From Fragilaria crotonensis (Eukaryota > Bacillariophyta > Fragilariophyceae > Fragilariales > Fragilariaceae): a stretch of 64,000 bases of DNA. Position 1 is the stretch's first letter; every line of letters starts with the position of its first letter. The notes under the pieces were generated by a model. The model saw only the letters and a list, made by a program, of their open reading frames with translations, was not told the DNA's origin and did no database searches. This document shows, in pieces, positions 1-64,000 of the stretch. The translations under genes were made by a program, and so were the position numbers. The stretch covers positions 110,597 to 174,596 of the forward strand of contig JAKSYS010000041.1 of the NCBI GenBank assembly GCA_022925895.1, read 5' to 3'.

Positions 1-2692
1 GATATAAGCAGAACACAAAAAAGAGACAGAGTGCATCTTCTGGAAGTATAATAGGCAAGCACTCTTCTGTAGGAGGCTCTGTTACCTCAACCGGCCGGTG
101 GTGCAATCTACACAAAGAGTTTGGACAATCTACACGAAGCCCTTTATCAAGAATATTTGGGCTTATGCTACATTTGATTGTTTCAAGGGTCAGTCCAAAG
201 GTGAATTCCATCCTCGTTTGACGCAGGAGCATTGTTTCGACCAGTACTATCTGGAGTGCTTCGTGCGGAAGGGTGCAGATGCCGAGCTGAGAATTGTCGC
301 AGTGATCAACGCAAAAAATATGAGTCGTCAACCCACACATTTTGAATGCTTGCTTGCAGTACAATCGACACAAAAAGCCTCAGCAGAAATTGGAAAGGCC
401 AGAAGGTTTAGGTATCAGATGCATTTGTGCTTATGATGACAGATGAGGTCATGGCTACATCTTCCAGCATTTCAATCTGGAAAACATCTGGCGCAACCAT
501 AAAATTGCATGCGACGACAGAAAAGTGACTGACTTGGCCTACCCAACAACAAAGTGCTGGACAGTATCTAAGTTCAAAAAGCTACCGGGACAAGAGCTGC
601 TGCCAGACAGACAGGGTTATTTCAATGCTACGTAGAGTCCTATGCAAACCTGCTGTGTTGAGTGGGGATACTACAAGAAGGTAGTTCAACACTGGGCATA
701 CATTGATAACAGAAAAGAAAGGAAAATTGTGACTTGCATAAGAGGAGGCAACCAAATCTTTGAGTACTTTGAGCTATCGCCACCGACAATTGAAGAGTAT
801 CTCAGCAGAAAGACTCCAGAATTGTATTGCTGTTGCATAGTCCAGCAAAATTGAATCGACACTTTTCCAATTTTGGGAATGTAACTGGCTGATGAGGCAA
901 CTGTGAATCCAAGCCTAGTATATGTGCTAAGAACAAGAACCCTAGGAAACGCAAGGAAAGGTGGAAAGCAGAGGTGTCTCTCAAACGCCAGTAAGAAGTC
1001 GAATTTTGCAGCGAGGGTCCAGCACCTTGTCGATTCGACACCTCCTCGTCCATTCAACACCTTCTTGCTTGTTTCTGAAAATGAACTTCAGACAATCTCC
1101 TCTACAAACGACGTTGCTGCAGCAACTATTGCTGACAGCACCGACGATCAGGAAAGTCAACGTGAATTCTTCTTTCCGGAACTCATCAGTTCAGCCAGGT
1201 GGACGAATTATGATCTTGTGCAGTCTGGCTGATTGGTGCAGATGACCATGATGCCACTTGAAGAGCACTTGTTGCATCCGGCACACTGGAAGCTCCTTAG
1301 TAAGCATACATGCACATGCCAATGGTGCTTGATGATCTGACTGGCAAGCTTAATCAAGATTATCCTTTGTTCAAGTCACATGCAGATCCTGGTAGAATTA
1401 TTCTGTCAGAACAGATCTCCTTGGTGCAACGAGAAGCTCTGTTTGAGCAAGGACTGATCACAATGAAGGGCTAACAAATGCTACAAGTGTCCAACCCGAA
1501 ATGGATGCTCTGTGTGGACCATTCTTTAAGTCTGCCACCTTCTCTTGAGGTGGAAATTGTACAGGAGAAACTGAAATAACAACAAAGAACAATCAAACAT
1601 GCCATTCAAGGGCACACTTCACAAGGAGAAGATATTGTGAGTTGCTTGACCAACACTAGGGTTTGATCAGAGCTTGGATCAGCAATGTAATGCTTGAATT
1701 CAGGGTTATCTTTCAAAACAAGTCAATTTTATCTCTCGATTCAACAAAGGTCATTCCATCATGATGAAGCATAATGGTGACGCTGTCAAACTTTTTCATT
1801 GTGTTGCATGCTCTTCATAAGACATCAACTTCCAAGTGGTTTGGGAACAGGGACAGGAGTTCAACAATTAAGCTGAGCTGGGTCTTGATCTTCAAGAATC
1901 TCTGTATCATGTTGTCACAAATAGCAGTATACTAATCTGTCAAGTCACGTAGCTGTGATGCTATTTTAGGGTACACGCCTTCTTCATCAATTTGCTCACC
2001 TGCTTAGACAATAATGTTAGAACAAGCAACTACAAATGATGAGGTCAATGCTGAATACACGCTTGCTTACCTTAGCAATTGTTGAACTCAATCCGGGTTG
2101 TTCCGCAATCCAACGCCGCACGGCCAGGTTGAATTTGTGGCTTGCACATCCAAGCAATGGTGGCACATTTAGAAGTCTGGCCACACAGCATGCTCTGGTT
2201 CACAGAGCAGTTATCGCCGACAAGACAAACTATATCAGCACATTGCTTACCATAGGACAGCAAAACCTTTGATAGATGTTCAACGTGATCTGAATGCTTG
2301 CATTCCTTTCATTCCATCGGCAAGCAATGGTTGCATACTTAGCATTGTTTGGCAAGCCGTTTCCTTGCCATTGACCACTTTCATGTGTGACGTGACGCAG
2401 CAATACCAACGTAGTGATGCGTTCCCTCGGTCCAACCATCAAGGACCACAGCAAATCTTGAAGGAATATCTTTTTTGTATGGTTTCCATATGGAAAGGGC
2501 TCGTGATAGAGACAGAGTACAAGTAGCATTAGAGCATTGGCGCACTACTAGCACACTAGCACACTATTCCAGTACTGTGAAATGCACTGTGATGTTGTAC
2601 CGGCAGAGTCACACATTAAGAATGCCGATGATGCGACAACAATGGAGTACATGTAGTGCGCTTCAGAGGTACCGGTTGTCATCATTGTAATC
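1..2692. other. Gene-poor stretch with decayed ORF fragments
   Basis: I see no intact gene here. Short open stretches at 98-436, 642-854 and 903-1232 on the plus strand follow one another in different frames and are rich in Lys, Arg and aromatic residues, as expected of a mutated old coding sequence, perhaps a mobile-element relic. I could not assign a family. A small array of 'agcacact' words lies at about 2545-2570, just before the aspartoacylase gene. Confidence 0.4.
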
Positions 2693-3721
2693 ATGAGAAT
2701 CTGTTCGTTGTACGCTATCTTTGCCCTTGTACCGGCGACGGCATCATCGTTAAATACAGTAAGAAACATCGCAATTGTCGGAGGCACTCATGGCAATGAA
2801 TACACCGGCGTATGGTGCATTAGGGAGTTGGATGCTGCTCCCCTGACTTGCTATCCATCCTTACACATCAAGACGCTGTTAGGAAACCCTGAAGCTCATT
2901 TTCAGAACAAACGCTTTATTGATGACGACCTCAATCGACAATTCACTGCTCAAAAGCTAATGGAGCAGACTAATACGGTCGAAGCCCGAAGGGCTCGCGA
3001 ACTCAATCAGCTCTTGGGTCCAAAGTCAAACCCCAAAACCGATGTCATTATCGACCTTCATACCACTACAACTAACATGGGAACTACATTGATTGTTCCC
3101 GCTGGCGATTCCTTCATGACGCAGGCAGCTGCCTATGTTGTATCCAAATTTCCAGAAGCTCGCATCTTGGTCCACAATCTTGGCGATCGCGACCAACGTC
3201 CGAATTTGTGTTCGACGGCTCGTCACGGCCTTACCATTGAAGTGGGACCCGTCCCGCAGGGCGTACTGCGACATGATGCCGTGGAGAACACGAAACGGGC
3301 GTTGCATGCGTTTCTCGAATTTCTGGAACGCACCAATCACGGGGATGGAGCAACAGTCTTGGCAGAACTGAAAGAAGTTTATCCCTCAGGCCACGTCCCG
3401 TGTTTTCAGTCGGCATCTGCCAAACATCCGGGAGAACTTTCGGGACGAATCAAATGGCCATCATGCGCGTACAATATTAACTTTCCAGCCTACATGGTCC
3501 ACAAGTCGATTCAAGATCGTGACTTTTGTATGATTCGAACCGGTGATCCTCTCTTCGTTGGAAGGGATGGAAGTGTTATCACATACAATGGTTCGCATGG
3601 CGACGAGGTGTATCTCATGTTTGTGAATGAAGGTGGATACTATTACGCAAGCAGTGGAACTGGAATTGGAGTGGCTGTTCCTAAAACTTTTGATTTGTTG
3701 ACTGGTCACTTTTCCAATTGA
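2693..3721 (+). CDS. Aspartoacylase (AspA/AstE family zinc hydrolase)
   Basis: A 342-residue intact single-exon ORF. Family members hydrolyse N-acyl amino acids such as N-acetyl-aspartate to acetate plus the amino acid. The zinc site is visible: GGTHGNE gives His33 and Glu36, and DLHTTT gives His123. DDLNR (Asn81, Arg82) matches the substrate-binding Asn-Arg pair, and IEVGPVPQG (Glu183) matches the catalytic glutamate. Length is close to human ASPA (313) plus about 20 extra N-terminal residues. That extension is hydrophobic (LYAIFALVPATASS) and could be a signal peptide, or a start too far upstream. The convergent 1209-residue gene begins 186 bases past the stop. I am sure of the family; the exact acyl substrate is not determined by sequence. 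Confidence 0.93.
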   Translation: MRICSLYAIFALVPATASSLNTVRNIAIVGGTHGNEYTGVWCIRELDAAPLTCYPSLHIKTLLGNPEAHFQNKRFIDDDLNRQFTAQKLMEQTNTVEARRARELNQLLGPKSNPKTDVIIDLHTTTTNMGTTLIVPAGDSFMTQAAAYVVSKFPEARILVHNLGDRDQRPNLCSTARHGLTIEVGPVPQGVLRHDAVENTKRALHAFLEFLERTNHGDGATVLAELKEVYPSGHVPCFQSASAKHPGELSGRIKWPSCAYNINFPAYMVHKSIQDRDFCMIRTGDPLFVGRDGSVITYNGSHGDEVYLMFVNEGGYYYASSGTGIGVAVPKTFDLLTGHFSN

Positions 3722-3906
3722 CCAAGTCACGTAAGACTTAATTACAGTAGATTGATGTATCAATTCGTCGTAGTTCGTCTCTTTGTTGCTTGATTCTAGC
3801 CTCCTTTCATGAGTTGGGCAAGGCATCGCTATATCTGTGCCGTTAAACGTGCAGGCATTGTATCATATCACGCGTACAGCCGGGATGAAGACTTCATTGC
3901 TTACCA

Positions 3907-6900
3907 TCAGGAACGACTGCTCTTCTTCTTTCGCGGCGAGGCATCCCTTTTCTGAACGAGAAAGTGCTCTATAGTGTCGTCCTGCTTTTTAACGATGACA
4001 CGATCCCGCTCCTTTCTATGGGTGCGTGACCGTTCCACAGGTTGATCGACACCGTCCCCCTTCACATGAGGTGAATCGCTTACTCTGCTAGATGGCCGGG
4101 AGCTGGACTTACTGGTTCTCTGGCGAACGGGGGGTTCTTCGTCATCAGCCCCTCTGGGGCGATTGGTGGAGGACCTCGACTTCCTCCTTTCAGAAGACCC
4201 GTCCAGAGCGACGTCATCTTTTCTATGTGAACTTTTGGTATGTCTCCGATCGCCTTTTGGAAGCACATCGCCGGCATATTTCGGGACGCTTGCAGATCGC
4301 TTCTTCCGCACCTTCTTGGGTTCGTCGACACCTAGACCGTCGTCGTCAATCGAACCCCATCCATCGGAGGATCGGCGTTCCGTAATGACGAGACTAGCCG
4401 CAAGGGGTGCGGTGGCATCTCCATCGGGTTTGAGTCGCGTCGTGCCAGGCAAGCGCGCTGACTCAGTGGACCGAGCAGTCGACGAACCTTTTCGTTCTCC
4501 AACCGATCCTGGTTTTCGATCGCCTTTTGAAAGCGTATCTCCGGCATATTTCGGGACGCTAGCAGATCGCCTTCTTTGCTCCTTCTTGGGTTCGATGACG
4601 CCTTCCACGTCATCATCGAGTGAACCCCATCCATCGGACGATCGGCGCTCCAAACTCAAGAGGCCAGCCGTAGGGGATGCAGAAGCTTCGGTGTCGGGGT
4701 TGCGACGAGTCGTTCCAAGGCGGCCAGGCACCTCATTGGAACCGCGGAGTCGAGGAGCAGGAATAAGCCCTTTCCCTTCGTCGAGCGAACCCAGCGAAGT
4801 TCGCCGCACAGTTCGTTGCTCCATCAGAAGGCCGTTGGCGTCTTCTAAGTCCTCCAGTTTGGTATGATTGTTTTTCTTCGAGATGAGCGAGGAAAAGAAA
4901 CCTTTCTTCTTCGTTTTAACTCTTGTCTCGGACGGATCAGTATCATCAAAAGCAAATGAACTAGAAGTTTCGGCGGTTGCTCCGGTACCAGTGGACGAAG
5001 CACCTTGTCGTGAGCCATCGGACGCCTTGCTCACCGGCAAACTATTGCTTCTTGTTTGGTCAAGCACAGGACTTCCAATGCTCTGCAAGGGCGCATCCTG
5101 CCCGATGCCATCCAGTTTTCTGTTCGAGTTCGCAGCAGCAGCAGCAGCCAGAGACCGTGCTTCAAGGGCTTTTAGAGCTGTGTTTTCGTGCTTGTCAGTG
5201 ACATCGCCGAGGCTATTTCTTGATACTGCCTCATGCTTCGGTCTACGCCACGGCTTCAACTCATTTGAAAGTGCACCCTTAGAGTCGTCAAGTAATGTCC
5301 CATCACTAGACCGCGAACTCTTGTTCTTGTCGTCGGAAACAGTTGTTTCCATTGTTGATGGGCGCCGTCTATCCTTGTCCCCGTTGCGAACTCTCTCAAT
5401 CTCACCGGCATTGTTTGTTCCCCGTTTGTTTTTGGTATCAAGAGCACCACTGCTCTCGCGGACACCGCTCTCGGCGTGTCGGTCTGAGGATCTTCGACTC
5501 GATTTATGACGCCTACGCTCCGATTCCTCTTTTGCTTGTTCATCATCAATTCCACCACCTTCATCGTCAACTCTGGATCGGGTAGGTCGGCGGCTGCTGC
5601 GCTCTTTGTCACGACTCTTGTCAACGAGTTCTTCATTGTCGCCACGCGAGGGTCGGTTTGATTTACGCCTTCGTTCACTATCGCCTTCCAATTCAGTCTT
5701 CTTGGAGCTTGATCTTTCCGATCGCGGGTGCGATTCGTTCGACGCCTTCGCATCATTCACGGGCTTTTCAGAATCTTTCGTGCCCTCTCGTTTTGAGACA
5801 GAGCGCCGCCTTTCACGATCAGCTTTCCTTCTCGTCTCTTCTTCTTGCATTTTCACATCATCGGCATCTACAGGCGCCGATGCATTGCGACTGGACTTTC
5901 GTTCGTCAGGCCTTCGTCGTCTCGGTTTCATTTCGGCGTCTATTGATGTCGTTTCAAGGCCACTTTTCTTGCTTTCTTCCAATGTTCGTCGTCGCTCGGC
6001 GTTCTTCGGTGCCGATTCCCTGCGACTGGGTTGGTGTACGTCAGATTTCCGTCGTCTCTCAGTCACCTCACGCTTGCCTTCGACATTGGATATCGGAGAG
6101 GAAATTTTCTTTGATCCTCTCGACTTCCTTTGTCTGCTGTCCGGCGACAAAAGGTCAGACGGCTGTTTTGCTTTCGTCAACGCCAAAATCTCGTCTCGCA
6201 ACTTTTGTTGTGAAACGGTATGAAGCTCTTCGTGAGCATGTGGAAACAACGATGTGCGCTCCTCGGCATCTAGCTTTCCTTGCACTTTCTGGGCGATGAG
6301 ATCATGATCAAAATCGTCGTCCGCTTCGTCGTGTGACCGATCTCCCTGCAGGCTCGCAGAGCAAACAGTAGCAGCGCCATCCTTCCACAAGCCATCAAAA
6401 TTGTCCCTAGGGATGTGACGATCAAGCGATCGTTCAAATCCTGCCGGAACCGTGTACAATGGGTCATCTTCCTCAGATTCGCCACCGTCGCTGTCTTCTT
6501 TGGCTAACGCGCTTAGCATAGTAATGGCACCGGGAGGCATAGCGCCCAGCGCCGAGCCTCGGTGCAAGTGTTTTTGTTGTCGCCAAGGCCGTAACTCTTT
6601 CGTGGCGACCTCTTCCGGATTTAACATTGTGTTGATAGATTTTCCCAAACTCAGGTCCATGCGTTGCATCAAGAGGCGCTTTTGCTCGGCTGGCGGGATG
6701 CTAGCAGAAATGAGTGACATATCGGCCATCGATTTATCATCTGGATCAGGATTCATATATGCCTTGAGCTCTTCTTCCAAGGCTGCTTCCTTGCCCATCG
6801 ATAGAAATGCCCCCAAGCCAAATTTCTCAGATTCCTCGTCAATTTCATGATCAAGTTCGGAATCGGCTTCACTTCCGTTGTCAGCCTCATCAATGTCATC

Positions 6901-7536
6901 GTCAAAAGTAGAGTCTTTGTACGGTGGTACTTGAACTGGTTCTGGCATTGGAATTTTGTGAGGCAACAAGTCTGGCTCCATTTCCAAATCGTCGTCTCCA
7001 GACAACAATGCCTTGCCATGCTTTCCTCTTTGCTGCCATGTATCAAGTTCTGTATCAGTGTCATAATCGGATTCATCATCGACATGCTGCGGTCCCGTGC
7101 CCCTGACCGAGTTGTCAATCTCCGGATCGTGTCCCTTTTTCAAATTATTCCAGAAACTTCCCTCTCCTGGACGTTGGTCATCTTCATTGATAGTATTGCT
7201 ATTGTTATTGTCATCCCTTCCTCCCAATCTCCACAGAGCACTGGCAACACCCGCATTCTGAAGCATGGCGGCGGGTGTGGACGACCGTCGTTTATACTCT
7301 TCAGTGTACTTTGATGTGGATGGTGCAGTCGCTGTTGCTATCGGAACGTCACCATGATTACTACCTGGGGCAGAGTGATGCGAGTCTTTCTTGATGGTCG
7401 TTGGTACAGCACTGCCTCTCAATTTTGTAAATGCGACTCCTAGGCCCCAACCACCACCAGCAGCTTTACGTTGCTGTTCTTGTTGCTGCTGAGTGCCTTC
7501 CATGTCTGCAATCGAATCCCAGAGGTTATCGTCCAT
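3907..7536 (-). CDS. Large charged, Ser/Arg/Asp-rich low-complexity protein, function unknown
   Basis: A 1209-residue single-exon ORF starting at ATG 7536. I recognise no enzyme domain. The first third is acidic and moderately structured (MDDNLWDSIADME start, then Asp/Glu-rich stretches). The middle is dominated by Arg/Lys/Ser tracts (RRRKS, SSRRSS) of the SR/phosphorylation-substrate kind. Near the C-terminus two imperfect repeats of about 90 residues each hold ERRSSDGWGS and RRSASVPKYAGD, at roughly 4545-4665 and 4255-4385. RRSS and RRSAS fit basophilic kinase sites. It ends in a Lys/Arg/Ser-rich tail (PRKKKSSRS). Very long antisense ORFs exist because of the biased composition; the minus frame is chosen because it is the only one open throughout. 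A giant transposon starts about 360 bases upstream of its start codon. Confidence 0.8.
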   Translation of the reverse strand: MDDNLWDSIADMEGTQQQQEQQRKAAGGGWGLGVAFTKLRGSAVPTTIKKDSHHSAPGSNHGDVPIATATAPSTSKYTEEYKRRSSTPAAMLQNAGVASALWRLGGRDDNNNSNTINEDDQRPGEGSFWNNLKKGHDPEIDNSVRGTGPQHVDDESDYDTDTELDTWQQRGKHGKALLSGDDDLEMEPDLLPHKIPMPEPVQVPPYKDSTFDDDIDEADNGSEADSELDHEIDEESEKFGLGAFLSMGKEAALEEELKAYMNPDPDDKSMADMSLISASIPPAEQKRLLMQRMDLSLGKSINTMLNPEEVATKELRPWRQQKHLHRGSALGAMPPGAITMLSALAKEDSDGGESEEDDPLYTVPAGFERSLDRHIPRDNFDGLWKDGAATVCSASLQGDRSHDEADDDFDHDLIAQKVQGKLDAEERTSLFPHAHEELHTVSQQKLRDEILALTKAKQPSDLLSPDSRQRKSRGSKKISSPISNVEGKREVTERRRKSDVHQPSRRESAPKNAERRRTLEESKKSGLETTSIDAEMKPRRRRPDERKSSRNASAPVDADDVKMQEEETRRKADRERRRSVSKREGTKDSEKPVNDAKASNESHPRSERSSSKKTELEGDSERRRKSNRPSRGDNEELVDKSRDKERSSRRPTRSRVDDEGGGIDDEQAKEESERRRHKSSRRSSDRHAESGVRESSGALDTKNKRGTNNAGEIERVRNGDKDRRRPSTMETTVSDDKNKSSRSSDGTLLDDSKGALSNELKPWRRPKHEAVSRNSLGDVTDKHENTALKALEARSLAAAAAANSNRKLDGIGQDAPLQSIGSPVLDQTRSNSLPVSKASDGSRQGASSTGTGATAETSSSFAFDDTDPSETRVKTKKKGFFSSLISKKNNHTKLEDLEDANGLLMEQRTVRRTSLGSLDEGKGLIPAPRLRGSNEVPGRLGTTRRNPDTEASASPTAGLLSLERRSSDGWGSLDDDVEGVIEPKKEQRRRSASVPKYAGDTLSKGDRKPGSVGERKGSSTARSTESARLPGTTRLKPDGDATAPLAASLVITERRSSDGWGSIDDDGLGVDEPKKVRKKRSASVPKYAGDVLPKGDRRHTKSSHRKDDVALDGSSERRKSRSSTNRPRGADDEEPPVRQRTSKSSSRPSSRVSDSPHVKGDGVDQPVERSRTHRKERDRVIVKKQDDTIEHFLVQKRDASPRKKKSSRS

Positions 7537-7895
7537 TTTTCAAAGTTTCCAACTATCCTTCCGTTTTGATTGTTGCTTTACTTGTCGAAATAAGAGAAGG
7601 AAGAGTGCAAGGCACAAGGCTCTGCTGTGGAACTTGATGAACAATGAACACACACACACCTCTCCTTTCGTATCGCTCGACAGAACGGAACGGGTCCAAC
7701 AGTAGGAGGAGTTTTTTTGTGATGTCCTGTGTGTAGTATACGGAATACGGTGTGTGTACGCTGCGAGCGTTGTCTACGCGTTCTTGGTTCGTGCTCGTGA
7801 CTGTGCCTCGTCGCCTCTTTCTGCCTGCTTGCGTTGACGTGTGCCAAGTTTCCAAGAGGGCCACAAGCGACCCAAACCCAACACGCGTTCTTGCT

Positions 7896-7903
7896 GTTGC
7901 TGT
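7896..7903. repeat. Target-site duplication, left (GTTGCTGT)
   Basis: The 8-bp word GTTGCTGT immediately precedes the CAGGGG terminus and recurs exactly at 26828-26835 immediately after the ACCCCTG terminus. A perfect 8-bp direct repeat abutting inverted termini is the footprint of transposon insertion. Confidence 0.9.
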
Positions 7904-7918
7904 CAGGGGTTGGAATAG

Positions 7919-9514
7919 CCCCAGACATTTCTGTCCTCTCCGGTAGGACACAAAGCAAAAAAAGATTGAAAACACGATTCAACTTTTGTCCTCTCAAAAA
8001 GCCAGCATCGAATTTGAGAGGACAAAAAGTAACCTTATAACCACGGGTTAATGAAATTTAACACGGCAAGTACCTTGTTAACATCGATCTCACCGCCTGA
8101 ATGCTACGAGCTTAGTCGCTGTATGTCACGGATTGCCCTGAATGCACCAATAGTACCTCCGGGGTACTTGTACCAGGGTTGATGCAGGAGCAAACGGGAT
8201 TTGACGAACACACACGGGTCCCAACGTTCTTCCAGTTGGATTGCATCCTCGTCGTGTCAATTTTTAGCGATAAACACGACACAAAAAAACGTATCACGAC
8301 TTGTTCTTCATATCCGTCCATACAATTGATCAGAAATTAATCGAGCAGCAGCGACGAAGATGATGAAGTCGTCGTGATGCCCGGAACAAGTGATGACGAT
8401 GGTGAAGTCGAAACGCAACGGACGAGACAGACAAGGAACAACGCTTCAGAAATGGTGTCGATTGCCTACAATAAACGCGACGCCTACTTCTCGATGCCAG
8501 AGCTTATTGCTAAGCGAATGAACCGAAGAATTGTTCACTATCCTTGTTTGGTGCGGAGACAATCAAGTTGTGTTTGGTGCTGTCGATTGGATCACTCCAG
8601 AGGAGGGCAACACAGCAGACACGGAAGGAAGACGACATGGTACTGTGCCGTTTGTGAAGTCGCACTGTGCAAAGTCAGGAGGTACAACGATCTCAGTTGC
8701 TTTGAACTTTTTTCACACCTCTCACGAATTATTCGACCCCTGCTGTGTTCAGGCACAGCAACTGAATGTTACAGTGCGCGGGCACAGCAACCGGCATCCT
8801 TTGCCACCTCGTCACCCTGCTGTGGGTGATGATCCAGATGCAGATCCGGATCAGGCGGTTCGTGCTGATCCAGATGCTGCACCTGTTGGTGACCTGTTGC
8901 CACCTGCTGTTGGTGCAAGCGTTGCTGCTGATCAGCATAATGACTCCCAGTCACAGCAGGATGACGAAGACTACTACTCAGCCCAGCAGGTGGATGTCGA
9001 GGTGCCTGAAGAAGAAAGCGACGATGCATTCACCGGTGATGACGACAATGAAGGAAGTGAACGTCCTGCTATTCGAAGGCGATTATCAACTAGCGTGATT
9101 ACTGTACCATTAAGATGGACAAGACAGAGTTGTTAGCTATGAAAAACAGTGGGGTCGCCGTTAAATTCAGAGAAAGCGCCCATGGTCATGTTGGACGATA
9201 GGTTTAACAAGAGAATTCAACATGTGAAAAATTAGAAATTGAATTTTGCACGAGGATTTTTTTGTGGAATTTGTCCTTATGCCGAGATCTGGGTAGGACA
9301 AAAGTTGCAATTCCACAGCGAAAACTACCTCGTTTTGCAATCACCGTAACTCCATCAATTTTGGCCCGAACAACAAAAGCGGGACAGATTTAGGAAGCTT
9401 ATGCCTTCACGAACAAACTGTACGCCTTCGTTTCTCATTGTTTCAGAAATAGGAAGTTAGCGAGTATCGCCAAATTTTGTCCTCTTTTTTGTCCTTAAAA
9501 TTTTGTGTCTGGGG
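7919..9514. mobile_element. Nested 1.6-kb DNA transposon (CCCCAGACA termini, ATAG duplication)
   Basis: Ends are CCCCAGACA at 7919-7927 and TGTCTGGGG at 9506-9514, a perfect 9-bp inverted repeat. ATAG is duplicated at 7915-7918 and 9515-9518. The right end of the host transposon carries the uninterrupted sequence GGAATAGTTA, so the empty site is visible. Near both ends are hairpins built on TTTGTCCTC/GAGGACAAA, for example at 7985-8031 and 9480-9500. It carries one ORF (8374-9136 region) without a recognisable transposase, so it is probably non-autonomous or from a family I do not know. Superfamily unassigned. Confidence 0.8.
8374..9136 (+). CDS. ORF(s) in the nested 1.6-kb element, unknown
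   Basis: Two overlapping frames cover this stretch. The upstream one (8374-8829) begins with an acidic segment (MMPGTSDDDGEVE). The downstream one (8531-9136, 201 residues) continues to an Asp/Pro/Ala-rich and then acidic tail with a basic patch (RPAIRRRLS). They may be one gene broken by a frame change near 8540-8700, since the first frame is the more plausible start and the second the more protein-like end. I recognise no catalytic motif. It could be the remains of a transposase N-terminal region or an accessory protein. Confidence 0.35.
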
Positions 9515-11128
9515 ATAGTTAAACTACCGGTTGTGGTATACCCGGTTTCCCGGTTTTCAACCGTACCAATACTGGCATTTTTAAAAAACCGGGAAACCAT
9601 TTGTGCCTTGGTGGTCATTTAACCAAATACTACCGCGCCACCCCGGTTATGACTATGGAAGTGTATAATTGAAAAAATTTCTTTAGCGTTGTATTATACT
9701 GTATTATAACTTATAACACATTATACCACGTGGTATAATACAACACTTCTGACAGTAGCCAGTAGCCCGCCGCAGGTGCAAATTTTTTTGACATGAAAAT
9801 TGTCTTTTTTAATGCAGACTTTATTACTTTTGGGTGATATGTTTGCTCTATAACTACTCATTTTCCAAGGCAAGCAGTTATCCTTTGAAATGGCAAAACA
9901 ATAGTTCAATCAAAGTGGTGGCAGAATGAAAACACAGCATAGAATTCCATTTATACATGATTGGAGTGTCTTTTGCAGGACGTGTTAGTTAGTATGGTGT
10001 GCCAACAAATGGTACTAGGTTTGCATTATTGTAGCTTTTAGTTCAGATATTTGAGTTTGGCTTTGTATCAAACTGTAATGCTGCGTAAAAGGGGAAATCT
10101 GAGGTCAGACTTTGGAGACAAAACAAACAACTGTCAGGGCTGCGTGTTGTTCGTGCATCAGTGGTGTTCACATCACTTCTCGACGTTAAGGACAACTCAT
10201 TCCCATTAACTTTTTGTGCCCATACCATGATGCTGCATCCCATCCATGTGCATTTTGCACTTAGATGGTGTAAAATCTGCTGCCAAGCTTGAAGATGCAG
10301 AATATGGACTGTAACCTGTAATCCTTTCACTGTTTGTGGCAAACAAGAGGAGGAGGCTATCGACTTTATCTGCCATGCATACCCAGTGGCTTTTGCCCAT
10401 GTCAAGCAATGAACAATCCCCAGCCACAACCGTTGTGGGATGCCTGCTAAGATGAAAATGAGAAGTCTGACTAAGGGATGCCAATCAGCTTCTGGCAGGA
10501 ATTGCAAATACCTTTGCGCTGCTGATGTTGATGACACTTGTCATGCTTTTGCACTAAGTACAACCATTGACTGTTGTGCAAGTCAATGCACAACCCTGTT
10601 GGACTTGCTATTCTTTCTGCTGATGTGCAGACTTGCAACAATGCATTCCAAAAGGTTGAACTGGTGGGATTTGGAAAACTAAGACTTGTCAGGGTGTGCT
10701 ATGCAGTCCTCACAGTGGTGCTGATGGCGCTCTTTTACCCTTTCTATTAGCTATGAAGCATCAGTTTTGCTTCCTATTGACTATTGTGCAGACAGCTATT
10801 CATCCTCCATCATGCACTGCTATTGTTGCAAGGTGTACCTCAGCAATCGGACTTGCAAAAAGCTAGCTTTGTCCAAGTTTGTGACCCTTGCAGTGGAAGT
10901 GTTGACGTCACCTTTATTATCTTGGGCTTAGATACCTTTTGAATAGAATTGTGCAACAGCAAGAAGTCAATTACACAAAGGAAATGGGCAGCACTAGTCC
11001 TAAAGAACTCCTCATACAAAATCATCATATCTGAATGGATTTGGCAACAGCAGTGTCACATCCAAAAAGACCCATGGGCTCTGTTGACGCGTACCTAAGA
11101 TGTAACACAAAGAAAAGTTAAGAAACAA
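9515..11128. other. Left subterminal region of the giant transposon, no gene seen
   Basis: The first 200 bases are rich in CCGG, ACCGGTT and runs of A or T, and include the palindrome TTATACCACGTGGTATAATA near 9722. The rest is moderately AT-rich, with scattered copies of AAGTCAATGCACAA also found in the tandem array that follows. The minus-strand open stretch at 10043-10537 shows no recognisable motif. Confidence 0.5.
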
Positions 11129-11837
11129 TGGCCATTATTGGAATTCTGTGCTGGTTGGATTTGCTGCCGGTTTGTGTGCTCTGATCACAGACACTGCATG
11201 GTACCTAGCAGAGTCTGTGGTCAGACTTGGAGATGCAGAAGATGATCCTGAAAAAGTTTCTTTCAGATGCATTGGATGTTCATGACACCCTAGGATTGTT
11301 TGTAGTGAGCATACTTATTGGTTGAAACACAAGTCAATGCACAAGCCCCAAAAATACAGGGTGCGAGGTCCCCTTTGTATTGCAGAATCTGAGGGCTGCA
11401 TTGGAGATGCAGGACAAATCTTCTGTCAAGGATTGTTAAGGGTGTATCATAAATGTTTTTGACACCCTAGGATTGTTTGATGTGAGCTTACTATATATTG
11501 GTTGAATCACAAGTCAATGCACAAGCCCCAAATATACAGGGTGTGGGGTCCCCTTTGTATTGCAAAATCTGAGTGCTACATTGGAGATGCAGAACAAATC
11601 TTCTGTCAAGGATTGTAAAGGGTGTATCATAAATGTTTTTGACACCCTAGGATTGTTTGTAGTGAGCTTCTTACTTATTGATTGAATCACAAGTCAATGC
11701 ACAAGCCCCAAATATACAGGGTGTGGGGTCCCCTTTGTATTGCAAAATCTGAGGGCTGCACTAGAAATGAAGAAAATATGTTCTGCCAGGGTTTGTCAAG
11801 TTTGCATTGATGATATCGACGATATCCTTTGATTGTA
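11129..11837. repeat. Left arm of inner inverted repeat, with three ~180-bp tandem units
   Basis: From GGAATTCTGTGCTGGTTGG (about 11139) onward this matches the inverse of 24590-25107 closely. Within it the block starting GACACCCTAGGATTGTTTG occurs at 11284, 11461 and 11641, giving units of 177-180 bases. The right arm has only two such units. Each unit also contains CAAGTCAATGCACAAGCCCC and TCCCCTTTGTATTGCA. Confidence 0.85.
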
Positions 11838-12701
11838 GTGGGGATATACACCCATTGACTAGTGTGCAATTCAGTGGGTAATTTGCCACAATTTGAGATA
11901 CAGGGCTTTCACCTAAATGATCATTCTGCAGTCAGATGTTAATATTCTGCAGAATTGATCTGTTGTGTTTTGATGAGTATGTATGGATTGTATTGATGGC
12001 ATCCTGAGATCCTCTCAACCTTTTATGCTTATTGACTTATTGAAGATTCAATTATGATGCCAAAATGCTAACAAAAAAATACGCAAAAATGATCAATACT
12101 CAATCAATTTTGGATTTTGAAAAAATCCAAAACTGGCATTTACTCCATCATCAAAAGCCTGAGACTCATTGAGTGAAGCTCCCACAACGATATTCGCTTT
12201 GCGAGTTAGTGTTGGTGTTAGCGACATAAGTTAACGTGAAATTTAGGATGCGATCACGTGTTATCTACTAGTGTTGTAGTTACACAAATCAGAAGCACTT
12301 TATGTTCTGAGCTGATTAGTTGCACTATAACAACCCAAGCATCAACTTCCGTTACCGGAACTTCTGTAAAGGAGTTTCAAGAGTTTGTTGATGGAGTAAA
12401 TGCCAGTTTTGGATTTTTTCAAAATCCAAAATTGATTGAGTATTGATCATTTTTGCGTATTTTTTTGTTAGCATTTTGGCATCATAATTGAATCTTCAAT
12501 GAGTCAATAAGCATAAAAGGTTGAGAGGATCTCAGGATGCCATCAATACAATCCATACATACTCATCAAAACACAACAGATCAATTCTGTGGAATATTAA
12601 CATCTGACTGCAGAATGATCATTTAGGTGAAAGCCCTGTATCTCAAATTGAGGAAAATTACCCACTGAATTGCACACTAGTCAATAGGTGTATATCCCCA
12701 C
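11838..12701. mobile_element. 864-bp foldback/MITE with TA target duplication
   Basis: The insert begins GTGGGGATATACACC and ends with its inverse, GGTGTATATCCCCAC. Its arms of about 310 bases (11838-12149 and 12390-12701) are near-perfect inverted copies around a loop of about 240 bases (12150-12389). TA flanks both sides (11836-11837 and 12702-12703). The right arm of the surrounding inverted repeat shows the single-TA empty site at 24588-24589. TA duplication is the hallmark of Tc1/mariner-type transposition. No transposase is encoded, so it must have been mobilised in trans. Confidence 0.88.
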
Positions 12702-12703
12702 TA

Positions 12704-15127
12704 CATCTAAGGGTGCCAAAACCAAGTCGGCTCTTGGATATGAAAAACCAATTATCTTTGATATGATAATTTTTTGTTCATAATTTTTACCTAAAATATA
12801 GGTAAAAACTTAGGACTAAAGAGCTTGTACATCATGTGTATGAAGCGGGTTTCCTCGTATTCCTGAACTCTGAAATTTATTTTTCCTGAAATTTTTCATC
12901 TCTTGCATAGGAGCTCATACTTTGCATTCCTGAGCTCCAAAATTTCAATTCCTGAATTTCACTGACTCATTTTTCTAACACTGGGTGGGATTCCTGAACT
13001 CTTGGACTCTAAATATATGAACTATACCACTTCTTCATTTGTGATCATGAATTTCAATTCCTGAATTAGATATTCGAAAGAAGAAGTTTGCTGTGTAGTG
13101 TGTATGAAGTAATCACCTCAGTAGTTCTGAGCTGACATTGTTCATATAATAGATGTTATTGTCGCTCATTTTAACTTTTGTTGGAGATTAGTTTTAATTG
13201 TGCCTATTCGTGTGGCTTTGATGAACCATTCTACTATTCATTACTAAGTGTCTGATCTATTCTAAACTGCCTCCACTTTCAATTCACTGTAGACAAGTTC
13301 AGGAGCAAGATGACTGGAGTAGTTATCATCCTCCTCATCAGAGTCCTCGTCAAATACATCAATGCACTTGTGTGGGCGTTTCTTACCCTTGTCATCAAAT
13401 TGTTTCCTGACCCCGGCCAGACTCCTTTTTCCTTCTGGACAGAAACATTTTAAGTAGTTCCTGGTTGAATGTTGGGGTGGTTGATTTCTTTCTATCATTC
13501 TTGATGGCCATGTATAATTCATCGTATTTCCTCATTCCCACCTGTGACCAACCACAGCCTCCCCATTATCATGAGCACCCTTGTTCCTGGAGAATGTGTA
13601 AAGTGGTGGCTGCCGAACATGGTATTGCAAAGATTGGTCAGAAGTTAGGATGTGGTTTTTCATTTCATTTAGTATCATAGTGTAACTTACGGGTAGGTTG
13701 TTGTTGTCCTCATCAGTCCATGTACCAATTCGCTGTTTCCAACAAGTGATAACAAAACAAGTCAGTTTCTTGTTGTTTGTTCTGTGACAAACCATTCGGA
13801 TAAACTTACCATTTTCTCTGTCTTAACTAATTCCGCGAACCACCTCTTCCCATAGTTGATCAGGCACAGCAAAATGAATGCTTCATCACTTATGGACAGG
13901 ATTTTCTTGCTCCATACTTTTCTGTCAGTTGTTGCACAGTGGTTCTCCATGTTGATAGTGTTATTCCACTTGCTGCTGCCGACAATGCATGGGGCATAGG
14001 TGTCTATGATTTGGGCATAGTAGCAGATATTATCCCTCATCTTGAGGAGGTAACTGGTTTCTTCCTCGCTTCCACTGTATAGGCTGTGTTCATACGTTCC
14101 TAAATTGGAAGTGAATCCTCTGGATGCAAGGTGTTTGATGTTGAATGCAAGTGAGTGTGAGTATGCTCGGGCTTTGGCAAAGTACACTCACTTCAATTCC
14201 TCACCTTTGAATTTCGTTTGCATGTTTTTTATTGCATTGTTCCGAAGATCAGTGTGTGTTTTTACAACTATTCTCCGCATCCCAAGCCACCAGTTTTCGG
14301 TTCCTCGAATGTTTGTGTGCTTCATGATAAAGCCACAAAGTGTTTTCTCATCTTCACTGAAATGAGAATGATAGTCTTTTTGATAGAACTTCCAAATAGA
14401 GAACACGTGTTTTTGATGCAAGTCTTGATCACACTGATTTGATTCTCTTCTGTATTTTCCGTCATGCTCATGTCCACTATGCTGCTTAGCCCTGGAACCG
14501 ATGATGTTAGTTGGCTGTCACTTGATTTCCGACTTTAATAGTTGAAGGTAGGGATGGTGGATTTCCGTATGCATGCTTCTGTCCTAGTTTTGCATCCATT
14601 TTCCGTGGCACTTCTTCCTCCTCCTCCTCCTCGTTGTCACTTTGAATCAGATCATTGGGATCTGTGGTCACTCGTTTTCACGCCTCTTATGAAGTCTCTC
14701 CTTTGTTTCCTAGAGCTGGGCTTTAAGGCAGTCATGCCTGCTGCTGTTTGGTGTGCCATTGATGCCATGGTTGTATTTGTGGTGCTTCCTTGTTGTGTGA
14801 AAAACTTTCCGATTGTGCGCCAAATTTTGAACACTGAAAATCCTGTTTGTGGGATAGTCTTTTTTGCCACCATTTGAATTTCATACCAAGTACCGAGTTG
14901 GTATGTAGGTTCTACACATTCATGCAGGGTTTTCAAATTTTGAATTCATACCACACCCCCCTTCATTTTTTTACATACACCAAAAATGTACCGAAAGTAA
15001 ATGTACAATTTGAATGCACGCTTTCCCGAACTTCTGTTTAGTGAATCTGTGTCCTGTCAATTTCAACACCTCATTTTCACTTCACTCGTCCTCTTCAAAA
15101 CCCTTTCTTCAAAACCTTCTCTTCAAA
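12704..15127. other. Internal non-coding region of the giant transposon
   Basis: About 12700-13020 continues the inner inverted repeat and carries several ATTCCTGAACT or ATTCCTGAGCT words, mirrored at 24390-24530. From 13260 to 14940 short open stretches occur on both strands (for instance 13262-13522, 13762-14187 and 14188-14421 on the minus strand), with protein-like but unrecognised translations. They may be remnants of a further minus-strand gene upstream of the transposase. Confidence 0.45.
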
Positions 15128-18070
15128 ATGTTGTCCTCGTCTGCTTCCTCAAAGGCACCCCTGCTCTTCTGTCAAAACCCCTTCTGCCTGAATTTCAACA
15201 AGAAACCCTTTTCCAATCAAGCAGCATATACACAGCATATTGATAGAAACATCGGGTGTTATAATTTCATTGTGAAGAAATCACACCATGCAGCAACACA
15301 TGGGGCTTCTGCTTCACACCGTCGCCGTCTTCATGAGGATGGGAATATCACATGCACAAGTAACAAGAGGCCTGCCCTTTTAAGGCGACATATGGTGAAT
15401 GATCCCCACATGGATTTTGATGGCACAGACAACCTTCTGCAGTTTCCGGCTGGCAATGGTGTGGAAGTTGAAAGCACTTCTTGTGAGGACATCGAGGACT
15501 GCAACAAAAGTGATGATTTGTCCATGTTAAGTGATGACCCAAACATTCTTACCTGTACGAATTCTGCACTTGATGAAGATGTGGAAGCCCCATCATTTCG
15601 TTCAAACTTCATGTATACTACCGATCAGAAGTGGACTGTTTCTCTCCTCAAAATCCTGGACCATGCCAATGCACCCGACTACACTTTTGGTCAAGTCCTG
15701 GAGTGGGCACGCTCTGCATCTGCTGATAATTATTCTTACAACCCAGTGGGTGGACTCTCGCGTGCCAAAAATGTTGATGCCCTGATCAACTCAGTTCGTA
15801 ATGGGAAAAGACTGCTTCCCTTTGTACGAAGAGTGGATGTACATCATGGCTCTCCATCAGATGTGATTTGTTTTGACTTCGCTTCACAGTTGCTAAGTTT
15901 GCTGCAAAATCCAAGCATTATGACTGCAGAAAACCTTGCCATCGATATCAATGATCCCCTGAAGCCCTACCACAAATTGAAAGGCAGCAATGTTTTGGGT
16001 GAGGCACTGTCCGGGAGTGTCTATCGCAAGGCGTATGATCGATTAATCACAGATCCTCAGAAGCAATTGTTTGTTCCAATCATCCAATGGATTGATCGTA
16101 CCTCTGTAACAGGGAATGATCGCTTTTCACTTAAACCCTACATGTTCACTCCAGCCATTTTTACAGAAAAATTCAGAAGGAGTATCAAGGCATGGGGCTA
16201 TCATGGCTTTCTCCCAAAGAGGAAGTCCTCATCAGCTCAGAAGCAGACACTTCGTATGGGCGATGCCATTCGTATCTATCATAAGGAGCTGGATGCTGTA
16301 TTGGAGACCTTTCGGAAATGTTCACCACAACTGTGTGGTGTTCATTTGCCAATTGGTCCAAAGGGTAGAATCTGTGTCGACATTGTCACATGTGTGTTGT
16401 TCATCATTCAAGATATGCAAGAAGGAGATATGCTGTGTGGTCGGTATGGTGTTCACACCAGTGGAATCCAACGCCCTCATCGGTGCTGTGATGTCAATTA
16501 TGATGATCTGAAGAACTGTGATGTCCATTGCAAATACCTGGTAGCCTCGGATATGGGTTTCATTGCCAGGAGTAATGATGATGATCTCAGGAAACGATGG
16601 TCTCAACATAAACTTGAAAATGCATTTGAACACATTGCCTTTGCTGACCCTGAGCGTGGAATCTTTGGGGCCACTCCTGTGGAGACAATGCATGCATTTC
16701 GGAAAGGTGTCATCGAGAAAGTAACAAAACTTATATTGGACAGTCTTCCAGCATCCAAGAAGGCTGCCTTTGATGACCTTGCAATAGCATTTCACAAGTC
16801 TCATCGCCAAACCTACCGAAAGGAGTATCCATCAACAGATTTCAGCAATGGGGTAACAAATTTGACAAAGATAACTGCATCAGAACGCGTTGGCCTCGTT
16901 TTTTTGTTTGTCATCCTCTTCCAATATGAAGCAGGATGGCAAATGATCCAAACATGTCTTGAGAAAAGAACAACTAAGAAGGTTCCTGAGGTCCTTGAAG
17001 TACTTGAATCTCTCCTTTGTTTCGATGCTTGGCTAAACCAGAGTCATTACTGGGAGACTACAAATCCAGCACATGTTGCAAATGAAATGAAGAAACATCA
17101 GGATTCCATTCGCAATTTCATGGATATGTGCAAACAGTCCATTCCCTTGAAAGTTGAGGGAAAGGAGGATGACAAGAAAAAGGGTAAGAAAAAGGGAACC
17201 ATCATAAGGAAGGAAGGACAGAAAAGCAATGCCGAGGATGCATGGAAGTTTCGAAATTCCATGAGTTGTTACACATTGTGGATGATATGTCTCGGTTTGG
17301 CTCTCCAGTGAACTTTTGTGCACAGCGTCCAGAATCACTTCTAATTCCTGCTGCAAAGCACCCTGGGAGACGGGCACAGAAGCGAATTGAGGGTTCTGCA
17401 TATGAACTTCAGGCAGCCCAACGTTTAATGTACTCCTTCATGATCGACACCATACACACGCGCATATGGGAGCAACCAGATGGTGATGCTGATGTACCCG
17501 ACAGCCACCATGATGATGAAACAACAAGGAATGGAATCTTTCAGAGCACCGGACAAGCAACATTTGGCTGTGTTTATCGATTCAAATCGAGTAAACAAAT
17601 TCAGTACAAAATTGAATGGGACACCAGAACTCACCGTGATTTACTTGCTCTTCCCTGGAGTTGATTGAGTTTCTTTTGATTCCTTTAAGGAATCCGACTC
17701 AATAACCTTTTGTACTGAATACAAACGAGATGTCCACACCTTCGATGTCATCCCTGCTATCAGTCCGATGGTCCCATACATGACTGGATGATAATTGACT
17801 TTGGGAACATGGGAAGTTTCCTGTCGTTTGGCTCTTGTAGTTGTTGTTGACTCACCCGAGGATCCGGACGAGAGATACCAACTGGTTGTTCAATCCACAA
17901 CAGAAGAAATTAAAGAACACGAGTCAACCCTGTTGAGAGAGTGGAAGTGGTCTCCAACATACCACCTTGTCTCTGGAAACACTGTCGTGGCCCCTGTTTT
18001 GTTATATCCATCTCACACAACAGTTCCACAGTTCTTGAGACAAAACCATATACAGAGTGGGCATCCAAAT
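15128..18070 (+). pseudogene. KDZ/Plavaka-like DDE transposase of the giant element, frameshifted
   Basis: The main ORF runs from ATG 15128 to 17311. The next part (about 17242-17664) is in another frame, and a third part (17795-18082) resumes after stop-containing sequence. At the N-terminus a C-x4-C ... H-x5-C finger (LFCQNPFC ... TQHIDRNIGC) resembles the zinc fingers that open such transposases. WIDRTSVTG (Asp codon at 16094) fits a first catalytic Asp. CGRYGVHTSG and a Cys pair follow. GATPVETMHAFRKGV (about 16668-16712) fits the conserved C-terminal block. The frame change at about 17245-17250 joins ...AEDAWKF to KFHELLHIVDDM and is explained by one missing T. C-terminal residues typical of the family continue in the later pieces. 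Superfamily assignment is by motif memory and uncertain between KDZ, Plavaka and CACTA-like. Plus-strand expression in the element would converge on the minus-strand cargo gene ending at 18075. Confidence 0.65.
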
Positions 18071-18074
18071 TCGC

Positions 18075-21000
18075 TTAGCTAGCTTGTTGCATCAAAGTAC
18101 CTAAAGGAAACATGTTGCCATCGTCTGTTCGAGCCCTCACAATCTTTGGACCATCACCATCGGCTCGCCGCTTGTTTGAATCTACCCAAAGAGTAAAACT
18201 TGCCTTCCTGTTGATGTCTGGGCCATCATAAAAAAAGAGAGTTGCCTTCCGAAAGCTCACAAACTCATTCTTCACAGTTGAGGTTGAGCAGCAATAATCC
18301 AAGGCCTCCTTGCAGAGAGGAATTGCAACCACTTCATTTGCATCATACACATACCCACTGTGAATGGTAACTGCATGTGAACCATTTCCATCGGATTCAT
18401 TGAGCACAGCCAATACCATTGTGTCCTTCATTTGTTCTTGAAGGAGTTGCCAATCAAACATGTGTGGTCTCTTCAGAACTTTTCGGGTGATCCATGTAGG
18501 CAGCTGAGTTTCAGCAAACTGTCCCACCTTTCGAATGGCATCAACAGTACCTCCTCTTAGGTGACTTTCACCAAAATGGTTAATGGATTTGGCAGCATTA
18601 TCAAAGCCAATTGCATATAAAGCACTGGCCAATGACTTTGAAACACAAAGATCTTCACCTTCGGATTGTACAAAGTGCACCTGGGGTGCTTCAGGAACCT
18701 GCAGCTTGGGATATTCATGCAAATGTGATTCTTTGAAATCGCCCACTGGTATGTCAACAAATCCACACCTCATACGCTTGACCTCCTCCAAGAATCCTGT
18801 CTTAAATTGTTTCACAAAGTCTTCATCAGTTCGAATGGGCTGTGTTTCTCCATGAAAGATGACCTCCCAGTAACCAGGGGCCTGTATCTGCTTCATATGT
18901 TTACCCCTGGTGAGTCACTGTTGCTCCTAAGGACCTTTTCGACTGAGGATCAAACACCCATTGTGTCTGTGGGTGAACGTATTGCAGCTTATGTACCTTT
19001 TAGTATGAATGAGGATGGTTTCCTTCAGGAACAGGTACAAATCCATCCGTGTTTCCAAGGTTAATGACATGTTGGATTACCCTTTGCATAATCGGCATCC
19101 TTGATCCAGTCTTTGGAAACAGCAATTTTTTCTTCCTTCATTTCCAACTTTCCTTCTTTTGTCTTAACATTGTAAACCAAAAGTGCAACAAAGGTATCTT
19201 CACGTGGGTTGTACTTGAGGCCATGCACCATGGCCTCAGTGCCAAATGTCCATTCCAATTCAAATGCCCTTTGAATTTCTTCCTTTCCTTCTTCATAAAC
19301 TTTATTTCTTTCGTGTACTGCTCTCTGTAATCATCCTTCGTCTTTTTCTTCTTACATCCATCAATTTTTCTTTGCATCTCGGCCCGCTTCTTTTCCACAT
19401 TCTTCAGGTGATCTTTGGTAGAGCTCCAACCCCAGTACAAAAATCTGTCCTCCACAAATTTGTTCATTGCTGCTTCATCCCTAAGAAGCACTGGTCGATC
19501 TTCACCGTCATCTCCTTTCTTTCGCCACTTTCTTCTAAATTTCTCAACTTCATTGTCTGATACCAATGTTTTGTACCTACTTTCTCCAAAAGGTAATTTC
19601 GGGCATTCATCAGGTACATGAATGTCTCCATAACCATACGTACGAGGAGGCCCACCTTTCCATACCCTGCTTGCTCGGGGAAGCTTAGCAGGATCATTCC
19701 ACCAGGCTTCGTTGAGATCAATATCTTCTTCCTGTTGTTCAGGTCCATCAGCAGATCCAGATGGTTTGAAATCGGCAACATCCTCCTCTGATGGCAAACT
19801 CCGTTCATTGGCATTTGGCAAAACATCCTCCCTGGAAGAAACATCCTCCAACGTAACACTGTCGTCCTGTGAGGTCACACAGTCTTCCTCTGTGGCATTG
19901 GATGGTACTGGGATCCAGGGCCACGTGAAAGTCTGAAGTTCCAACTTCAGACTTCCGTAACAGGGATCCATCAAATGATTTGAATTCTGACGTTTTGGCA
20001 CTGTGACGTGTTGAAATTCTGCAATGCGATCAAACAGCAAAAACCACTGTGCTTTCATCGCATGCAAGTAGGAAATGGAAGCCGAATCATCCCTTTTAAA
20101 CAGTTTTGTGAATATTCCCTGTGGAAAACAGCAAATGTGCTCCTTCGATTTCACATCAGTTGACATCTGGATTTCCATGCGATCGCCTAAACATTTCGTT
20201 GTAGGCTGCAACTCCATCTTGAGTCCCAATGATATCTCGGAGAATTATTGCAATTGCAGCTATAATCCCAATCCCACAGCTATGGCCATCTTCTTGCAGG
20301 GAAGAACATCATTATCCAACACCCTCAATGCAGGGAATGTATTGGTGCCCTTCATTTGCCCAAAAGGTTCGTCCGAACGGACTGAGCCACTTCATCTTGT
20401 TTGGAGTGCTGCTATCATTTGCACTGTTTTTCCTTTGCTCCTGGTAACTGAAGGCAAGGTTCAGGAACCAGACAACACCGACATTGTTTGGAATTTTCTC
20501 GTGCCGGAGGGATGAAGACTGCAATAGCGAAAAAACATGTCCGGAGGCATGATACATCATCCGTGGCAGCCACAACGTCTCCAGCATTGAAAACAAATGT
20601 TGCCCCCAATGATCGTGCTGAGATTCGAGGAAACACAATCAACCTTTTCTGCAGAAGCCCTGGATAGAACAACAGGACTTCCTTCACAACACGATTCATT
20701 TGGTCATCATACTTCTGGTAAAGTTCTTCCTTAGAACTTCCATACCTTTTTTTTCACAAGGGCAAGACATTCTGCATGATCGGCTCCATTGGCTACCATC
20801 AAGTCGTTTTCGTACTTCTTTGCAGATAGATGACGTTGAAGACGTGCAAAGCAACCTTGAATTACCTGCATGTCGTCAAAAGACAGGATTGCAACTGATG
20901 TGTGATACCTGCCATCCCTCATGAGGAGTGAAGTCATCATTTGCAGCTCACGGGTGGCCATCCAAGTTTTCCCACCACTTTTGCTATGATCAAGCCTTTC

Positions 21001-22400
21001 CTGTGATCCCATTTCTCCAAAACCACGCAACTGGTCAGGCAGAACCAGGTCACCAAATGGTGGTGGAAGAAGGTTGTTCAAATAGTCCAGACCGGTAAAT
21101 GCCTCTTCCAGATCTGCATTTGTCAGCAATGCTCCACTTGCAACATCATCTTGGAGATCGATTGTTGATGAAGGGTATTGGCACCATACAAATGTTTTTC
21201 TGGTGTTGCTACCATCATTCCGTGCACTGACTGTCTCATTGTTGCTCTGCACAATCTCCAAAACATCACTGCTCACGAGGGAAGGGGAACCACCACTCGA
21301 TTTTGCGACTATATTGATCTTGCTTTCTTCCTCTGACTCAACAACAGCACGCGGGGGAACCATCATTTGTTGCACTGATCACATCACTGTTGCTTTCAAC
21401 AACCTCGACAGCAGCACTGTTAGCAGCACTGTTCAAAAGGGAACCGGAAGAAAGTTTCATCAGAGGGATAATGCAGTGCTCCTCAGACTCTGGTACAATC
21501 CATGCAAATCCACCTGTGGTCTCGTCCATTAAGGTGTCGGCAATTGTCTTGGGAAGAAACTCAATGCCAGTTGTGTCTTGGAGATTGATTTGACGGAACC
21601 CACAGGCTTGGTAGAATTCCTTTGGCTCGTCATGGGGACACTGCAAGTAGATGTCCACACCATGTAGGCTCTCCTGACATTGTGACAGCTCACGGTGAGA
21701 CAATAATAAAAAAGTTGAATGCTTGATGAGCATTACTAACATCAGACGCCCAAACCCTTGCCGTCTCCAGGATGTAAGACCGGATGGCTTCCGTGATTCA
21801 GATTCTGCAATCAACAGCCAAAGCACCAACGACGCACCAACTTCATCTCCAATTCCACTTCAAATGTAATGCATGCAATAACAACAGAGTCTTGGCACCC
21901 TATGACAGATTTCTTGAAGGGGTCATCTTCTTTCCAAGAGGACGTCCCACAATCATTATTGATGGATCAGAATTCACAGCACGATCGATAGAGCTCAAAT
22001 CAGCTTCTGTAGAATTGAATGATGTGCTGTAGAATTGCCTTGCAGCTTCTGTCGCCCACTTAAACCTTGTCGCCTCAGCTTTGTTTGTTTGGACACGTGT
22101 GGGGTACAACGTAACTACCTTGAATTGCCAAATTTCATTGGAGTCCTCTCTTCGTTCTGAGTCATAATCTTGGACAACGGGAGGTCTTGAAACCAAGAGC
22201 TGAACATGTGTAGTGGAAACTCTGAAACAGCACGGCGGGTGATGATAAAAGACTCGAACTTGCGATCTGAATTGTTTATTGACCTTTGTTCCTGGAGGTG
22301 GTGTGAATTCATCCATACCATCACGGAACAGGTACGCCTTATCCATAGGGACTCCTCCTTGCTGACGAGAGACAGGGGACAGTGATGGAACCTCTGCCAT
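18075..22400 (-). pseudogene. Transposon cargo gene: GNAT-like plus cysteine-peptidase-like polyprotein, several frame changes
   Basis: Five or more minus-strand open stretches follow one another in order: 22400-21900, 21829-21338, 21375-20731, 20699-20415, 20229-19138, 19258-19061 and 18896-18075. Frames change between them and no clear introns are seen. A start at ATG 22400 (MAEVPSLSPV) is most plausible. The second segment has GNAT acetyltransferase signs: TSWRRQGFGRLM (the acetyl-CoA loop) and FYQACGF about 45 residues later. The middle segments are acidic, then Lys-rich coiled-coil-like (KKRAEMQRKIDGCKKKK). The last segment (273 residues) has a Cys-His-Asp arrangement: DLCVSKSLASALYAIG (Cys84), GSHAVTIHSGYVYD (His174, Asp185), as in papain-fold peptidases. 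Whether it was one protein or two cannot be seen. Large plant DNA transposons often carry SUMO/ubiquitin peptidases; this would be an analogous but different cargo. Confidence 0.55.
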
Positions 22401-22523
22401 TTTGTTGGTTGAAATATGAATAATCCTCCAACTGGTGTGCGTGTATACAACTCTTGAGCATGCGAACAGACAACTGACAAAAAGAACCAATACCGGTAGA
22501 TCAATCTGGTTTGATTCACTCAA

Positions 22524-22780
22524 ATCAATGAGAATCTCTCGCAGATGACCGAATATTGGATTCTAGATGACAGATTGCCTTACAAACTCAATCAAGCACG
22601 CACACAAGACGAAGTACTTATTCCCTCAATTAACAACAAAATGAGAAGCACAACACTTGTCGACAAGGATCCTAATTATGAAAGGAGAAGAAGAGGAGGA
22701 TGTGAGATTGAAAGCTGGAAAATACAATCATGTGCAATGACACAACGTCAACAAGAAAGACTGGAGTACAGTACCAGCAC
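22524..22780. other. Spacer upstream of the cargo gene
   Basis: AT-rich DNA between the presumed start of the minus-strand cargo gene and the GTAC minisatellite. It probably holds the promoter of the cargo gene; no clear element is visible. Confidence 0.35.
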
Positions 22781-22789
22781 AATGTTGTA

Positions 22790-23515
22790 CGGAAGCCTCC
22801 AAGGTACTGTCGTGGTGCGAACTCGTCCCAGTACTTGACAGTACCATGAGTACAGTACGTAGACAATGGTACAGGCACAACAGGAGTACCTCAACAAATC
22901 AATCAGTTGCTCACAATGATGGAAACGACGATTCAACACAACATTCTTGTGTTGATAGGACAAAACAATCAAAAACTCACGAACAAGAACGACAGTTAAG
23001 TGCCCTTGTTAGTGGAAAGGAAGAAGAAGCAAAGGGCAAGGGGACAAGCACAGAATGAAACATTCAATGCGGTGTTGGGCATGACACCAAGTTGTGACAT
23101 CGACAACCGTACAGCAGGCACAAGGTAGTATTGTAATAAACCGTAGGCCCACCAAGGTACTGTCATACTCCCAGTACTTGATAGCAACATGAGTACAGTA
23201 CGTAGACAACAGTACATGCACAAGGTAGTGTTGTACCGTAGCCTCCAAGGTACTGTCGTATTCCCAGTACTTGGCAGTACCATAAGTACGGTACGTAGAC
23301 CACGGTACAGGCGCGACGTAGTGTATTACCGTAGCCTCCAAGGTACTGTCGTACTCCCAGTACTTGGCAGCACCCTAAGTACGGTAGGTAGACGACTGTA
23401 CAGGCGCGACGTAGTGTATCACCGTAACCTCCAAGGTACTGTCGTGCGAACTCGTCCCAGTACTTGACTGCACCCTGAGCACCGTACGTAGACAACGGTA
23501 CTGGCACAACGGGAG
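22790..23515. repeat. GTAC-rich 92-bp minisatellite
   Basis: Blocks beginning CCAAGGTACTGTCGTA recur at about 23152, 23244, 23336 and 23428, a 92-base period, with an earlier separated copy at about 22798. Each unit carries several GTAC words (GGTACTGTC, CCCAGTACTTG, GTACGTAGAC). Open reading frames on both strands across it are by-products of the repeat. Confidence 0.85.
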
Positions 23516-24589
23516 TACCTCAAAACTCATTCGACCATCACCATGATGGAAACATTCAATCAACACAACAATCAACACGAAAAAAAGCACATTTGCAGTC
23601 TTACCACTTAAGACTGCAATGTCTTGTGGGTGGGAAAGGACGAAGAAGGAGCGAAGATGCCAAATAATGGAGCATCAATGTGGTGTCGGGCATGACACCA
23701 AGTGGTGGAGTGCTCAACGAACGAAGTGTGAGATGTGACACTTCCCGCAAAAAAAATCACGTACGATTCTACTAAAGACAATACTGTGGCTGAAAAAGAA
23801 TTAATTCCTTGTAGAAATATACAGCATGCACTGGTATTGGTGCCAAAGAATTAATCAGTACATACTATCGCCTACAATTCTACGGTTTGTTGTTGAAAAC
23901 ACAAGATCACGTAGTACGTAGCATAGTGTCATAGGAGTACTCGCATGATACAATACTGTACTAAAATTATACGCTACCACCATACCGTAGTACACAAAAC
24001 ACAGCGCTATAGTAATGAAAGTACCGTACACAGTACCACACTACCATACACACAGACCACGCCGTAGCTACCATACTGTACACCACCGCACCATACTAAA
24101 CGTACTGTAGCAGGCACCGAACACCATGCACCATGCACCAGACACGCCCATAGCTACTTGTACAACGTACAATGTACAGCGTATAAGCAACAACGAACCA
24201 TTGCGCTAGTACGACGGTAGTATCCCAGCTGACAGCACTGTAAAAACCGCTGTATACTGTACACTGTACGGCACAACCAATAGTCCACCCACGATACACC
24301 ATGCTACTCCAGTATTTCGTACAAAACACGTACAGTACTCGGTGTTTTATGTGCATCGAAATAATGAAGAAAAAAGCTCAGGAATAATACTGCAGTAGTT
24401 CAGGAGCAAAAAAAATTCTTCATAAAAATGAGGAAACAGCAAATGTCGGAATCCTGAACTAAATAAATAAACCAGAAAAAAACTTCAGGAATCCTGAACT
24501 AAATATGGGAATCCTGAAATTTTTCCAATAAATATGATAAAAAATTCTTGTATCAACTATGGTACTTAGTTTTGGCACCCTTAGATGTA
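23516..24589. other. AT/GTAC-rich internal region running into the right inner inverted repeat
   Basis: No gene seen. 23930-24340 is packed with GTAC, TGTAC and CACCATGCACC words. 24380-24540 holds GGAATCCTGAACT-type words, the inverse of those at 12850-13010. The empty TA site for the 864-bp element lies at 24588-24589. Confidence 0.55.
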
Positions 24590-25107
24590 CAATCAAAGGA
24601 TATCGTCAATATCATCAATGCAAACTTGACAAACCCTGGCAGAACATATTTTCTTCATTTCTAGTGCAGCCCTCAGATTTTGCAAAGGGGACCCCACACC
24701 CTGTACATTTGGGGCTTGTGCATTGACTTGTGATTCAACCAATAAGTAAGCTCACTACAAACAATCCTAGGGTGTCAAAAACATTTATGATACACCCTTT
24801 ACAATCCTTGACAGAAGATTTGTTCTGCATCTCCGATGTAGCACTCAGATTTTGCAATACAAAGGGGAACCCGCACCCTGTATATTTGGGGCTTGTGCAT
24901 TGACTTGTGATTCAACCAATATGTAAGCTCACTACAAACAATCCTAGGGTGTCATGAACATCACCAATGCATCTGAAAGAAACTTTTTCAGGATCATCTT
25001 CTGCATCTCCAAGTCTGATTGCAGACTCTGCTAGGTACCATGCAGTGTCTGTGATCAGAGCACACAAACCGGCAGCAAATCCAACCAGCACAGAATTCCA
25101 TTGCTGC
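24590..25107. repeat. Right arm of inner inverted repeat, two ~178-bp tandem units
   Basis: Inverse of 11139-11835. CCTAGGGTGTC occurs at about 24766 and 24945, giving two units where the left arm has three. It ends near CACAGAATTCC (about 25090), after which left and right sequences no longer match. Confidence 0.85.
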
Positions 25108-25199
25108 TTATGATGATCCTGCATCATTCAGCACCATGGAACCAAGCTCCTTCTTGGCCAAGCCTGAACCTGTCCACTTTGCAGATGCATGACAATGAA

Positions 25200-25750
25200 T
25201 GTGATTCCTTAGGCTTCAAACTGGGGACAAGCGATTGCCATTTTGCTTCACCTTGGACTGCAACCTAAATTTCGAACCAGGTTAAGAGTGACAACTGCTC
25301 AACAGGTTTTTGTCATGCAGTGCTATAAATGCATGAGCATATTCTCAGATGCATGACAATGATTCTATCACAGCACTGTTTGCAATGAATGTGATTTCTA
25401 GGGCTTCAAACTGGGGACAACTTTCATTTTGCCTTACCTTGGGCAGCAAATGCAATTCATGACAAGGACATGAGTGACAGCTGCTCAACAGGTTTTTGTC
25501 ATGCAGTGCTTCAAATTCTTGTGTCTCTGATCAGATGGATGATAATGATTCTATCACAGAACATTTTCCAATGAATGTGATTCCTTAGGCTTCAAACTGG
25601 GGACAAGCGATTGCCATTTTGCTTCACCTTGGACTGTAACCAAAATTTCGAACAAGGTCAAGAGTGACAACTGCTCAACAGGTTTTTGTCATGCAGTGCT
25701 ATAAATGCCTGAGCGTATTCTCAGATGCGTGACAATGATTCTGTTGCTGA
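25200..25750. repeat. Three ~185-bp tandem repeats
   Basis: The block starting GGCTTCAAACTGGGGACAA recurs at about 25210, 25400 and 25585. Each copy continues to CTGCTCAACAGGTTTTTGTC and ATGACAATGATTCT. It lies outside the inner inverted repeat and has no counterpart on the left. No coding signal. Confidence 0.8.
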
Positions 25751-26827
25751 TCATTCTTTGATGAATATGACTTCTCAGGTACCAGCCACTTAGCACTGAT
25801 ACGGGCAATAGTGCTACTTTTGCACCATCATGCCTCATAACAGCACCACAGCACCACAACCATCATCATCACGTGTAAAGATAACAGGAATTGGACCTCC
25901 TTAATGTGTGTCTTTCTTATTGGCAACATTGTGATTATTCTTCCCTGACTGGTGGTGCAGGGCTCCTCTTTTCTGCACACCAACAACGAGTATACACTAT
26001 ACACAACACACCTGATTCTTAGTAGTCACATTTTTGACTACTGATTGATTACCCCACAATGCTGGTAGTCAGTGGTCATCAGCAGTCAGTCATGATCAGT
26101 TGTTGATCAAGTTTTGACTATATACTTGGCCCCGTGATTAGCAAACCCTGCCTGCATTACCATGAAACCCTAACTCTAAACATGATTCCAATTATACAAT
26201 TTTACAACACCCTCAAAAATGGAGTGGTATTATACCACGGTATAATACAATTTGTACTATACCCATACGAAACATACACATCCATAGTTATGACTGACCT
26301 GATACCGGGCCCAATCATAACTAACTACTGCTGTGGCACAGTATACTACCACGTTGTGGTATTCTGGAAAACCTCCTGGTTATCGAGGATACTGGGTCGG
26401 ACGAATTTCATGTGAATGACATGAGAGCACAATTTTATTATATTTAATGGAGGTATCCGGCTTGGCGACCTCTAAATACTTGCACATATATACATTGCAG
26501 TGCAAGAATTTGTGGTTATCATATCATTTGTTGATTCTTACGACCACAGTCACCTCTTTGATAGAACTTTACAGGGGTACAGTAACAAATCATTCAGTAC
26601 AATCTGTACTCACGCTACAGTATCTGAACCGGTTTTAACCGGTATGACGATTGTGGTACCGGTTGACCGACCGGAGGTGAAAGAAGGCTATGGTTATACT
26701 AATACTAAACCGTGGTGAAGCCAGCGATGCAATTGACCAAAAAGTTGCCACCCCCACAACCGGTACACCAACCGCTGCTACATTTTTGTCCCGGTTAGTA
26801 TATTTGGTATAACTATTCCGACCCCTG
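25751..26827. other. Right subterminal region of the giant transposon
   Basis: Contains the palindromic word TATTATACCACGGTATAATA near 26228. It is followed by CCGG/ACCGGTT-rich sequence from about 26630 to the ACCCCTG terminus at 26821-26827. This mirrors the composition of the left end. Open stretches here have no recognisable motif. Confidence 0.55.
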
Positions 26828-26835
26828 GTTGCTGT
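26828..26835. repeat. Target-site duplication, right (GTTGCTGT)
   Basis: Exact copy of 7896-7903, directly after the inverted terminus. Confidence 0.9.
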
Positions 26836-26890
26836 CACTGCGTTACGATTTGCGCCAGAGATTCATTACAGTACTACAGTACAGTTGAGT

Positions 26891-26932
26891 ACAGTGGACA
26901 GTGGACAGTGGACAGTGGACAGTGGACAGTGG
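26891..26932. repeat. Heptamer microsatellite (ACAGTGG x6)
   Basis: Six perfect copies of ACAGTGG in the promoter-side DNA of the tricorn-like gene, about 370 bases before its start codon. Confidence 0.95.
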
Positions 26933-27299
26933 GTATCTTTCCTCGAAATTGGATCGAAATGACTCCCTCGCCTACGACTATACCCAGCAAACGTTCTGTC
27001 TGTCATTGCCGCCAAGCATCGGGGTTCTTGTGTGGTCATCCGCGTTATAGTGCCGCACCGGGATCTTTTTCTCCGTCCCCCACTCGCTTGGCTTGGACTT
27101 AAGAGTGCGGTCTGTATCATACTCTCTCATTCGAAGCGCCATTCGCCTCATTGCTCCGCATTCCGAGACGCACCACAAGTTCAAGTCTGTTGTGCAAATC
27201 AGTTCACTGCATATAGATAAAAATCGTGATTATTGTTGGTGGGTCATTATAAATCCTCTGTACGACGAAACAACAAACCTCTTGACACTCGTCAACATC

Positions 27300-30200
27300 A
27301 TGCCCATCGGTCGTCGCATCCGTTACAATGATCTTCCGAGCGACGAGAACATGGCTTCAGGTGAGGTCGATGATTACGACGACAACGGCGACGACGATGA
27401 GGAGGAGGAGGAAGACGAGTTTGTCGCCAATGGTGGTGGATTGGATCCTGGTCGTATGGGATCTTCCAATTCCTATTCCAGCATTCTTAAAGATGAGGAA
27501 GATCAACAACATGTTCCTCGTCGTCGTAGAGCTCCTCCTCCAGCGTCTGGAAACGATCGTAGGAGAGGGAGGAGTGGGTGTTGTACCTGTCTCTGGATGA
27601 CCATGTTAGTTGTCATGATTGTGGGTGTTGCAGGAATTGTTGTGGGGAGGATCGAATCCAAGTTGAATCCAGAAGCGGATGGTCATGACGCTCATTCTGA
27701 TACCAATCAGTCATCATCCACGTCGACATCAAGCTGGGTTGATACGTGGGATAGGTGGTTTTCGCCCAAGTCAGTAACGAAAGGTGCTTCGACCTCAATT
27801 GAGGGAAATGCTTCCGATACGGATGATGCTACGAGTATTACAAAAGCGATTCCTTCAGCTAATCAAGGGTCCGTGCACTATGACCCTGATGCGGCTCTCC
27901 AATATTATAATCCATTCAATTTCAAGCAAGGTGATTGGTATGGTTCCGTCGCTGTCCCCCCACCACAAGGAGGTGCGGGACAAGCGAATTCAAGATTGGG
28001 GTATCTCTCGCAACCCAATATGGTTGGACCTCACTTGGTCTTTGTTACCGAAGGAGATTTGTATTACACGCAATACAGTTCTACCAAGAGGACGGCTGCG
28101 TTCAAACTCACCACGACTGTCGGCAATATTCGCACTCCGACCTTGAATCCTGAATTTCCATACTTTGTTGCGTACACCGCCACCTACACCGGACATCGTG
28201 AGGTTTATGTGATGGACATGCGACCAGTGAAAGGTTACACACAGGCTGCCATCCGACTAACCTATTGGGATACATCCCACGGAGTTACTAGCATTGTCGG
28301 GTGGAAGGACAAGGGAAAAACATTGGTCTTTGCAGCGCAGTCTCGTGAGGTCGGCTTGCCTGACACTAGATTGTATGAAATTTCGTTGCAATCCAACATC
28401 GCAGGCGGTGCTGGTACCCAGGTATTGCAGGTACTCAAAATATCACCCATCCCCCTCTCCCAAGCCATTGATGGAGTCTGGAACGATGACTGTATTTACT
28501 TCACTCGTTACCAACAATCGAGCCATACCATCCGATACGTTGGAGGTACAGCAGAATCCTTGTGGGCATGGTGCGAGGGCGAATCCGAAGCTGTCCCCCT
28601 CACGTCCGATTATCCCGGCACCAGCAAGAGCCCCAAGATTGTGACCGGTCATGATGATGGTCAATTACTCATGTTGTTCATGAGTGATCGGAATGTCCAT
28701 AGCCATGTGCGTGATGCCAATGGCACCATAACTGCATCGTCCATGAATCTCTTTGCGACACCTCTTCCCAGCAGGGCGGACTTGTACAACCAAGAAGGTC
28801 AGTTGTACACTATACAGGAGCCGAGGGCGTTGACGACAGTATCATGCAGCTTTGGTGGTCTCGCATTAAGAGAATATACCGTCCACAACGACAAGGCTGT
28901 TCTACGCATTGGTGGTGATTTTCATCTCATGGACCCGGCATCCTCCATCAGCCACAGCATCCAACCGCTCGATATTGTGGTATATTCAGACTTTCATGAA
29001 CACCAAGAACGTCTCTTGCCAGTCAGCGTCACGACCGATTTGACCTCTGCTGATGTGTACAAAACAGCCTTTGGATCGACTGCTGCACTGTTGAGCATGC
29101 GAGGTCAACTCTTTGTTGCGCCGGTCATCCCCAGCCCTTCCTCCGGTGGCGGCAGAAACAAATACGCAGGCGCTGGTATGAACTTACCCGCTCGTCGATA
29201 CCGTGTTGTTCCGGGGATAACCATGGGTGGCGTCGTGCGAGTTCTCTCTGCAACATATGTTCCAATGCCGCAGGAAGATGGCAAGACCACTAGACGATTG
29301 GCCCTCATTTTGGCAACGGACCCAAAGACAGAGACTGCCGAACATGCGTTCTACTTGATTGAAACACAATCCGATAGCGCTCCCAGCTTTGTAGGTGTCG
29401 ACGTCCTTCCAGAACCATTTTTGGGGGGCAGCACGTCCACAGGAGGGTCAGTTGCCCTCGGAGGTTTGGGTAGCGTTGTCGCTACTAGCGTGAGACTCAG
29501 TCCATGTGGCCGTCGACTGGCATGGTCAGATACAGATGGAAGAATCTGTGTCATGACCATGCCCATGTACAAAGCCAAATCTGACGATTCGCTACCCTAC
29601 ACCGTCTTGCCAACTATGAACGAAAATGAAGAACCCATGGTGGGCATTGGCGTGGATCTTTGTGGAGCCCAGGTGGTAGGTATCTAGCTGTTACCCATTC
29701 TGCCAAGAACCAATTCATGATTATAAGCATCGTTGACTGTGGAGACCCGAACATTGAAGGTACGGAGGAAGTGGCCGACATCAGAATTGGTCGCGTTGTG
29801 CAAGCTACACCTTCCAGATTCAACGCGGCAAGCCCATACTGGGGTAGGACTGGCATGGATCAAGCGACTGCAGTTCAAGCTGCAACATTTGCGTCACTCT
29901 TGGGAAGAAAGCGCCAAAAGACGCTGGTGGCGCGACGGCCCTTTACTTCCTCACAGATCGTGATATTGTTTCCGACGTGAAGAGTCCTTGGGGACCACGC
30001 GCGCCAGGTCCCCACTTTGATAAGCGTCAGAGCGTTTACGCACTGCCATTGGTCGCAGTCGACAAAAATCCCATGAATCCCATGGCTGGCTTTTATGCCG
30101 GAGGAGGGGCTGCTGAACTTTGGGCCGATGGTTTTATTGATTTGCAGCTTCAACTTGAGGCACTGCAAGGTGCTTCGCCGGCCGCGGCCGGGGGTGACAA

Positions 30201-32330
30201 GCCTAAAGAACGACGCCTTACCCAAAATCATTTGCTGGCAGCAGCAGCAGCTTCCCGATCCGTTCAACGTTCTGTTGTTGATTCAAGTGGATCGCAGACA
30301 GCTGGTGCTTACGACTTTGGTAGTGACCAAGACTTTTCTGGTGAAAATGACAACGCAGGTTCATCGTCCCCTGCAGGTCTTGAAAGTACATCAAGCCCAT
30401 CGCCGACTACTGGATCAACACAATCGCCTTTAGCCCCATTTTTGTCGAATGATGAACCGACACCGCCATTTGAAATATTCTCGCCCTCGAGCACTCCGAC
30501 CTCTCCCGCAACGGGCTTTCCTTCAACTGTCCCGTCCACAGCGCCATCACAAGCTGAGATCTCGCCAGTTTTCCCAAACGACAATGAGATCGACTTTGGA
30601 TCCATCGTCGGGCTTGCATTCGCTCGCAAAGCCTATCGCATCGCCGGCATTCCTGCTGCTCCCTATAAGTCAATTCTTTGTCAACTTCAGGACGATCCAT
30701 CGCTAATCCTGGTGGAATCCACAGAAACTGGAGCTACTGTGAAACTCATGGCGACGGAAGACTTCCCATCCGACAAGATTGAAGTAATAACACTCTTTCA
30801 AGAATCAGATTACCTTGGATCTGGAGTGAGCACGACTCGAGACCACATCATGTTCATCCTTGGCCCCGGACATATCAAAGTGGTTGCCAATACCGCAGCG
30901 AGTGTGCTACAAATACCCAGTGATTCCAAAATGGAAGAAAACATTGTTGATACAACAGGCATGGCCGTGTCTGTGTGGCCGTCCTTGGAGTACAGACAAA
31001 TGTTCAACGACGCATGGCGTATGATGAGAGATTACTTTTACGACACCAACATGCATGGTGTCGACTGGGTCCAGATGCACGAACGCTACTCGAGCTTGGT
31101 CTCGCGCTGCTCGAAACGAGAAGAGTTGGACGATGTGCTGGCACAAATGTCGTCAGAATTAAGTGCATTGCATGTCTTTGTGTACGGTGGAGAATACAAC
31201 GATCCCATGCATGGCAATGCTGACCTAACGAAGCTTCATGAAGTGGCCAGTCTCGGGCCAACTTTGAACGATCGCTTGAGTACAATGGTTATATCGTCAC
31301 GTCCATTGCTCATCGTGACCCTGACTTCAACCTTGTTGACGGGTCTGCCATCTACAGTCCACTTTCCAGCCAAGTGTTGGAGCTCTCTGGACAGCATGGT
31401 TTGGATACTGGCGATGTCATCGTAGGCATCAACGGTGAGAGTGTCATGCGCGTCCCTGACATGCACATGCTATTGCGCGGGACGGCTGGACGATCGGTGC
31501 GTTTGGACGTACTTCGGCAGCCCCAAATCCCTCGACCGGAAGCCAATGAGACGGACATGAAGCCTCAACCTGTCATTACTGTGCCACTCTCTCAAACAGA
31601 TGCCGATAATCTGCGTTATGCCGCTTGGGAATGGAAAACTCTGGAATTAGCCAAAAAGCTCGCGCAGGGCAAGCGCTTCACCGTTGGCTACGTGCACTTA
31701 CGAAGCATGATGGGCCCGGAAGATATCGATGCCTTTACACGAGGATTCTTCACTGATTATGATAAACAGGCTCTGATCATTGATGTTCGTCACAACAATG
31801 GTGGGAACATTGATTCGTGGTTGCTTGACGTGTTGCAACGCCGGGCCTGGATGTACTGGCAGGGTCGAGCTACCAATATCAAAAACGGAGGACTGGGTTG
31901 GGACCAACAATTTGCGTTCCGCGGACATGTCGTTGTTCTGATCGATGAAAAGTCATCAAGTGACGCCGAAGGATTTGCTCGTGGCGTCTCTGAACTTGGA
32001 TTAGGAAAACTTGTAGGCACACGAACTTGGGGCGGTGGCATCTGGTTAGCGTCCGATAACCGCTTGGTGGATGGTGGCATTGCGAGCGCGCCTGAAGTTG
32101 GCACCTACAACTATGATTTCGGATGGGGTCTGGGCATTGAGCAACAGGGCGTTTCACCAGACGTTCACATTGATAACAATCCCAGGCTAGCCTTCGAGGG
32201 CAAGGACCCGCAGTTAGAGAAGGCAATTGACGTGTTGGCTAAATGGCTTGTGGACGAACCTGTGGTGCTGCCTCCGGATCCTGGTGCGAAACCGGATAAA
32301 TCCCTGCATGCTAATGTGGAGCAATGCTGA
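27300..32330 (+). CDS. Membrane-anchored tricorn-like protease (propeller, PDZ, S41 peptidase), three frame changes
   Basis: Start at ATG 27300. The in-frame extension upstream to 27093 lacks family features. N-terminal cytosolic part: an acidic stretch (about residues 22-40), Arg-rich sequence, then a membrane segment (about 97-117, CLWMTMLVVMIVGVAGIVVG). Beyond it come beta-propeller repeats (HLVFVTEGDLYY, YFVAYTATYTGHREVYVMD, WSPGGRYLA), a PDZ-like domain (GDVIVGINGESV) and the S41 catalytic core with DVRHNNGGN and SSSDAEGFARG (Ser codon 31959). Tricorn trims peptides released by the proteasome in archaea. Here, topology suggests a lumenal or extracellular protease. Frame changes lie at the T run 29659-29661, the G run 29902-29904, and near 31278. 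Adding one base at each restores an unbroken frame of about 1677 residues with family motifs on both sides. An Ser/Thr/Pro-rich insert (about 30300-30560) separates propeller and C-terminal parts. It converges on the sulfotransferase gene, with an 82-base gap. Confidence 0.88.
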
Positions 32331-32412
32331 GTGCGCTAAACAATTTTCCATCTTAAATGGTGACCCTACTATAATAGAGGACTGTAGTCAGATTTCTCAG
32401 TTATCTATACCA

Positions 32413-33639
32413 TTAAAATTCCGTAAGCGTTGTAACCTTTGGCATGTTAAGCTCGTAACCCAACTGCAGCGTCAGAGCCTTGAGTGCGTCTCCAAGATCA
32501 TCGTCGGTTCGATTGCTACGATGCACTCCTCCTCGCAAATCTTTCCATTCCAACGAGACACGGGCCTTCTTTTTCTTCTCGTTAACTTTTGGTTCCATGG
32601 GAGACTTTGCCTTGTGGAAGGGCTGACTGCAAATGGTGGCAACTTTCTCCAAGTTGGGGGCGTAGACGACATCGTTGGGGGTTGTCAATCCTGCCATTTC
32701 AACAATATCGCACGGCGTGGCAGTTTCAATTTGATACATTCCCGCAATAAGTCCTTTCTTACGCGCATCAAGCATGGCAAGTGTGTATTCCAAGACATAC
32801 TTGACTGCCGCCTCGATGCACGAATCCTGCTCGGAAAGTGACGTGAACAAGGGAAGCATGAATTTCAAAAAGTCAGGATCAAGCTGACCGTCAATGCCTC
32901 CCACACAAAACTTGGTCACGAGACTCTCCACAGTCCGAAGGGGATGTCTGACTTGATGCAGGGTCTTTCGAAAGGGAGTTTCACAAGATTTTCCAAACAA
33001 TTCGTCGTTCGAACCGACTGCGCAGCCCCACTCTCTATCCACAAGGAGTATGCATTCCTTCGCCCAACACCGATCCCACTTACTGCGAGAGCTACATCCC
33101 GAATTCGATCTGTAGTTTGTTGGATGAAAGCCCATATGCCCTGTAAAATTAAAACAAAAATTTGCCACCGGTTCCAACGTTTTGGGTGGACGTAGGAATC
33201 GAATGCCATGGAACCAGCTGACCGTCCCATCTCGGGCAAAGTACCACCACGCATCCGATGCTTCCGGGATAACTTCCAATCCTTGAAAATTTTGAACTAA
33301 TTCCTTCGCGACATGGTCGATACCCGATGACATGGTACCAACAATTAGAAATTGACGTTCTTCCGTAAGGCCAACGGCAGGACGAAGCCAACCGACTCCA
33401 AGATATTCCGGATGCTGCAGTCGAATGAAAAAGTAAGCGTGGAAAAGAAGATAAGGGACAAGAACAATGGGCATGACCTTGATGAGAGGGTGCGATGTAA
33501 ATGTTTGCCACAGGCTCTCCTCTTCCGATTCATCGTTCGGTTCCACAACCGGATCAGCCACTGGAGTTTCACCTTGACTCTCGTTTGTCGTGGAGGAAGA
33601 CCGTTTCTTCTTCTTTCGATTGCGAAGCTCCTGAGTCAT
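32413..33639 (-). CDS. Sulfotransferase-like type II membrane protein
   Basis: 408 residues, one exon, start ATG 33639. A Lys/Arg-rich and Ser-rich N-terminus (MTQELRNRKKKKRSSS) precedes a membrane segment (about 51-73) and then a lumenal domain, the layout of Golgi glycosyl- or sulfotransferases. FLIVGTMSSG (about 97-106) occupies the place of the PAPS 5'-phosphosulfate loop, and HQVRHPLRTVESL (Arg231) the 3'-phosphate-binding helix of P-loop sulfotransferases. The loop differs from the usual KSGTT, so activity is not assured. Several Cys residues (163-220) suggest disulfides. Substrate is unknown; in diatoms, sulfated polysaccharides are candidates. It could also be a degenerate relative without catalysis. 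Confidence 0.7.
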   Translation of the reverse strand: MTQELRNRKKKKRSSSTTNESQGETPVADPVVEPNDESEEESLWQTFTSHPLIKVMPIVLVPYLLFHAYFFIRLQHPEYLGVGWLRPAVGLTEERQFLIVGTMSSGIDHVAKELVQNFQGLEVIPEASDAWWYFARDGTVSWFHGIRFLRPPKTLEPVANFCFNFTGHMGFHPTNYRSNSGCSSRSKWDRCWAKECILLVDREWGCAVGSNDELFGKSCETPFRKTLHQVRHPLRTVESLVTKFCVGGIDGQLDPDFLKFMLPLFTSLSEQDSCIEAAVKYVLEYTLAMLDARKKGLIAGMYQIETATPCDIVEMAGLTTPNDVVYAPNLEKVATICSQPFHKAKSPMEPKVNEKKKKARVSLEWKDLRGGVHRSNRTDDDLGDALKALTLQLGYELNMPKVTTLTEF

Positions 33640-34041
33640 ACTTGTGCGGTGTTGGGGCCTGTTGGAGTGTTAGGAGAGAATGCTATGGGCAGCTATCAGC
33701 GATCAGCAAGTACAGCTGACATACAATGTGCTCATCTATGATCAGGCTACCAGGTACCTGGTACTGTACCGCTGAACTGTACACTCTGAACAACCTTCAA
33801 GAGTCGAACAATGTCAGAAGCGAGTATGCAGTATGCAGTATGCATACTGTAGTACTGTATGTCAGTACGTTGTACGTGAAGACATCAGTACTGTGACGTG
33901 GGCGCTGACGTCAAATTGGTGAAACCTAATCGGACCCAGCGAGTGTGTCCTAGTAGGGTACACACACGGAGCACTGCTGCGACGCATACGTATGATATAT
34001 CATATTATCATATAACATGCCCATCATACATTCTAATTGTC
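33640..34041. other. GTAC-rich intergenic DNA
   Basis: No gene seen. 33740-33900 holds dense GTAC, AGTATGCAGTATGCA and TACTGTA words; these are typical of intergenic DNA in this window. It presumably includes the promoter of the minus-strand sulfotransferase gene. Confidence 0.5.
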
Positions 34042-34350
34042 TAAGGCCAATGCTTACAGGCAAGCCAAAACTCGAACAAAACAAACGGGACCTCGTCCTT
34101 TGTAGAATTCCAATGCTTACAGGCACCTTTAACAAAACAAACCAGACGTCTGCGTTTGCAATTCCGGGTTTGTAGAAATACTTTCACAAACGAGGACTCC
34201 GCGTTTGTAGAAGTACCCGGAATGCATATTTACAAAACAAACCCTTCGAATGTAGTTTTTGACTCGCAGCACCGCAACAAACCCTTCAAATTTCACTTTG
34301 GCACGCAGCCTTGCAATAATAAAGTCAACATCCAGCTCATCTGATTGATC

Positions 34351-36145
34351 ATGGGTGCTGCTAGTTCAAAGGGCTTTGTTAATCAAATGCTCAGAAACAG
34401 TGTGGACGAAGCAAACGACATATTTGCAATTAGCGGTGACAATGCAAGACTTGACTCGTATGAACAAGAATTTTTGCATGCTCAACTTGAGGATTATGAA
34501 AATGACGAGGATGATGCAAGGACAAATCTTCTCTTGAGCTTGGTTGTGCTCCATGCCAACGTACAATGCTTGAAGAAAAAAAAGCTTCTCATGCTGAAAG
34601 CGGCAGAGCTGCGAAGACGACAAGGTGCAAGACTAGCACTGTCGGACAAAAAGACACGGGTAGCTCATCCAAGATACTTCACTGATCCAATAACAGGTGT
34701 CCGTTGTCGTATGACACCAAAGCTGAGCCTTTGGTGGGTGCTGTATATCCAAGACCCAAAGCCAGAATGCGGTCGCTGGTCGAAGTCCTTTCGACAAAGG
34801 TTTCGGATGCCACATCATTCATTCATCAAGATTTTAAATATGATGCGTGAAGATGACAACGATGTATATTTTCGACGATGGAAAAGTGTCACACAACAAG
34901 AAGAGGATCAGGAAAGCAATGCCTGCCAACAAGTCCCACCAAGGAAAGTCTCCCCCTATTGAGCTCTTGCTATTGGGGACCTTACGATATCTTGGCAGAG
35001 GATGGACGTTTGATGACCTTGAGGAATCAACCTTCATTAGTCGAGACGTGCATCGTTGCTTTTTCCACTATTACTGTGCATTTGGTGCACAGAAGTTGTA
35101 TCCTCTTAACATCAAAATGCCAAACACACTTCAGGACTTGAGAGCTTGCGAGAAGGAGTATAGAGATGCAGGGTTCCCAGGGTGTATTGGCAGTACGGAT
35201 GCTACCCACATCCCGCTTGAAAGAGTTTCATGTGGAATCAGGCAGGGGCATCTTGGATACAAGATGTCTTGTACCGCAAGGACCTATAATTTAACTGTGA
35301 ACCACCGCCGACAGATTTTGCACTCAACGACAGGTCACCCGGGAAGGTGGAATGACAAAACTCTGATCCGCTTTGATTCCTTCATGACCGAACTGCAAAA
35401 GGGTGCTTTGAACTCAACAATGTCGTTTGAACTGAGGAAGCAGCATTCTGTTATTGCTGAAGGAGAAGCTGCACCGCCAGCAACAACTACAATCAAGGGA
35501 GCGTATGTAATTGTGGATAATGGGTATTTGGATTGGTCCACAACCGTGCCCCCAATGAAAAACACATGTAATCGTTCCGAGATTCGGTTTTCTCAGTGGC
35601 TTGAGTCCTTGCGGAAGGATGTTGAATGCACGTTTGGCATTTTGAAAGGACGATGGAGGGTGCTGAAAAGTGGAATTCGAGTCCACAACACCGAGGCCGC
35701 CGACAACATGTGGCTTACGTGTTGTGCTATGCACAACATGCTATTGGATGTTGACGGTCTGAGCGTCGGCTGGCAGAATGGTGTGCCTTCTCATTGGGAG
35801 TTGCAAAGCGGCCAGTTCCAGGATGATGATATTCCAGATGCAATTCGACGATTGCTTTCTACTGAGCAGGTGATCAGAACATACGATCGAAGTAGCTGTG
35901 GGCGGAGGCATAATCCAGCAAGCACTGCACCATTCCGCAACGAAGAAGTGGACGATGGACAGCGTTCAATTCTCAATCAAAGAATCATAGCAGAAGGTGA
36001 AGCAGTTGCGGTGAATGAGCTACCCTTGTCTCAGTTTCGGGCAATGCTCATAGACAATTTTAATGTTCTCTTCCATGAGCAAAAGATTGCGTGGCCAAAA
36101 CGACTCACAAGATCGATGCCTCGACATGTTCCTGATCATGCATGA
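34351..36145 (+). CDS. PIF/Harbinger transposase (DDE_Tnp_4, HARBI1-like), one frame change
   Basis: Start at ATG 34351 (MGAASSKG; the frame is open from a TTG six bases earlier). The first part (to about 34870) is helical with a basic FRQRFRMPHHSF motif, matching the N-terminus of Harbinger transposases. The second part (to stop 36145) holds the catalytic core: Asp in GSTDATHIPLE (codon 35198), Asp in VDNGYLDW (35516) and Glu in RKDVECTFGILKGRW (35624), a full DDE triad. The two parts are in different frames. Removing one base in the T/C run near 34870 joins VYF to DDGKVSHNKK. About 600 residues when joined. The family cuts and pastes with help from a second protein, here probably the minus-strand gene. 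Confidence 0.92.
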
Positions 36146-36149
36146 GAGA

Positions 36150-36410
36150 GACGAACGATGCGTGGAACGCTCATGGAATATTCTCGCAATGCGTTCGAAA
36201 ATACTCGCGATGCCATCAATGTTACTACTCGCTCCTCGTGTACTCGCGATGCCTTCAAAACTCGTACTCGAGTACTCGCGATGCCTTCGACGTAAGTACT
36301 TGAGTACTCGCAACGCGTTCGAAATTACTCGTGATTATGCATGCCTTCGAAATCACTACTCGAGTACTCGTGAGCGATGCGTTCGAAGTTACTCGCGATC
36401 TATGATGTTT
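36150..36410. repeat. Minisatellite between the convergent Harbinger genes
   Basis: Imperfect units built on TACTCGCGATGCCTTCGAA, repeated about eight times with TACTCGAGTACTCG joints. It lies exactly between the two stop codons (36145 and 36471). It could act in transcript ending for both genes; that is inference. Confidence 0.75.
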
Positions 36411-36470
36411 ACTACAAATAGCTTCTTATTTACAAAACACGTATGAATTATATTTGCTGTAATGACTTCA

Positions 36471-38330
36471 TCAGGAGATACTGTCGCCGTCAGATTCGTA
36501 GTTCCCTTGGCGAATTGTTTCCTGATTTGACACGCTTTCATTGTCAAAACAAGCAGCACACCACCAAATCATTTCCAGACCGCGTTGCGTTGAACAACAT
36601 ACATCGCAGACGTACCTTTTACACCGGCGACACTTATGCCTTGTTGGCGTTATGGTACATTCAACGCACACTAACACCTCTTGCGATGCGATTGCCAACA
36701 TGGCTTCTGCTGGCGATTTCATCGGCGATGGAAATGTTACAACTCCACTCGGCGGTGCTCGTTTGACAGGGGTAGTGCTCAACACAACAGAACTAGTACC
36801 GTCATCTTGTGGTGGTTCTGTAGTAGTAAAGGAGGAGGACTGCCTATGACTGTCGGCAGCAGCTGCAGCAGCAGCCCGGTTGGCAGCTCTTTCTGCGATG
36901 ACTTTCAATTGACGATCTGCCTCTGTACGTTGAAGAATACTCAACAATTCTTCACGTTCACGCATCGTTGCTTCAATGGAATCCATCTTTTCCATCAAAC
37001 TCTCAGCTTGAGGAGTTCCCTGTTGTGCATGGTAGAATCGCCTGGAAACGCTGTCCACTTGACCTTTCAGGGATGAAATCTCATCTCGAATACGAAGACA
37101 AGACAGCATGGAATGCTTTTGTCGTGCCTTTTCCAGTGACTCTGAATCCAAATAATCCAACGCCTGCTTCAGGATTCTGTCATCATCTGCTCCAGCAACT
37201 GTAGTATTTGTTGCGGTATCGTCATCACCACAAAATGAAGTCATTGTAAGCCCCTCGTTGTCATCATTAGGCGAACCACGTTTTTGTTTCTTGCTACTAG
37301 ACTGGCCTCGTCGGTTGTCGACATTACTGTCACCGTCCTGCTGCAGTAACAATGCATTTGCTTTTAAGGCTCTTCGCGAGCCAGTGTTCCTACCGTGACC
37401 AGTACCAACCTTGGTATCCGTAAACTGTATAGACTTCATCTCGACATCATTCACAAGGATTGGAATATGGCCCCAGAGACACCAAGCCATGAAGCCTTTG
37501 AAAAAAGTTCCATCCGGCTCCTCCTTTCCAATGGGCACGTTGGAATCTTCTGTCACAGCATGGGGAGACAACATCACACAGTCGCCAGTGTTTCTAGCAG
37601 CAGCATCCCCGACTACACGCTGCACTTGTACCGGTGGTGGCTTCTCAGCCACCAGCACCGCGGCTTTCTCACCTGGTAGTACCGCCTTCTCAACGACGGC
37701 CTTTTTCATTGCTGCAAGACACCAATAAATGTAATCGTCCCAATTTGTTCCAGATGGAAAGTTTCCATCTTTGTAAGGTGAGTTTGATGCGGTGACAATA
37801 GCGGTCAGCTTTTTACAGTTGCAAAGAACATCCTTTGCCGCCCGTAGAAGTGTCCTCCCTGTAACATTGCTGATAGATGACGCTCGTCCCACTGACTTGC
37901 TCATAAGTAGCGACTTCTCAATGGATCCTTTGCCAACAAAAATGTTCGTTTCTTGTCCCATTTGGTGCAAAATTGGGATCATTGTTAGCAACATCTCTGG
38001 CGCGTTGGGAGATCCTCCGGGTTGTATCTCAACGGACGACGCATTAAACAAACCGTGGAACTTGTTAAGACCATGAAGAAATTGGTCAACATAGCACATA
38101 ATCTCTGGGTCATCGTCAATGTTACCAAAGCAAAGGTTTGCCATAAGCTTTGCCTGATCTATTTCGGTCATCGTCTTAGCGCCGCAACTGATTGACGGCG
38201 AATCATAACATGCATATGCAATCAATGCCTGGATCTCAGTAAGGAGCTTTGCTGTAACATTGGTCTTTGTCCTTGGTGACTTGCTTGCACTAGTCTTCCT
38301 ACTCGTAGTTCCTGATTCGGGTACTGCCAT
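36471..38330 (-). CDS. Harbinger partner protein with C-terminal Cys-rich zinc finger
   Basis: 619 residues, intact, start ATG 38330. The N-terminal third is globular with a conserved-looking WDDYIYWCLAAMKK block (about 205). The middle is acidic and basic with a nuclear-localisation-like cluster (SSKKQKRG), followed by a coiled coil (about 400-480) ending in RAANRAAAAAAA. The C-terminus holds a dense Cys array (about 552-595, 36546-36677): CVEC, CRRC, CDVCC and CAAC spacings that suit two zinc ions (RING/FYVE/B-box-like). Known Harbinger elements encode a Myb/SANT-like DNA-binding helper as second protein. I see no SANT helix pattern here, so this finger may take the DNA-binding or nuclear-import role. 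Function by position only. Confidence 0.75.
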   Translation of the reverse strand: MAVPESGTTSRKTSASKSPRTKTNVTAKLLTEIQALIAYACYDSPSISCGAKTMTEIDQAKLMANLCFGNIDDDPEIMCYVDQFLHGLNKFHGLFNASSVEIQPGGSPNAPEMLLTMIPILHQMGQETNIFVGKGSIEKSLLMSKSVGRASSISNVTGRTLLRAAKDVLCNCKKLTAIVTASNSPYKDGNFPSGTNWDDYIYWCLAAMKKAVVEKAVLPGEKAAVLVAEKPPPVQVQRVVGDAAARNTGDCVMLSPHAVTEDSNVPIGKEEPDGTFFKGFMAWCLWGHIPILVNDVEMKSIQFTDTKVGTGHGRNTGSRRALKANALLLQQDGDSNVDNRRGQSSSKKQKRGSPNDDNEGLTMTSFCGDDDTATNTTVAGADDDRILKQALDYLDSESLEKARQKHSMLSCLRIRDEISSLKGQVDSVSRRFYHAQQGTPQAESLMEKMDSIEATMREREELLSILQRTEADRQLKVIAERAANRAAAAAAADSHRQSSSFTTTEPPQDDGTSSVVLSTTPVKRAPPSGVVTFPSPMKSPAEAMLAIASQEVLVCVECTITPTRHKCRRCKRYVCDVCCSTQRGLEMIWWCAACFDNESVSNQETIRQGNYESDGDSIS

Positions 38331-38613
38331 GTTATGAATTGGAGTTTGGAGTACAATGGAAATAAAGACAGCAACAACTGGAATTGAAGCATACGAGGCT
38401 TTCTTGTTTTTGTAGCGTTTCCACGCGAATCTACGAGGGAGGTATCTTTGGAAGTAATTGACATACGTGGTCTACATGATTGTATATACTATATGATGTG
38501 GTTTGCTTTGCAAATCGTGTCGTCACGTAAGCATTTGCTTTTACAAAACGTCACACAAACCACGACGTCGGGTTTGTTTTGTTATTTGTCAAATCCCGTA
38601 AGCATTGGCCTAA

Positions 38614-39396
38614 ACTGCGTTACATATGACTGATACTCACCACACATAAACATTCCTTTACACACGCAAATGATCAGCCACATGCTCGGATCCTTCATTT
38701 ACGACTTTACGTGTGACGCATTTGTGTATGAATAGGTTTTCTGTCATAAGCATATCGACCTACTAGTACGATTTAGGACATCAGTCGCACATACGACACA
38801 TGCATATCTCACTATGTCATATCCCACATACGTGTTCCGTCCGTCAACAGATAAGACTCTTGTGAAATGTGAACCAATGGTTACCAAGTTGCACTATAAG
38901 GGAGTGCTCGGGAATACTCCATTTCACGTAGTTTTCAAGTAGACTGGACAGCTCAAGGCGTAAGCTCCGTTCTTAGGTGTCCTTCTCGTCAGGAGTTCAG
39001 AGCTAAACTACCGAAGGAATCAGTGGTAGTTCCACGATATGAGGGATACTGCCGATTTTTGTCTAGGCTATCGTGCGAAGTTTGGTCCATGTGTGTTATC
39101 TGCTTGATGCCGCTGGGAAGCTTCGTCATCCAATCATATGGCGATGCCGATAACAACTTCTGAATAATCAGCAGAAGATGTGTTACCCGTAAGTGAGTAA
39201 TGATATTTCAAGTACAATAGTATCACTGGTTGTAGAGCACCTACTAGTAATGCGCACTGTACACTGTACATGGTACTCGTGCTCCGTAGAATAGAATGGA
39301 ACACTTGGACCTCATTCTCAATGATATAACCAAGTGCTCACAATCATTGCAACGAACCGATTATCCTTGATTCTTCGCCTTTATTGAAACAACAAC
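38614..39396. other. Intergenic region upstream of AMT gene A
   Basis: No gene recognised. It contains the DNA that presumably carries the promoter of AMT gene A. 39240-39290 has GTAC-rich words. An ACAACA stretch lies directly before the ATG (AACAACATG), as it also does before AMT gene B, and may be part of a shared 5' leader. Confidence 0.45.
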
Positions 39397-41799
39397 ATGT
39401 CTTGTACACACAACGCCGACATTGGCGCCATCCTGGCAGATTGCGCGAACGAGACCATCGCCGTGGGGAGCCGATCCCTTTTCGTGTGCCATTGCCGAAG
39501 TAAGTGTTCACTCGTGATGATAATTGTCACGTTCCTCCTTAACAGGCATCCAACGCATGAACAAATGCGAATTGTCATTGACTGTGCATCGCGTGGGATG
39601 TCATGGTTGCTTATCCAACTTGTCATTGACTGTGCATTGGCTGTGATGTAGTTGTTGATAATCACGAAGCACCCATGCGTCCCTTCATTTTTTTGAAATC
39701 CCAGGCGTTGGATTGTGACAGCATGTGTATCTGCAATTGATCTTATTCTAACACCATGTCTCTCTCTTCTTCTCTAGGCTACATGTGGAATTGCGGAGGG
39801 TGTCAACACCTTCTTTCTTTTGTTTGCTGTAAGTTACTCTGCGCCATCCGGAATGGTTCTTCACTTTCTCCAATGTTTGTCGGCACTTGGGATTGGACCT
39901 TGTGTGTTATGGTATGGTTATGTCGATTGAGCTATCGCAGAAGCTCATTCAATATTGATGTGATGTCACAGCATCTCGGCACGAGCTTACTCGACAAGGG
40001 TTTTCCGTCCCGTGCGGGATGACATGGACCTTGTGATCGTCTGAAAAGATCTTTCACCCCGTTTTCGTGAGGAATTTTGTTCGACCTCAAATTTTCGAGA
40101 TCTTCGGATTTCTGGATGCAGGGTGTCTTTCGTGCGTTTCTTGGTGTCCCTGGTTGTTGTGTGGTACTACTGTACTCTGGTACTTTAGAGTACGGCATTC
40201 CCTTACAATGTACGAATACCGTGTCTTGGCGCAAATCGAAAATTGCCTTTCTCGTTTTCGTATGTGCCTCGCGCTAAATTTTTCTGCCATCGCGAGTTGA
40301 GTGACTCTGCATTACCGCCGAACGTCCGCGACGTGAAATGAACTCACGTAATCAATCTTCTACTATGAATACAGGCTGCCCTAGTGTTTACGATGCAGGC
40401 TGGCTTCGCCATGCTTTGTGCTGGATCTGTGCGCCAAAAGAATGTTAAGAATATCATGCTTAAGAACCTGCTTGATGCCTGCGGTGGTGCCCTCGGGTTC
40501 TACACTGTTGGTTACGGATTTGCATATGGTTCTGCAAGTGGAGACTACACGAGCGCCAGGTTCATAGGCAACTACAACTTCTTTCTCATGGGCCTCGAAA
40601 GTGGTTACCAACTTATCACATGGTTCTTCCAGTTTGCCTTCGCCGCTACTGCTGCCACCATTGTCGCCGGTACCGTCGCCGAGCGTTGCAAGATGGCTGC
40701 GTACCTGTGCTACTCCGTGTTTCTGACCGGATTCGTGTACCCTGTCATTGTGCACTCCATTTGGTCAGCCGATGGATTCTTGGTTGCCTTTGGTCCCTTG
40801 GAGGACAAGTTCCGCGGCATTGGAGTGATTGACTTCGCCGGGTCGGGTGTTGTGCACATGACCGGAGGTGTCACGGCCTTCATTGCCGCCATTGTTCTGG
40901 GGCCACGAAGGGGGCGCTTCTACGACGAGGATGGCAACCCTCTGGAGACCCCTGCAGTGTGGCCTGCGCACTCTGTGGCGCTTCAGATTCTTGGAACCTT
41001 CCTGCTTTGGTTCGGATGGTACGGATTCAACCCCGGCTCTGCACTCTACATCGCCAACACAACTTCCGCTTCGGTCTCTGCTCTCGCTGCCGTTACTACC
41101 ACCATTGCCGCTGCATCCGGATGTGTTTCGGGAATGTTCCTTGATACTATCATTGAAACCATCTCAACTGGTGAGGTTTCCTACGATCTTACCATGGCCA
41201 TGAATGGTTGCCTCGCCGGTCTTGTTGCCATTACAGCGGGGTGCTCCAGTGTCGATCCGTGGGCCGCAGTGGTCATTGGTGTGATTGCTGGATGGGTCTA
41301 CTATGGCTTCTCTAAGCTCTTGATCAAGCTGAGGATCGACGATGCCGTTGATGCCGTTCCAGTGCATTTGGGTAACGGAATGTGGGGTATGATTGCTGTT
41401 GGGTTCTTTGCCAACCCTGCCCACACTAACAACGCTTACAGCGCGGAGCTCGCGGGAGTCTTTTACGGCAGTTGGGACCTCCTCCTCAATCAGATTGTCG
41501 CCATTTGCTGGATCATTGGATGGGTCGGAGCCACCATGACCCCATTCTTCATCGTTCTTAAGATGGTCGGCATGTTCCGTGTCGATGCTCTTGAAGAAGA
41601 CGTTGGTCTTGACATTTCCCACCATCGTGGTGCTGCGTACGACCTTAGTGGTCCTCACCCTGATGATATCGAGAAGCACATGGAGGTGCAAGCTTCGAAG
41701 CATGGCAGAGTGGAGGTCCCCAAGGAAGTTGCTGAGGCTGCGGAGACCAACTACGTCAAAGCCGAGTCCTTTGAGATTGACGAGGAAGAAATTGCTTAA
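39397..41799 (+). CDS. Ammonium transporter A (AMT1-type), three exons, exon 1 frame change
   Basis: Exons 39397-39499, 39778-39828 and 40375-41799; introns start GTAAGT and end AG (CTCTAG, ATACAG). The spliced protein is about 525 residues, with 11 expected membrane helices. AMT signs: the DFAGSGVVHMTGG signature with the first pore His, the second pore His in PVHLGNGMWG, FGWYGFNPGS, and the conserved cytosolic C-terminus EEDVGLDISHHRG used in trimer control by phosphorylation. Family members import ammonium across the plasma membrane. Exon 1 matches exon 1 of gene B, but a G run near 39461-39466 carries one extra base (GTGGGG), which shifts the frame; without it the exon is 34 codons and phase-compatible. 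So it is either a sequence error or a damaged start. Exon 3 is nearly identical to gene B over long stretches, indicating a recent tandem duplication. Confidence 0.92.
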
Positions 41800-41801
41800 A
41801 G

Positions 41802-41863
41802 GTCGTTGAATGGACAGTTCCGACTCTATATGAGTCGTTGAATGGACAGTTCCGACTCTATAT
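41802..41863. repeat. 32-bp tandem duplication after AMT gene A
   Basis: GTCGTTGAATGGACAGTTCC followed by GACTCTATAT occurs twice, starting at 41802 and 41834, just after the stop codon in the 3' untranslated region. Confidence 0.9.
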
Positions 41864-41866
41864 GTA

Positions 41867-42969
41867 TTTTTGCGTGTTTGACGCCCTCTCTTTTCACTCT
41901 TGACTCAGTAGACGTGGAGTGGAAAACGACGCGGCGCTGTTGAAAAGGGATCGAATAGATTTTATAGTACCATTTGGTGCCTATTGTATTGTGTGATGCA
42001 GAATAAATATATCGTTTCCGAGCCCACGATGTGGTTCCGTGCAAGTTAGGCACATGTTTGTTCTGCTCAGCTCTGCGGAAACCTCTTGACCATCAGGACA
42101 CTCGACTGGAAATGCTTCAACATCCTTCCACCACCTGCAGCTGATCTGGTTCGATGTTCGGGTAGGTCTACGGTAGAGTGGGAGCGCGGAGCACCCGCAC
42201 ATAGTGCCATTCCTCCTATAACAGGTATCCCTAATCCCAATTGAGTGTATGTACAAAGAGCATACGTATGATACAACTGAACTCCAACTCCGAGTACCTT
42301 GTACTTGTACGGAGAGTTACATGTACAAGTAATATTCGGTCACACGACTGACGTAATTTGTGGAAGAATCGCCGTGACAGGCTGACCCCGCGTGCTCACG
42401 CGTCCTATTCATGTTCGTGCACGTTGCCGGAAGTTTGGTTCCCGTGTTCCGTGTTCACCTTCACAACTTACCAGTACATAGTACTGGAGTACAGGATCGT
42501 TGTTGAATTCTACTCGACATTTTCCTGACCAGATCGCGACGGATCAAACCGGAGTTCGGACCAATGCGAGGACTATAACTGCTTCCGATGACAACGGAGT
42601 TTTTCATTGTCATGTCACAATATAAACTCGATATATATATGTGGCCACGGGTAAACATAAGTCGTTGTCCAACCCTTGCCCTATGTGAGGGAAAAGTCTC
42701 TATACATATATGCTTAAACGGATGGATATATATATAGGCTGGTGTATGACGTAGGAGAGTGTAATGACTAATGAGACATCCTTTGACCCTATCTGTTCGT
42801 TCCAGCGCAAGGGAGTTTCTTGGTTTCGAAGTCAAGTCAACGAATCTACCTGGCAGTCGGCGCACCCACTACCAGGGGTACCAGGTACCCTAATACCCAC
42901 ACGGACTAAAGATACACGGATAATCCTGTGCCTCCATTCTGAAGAGGCTGGTCGAATTGGAACAACAAC
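41867..42969. other. Intergenic region between AMT genes A and B
   Basis: No gene recognised. Short TATATA runs at 42630-42740 and GTAC words at 42290-42330 are visible. It must contain the 3' end of gene A and the promoter of gene B. Confidence 0.45.
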
Positions 42970-44933
42970 ATGTCTAATCCTTGCCTTCACAATGGTGCAA
43001 TTGGCACCATCATGGCGGATTGCGCGAACGAGACCCTCGCCGAAGGAGCCGATCCCTTTTCGTGTGCGATCGCATCCGTAAGTTGTGGTTATCTCATCTA
43101 CATCTAGTAGTTTCTCGACGTTCGTGATCGGAAAATGGTTTCGCAATCCATAATATGTGATGTGCTTGTACAGTACAGCGCTCGGTGCCAGAAAATCATC
43201 CAACCTTGCAACATTATGGTGGATCTCAATTCTTATAAAATTGAATGCAGGTATTCCGTGTGCAAATGAAATCCTCAATTAAACTTTTGTCTCATCACGT
43301 CGTTGCTCGTTTTCCAGGCCACGTGTGGAATCGCTGAGGGTGTTAACACCTTCTTTCTTCTCTATGCCGTGAGTTATATCTTGTGCAGTTCCTTAGATGT
43401 GCAACAATGGTCGTCTTTTCGTCGCATCCTTTGTAATATGCCTTTGGATATTCATGGTTATCACGGAATCAAGCAGTTTTCTAATGTGCATACACTTTGT
43501 CAACATGTATTCTCACCCACCCCACCCTCTGTTCTACTTCATGAGTGTAGGGTGCAATCGTGTTTATGATGCAAGCCGGCTTCGCCATGCTTTGTGCTGG
43601 AACTGTGCGCCAAAAGAATGTGAAGAATATCATGCTCAAGAACCTGCTTGATGCCTGCGGTGGTGCCCTCGGGTTCTACACTGTTGGTTACGGATTCGCA
43701 TATGGTTCTGCAAGTGGAGACTACACGAGCGCCAGATTCATCGGCAACTATAACTTCTTTCTCATGGGTCTCGACAGTGGTTACCAACTTATCACATGGT
43801 TCTTCCAATTTGCCTTTGCCGCGTCAGCCGCTACGATCGTCGCGGGCAGTATCGCCGAGCGTTGCAAGATGGCAGCGTACTTGTGCTACTCCGTATTCCT
43901 GACCGGATTCGTGTACCCTGTCATTGTGCACTCCATCTGGTCGGCCGATGGATTCTTGGTGGCCTTTGGTCCGATGGAGGACAAGTTCCGAGGCCTCGGG
44001 GTCATTGATTTCGCCGGATCGGGTGTTGTGCATATGACCGGCGGTGTAACGGCTCTCATTGCCGCCATTGTCCTGGGGCCCCGACGTGGGCGTTTCTACG
44101 ACGAGGATGGCAACCCACTGGAAACTCCTACAGTTTGGCCTCCCCACTCTGTGGCGCTTCAGATTCTTGGAACCTTCATCCTTTGGATCGGATGGTATGG
44201 TTTCAATCCCGGATCGACTCTTTTTGTGGCCAACCCAACATCGGCGGGAGTTACAGCTCACGCTGCAGTTACCAGCACCATTGCTGGTGCATCGGGATGC
44301 ATATCGGCCATGTTTTTGGATACAATTGTTGATTGCATCACTACCGGCGATATTACCTATGACCTTAGCATGGCCATGAATGGTGCTCTCGCAGCCCTTG
44401 TTGCCATCACTGCCGGATGCTCTGTTGTCGATCCTTGGGCTGCATTGGTCATTGGTGTCATTGGTGGATGGGTTTACTATGGCTGCTCGAAGCTCATGAT
44501 CAAGTTGAGGATCGATGACGTAGTTGACGCTGTTCCTGTGCATTTTGGCAATGGCGCGTGGGGCTTGATTGCAGTTGGTTTCTTTGCCAACCCGGCCAAC
44601 ACTCTCAATGCGTATAGCAAGGAAATTCCGGGCGTCTTTTATGGTGGTGGCGATCTCCTCCTCAATCAGATTGTCGCCGTTTGCTGGATCTTTGGATGGG
44701 TTGCAGCGACCATGACACCGTTCTTCGTCGTTTTAAAGATGGCTGGTATGTTCCGTGTCGATGCTCTTGAAGAAGACGTTGGTCTTGACATTTCCCACCA
44801 TCGTGGTGCTGGGTACGATATGAGTGTTCCTGACCCTGAGACTGTTGAGAAGCTCATGGAAGTGCGTTCGTCGAACAAGGTGGAGGTCCCAAATGAAGTT
44901 GCCGACGATGACAAAGACGATGAGGATGTCTAA
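42970..44933 (+). CDS. Ammonium transporter B (AMT1-type), three exons
   Basis: Exons 42970-43077 (36 codons), 43318-43368 (17 codons) and 43551-44933, all phase 0. Donors are GTAAGT and GTGAGT; acceptors TCCAG and TGTAG. The protein is about 513 residues. N-terminal exon: MSNPCLHNGAIG and CANETLAEGADPFSC, then ATCGIAEGVNTFFLLYA, then the first helix MMQAGFAMLCAG. Signature DFAGSGVVHMTGG and second pore-His region PVHFGNGAWG are intact, as is EEDVGLDISHHRG at the C-terminus. Intron positions match gene A exactly. This copy is the undamaged one of the pair. It differs from A mainly in the loop after FNPGS and in the cytosolic tail, which is acidic (DDDKDDEDV). Confidence 0.95.
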
Positions 44934-45382
44934 ATGCTGCATAGTTTGCGTGTTGAACTCCCATTTTTTTGCCACAAGAACCCTCTTGCCGTCGCGAAGA
45001 ACTGAAGAGGGTGGAAGGTTCAAGCGCTACGTTTATGGCTAATTTCGGTCTTTTTTGAATTGCATGTTTTCATGTCCATACTTTTTGTAATCTGGTGCGT
45101 GTTCCAGTTTGAGCGACAACATTTTTGGCCCGCCGTGCTCCAACAACTGCGTTCCTCGCTGGGTGTGTCTCACCAATAAGAGAGACACTGTTGCCACTGC
45201 GGGTGTTCATTGAATACATGTTATAATTCTCTCTTTATAATCTTCTCCTGCTTACTTTCTATGTAGTTGGCCACTTAACGCCATATAAAATGTCTCCACA
45301 GCACAAAGGTAACGAACGCTCCGTATCAAATAGAAACGACGGTCCGCAATCAGAGTTTGAACTCCTTCTTCTTCTCTTCCTC
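44934..45382. other. Intergenic, convergent 3' ends
   Basis: Lies between the stop of AMT gene B (plus) and the stop of the FUN14 gene (minus). No gene seen. Confidence 0.5.
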
Positions 45383-46200
45383 TTATCCCGATCTCAATCC
45401 ACCAAGGAATCCTGCACCAAAACCACCTCCGGCGGGCATGTTGTATTGCAAAACGCTCAAAATCTTGGAGTAGGCCATATGAGCATCATCTTGATCCAAT
45501 TTACCATCCTTGTCCAGATCGAACATGGATTCCACATCGTTTCTCAATTTTCCGTGATCGACTTGAATGTATCCAGAATACTGAAGAGTCTGGAGTGCCA
45601 CAAATCCCATTCCTTTGGAGTACATATAGTGTCGTGAAACCAACAAAGGGCACACGCAAGGTAGAGCAAGTCAACATGAGAAAATTATTGAAATATCCAT
45701 AGTAACAACAACAATAATGTGAACAATTCGAACGTACCAAAGACAACGGCGGCCGCACGTCCAACTTTCTTCAACGCCAATCCACTGCAATAACCAGAAA
45801 CAAATCCGTAGGAAAGTTGTGTTGGAATTCCACTGTCCAACGCTCCCTGAAATTGATTCCCCAGCATTGACGCGAGTTCATCCAAAGACGCATTCAAACT
45901 CTGCGTATCTCCAGAAATAGCCTTGGTGAGTTTATCCATGACACTACTTTCATCCTTCTTGTCGGGAGCACACAACGTAGCTGCAGATCCGGTAAAGGAT
46001 GTCATGATACCAAAGGCAAGAGAGACGCGGCTGCGAGTTGCACTTGTGACTGCAGCTGCTGCTGTTGTCGTTGTTGATGCTACTGGTAGATTCTTGCTTC
46101 CAGTCACCATTCTACCAACGCTCAGTCGTTGCACCTTGGAGAGTGCTCGTCCAAGGTGCTGCTGAGCGAGACCGACAGATGACGAGAGACTCACGTTCAT
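45383..46200 (-). CDS. FUN14-domain protein with C-terminal EF-hand, two exons
   Basis: Exon 1 46200-45738 and exon 2 45612-45383 (minus). The donor reads GTACGT, the acceptor CAAAG, and the intron is 125 bases. About 230 residues. The N-terminus (MNVSLSSSVGLAQQHLGRALSKVQRLSVGRM) is amphipathic with Arg and few acids, as in mitochondrial presequences. The FUN14 part spans LSYGFVSGYCSGLALKKVGR and, across the junction, GFVALQTLQYSGYIQVDHGKL. FUNDC1 proteins sit in the mitochondrial outer membrane and act in mitophagy. Downstream is a perfect EF-hand calcium loop, DLDKDGKLDQDD, and a Gly-rich tail. The fusion suggests calcium control; this is inference. Confidence 0.88.
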
Positions 46201-46933
46201 GATGCGATCTACGAGTCTACAACTTTTTACTCCGGACTTCAGGTATTGACGAGAAGAGTACAGTGTGGTACGACTGCACTATTGCAGGAGAGATTAAGAG
46301 TGTTCGAAGTTCGAATACAAAGCGATTTTGGATCTTGTGAAGGGGGACGAGAACGGATATGCTTCCTACATACGTACGGATGCTTCCCCCATACTGTAGC
46401 CCTGGTACTATAGCACACTCCAGCGCTCCAACCTGCTCCAGTACTTGTACTTGAGTGTGCTAATTCTACTCTGAGTAATACACGGCTAATTATTTAGATA
46501 TAAGATATCATAAGTCATAACACTCCATTTTGTCAACCTACTAGCTAGTGCAGTACTACGGTAGTAAATGGTACTGGTAATCCAGTAAAGGAGGTTCCGA
46601 AATTCTACTTCAGACCTGTAAATAAATTCATATAGAATCTTCTGACACATGAGTTAACGTTCCGGAACCCCCTACGCGGAGCCCTCTCGCTATGCAGAGC
46701 AAATAGCAAATAGCAATGCTGTCGTCCCGTTGTTAGAACGTTGTCCGATCAAACCATTGGTGTTTCATCGCCGTCTCTCTTTCTCAAGAAGGAAGCGAAC
46801 GAGATGAACGCATGAAATCATCCGTTAGAATTGCGCTCGTCCTAAATGAATACTCTCTAGAGCGATAACGCATCTACTAAATCTAGCAACTACCAGGGTA
46901 GCGAACTTAGCGTCATCCGAACGAACCACCCTC
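46201..46933. other. Intergenic, no gene seen
   Basis: GTAC-rich words at 46380-46590. It contains the upstream region of the FUN14 gene and the 3' side of the CreA-family gene. Confidence 0.45.
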
Positions 46934-47728
46934 CTAATCCAAATTCACCGCACAAATCGACGATTTGAATCGACTCTTGTTGGAATCTTCATTCTTATCC
47001 AATCTCGTATTGAAACTCACATAGACAACAGTATTCTTCTCCTTATCATAAATACGTTGCACACGCAACGTTTTGAAAAGAAGCGATTTGGATTCTTCAA
47101 AGACTTGTTCACCCTGTGGCGATGTATTGATATTGTCGGCAATAGCAATCGGTTGGGTGGTCGTTCGGGCACACCCAACGCTTGCATACGATGGATCATT
47201 GAAAAAATCCTTGCTCAACCGTTCCGTCAGAGGACGCTGAAAGTTACTAATGTAGAGTGTCACTCCTCGGACCTGGTAATACAGAAATGGTGGTATTAGA
47301 AAAAGATGTAGAGAAACATGATGTGCCATTTTCTTTGCGAGTAACATGCAATGCAGGGCAAGGAATATGAATTGCAATGGGCACCTGTTATCCTTGCTGC
47401 TAACGGAACAAACTCAACGTACCTTGGGATCATCAAAGGATTCGACATTGAGTGTATCCTTAAAGACAAGTCCCGAACCGGCTATTTGTCCAATGAGTCT
47501 GGATTCTGATGCCGTGGCCGGAGGCGGTGCCAGAACAAGCGTTCCAATGGTCAACGCAGTCAAGCTCGCCACGAATGATTTCTGAAGGGCATGGCAAACA
47601 TTATTTTTCTTCTTGTCATTGATTTCTCTGCATTGCTTGGTGTTTGCAGCGGGCAAGTGTGGGAATGAAAATGATGAGCATGGGATTAATGCAACGATAA
47701 GGAGGAGGAGAGACTTGATGCGCAACAT
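46934..47728 (-). CDS. CreA-family protein, probably plastid-targeted, two exons
   Basis: Exon 1 47728-47423 and exon 2 47272-46934 (minus), intron 150 bases, GTACGT...CCAG. 214 residues. I chose ATG 47728 because it begins a signal peptide (MLRIKSLLLLIVALIPCSS) ending in the CSSF/SFP phenylalanine motif that diatoms use for plastid import; the open frame from 47824 would bury it. The mature part reads like bacterial CreA: SGLVFKDTLNVESFDDPKV, then GVTLYISNFQRP, then ESKSLLFKTLRVQRIYDKEKNTVVYVSFNTRL. CreA's biochemical role is unknown even in Escherichia coli. In a plastid it may be a lumenal or stromal protein. A second hydrophobic segment (SFVASLTALTIGTLVLAPPPATA) just before the mature start resembles a thylakoid-transfer signal. 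Confidence 0.85.
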
Positions 47729-48447
47729 TGTGCTCTTCCAGAGGCTGTGATGCGAAAGATTTGTGCGTCCGACGTCGAAAATCCTAAAAATAGTCACCAG
47801 ATACAGATAAATGCGGGAGGACAATAATTCGTACGCGGAGCTCAGTGGACTGAAATGTATGTACTTCGTACGTCAGTTCATATTTCTTGTACTCCGGGGT
47901 ACAAGTACTGTTGTTCCACGCTGCCACACACGTATCATTTGATGTTTTCATGCATGCGCTCTATGATGTATTCTCGGTCTCCACATTCGAAGTTCGAAGC
48001 ACGAGTATGTACTGCTACTACGCGACTGCTCGCGGTATCGTACAGTACTGTAGTACTAAGGTGACGTGTTTAATATCTAACACTCCGAGTACGCCAGTAC
48101 TCGAGTACTGTACAACGTAAATCTGGAGTACGGAGTACTGGTACTATAGTATGCTCATACGACATACCAGCTGCCACTGGCTTCTACGGTACTCGGAGTA
48201 CAGTGTATCGTTCGAAGTTCGAACCATGAATTTAACGTCAATTTAATCGTAGATAAAATTCAAATCGGTGACCTCGGAATCCCCAACGACTATTTTCGCT
48301 CCGCATTTGACACATGACGAGGCAACCTATCTCATACACCTACTACAATCGTACTCCGAGAGTCACGTACGAGCGGCATTCCACCATTAACACCATTCTA
48401 TAAGCTCCAAGTACAAGTGCTTGTACACAACTAATAATAGTAGGATA
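47729..48447. other. Intergenic between divergent CreA-family and condensin genes
   Basis: Dense GTAC words (47860-48190: GTACAAGTACTG, CAGTACTCGAGTACTG) and GTTCGAAGTTCGAA palindromes. No gene. This is a divergent promoter region. Confidence 0.5.
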
Positions 48448-50850
48448 ATGGAAGCAATGGCGTCGCCGACCGAATCGCCATCGGGTCGCAAGCCCTTTGC
48501 CAACTTGCGTCTCGACGACGAGGACGATGACGACGATGCAGGTGACGCGATGCCATCACTCTTGACCAAGGTTGCGGGGAAGAAGAGGAAAGTTTGTCAA
48601 CGACGACGTCGACGATCGTCGGCTAGATTTCTGAAACTATCTCAACCTACTGATTATGCAGATGAAGACGACGAAGATGAAGAGGAGGAGGCCGCTCCAG
48701 AGTCGGAACAGCTTGGGGAGTTGTACAAGCGTGCCATTCGCATGAATGCTGAAAATCGCATTAATGCAGGAAACTCGTGGAATCTCAAATTGATTGAAAA
48801 CATGGACAAACTGACGTCAAACGAAAATGGCGAGACAGTCAATTTTACGAAAGCCTCTTGCACCCTGGATGCCAGTGTAAAGATCTACTCATACCGTGTA
48901 GATGATGTCCATTTGACATCTTACAAGGTACTTGCGAATCTCAATAGGAATGATGCTATTGAGAAGAAACCCAGCAATAACAAGATTCAACCTTCGAATT
49001 CGTCAAATCTTTTGAATGCTGGAGATGATCATGACGACAACGACCAGGAAAATGATCAAGATACAGGAAGAACTTCCGGACGCAAAACAACCGACACCTT
49101 GGAGACCAATCTTGGTACGATTCATCAGTCAAGAGTTAATGTTTTCCTCGAACAAAAATACCTGACCCTCATTCATCCTTGTTTTTTACCTTACCCCGAA
49201 CAGCAAATATTAATCTCAGCAACCTAGACTCGGTCTATGACATTGATCCACTCTTTCACAAAATGTCAAAGACCTTTGACGAAGGAGGTGCCAAAGGGTT
49301 GCTTCTCGTTAACCTTGGAGTTGGCCCGAAAGGTTGCAACATCGTCTTTGACTCCAAAGAAGAGGACGACGAAGAACAAAAATACAACGAAGCAGAATAC
49401 ACGGAAGGAATGGTTGACATTACGTCGCTCACGTCCAAGCTCGATCTCCTCATCGGCACCGAAGTGCTGGAGAATATCGAATTGGTTCCTCAATTGCGCA
49501 CATTGCGCCAGGAATATGCTATTCTAGAGAAAGAAGGCTTCATTACGCATGAAGAAAAGAAGGTAGGCTTCTCGTTTAAATGTGCATTTACCACTCCAAA
49601 GACCCTCGATCGCAGCACTCTGTACTCATATATCATTCCTACAGTCCCGTCGATATGCCACATCCACAGAAGAAGAGAAAGAGGCAGAAATGTCAATTCA
49701 TCAAGACTTTTTGGAGCGTAGTCGCATGTCGGCGACAACCGGACGTCTGTCCACTGCAGACACAGCCAGCCAGCCAACCCAGGCAATGTCACAAAACACG
49801 ACTGTTGCAGACGACGATGATGATGACTATGCGGCCGTTGACAACGGCGATGATGACGACGACGATGGGGATTTGGGGTTTGATCAGTTCATCAGCAACG
49901 ACGCCAACGGGGATCGATACTCATCAATTAGTTTTCAGAACGACGCCTACTTCGATGACACTCAAACCACAAAGACTACTACAGCCTTACTGAACGCTCT
50001 CTGCAACGACATGACCCGGAATGACTATCAGTTCTTCTCACAAGAAACCCTAGACAAGCTGGGGAATAGCTGGGCAGGGGCCTCTCATTGGAAAAAATCT
50101 GTCGCTCTAACGAAGGTTTCTGCCAAAAAGCCCGGCACCACCAAAAAGACGATTGCGAAGAAGCGGAAGAAGATTCAACTAGTCGACTTTGACGCCGACG
50201 TTTCGAGCCTTCAAGACCTTCTCAAACCAGCACAACTGAACAAACGCGGCACCGATCCCACACAACTTTCCAAGGCTATGATAAGCAAACATGGAAAGGT
50301 TGACAATATCTTGCCCTTGGACGCAAGAATGGGAGTTGATCAACTATATAAACTCTTCCTGAGGCCTAATGCTATTGTTCGCCCAAACCAGAAGACAGTC
50401 AATTTCCAAGAACACGTTGACAATTGGGACGATGGATCATGTGGCGGTGGCGACGACAACGATGGTCCCGGGTTTGAACTCAACGATGATGGTGATGACT
50501 TTGTCGTGGCCGAACTCTCGGATATTCGTAAGATCGACAAGATTCAAGTTGGCTACGCCACTGTCGCCAAAAAGGTTGACGTGAAGCGACTAAAGAACGA
50601 CTTATGGACCGAGCTTGAGAGCAAAATTGGCGAGAAGGACGTGGATATTGATGTCACTCCAGAAGAACGTGGCGGTAGTTCACCACCGGAGAAGCTTTCC
50701 TTCAAGGAGACAGTTCAGGAGATGGAAACGCAAGGACAGACTCAAACCGATGTTACCTTGCCATTTTATTTCATATGCTTGCTCCATTTGGCAAACGAAA
50801 AGGGACTCGAACTCGAATCCCGAGGTCTGCACGATTTCTTCATTTCGTAA
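48448..50850 (+). CDS. Condensin complex subunit 2 (CAP-H/Barren), three exons
   Basis: Exons 48448-49114, 49204-49562 and 49645-50850; introns of 89 and 82 bases. Spliced product 743 residues. ATG 48448 (MEAMASPTESPSGRKPF) is the first in-frame ATG. Family landmarks in order: a basic/acidic N-terminus, LYKRAIRMNAENRINAGNSW and KASCTLDASVKIYSYRVDDV (Barren signature, about 90-160), DIDPLFHKMSKTFDEGGAKG, a long acidic linker (about 380-420), DFDADVSSLQDLL, and the C-terminal YFICLLHLANEKGLELE that contacts the SMC head. The kleisin CAP-H closes the SMC2-SMC4 ring to compact mitotic chromosomes. The joint ETNLANINLSN at intron 1 restores the family sequence. Confidence 0.93.
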
Positions 50851-51226
50851 TGTGCATTGATCTCTAACACAATCGTTTTTATGATAGTCACCATTCACCA
50901 TTTTCAATCAATCCTGATGATAACAGTGTGTATGTCATAGTTGCTTGAACCGCTAGCACGTCCTCTACCAGTCTGCATGCTTAACAGGAGTTTGGAGTGG
51001 TGACATGGAAACCAGTTATGAATTTCGAGAACTGGCGGACTCTCTCAAAACTAGCATCCTCTATCGTACAGGGTCGTGACATCCTGGAAGGTCCGGCCAA
51101 AGCACGTTATAGCCGTTAAGTTCCGGTATCGAAGTCATTTCCACGTACGCCGACTTCAAAAAGCATGTGCAGCGATATTTGTAGCTCTTGCAGTCAATGC
51201 AAACGAGCCGGCAAGGTTTTCTGATG
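50851..51226. other. Intergenic, no gene seen
   Basis: Downstream of condensin subunit 2; ordinary mixed-composition DNA with no recognised feature. Confidence 0.4.
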
Positions 51227-51227
51227 C

Positions 51228-51549
51228 GAAGTGGAAATCCACTTCGGCTAAGTGAAATTCCACTTCCCTGAAGTGAAATTTCACTTCCCCGAAGTGAAAT
51301 TCCACTTCACCGAAGTGGAATTCCACTTAGGGGAAGTGGAATTCCACTTAGCCGAAGTGAAATGCAATTTTCCCGAAATGAATTCATACCGAATTGTGTA
51401 GGCGACACGTGTGTCAATCGCATTGTGAGGAAGTGGAATTCCACTTCGGGTAAGTGAAAATCCACTTCGGTGAAGTGGAATTCCACTTCGGGGAAGTGGA
51501 ATTTCACTTAGGGGAAGTGGAATTTCATTTAGGGGAAGTGGAATTTCTC
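51228..51549. repeat. Palindromic ~22-bp tandem array
   Basis: Two blocks (51228-51366 and 51428-51549) of units whose core is the palindrome AAGTGGAATTCCACTT, separated by variable 2-4 bases (CGG, AGGGG, AGCC). A non-repeat spacer of about 60 bases lies between the blocks. Each unit could form a hairpin. It encodes in translation runs of EFHF/PEVEF, which are artefacts. Confidence 0.9.
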
Positions 51550-52520
51550 TGAATAGGATCCACATGATAAACGCGCCGGCCTTGCTTTTCATCAGTTGAA
51601 AATGACATAACGTGGAACCGAGACTCTTACTATGAGGTGTCACGTGTTCTCGGTTTTTCCTCGATTCCGACGGTGCGGCCGGACCTTCCTGGTCATTCGA
51701 CGCATAACTCATGGTACGAGCGAAATGGAACGCTCGGATATGTATTTGACGTTTACAGATTCGAGTTCCTTTCGACAGATCTCGCTTACAGATAATACAT
51801 TTAATCCTGCAAGATCGCTTCTGTGTGACATCGTTTATTATTGCCCCCGCGCGGTAACATCGCGCTGGGTGTCCAAGAAGTCGTGGTAAGCTGTTACGCG
51901 GAGTACTTGCCAAGTATCCCCACTAGTATGACACTTATTACCATCTGATACTGCATTATATGTATAGACATGCAGTTTTATTCTGCATCAGTTCCAACGA
52001 TTATACCTATACAACACATCTGTCGAATTCGAGTATCGTTTTTTGAGAGGATCCCGTCCAATTTTTGGAAGAAGGGGTCATTGTTTTACGTTAGCAGTAA
52101 CTCAAATGACTTTTGCGAGTGAGTGGTTTGCGAGATGCTGGCCCCAAGCGTGAAACGACGCCCAGAACCGAGGCATTGTATTTATGCACACCTGCTACTG
52201 GTAGTACAAGAGAGTACAACCTACGGAGTGCTCCCATGCCTGGTATTTCTACTCGTACTCTACCACGGAATACATCCCACACTCTCGCCTGTGCCTCCGT
52301 GTGTGCTGTGTGCTGGGTTGGTTTCGTCTCTCTCGCGTGTCATCAGAAGATATAGCGCAGGCATTTCCTGCTGAAATACTCCAGTAGGGAGTATCGCATA
52401 AGTTCCCGCTATCTGAAAGGAAGTTTGTTTTCCTACAGCAGCGTCCCATCATCCCGTCGTCCATCGTGACTGTACGACGGTTCCCCAGGTCCGACGTCCC
52501 AGGTAACCCCGGTTCTCAAG
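51550..52520. other. Intergenic upstream of AMT gene C
   Basis: No gene recognised; a short ORF at 51632-51889 has no family features. Confidence 0.4.
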
Positions 52521-54707
52521 ATGACTCCATTTCAGTACGATCATTCGAATAGTGAAGACGACTTTCTCAGTGTCGTGACAACAAGTGCATCTGCAGTTGT
52601 TCATCGTTGGCTTGAACGCGGTTACTCTCCCTCCTACAACAATCCCAATCTTGAACACGTAAAGCAACTTATGAACTCATCTGCATCGGTCTTTGAACAG
52701 TGTGCACTGGATGCTGTGCCCCTGCAGTGCATCTCAGACCGACTGGAATACTTAAATGAAAGCAGTGCTCAAGATGGCAACAGGTGGCTCATGCTCTTTG
52801 CTGCAGCGCTGATTTTCTTTATGCAAGCTGGATTTGCCATGCTTTGCGCTGGATGTGTGAGAATTAAAAATGTTGGTACGTTTGTGCACTTCACTTCTTG
52901 TTCGGGTTCTGGCTGTATGCATGCTGTGTTATCTTGTTGCATATTATAACTCGTTGTCAGTCGAGGAGAAAAAATGAAGTTACGAGCGAATAAACCTGCG
53001 GTCGTACAACAAGTACCGTTTCAGAAGCACTACCACCAGTTATTGATATCATGATATTGATGCTGTCACTCAGCTCTGCACTCACACTCGTTATTTCATT
53101 CGTTTCCCTCTGCCTTACTCTTTCCATCCACCCAATGACCATGTGTATTACCATCAGGTAACACAATGCTTAAAAACTTGTTGGACGCATGCGGTGGAGC
53201 TCTCGGTTTCTTTTCAATTGGTTATGCATTTGCATTTGGTGGGCAGGATGACACTGATGCCACCACGTTTATCGGTACGAGCAATTTCTTCATGATGGGT
53301 ATTGAAAATTACTCCTATTGGATGTTCCAATTTGCCTTCGCGGCCACATCCACTACGATTGTGGCCGGAACACTGGCCGAACGTTGTCAGATGGCTGCCT
53401 ACTTGTGTTATTCCGTCGTCTTGACCGGATTCGTCTACCCAGTCGTTGCACACTCCATCTGGTCTCGCAACGGATTCCTCAGTTCCGGTAATGTCAATCC
53501 ATTGTTTGGAATCGGAATGATTGACTTTGCAGGATCGGCTGTCGTTCACATTACTGGTGGTATGGTGGCCCTGTGGGCCACCATGATTCTTGGACCGCGC
53601 AAGGGACGCTTTTACGATGCTAGAGGCAATCCACTTCCCAAACCAAAACCATTTCCAGGACATTCGCTAGCCTTGCAGGTACGATTTGTGTGTGTGCTTT
53701 CACTAGAAACGCATGTTTCTTTTTGTGTTTGCAGCAATCAAATACTGACCCACCTCGTTTCTCTCCTCCTTCTCTCCCTTCACGCACCTTACTTCTCTCC
53801 CTGCCACATCAACTTCATAAAACTACAACAGATGCTGGGTACCTTCATTCTTTGGTTCGGTTGGTACGGCTTCAATCCTGGTTCGGCTCTCACATTGACC
53901 AACACACTCGAAACTGCCAATGTGGCGGCCTTGGCCGCCGTCAACACTACCTTATCCGCCGCCACAGCCGGCGTTGCGGCTCTCTTTACCAACCTTTGGA
54001 TCGAAGAACGCCAGACCGGCGAAGCCAAATTCGATTTGATCTGTCTCATGAACGGCTGTCTGATTGGACTCGTGTCCATCACCGCCGGATGTGCAACAGT
54101 CGAACCATGGGCGGCCGTGGTCATTGGACTCATTGCTGGATGGATGTACTTGTTAGGATCTGCCTGGTTGATTCGAATCCGCATTGATGATGCTGTCGAT
54201 GCTATTCCGGTCCATCTGTTTGGCGGTATATGGGGATCCTTTGCTGTGGGACTCTTTTCGTCCCCATCCAGAGTCCTGGCGGCGTTTGGGACGGAAGCCC
54301 ATGTTGGGTGGTTCTACGAATTGGGTCGCGGCAGCTTTAACGCGACTTTGCTCGGGGCCCAAATGTGCGGAATGCTATTTGTCATTGGGTGGGTGACGTT
54401 CGTCATGTTCCCCTTTTTTATTTGGCTCAACTACATGGGATGGTTCCGTGCCGACAGTTTGGAAGAATTGGTGGGTCTGGATATCTCGTACCATGGAGGA
54501 TCTGCGTTGGGTAACAATGAGGTCAAGTTGGAGTATGTGGAAGCGTTCAACCGACGAAAAGGCGCGAAAGCTGGATCCAGACGTAATTTCGGTGCCGATG
54601 GGCCAGAAATGTCCATGACGCAATACCCAAATTCCATGACACCGGAGGAAGAGGCGGGGTTGGAGGGGTTGCAAGATCAAGATGATGACATGGATTTGGT
54701 CAATTGA
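52521..54707 (+). CDS. Ammonium transporter C (diverged AMT), three exons
   Basis: Exons 52521-52875, 53158-53678 and 53832-54707; introns GTACGT...CATCAG and GTACGA...CAACAG. About 583 residues. The N-terminus is longer than in A and B (about 85 residues before the first helix, FMQAGFAMLCAGCV). Signature DFAGSAVVHITGGM and second pore-His region PVHLFGGIWGSF are present, as are FGWYGFNPGSA and the C-terminal EELVGLDISYHGG. The cytosolic tail is longer, Asp/Glu-rich, with a Met-Ser-Met motif. Intron 2 is 153 bases and stop-free, so an unspliced reading gives a continuous ORF with 51 extra residues; alignment with genes A and B shows it is an intron. Intron positions differ from A and B, marking an older duplication. 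Confidence 0.93.
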
Positions 54708-55582
54708 ATAGTCGGGAGTGGAAGCTCTCTGACGTGATAGATCGCTGCATAGTAATAACACACCATAAATTATTGAGAAAAATGAATTATCTCTGCCGGA
54801 ATCGCTGTGCTTGAATTGCAAGCTTGGAATTAGCGCATGCAACTCTGGTTGTTAAACAGTATTCCCACCACTTCCTATTTACTTCAGTATTAGCTACCAT
54901 TTTTCCCTGGTCGGTCCCTCGACAGCGATGCAACGACAGCTTGGAAATCATTGCCCTCTCAACCTTATTGAGAGAGACGCCAACTTTGGGTACCGAGTGT
55001 TCTTACTAGCAGAGGTAAAGCTATATTCGTTTTTACTACCACATAATCGGTAATGTCTGCTGTTGTCGATTCATTCCTCCACACCTTCGCACTTCGCAGT
55101 ACCTCACTCTTCCTTCAACTCGAACAACGGGTCTACTGGAGCACACCCGGTAGAAGGTTGTAATTACTCTTTTCAAGGCGTAACCCCGCCAGTGTATCGA
55201 ACGAAGCAAAATTAAGCAACATGGTATCGCGCCAACGCCAGGAAATGGGAGGTGCGCCCACCGCCAGTGAGAGAAACGTTCTGCAGTCGATCGTCGTTTC
55301 ACCCTCTGTGCCTTTGTTCGAACTCCAGCAACGAATTTCTTTTATGAATAGCGCGTCGAGCTCCGGCTGTTCGATTGATTTCAGCACTGGATTGATAGAT
55401 AGTGCTGCCGCATGTTGATCTTCGATGGGTTGGTTGTACATATTGCAACCGGGGAATGGAAATCTACCCCAGCAGGTATGTTAAATACTCTGATGCGGAT
55501 TAAACATCCAGCTATTCTTGCACAATAAAGTTCAGTCTTGCGGTGCTTTCAAATTCAAAACGGCCAATTGTGTTGGTTACCC
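54708..55582. other. Intergenic between convergent genes
   Basis: Between the 3' ends of AMT gene C and the helicase-associated-repeat gene. Short ORFs at 55036-55302 and 55133-55441 are not convincing. Confidence 0.45.
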
Positions 55583-57226
55583 TTATCTAATGACCTCATT
55601 CGGAACTATGCCATGGACGACCCCGGCATCTTCCAGGAGACGCCGTCGCTCTTCGCTCATGTCGTGATCACCCTGCAACCACTTACGATACAGTTTCCGT
55701 TGTCGTTCCACCCAGTTGCGTAATGACTGCGTGGGTAAGCTGTGAACACTGGGCAGTGTTTGCAAACCATCAGTTTGTGAACAATTTCGCCATTCTTGCA
55801 ATCGCTTCATAAAAACCTGTTGATTCTCTTTCCGCACTGTCCGTTGTCGGTTCCAATCCAACCCGATTCGATTGAGAGCCATGGCGTGTTTTGGTGTCAA
55901 TCGGGATGGCTCCCCAAGATGAATCTTGTTAAACTCTCGCCGTTGTTCCTTCACCCATGGTCCCAACCCGCTCAACCCATCTGGCACATCAACATGACCG
56001 TGCAGTTCGTAAAAGTCAATTAGTTGCTGAAACCTCTGTTGCCACTTGTATTCTAGGACATCCCATATGAAACCAATGTCGTACAAATCCTGTAATCGTT
56101 CCTGAATGCGCGGAGAGGAAGAGGCGCCATAGTGTCGATACCGTTCTCGGACCTTTGCGACCCACGATCCTAACTTGGCATGCTTGGTATAGGTTCGAGG
56201 AACATTCAAATGTCCATGATCTCGTTTGAACTCTTGCAATTGTCGCATCCGATCGGACCAGTCCACGAAATCTGGAGGTTCAGGTCTTGCTAAAGATAGC
56301 AGCGAGGAATCGAATCCCAACTCGTCTTCCAGCAATTGAATTTGATACGGTTGCAGTCCATGATTGGGATCCTCGCGACAGTATTTCTTGTATTGTGTTC
56401 GTTGACGACTCATCCACAATCCCAACGGTCCGTCGGTAAGTTTCCAATCAGCAATTGATTTGCTGGTAGAGTCCATTTGTACTTGCCGCACATTCTCCCG
56501 ATATTGCCATTCGTTGGGATTCCAACAAAAATCAATGGCATGTAGCAGTTCGATGCGTTCCTTGGACAATGTTCCTCGTTTGTATTGCATGCGTTGATTC
56601 TTGATCCACATTCCCAACGTCGTCCCCTCCGGCATTCGATGACGACGACCATTGCCATTATCATTATTGTCATTCATCGTTTGAACGTCGTTATCATCAT
56701 CATCTGTTTGAACGGCAGCGACGAGTGCCTGATAATGTTCCATCCATTCGTGATCCTTGACATGAAAGATGAATCCTGCCGATTGTAAAAGTTCATATCG
56801 TTCAGGTGTCAATAAAAAGTCCCGATGATGACAGGATGCATCATCCATGTCATCATCCTTTTCGACACGAATGGATGCTTCTTGCCATTGTTTGTAGTGC
56901 ATTCGTTGTGTTCGAACCCAATTGCCGAGGATGGGATGGTGGAGTGGAACCTTCGCATGTCCTGTCTCATTCTTGTATTTGAGAAATTCTTGATAAAAAT
57001 CATTCCATTGTTGTGGTGCCTTGGAGGTAGCGTTTGAGATCCAATTGGAATTGGAATTCACATCACTGTCATCGGTCCTTCCATGAGCATGTATGCCAAC
57101 TTTGCAAATGAATTGTATTGGATAATTCCATTTTGAGGACAGAATGTGTGGTGTAAACGCAGCTGCGGTGGATGCAATCAATAGCGAGACAATCAGCATT
57201 AGTAGCTGCACTGCAGGATCCATCAT
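55583..57226 (-). CDS. Helicase-associated-domain repeat protein with plastid-type signal
   Basis: 547 residues, single exon, start ATG 57226. About six repeats of the 60-70-residue helicase-associated domain: each has W/F-x2-L-x2-F-x-x-x-H-G-H-x-x-V/P, then L-G-x-W-V/I-x2-Q-R-x2-Y-K, then L-x4-G/I-F-x-W. Examples: KNETGHAKVPLHHPILGNWV, LGMWIKNQRMQYKRG, GHLNVPRTYTKHAKLGSWV, HGHVDVPDGLSGLGPWVKEQ. Such repeats occur beside helicases and as stand-alone proteins in diatoms, and may bind nucleic acid. No helicase motor is present. The N-terminus (LMLIVSLLIASTAAAFTPHI) is a signal peptide ending in AAAF, the diatom plastid motif; a secreted protein is the alternative. Confidence 0.85.
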   Translation of the reverse strand: MMDPAVQLLMLIVSLLIASTAAAFTPHILSSKWNYPIQFICKVGIHAHGRTDDSDVNSNSNWISNATSKAPQQWNDFYQEFLKYKNETGHAKVPLHHPILGNWVRTQRMHYKQWQEASIRVEKDDDMDDASCHHRDFLLTPERYELLQSAGFIFHVKDHEWMEHYQALVAAVQTDDDDNDVQTMNDNNDNGNGRRHRMPEGTTLGMWIKNQRMQYKRGTLSKERIELLHAIDFCWNPNEWQYRENVRQVQMDSTSKSIADWKLTDGPLGLWMSRQRTQYKKYCREDPNHGLQPYQIQLLEDELGFDSSLLSLARPEPPDFVDWSDRMRQLQEFKRDHGHLNVPRTYTKHAKLGSWVAKVRERYRHYGASSSPRIQERLQDLYDIGFIWDVLEYKWQQRFQQLIDFYELHGHVDVPDGLSGLGPWVKEQRREFNKIHLGEPSRLTPKHAMALNRIGLDWNRQRTVRKENQQVFMKRLQEWRNCSQTDGLQTLPSVHSLPTQSLRNWVERQRKLYRKWLQGDHDMSEERRRLLEDAGVVHGIVPNEVIR

Positions 57227-58140
57227 GGCACAACGACAGAGGTGAAGGAACGGCGAACGAAGTCACGTCCCAGCGTCGGCATGATTCATTCTCGACAAAT
57301 TATGAGCAACCTTCTCAACGTCTTCATAATGTGTACAAGTACCGGTACAAGTACCAGGTACTTGTACTTGTACATGTACTCTTGTACAGTGTACAGTATC
57401 ATTCGCCTACGATAGTACCAGGTACGTTGTACTCAGGTTCTGCATACATTTCGTAATCGACTACTATTCCATTTGTACATCACCTATAGCTACCGGTAGT
57501 AGTACTCCAGTACCTAATTCCCCTATCAACTGATGAAAACATGAAACCATAAATACGACGCTACGGAAATCCCAGTACTGGTACTGTACCTTGTATACGG
57601 TCGTGCTCTTCGTCAACTGGAGCCATGTACTCGTACTGGAGCCCCAGGTTTAGTTGTACCACGTATGCGTAGTACTGTACGTAATGATCGATCTGATTGA
57701 TCTCTCCGAGAGGTCGTTGATTGTTGACGTGATGCGTCGACGTTTCTTCTGATCACTCCCCACCCCGAACTGCTGAAAGTACTGTACAGAGTACTTCTAA
57801 CAGGTGCTACTACGGTACTGGTGATAGTGTGCATCCATATACTCCAGTACCTGGTACAGTACTAGTACCAGGTATTTGTATCATAGATGACGAGTATCAT
57901 TTTATGTGCATATTTCCTATTTTGTTACGTACTCCGAGTGTACTGTATGATATCATACATGAAAAACATTAAATTGTTCCTCCTTGTCGTTGTCATCTTG
58001 ACACCCAACGTGTGGGACGCGTGTTTTCTCTCATTTTCTGTTCCGTCACAAGGATTCATTACACTTGTTCACCAGCAGGAGTTCCTGGTAATAGTAGTCT
58101 GATTGACTGACAACTGCTTCCGTACACATCAAACGTCAAA
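57227..58140. other. GTAC-rich divergent intergenic region
   Basis: 57330-57470 and 57580-57870 are packed with GGTACAAGTACCAGGTAC-like and AGTACTGGTACTGTAC words, overlapping hairpins of GTAC palindromes. No gene; upstream regions of both neighbours. Confidence 0.6.
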
Positions 58141-59752
58141 ATGATGAAGACTGCAACGACCATGCGGATGGCACGGGATTGTTATCTCCGAAGCCACTCT
58201 CGGCATGTTGTCAAGTTCAATACTGCTGCGGGTGCGACGTTGAGACCTATTTCAAGCATCGTCATTACGACACCTGCATCATTTACAACCTGCGACGATA
58301 CAAGCACATGTGGTCGAAGGTACTTTGGAACAAATACTATCTTTGCCGACCGAGCGTTTGAAGGTGTTAGTGACGAAGTATCGAAACAGATTTTACATCA
58401 TGCACGTCAGCCCCAAACTGCCGTTTCTTTGAAAACTTTACTCCAGACGGGACGAGGGGAATTCTTGCACAAGACGTACAAACAGCTAGATGAGGATGAC
58501 AATCATCGAGGAGCGACTGGAAAAGTTCTGATGCAAGTGAGTCACTGATACTTTATGTCACTGTGATTGTGTGCAAACTACAAATTCAATCTCACCACGC
58601 GTTCCTTTCCTGCCCTCACAAACATGAATTGTACAAATAGGTTGCTAGTTTTCTTCGCCGCGAACTTCCCATTCGTTTGGCCCATCGCATTACGGATTTG
58701 GAGCGAGTTCCGTACATGAGCGAAATGCCCTCGGTGGTGGGAGTCAAGAAGCTGTACACCCAATCCTCTTGAACTGATTGAATTTCACGAAAATCACAAC
58801 CTTGGCGCACGAAGAAGAATTCAGCCAACTCATTGAACGCATTTACAATCGTCACCCAGGTCTTGTGCAAATGTCACCGCGGGGCTTACGAATTTCGTGA
58901 TGCCATCGATTGGGACAATTCAAGGAGTTGACACTAGTCGTTCTGCCTTTGATCAGATGGAATCGACTCATGAATTCCTCGATCGATTCTATTTATGCCG
59001 CATCGGCATTCGTGTCTTGATCGACAGTACCTGGCTCTGCGTCAACCACCGTCGAGAATTACATTGACTCATTTGTTCTCACACCAGTCCGTACGAAATC
59101 GTCAAGCGAGCCATTGATGATGCCAGCTTCATGTGTACACGAAAGTACGGAGATGCCTCAGAAGTTATCATGAGCGGACGACTGGAACAAACATTTCCGT
59201 ACATTCCGACTCATTTACGTGAGTATACATGCAAACACAATTGGCTCTGGGAGTACTTCAGTATTGCATTCTTCTGTACTTTTGCGTTTGGTCTCTGACT
59301 AACCTTTTTGTTTGTTTTTGTGGTTCTCAGATTACATTCTCCTCGAGTTGCTCAAAAATAGTATGCGCGCCACGGTCGATTGGCACGGGATTGATGGCGA
59401 CTTCCCGCCCATCAAGGTGGTGATTGCAGATGGTGATGACAATGAAGATGTGATTATTAAAGTATCTGATGAAGGTGGCGGTATCCCACGCAGCAACATG
59501 CGTAAAATTTGGTCGTATCTATTCACAACAGCAGACCCGGCTATTCAACGAGGTATGGTCATGTTGAATCCAACTGACGATCATGCGATTGATTCGCCTT
59601 TGGCTGGGTTGGGATACGGACTTCCCATCAGTCGATCGTATTGTAGGTATTTTGGCGGTGATTTGAGTATCATGAGTATGGAAGGACATGGTACAGATGC
59701 CTTTGTATACTTGGCGAGATTGGGGAATATGCGAGAGCCAGTGCCCATTTGA
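58141..59752 (+). CDS. Mitochondrial PDK/BCKDK-type protein kinase; exon 2 full of frame changes
   Basis: Exon 1 58141-58536 (132 codons), exon 2 about 58641-59218 and exon 3 59331-59752; GT-AG introns. These kinases phosphorylate and silence the pyruvate or branched-chain 2-oxoacid dehydrogenase in mitochondria. The N-terminus (MMKTATTMRMARDCYLRSHSRH) suits a mitochondrial presequence. Exon 3 carries the GHKL ATP site: LLELLKNSMRATVDWHG (N box), DEGGGIPRSN (G1) and GLGYGLPISR (G2). Exon 2 shows family sequence throughout (FLRRELPIRLAHRITDL, FLDRFYLCRIGIRVLI, SPYEIVKRAIDDASF) but spread over frames, changing at about 58770, 58811, 58884, 58912, 59022, 59050 and 59086. I count about seven single-base changes, net both gains and losses. 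Either this copy is dead or the local consensus is poor. PDK versus BCKDK not decided. Confidence 0.8.
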
Positions 59753-62123
59753 AGACGATTCTGGTGAATGCTGCAAGGTAGAGGAAGGAGCGAAGTGTAC
59801 ATCGCCATTGTTATGTTAACGTGAAACACCACCGATTCTATAACTCGAATACTGTTACAAACATATGGCAAAGCATCATTTCCCGTGATTCTCAAGGGTG
59901 GGCAGGGCATTCAATGAAAGCATTATTATATACATTTTATAAACGAGGCATTATTCACAAATGTGAATTTCGCCAGCAAATACATAACGTACTTGAAAGT
60001 AGTTGATGTACTGATGTATTATGCCTTGAACGCAATCGTGCAATTCAAGTTGTGCATTTTCAGATGCCCATCGTTTCCCAACAAAAGAAATGACAGGAGT
60101 TTTATCCCGTCTCGAATATCCTGACTCATTTGTGCTATCTGTGCAAAACGCTCCGCTCCGAACCATATCCACTACACTAATGTAATCGTACACCCCAACA
60201 ATGCCCGAATACCATAAGGATGGCTATGCATGCAATTCTACTGTAGGTCAATCCGATCATATCTACGAATCATAAAAATGTAAAAGAGGATAGGCAATCT
60301 CATTGTCTCGTCCAGTAGTGACTTTCCTAAACAAGTTGTTCACAAACCGTCAGTGGCAAGCCTTCCTGTTTGATTCTCCATAGTAGGCTTGTCGGAAGCA
60401 TCACAATTTTGCATTGAAGACTGGAGGTAATGTGTGACGATGATGAAACCACAACAAGGTGACAATGGATTGGGCTGTTTCTTGTCTAGGCCCCGCACCG
60501 TCAATTTTGTGCCAGTATGACTACGACGGTCTACATCTCGCCTGTTCGGTAACCATGTTAAGCTCGAAAAAGGTATCTTCGGAAGTGTTTCTTGGGTTGG
60601 GGTCACTTCGATCAAAACCACGAGTCTGGAGTTGACACCTTTCTGCGCCGAGGATAGTTTTTCGTGACTGTCGCGAATGCAGCAAACATGCCCCGTGGCT
60701 ATTCCGCACCTATTTTCATCCCACGAATACACGTCACCGACACGTGAGTCAGTGTAGTCAGTAGTCAGTGCTGGAGGTCATTCTAATATCGAATGTCGAA
60801 TTCCATTTGTTCCGTACGACGTCGTCGTTTCGTTCAGCATTCGGAGTACAAGATACCATCAGGGATTGCATTCACGCTTCCATCATTCACATGTTACAAA
60901 ACGGGTTCGCTATGATAGGCCCAATGCAAACTCTAGAAGAAGGTCCTCCAGAGCGTTTTTCGAGCCGATATTGCCCCACGAAATGGTCCCTATGGCCTTT
61001 ACGGAACCAGAACGCAAATATCTAATCTAGCACTCTACCAGAGAAATTTGTCGTACGGATTGTACCTGTTCACCGTACACGCAATCGAAACAAATACTCC
61101 GATTTGTCTTGTTCCTTTTTCTCGTAGACTACTGGTACACGCTACACACTTAAGTGCCGCTTTGATACAGACAAAAATATTTTGTCTCAGCAGCATTCGA
61201 GCACACTCGTATCTATGTTGAAATGACCCCATATTTGTCGATGCAACCAAAATGTCATGTCATGATACTTCTATGAAAAGCCTTCTTTAGAATTTAGACA
61301 TCGAAGCGAGAAAAGCTTTCTGTTACCGCGTTTGCGTGGTGCATACTGGGATTCTACATGATTATGCCCCCAACTTAGTTAGTCGTGTGACGCCCAAGAA
61401 CATTTTGATTACGATGAAAGTGGTGTCAGCAACGACATGTCATGTGACTATTATATGCGGATGGTACTGGATTTCCATTCGTTCGATTTTACATGACGTG
61501 CACGTACAGGTACAAAGATTATTTAGTGCTAAGAACTCATGCCCGGTCATCACGCACATCAGTGCCTACCTCTATGCATTATGTCCGATTGTAAATCAGC
61601 ATGTACTCCGAGTACGAGTACCAGGTACTGGAGTCGAATTGATTGATTAATGCTTACATAAATGTAGCAAAGGCGAGGTCATGGGCATAAAAATTAATCA
61701 CGGACATTGTTTAAATCTCATTATGACTGTGTCTTTTCGGCACTTTCCGCGAAGACGCTTTCGGTCACGTTACCAGACATGAAACCGACATTCGAAGAAT
61801 CATCATACGAGCCCGGAAAGAAACATTTAAACGAATCAACTTAAATGTTAAGGAACACTTAAGCGCAGCTGGGGAATAAAGACGAAACCAAAGTTCCTTT
61901 AGTTCGCCCTGAAATGCCATTTTCATTTGCCCTGGAGCCTTCTAATTGGCTGATACAAATACCTCGAATCGAAATTTATCAAGTACGACCAGACGACATC
62001 CGAAAATGCCGAGCTCCCAGGGCTACGATCAAGAACAATCAATTGTGCATCAATCATTCCTCCGAACGTCACACAACTTTCAATCATTTCTTCTTCTAAA
62101 ACACTACCTCCAACTACGCAGTC
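59753..62123. other. Intergenic, no convincing gene
   Basis: Short ORFs on both strands lack family features. GTAC words occur at 61600-61640. Confidence 0.45.
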
Positions 62124-62625
62124 ATGTCTCCTTTCGCCGACACCTCTGAGCTGACCATCGATGCTGAATGGGACAACATGTGCGATATTGTGGAAACGAG
62201 CGAAGATATGCCTTCTTCTTCGAAAGAAGTATGCAAGGTCCTCGAAGAGTGGACTTCTGACGACGAATCCGTCGACATGGATATCATGGAGGTGGATGAA
62301 GAGATCGGATCTAACTTTCTCTGCGACGACCTTTCGGAGAAGTTGTTTGTTCATCTCCGACCTCACCCCAAGACGAATTCATGGCAGTGGACAACTTCTC
62401 CGAGATGTTCATGGTTTCTGACGGCGACGACAAACGTGTCGACCCTAGATGCCGAGAGGCCTTCCTCAAGCCCAAGAGTCCATGAGACGCAGCCAAGAGA
62501 CCAGAATGGCCCTCACCATCAAGTCCATTCAGGCCAACGATGACTATGCGCGTCGTCAAAGCATCATCGCCTCCATCGAGGCATCGTGCAAGCAGATCCA
62601 AGATTCGTTCGCCCCAGCTTGCTGA
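62124..62625 (+). CDS. Small acidic conserved-looking protein, two frame changes
   Basis: Starts ATG 62124 (MSPFADTSELTIDAEWDNM) with a highly acidic first half (DDESVDMDIMEVDEE). Frame changes near 62370 (a CCCC run) and near 62487 let the plausible protein continue through FMAVDNFSEMFMVSDGDD and RCREAFLK to a basic C-terminal helix, SMRRSQETRMALTIKS, and QSIIASIEASCKQIQ, ending at about 62625 (stop TGA). About 165 residues. The Met-Arg/Lys-Arg-Ser-x-x-Thr-Arg element resembles a helix I recall from small diatom proteins of unknown function. Not assigned. Confidence 0.5.
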
Positions 62626-62639
62626 CCGGGTGCTCTCAA

Positions 62640-64000
62640 ACTTTGGTTGTACACGAGATGCGCTGTTCCGCTTAATTGCGCTCTGATGTCGCTCGTATCT
62701 CCCAATCGATCCAACGACACCGGATGTACTCTTTTCACTATCCTAATGTATCACTAGTCTTCTATCAAACTACTTCATATTCCATGTGTTACATTTGTTA
62801 TTCCTTAAGATAGTAGTTCACCTGAAAACCTCGGATCCATGGTGGATCCTCTAAAACAATCGGTGGTTTGGTAATGGAAAATCTCAACGGTCGGCCTCAT
62901 TTATGCCAGTCTCGGCGGCAATTCCCGGTCATCTTGGGCATAAATCTCTAGTGGCAACTCGAGTTCAGGAGGGAATCTGTGCACATTTGATTCTCACGTT
63001 CGATTTCCTTCACATCCTTTGGGCTCTATCGTTCTTACAGATTCGTTGCCCAAGGATCGAATTTTCCTGATCAACTCAAACGCATCGTCGAGCCCACTCT
63101 TATGATTCAGTCGAATCTTGAATCTATGGCAGTACAGTACTTTAGCGGCTATCCGGATCAATCTACCGAGACCACGCGGATCATGTTTATTTTTCGAAGC
63201 AACGAGTTCAAGGTCAATTTTGGCGGATCGCTGAGATGACTCACTTACTCATCGTGTCGTCAGTCGGGAGTCGGGAGTGGTTTTCTTGCGAGATGAAAAT
63301 GAATTTTTAAAATTTGCTGTGACATCGGTGGAATCAGTCGCCATCTGGTTTTCGCTTGAGCTTCTCGTTTCCAGTTAGGAGTTAAAAAATTTCAGATGCA
63401 GTTCTCAAGAATCGTTGTTCCCCTTCTGATATAAAAGCCGTCAGTGCACATCATCGGCTTCAGCGAGGGGCAATTCAGACATGTCATTGCGTTTATCAAA
63501 CTACTGTGTCCAAGTATTCAAGAAACACCAGAAAAGGGGTATCATCATAGGACTTAGACTATCATTGTGAGATGTGACATGTTCTCTAGAGAACCAAATA
63601 TGATTCGATTAATAGACGAATTGGAGTACCATGTTAGCACGTGTTCTCAGAACAAAAGAATACAGGGAGAAGTTGTGAGTACTTCCACGATCTCACCTTC
63701 GGAATAAACTCGTAGCATTGTTTAAAGCGACAGCCCTCGATATCGTCCGCGACCTCTGGATTATGATTGTGACTATGACTAACTAGCCATGTCGATGCGG
63801 AATCCAGAGTTCTCCTTCTCTGTTCTTGTTCAAGGTCCGATACATGCCCCATGCTGACATGCTGACATCCTATTTTTTCATAACTCCTGACGTCGCTACC
63901 TGCATGCGCCTCCTGCGACTGTAGAGGACATATGACCGACCACCAATGATTGAAATTTGACATGGTGGGTGGGCTGTGGGCTCATTGCCGAGGTGACTAC
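62640..64000. other. Intergenic to the window end, no gene recognised
   Basis: Minus ORF 63634-63963 and others have no motifs. Gene may lie beyond the edge. Confidence 0.4.

Follow-up and report, generated by a model that had tools for sequence, protein, structure and literature searches.

The window, a stretch of 64,000 nucleotides from Fragilaria crotonensis (contig JAKSYS010000041.1), contains between positions 7896 and 26835 a MITE of ~680 bp which is split by two insertions, A and B, with B itself split by a third insertion, C, carrying two convergent genes (Table 1). Element boundaries and target duplications were observed directly, as were the sites left empty in uninterrupted copies and the further members of each family.

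Table 1. Position of elements, repeats and genes within the window
Feature	Position	Strand	Remarks
8-bp target duplication GTTGCTGT of outer MITE	7896–7903 and 26828–26835		Both exact
Outer MITE piece 1, terminal 15 bp CAGGGGTTGGAATAG	7904–7918	-	Terminus recurs with other flanks elsewhere in the genome
Insert A, 1596 bp, ends CCCCAGACA...TGTCTGGGG	7919–9514		4-bp duplication ATAG (7915–7918 / 9515–9518)
Outer MITE piece 2	9519–9653	-	MITE positions about 532–674 align to 9654–9512
Insert B including C, TIR TATGGAAGTGTAT / TATGGATGTGTAT	9654–26286		8-bp duplication GTTATGAC (9646–9653 / 26287–26294)
B inner inverted repeat, left arm, with 180-bp tandem units	11139–11837		Partner 24588–25100; also in L061, L062
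B 356-nt foldback arms	11834–12189 / 12350–12705		B family feature
C, Plavaka-type DNA transposon, 11,884 bp	12704–24587	+	TA duplication 12702–12703 / 24588–24589; empty site L061, L062; edges common to other copies
C left TIR CATCTAAGGGTGCCAAAACCAAGT	12704–12727	+	Inverted repeat, empty-site edge
Plavaka transposase, 765-aa open frame	15014–17311	+	Continues in a second frame (17188–17667) and a third
Second gene of C, several frames	18075–22562	-	Convergent to transposase; inside C TIRs
Second gene, C-terminal papain-like piece	18075–18914	-	Predicted papain-like peptidase domain
Second gene, middle pieces	20734–21240, 20529–20747, 20189–20494	-	
Second gene, GNAT-like piece	21383–21835	-	Sub-threshold GNAT match
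93-bp minisatellite	23152–23505		Belongs to family C
C right TIR CATCTAAGGGTGCCAAAACTAAGT	24564–24587	-	Inverted repeat, empty-site edge
B 186-bp tandem array	25193–25742		Longer in L061, L062, L063
Outer MITE piece 3, ends CAGGGGTCGGAATAG on minus strand (26813–26827)	26295–26827	-	MITE positions 1–~540 at 26827–26287

A sequence-only reading of the window had taken the outermost ends as those of a single transposon of ~18.9 kb. The ends do belong to a transposon flanked by a genuine 8-bp duplication, and were placed exactly to the base, but this transposon is the MITE, which has been interrupted twice. With up to 2 mismatches allowed, the terminal 15-mer of the MITE was found in the window only at these two ends; the expectation from 100 shuffles was 0.16, and none of them reached two. 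The three pieces when joined measure 683 bp, and aligned end to end with the copies tried (L010, L014, L015) at 90.4%–90.8% with 3–4 gaps. Positions 9515–9518 repeat the target site of A, and 9646–9653 that of B. Further copies of the termini, for which the sequence-only reading had proposed a search, were found, but of a much smaller size: 676–684 bp in six of the seven copies elsewhere for which both ends were read, and 1262 bp in the remaining one. The 8-bp duplication was exact in six of these seven and differed in L015, and L012 and L013 share one site. A search of the assembly with the terminus gave 30 matching places (28 exact) and a reversed-pattern control gave two. Nine terminus pairs spanned 676–684 bp, others 1.3, 2.6, 2.7, and 4.2 kb and one 26.0 kb (C98), with no pair near 18.9 kb among the 30 places; the window's own pair is absent from these, since its left end is interrupted after only 15 bp. 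No empty outer allele was found in the assembly, where the 400-bp left flank matched only itself.

At ~680 bp, with 8-bp target duplications and a short TIR starting CAGGG, the outer MITE resembles hAT-type MITEs, which are characterised by such duplications and a short CAGGG-type TIR. Both traits were present in the window MITE and in six of the seven other copies. Judged by its ends and duplication length only, the MITE appears hAT-like; the longest open frame in copy L014 is 91 aa.

Each of the inserts was likewise delimited by relatives elsewhere. Two relatives of A (L007, L008) are flanked by exact 4-bp duplications, TTAT and ATAA, respectively. Family B is repeat-rich and has no recognisable genes; its complete copies (the window, L061, L062, L063) all have TATGG..CCATA ends and an exact 8-bp duplication (4/4). 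Without C the window copy measures 4747 bp, and the B copies read span 4.2–6.8 kb. The inner inverted repeats were considered as ends of the Plavaka element and rejected, as they are owned by family B.

Element C begins with CATCTAAGGG.. and has the terminal form CATCT..AGATG. The empty C site was observed in two uninterrupted B copies (L061 and L062), which are continuous across CCCCACTACAATC. An exact 2-bp target duplication flanked nine of 11 C insertions, its sequence not being fixed, and no matching duplication was present at the other two. The terminal pattern occurs at 120 places in the genome (up to 2 mismatches), compared with none in a reversed-pattern control. Among 100 of these 120 places, 36 inward-facing pairs were counted; 14 of them span 11.8–12.0 kb, and the contig of each of these 14 also has a transposase match. 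When the left 600 bp of C was searched, 39 of 41 matches started at base 1.

It might be argued from the joint TIRs and the exact 8-bp duplication that B and C form one transposon of 16.6 kb, with C as its coding core. This we regard as scarcely tenable, as the three complete B copies read lack C, C is also present elsewhere between different flanks, and within B it is bounded by a 2-bp duplication of its own. Nearly as improbable is a composite transposon of 18.9 kb, moved as a unit by its CAGGGG ends and carrying A, B, and C as cargo. Although the outer ends and their duplication are intact, such that a matching hAT-type transposase could in principle cut there, A, B, and C each have their own ends and target duplication, uninterrupted copies of the MITE and of B exist, and the terminus pairs among the 30 matching places include none of the required length. 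The 18.9-kb stretch is thus almost certainly four different transposons nested one in another and not a single giant transposon.

The nesting described in the sequence-only reading is real, as are its inner inverted repeats, its 180/186-bp tandem arrays and its 93-bp minisatellite. They do not, however, make up a ~16.5-kb core of one element, since the inverted repeats and arrays are part of B and the minisatellite is part of C, both later arrivals; for most of the 18.9 kb, copies elsewhere have their ends at other positions. A large two-gene transposon is indeed present inside, but it measures only 11.9 kb, has other ends and made a 2-bp rather than an 8-bp duplication. Exact outer ends and an exact duplication are insufficient to establish one giant transposon, and it is the copies elsewhere in the genome that settle the question.

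In the most probable course of events, a hAT-like MITE of ~680 bp first entered the GTTGCTGT target and generated the 8-bp duplication. Later, the 1.6-kb element A inserted into the MITE 15 bp from one end and the repeat-rich B, which has no recognisable genes, into the MITE body, and last the 11.9-kb Plavaka-type C entered B with duplication of TA. We infer the order MITE, B, C from the nesting, which allows no other, and the divergence from the relatives read is consistent with it (MITE, about 9%; B, 5%–9%; C, 0.4%–2% for most copies). C would move by cut-and-paste through a DDE transposase acting on its 24-bp TIRs, and the MITE, A and B were presumably moved by transposases encoded elsewhere.

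Of most interest in the stretch is the pairing of the Plavaka transposase with the second gene that C carries. The transposase frame in the window matched PF18759 with 40.2 bits (cut-off 26.3, E 3.2e-10), and four further loci (L034, L035, L038, L022) scored 36.0–46.1 bits. In an alignment of the transposases, D317 was found in all five rows with a residue there and D424, D429, and E581 in 6/6, indicating that the D-D-E acidic residues are kept; a catalytic role for particular ones among them is putative. According to passages of PMC12730594, Plavaka/CMCT transposases have two motifs, C(2)C and H(3-4)H, in the interval from the second D to the E. The second C of the C(2)C motif was present in 6/6 rows and the first in three, with S in one and H in two, while H551 and H554 were invariant and stand two residues apart, compared with H(3-4)H in PMC12730594. 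A scan of viral contigs with the transposase alignment returned one locus, L097, with 53% identity over query residues 19–525; it is joined to unrelated open frames and is probably a chimera or a stray insertion.

Copies of C are mostly 98%–99.6% identical. A class of 6.7–6.9 kb with C termini was also observed (14 pairs, among 100 of the 120 places). None of these pairs shares its contig with a transposase match, with only 59 of 551 candidates scored. One of them (C364) has a second-gene match and a left arm at 99%, and five others (C34, C42, C511, C658, C702) have the left arm of C at 92%. In the window copy neither gene has a continuous frame, each being split into several, and this copy may therefore be unable to move itself. 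In most C copies, private indels outnumber private substitutions, and assembly errors in repeats are therefore a live alternative explanation for the frame breaks.

A match to the second gene was found near 42 of the 48 Plavaka loci in the genome. Papain-like cysteine peptidases are expected to present active-site residues in the order Gln/Cys/His/Asp-Asn, and this order is present in the C-terminal piece of the second gene. In the alignment of this piece, several rows of which come from closely related families, Q182 and C189 were found in 7/7 rows with a residue, H275 in 8/9, and D286 and N288 in 8/8. GNAT models reached at best 18.4 bits, below the curated Pfam cut-off of 23.6 (E 0.0022); four GNAT-type models fell at one place in L096, compared with one (E 0.007) in the window piece. 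The middle of the gene in L096 (1459–2220), a Ulp1/C48 candidate, had no match in Pfam, NCBIfam or PDB sequences, and PDB sequence searches with the second gene likewise gave none. The predicted structure of the GNAT/middle region had a pLDDT of 44, too poor to use. A scan of viral contigs with the C-terminal alignment of the second gene found no locus.

We infer that the second gene belongs to the machinery of C, since divergent Plavaka families have retained it. It could instead be passenger DNA captured once and standing outside the transposition machinery, and its broken state in the window copy and the six of 48 transposase loci with no second-gene match nearby would fit such a history. 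We consider this unlikely, as the gene lies inside the C TIRs, as 19 of 20 distant Plavaka loci (best piece less than 70% identical) have it in convergent orientation to their transposase, and as the Cys, His and Asp/Asn residues are kept in nearly all aligned rows; its presence in divergent loci with these residues kept points to long-term selection. If the second gene is part of the machinery, our most likely guess is that the putative helper would process or modify the transposase or host proteins of the chromatin or ubiquitin type through its predicted papain-like peptidase and its acetyltransferase-like domain. A bolder proposal, which we hold to be rather doubtful, is that Plavaka in this lineage are obligate two-gene elements whose second protein, exceeding 1,400 residues and combining acetyltransferase-like with peptidase-like domains, counters silencing by the host (for instance through cleavage or acetylation of chromatin or ubiquitin-like marks) as a counterpart of the TET/JBP dioxygenase found in some fungal Plavaka elements. 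The stretch reveals a Plavaka family in a diatom host, outside the fungi, that is young, has many copies and keeps a conserved second gene; should transposition or the evasion of silencing depend on this gene, it would represent a transposon helper of a new kind.

Among known systems, the ends of B (TATGG..CCATA) are alike to those given for IS3EU in passages of PMC12730594 (TAYGG..CCRTA), but the duplications are of 6 bp in IS3EU and of 8 bp in 4/4 B copies; with these duplications and no recognisable gene, B was not placed in IS3EU and was left unclassified. The name Plavaka goes back to Iyer et al. 2014, according to a passage of PMC11075540. The part of PMC12730594 concerned places it in the CMCT clade, with PlavakaA and PlavakaB, and gives target duplications of 2 bp for PlavakaA and 2 or 3 bp for PlavakaB. 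C resembles Plavaka in its above-threshold PF18759 match, its conserved acidic residues and its 2-bp duplications. Its termini share four of five letters with the CATCA..TGATG of PlavakaB in the same account, and because of this difference C was filed as Plavaka and not as PlavakaB. Outside fungi, excerpts of published work place Plavaka in a green alga (PMC12633428) and in an ichthyosporean, where it flanks gene clusters of up to 50 kb (PMC11244446). A second gene of the kind found in C is not mentioned in the passages of the Plavaka literature examined, no title or abstract opening listed for Plavaka and EnSpm elements pointed to Plavaka with a gene for a protease or acetyltransferase, and neither the word protease nor acetyltransferase occurs in PMC12730594. 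Ulp1 occurs 21 times in the paper on Ginger DNA transposons (PMC2836005), so that, as far as these occurrences indicate, Ulp1-type peptidases already have a precedent in cut-and-paste transposons. Some fungal PlavakaB elements carry a TET/JBP dioxygenase, whereas the second gene of C gave no sign of one and is peptidase- and GNAT-like.

The outer termini and the exact 8-bp duplication agree precisely with the sequence-only reading, which had described 7896..26835 as a single DNA transposon of about 18.9 kb. Within the window the 15-mer CAGGGGTYGGAATAG was found only at the two outer-end sites with up to two mismatches allowed (shuffle expectation 0.16). A search of the genome (62.1 Mb, 881 contigs; the window is G000:C361:110597-174596) with the right-hand 210 bp gave 21 matches, 12 of which, the window included, span query 1-210, the other 11 of these at 86-91% identity. 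Seven MITE copies with both ends were present among the loci read, six of 676-684 bp and one (L011) of 1262 bp, and an exact 8-bp flanking repeat was observed in all but L015. The longer MITE terminus CAGGGGTYGGAATAGTTA occurs at 30 genome sites (28 exact; 2 for the reversed-pattern control), and its pairs are spaced 676-684 bp in nine cases and 1.3, 2.6, 2.7 and 4.2 kb in others. On C98:12217-38215 such termini are paired 26.0 kb apart and the MITE body is interrupted near position 130; this is possibly a further heavily interrupted copy or two copies. Copies L012 (C427:85739-86414) and L013 (C258:62183-62863) are the same insertion in opposite orientation, and since their flanks are identical they represent a single site on two contigs. 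The assembly probably includes allelic or duplicated contigs, and because some contigs appear allelic the copy counts may be inflated.

When complete copies were aligned to the window, MITE positions 1 to about 540 fell at 26827-26287, about 532-674 at 9654-9512 and the final 15 bp at 7904-7918, so the MITE has been split twice. Removal of inserts A and B, and of one copy of each target duplication, left 683 bp which, compared with three uninterrupted copies, aligned over its full length at 90.4-90.8% identity. One giant transposon bounded by the outer ends is thus the wrong reading, as complete MITE copies are mostly 676-684 bp and the window MITE is split by inserts, and the small copies together with the inserts' own target duplications favour nesting. 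Nested insertion is strongly supported as the ordinary explanation of the 18.9-kb stretch, with MITE, A, B and C each sitting at its own target duplication.

Positions of inserts, element C and genes (window positions unless a locus is named)
Feature	Position	Ends or match	Target duplication
Insert A	7919-9514	CCCCAGACA...TGTCTGGGG	ATAG
Insert B (C included)	9654-26286	TATGGAAGTGTAT / TATGGATGTGTAT	GTTATGAC
Element C, inserted in B	12704-24587		
Transposase frame of C, 765 aa	15014-17311	Plavaka, PF18759, E 3.2e-10	
~186-bp array of B	window 25193-25742; L061 3631-5918; L062 3675-6346; L063 2380-3810		
Ammonium transporter genes (three)	40384-41799, 43560-44933, 53166-54707		

The longest open frame of insert A, at 204 aa, gave no Pfam match. 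Exact 4-bp duplications, TTAT and ATAA, flank the two relatives for which both ends were read (L007, L008). Three other copies of B, L061 (6327 bp), L062 (6759 bp) and L063 (4218 bp), share the ends of the window copy and carry exact 8-bp duplications; their longest open frames are 102-150 aa. Without C the window B is 4747 bp and, across its larger blocks, 91-95% identical to L061 and L062. Both of these copies contain the long inner inverted repeats and the foldback arms, and the similarity of L063 to the window is confined to regions near its two ends. All three carry the 186-bp array, which is shorter in the window; as its length differs widely among insertions, this transposon carries a satellite-like array.

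The site of C is uninterrupted in L061 and L062, reading CCCCACTACAATC, and the filled site in the window reads CCCCACTA-[CATCTAAGGG...CCCTTAGATG]-TACAATC. An exact 2-bp duplication flanks nine of 11 C insertions (the window and ten others, judged from flanks), the exceptions being L064/L065 and L080/L081. The left 600 bp of C gave 41 matches, of which 39 begin at base 1 and the others at 3 and 14. The terminal pattern occurred 120 times in the genome (reversed-pattern control, 0), and among 100 listed sites there were 36 inward-facing pairs: 14 of 11.8-12.0 kb, every one of them on a contig that has a transposase match; 14 of 6.7-6.9 kb, none on such a contig; and eight outside both sizes. 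The 6.7-6.9-kb class lies on C34, C42, C154, C186, C364, C402, C482, C511, C549, C563, C599, C658, C694 and C702. Five of the fourteen have a left arm at 92%, which with the lack of a transposase match on their contigs makes a non-autonomous sister family likely; C364, unlike the others, has a 99% left arm and a match to the second gene. In seven C-type copies (C69, C347, C518, C2, C703, C286 at 16007-16070, C327) the match to window 22600-23600 is limited to its first 66 bp, so the family has at least two right-arm versions.

Divergence from the relatives read decreases along the nesting order, from about 9% for the MITE and 5-9% for B to 0.4-2.0% for C in 28 of 32 loci compared, several of which are the same copy; the remaining loci are L018 (97.5% identity), L020 (93.9%), L031 (91.8%) and L092 (93.2%). 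C would have moved by cut-and-paste through its DDE transposase, and MITE, A and B would have been mobilised by enzymes encoded elsewhere.

The Plavaka match was also obtained with four relatives, and acidic residues are kept, D317 in 5/5 rows with a residue there and D424, D429 and E581 in 6/6. Four relatives from this genome that are more distant each have a single open frame, L034 (967 aa), L035 (1038 aa), L036 (893 aa) and L038 (969 aa), and a fifth, L044, is in two frames. In the window copy the frame shifts at about 17.2 kb and once more at about 17.66 kb. Private changes were counted for 12 copies over a 2.7-kb alignment, in columns where at least 10 copies agree. Seven copies, the window among them, had no private substitutions, with private indels in 0-7 columns; in L023, L028 and L042 there were 2-5 substitutions and indels in 7-19 columns, and only in L018 (34 vs 9) and L020 (128 vs 37) did substitutions exceed indels. 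So few private substitutions relative to indels point to a very young family, and the frame breaks may be assembly indel errors; the window copy is not called dead. A viral-classed contig, L097 (IMGVR_UViG_3300049043_000356), holds a Plavaka transposase fragment (53%) beside an open frame that is piggyBac-like by eye; its Plavaka frame continues into unrelated sequence and it is probably a chimera or host fragment.

One host protein encoded in the window has four helicase-associated stretches; the others are three ammonium transporters (all inside about 14 kb), a tricorn-domain protein and a condensin subunit. The host appears to be a eukaryote, and this set of proteins hints at a diatom. Near-palindromic 21-bp repeats (CGAAGTGAAATTCCACTTCGC) form two neighbouring blocks at 51227-51545.

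It is the two-gene Plavaka lineage which merits follow-up. In PMC12730594, Plavaka is placed in the CMCT clade, PlavakaB is given 2-3 bp duplications and CATCA..TGATG ends, and some fungal PlavakaB carry a TET/JBP dioxygenase. Fungal Plavaka appear in PMC11075540 and PMC9674265, and PMC11244446 (ichthyosporean) and PMC12633428 (green alga) indicate that Plavaka outside fungi has already been published.
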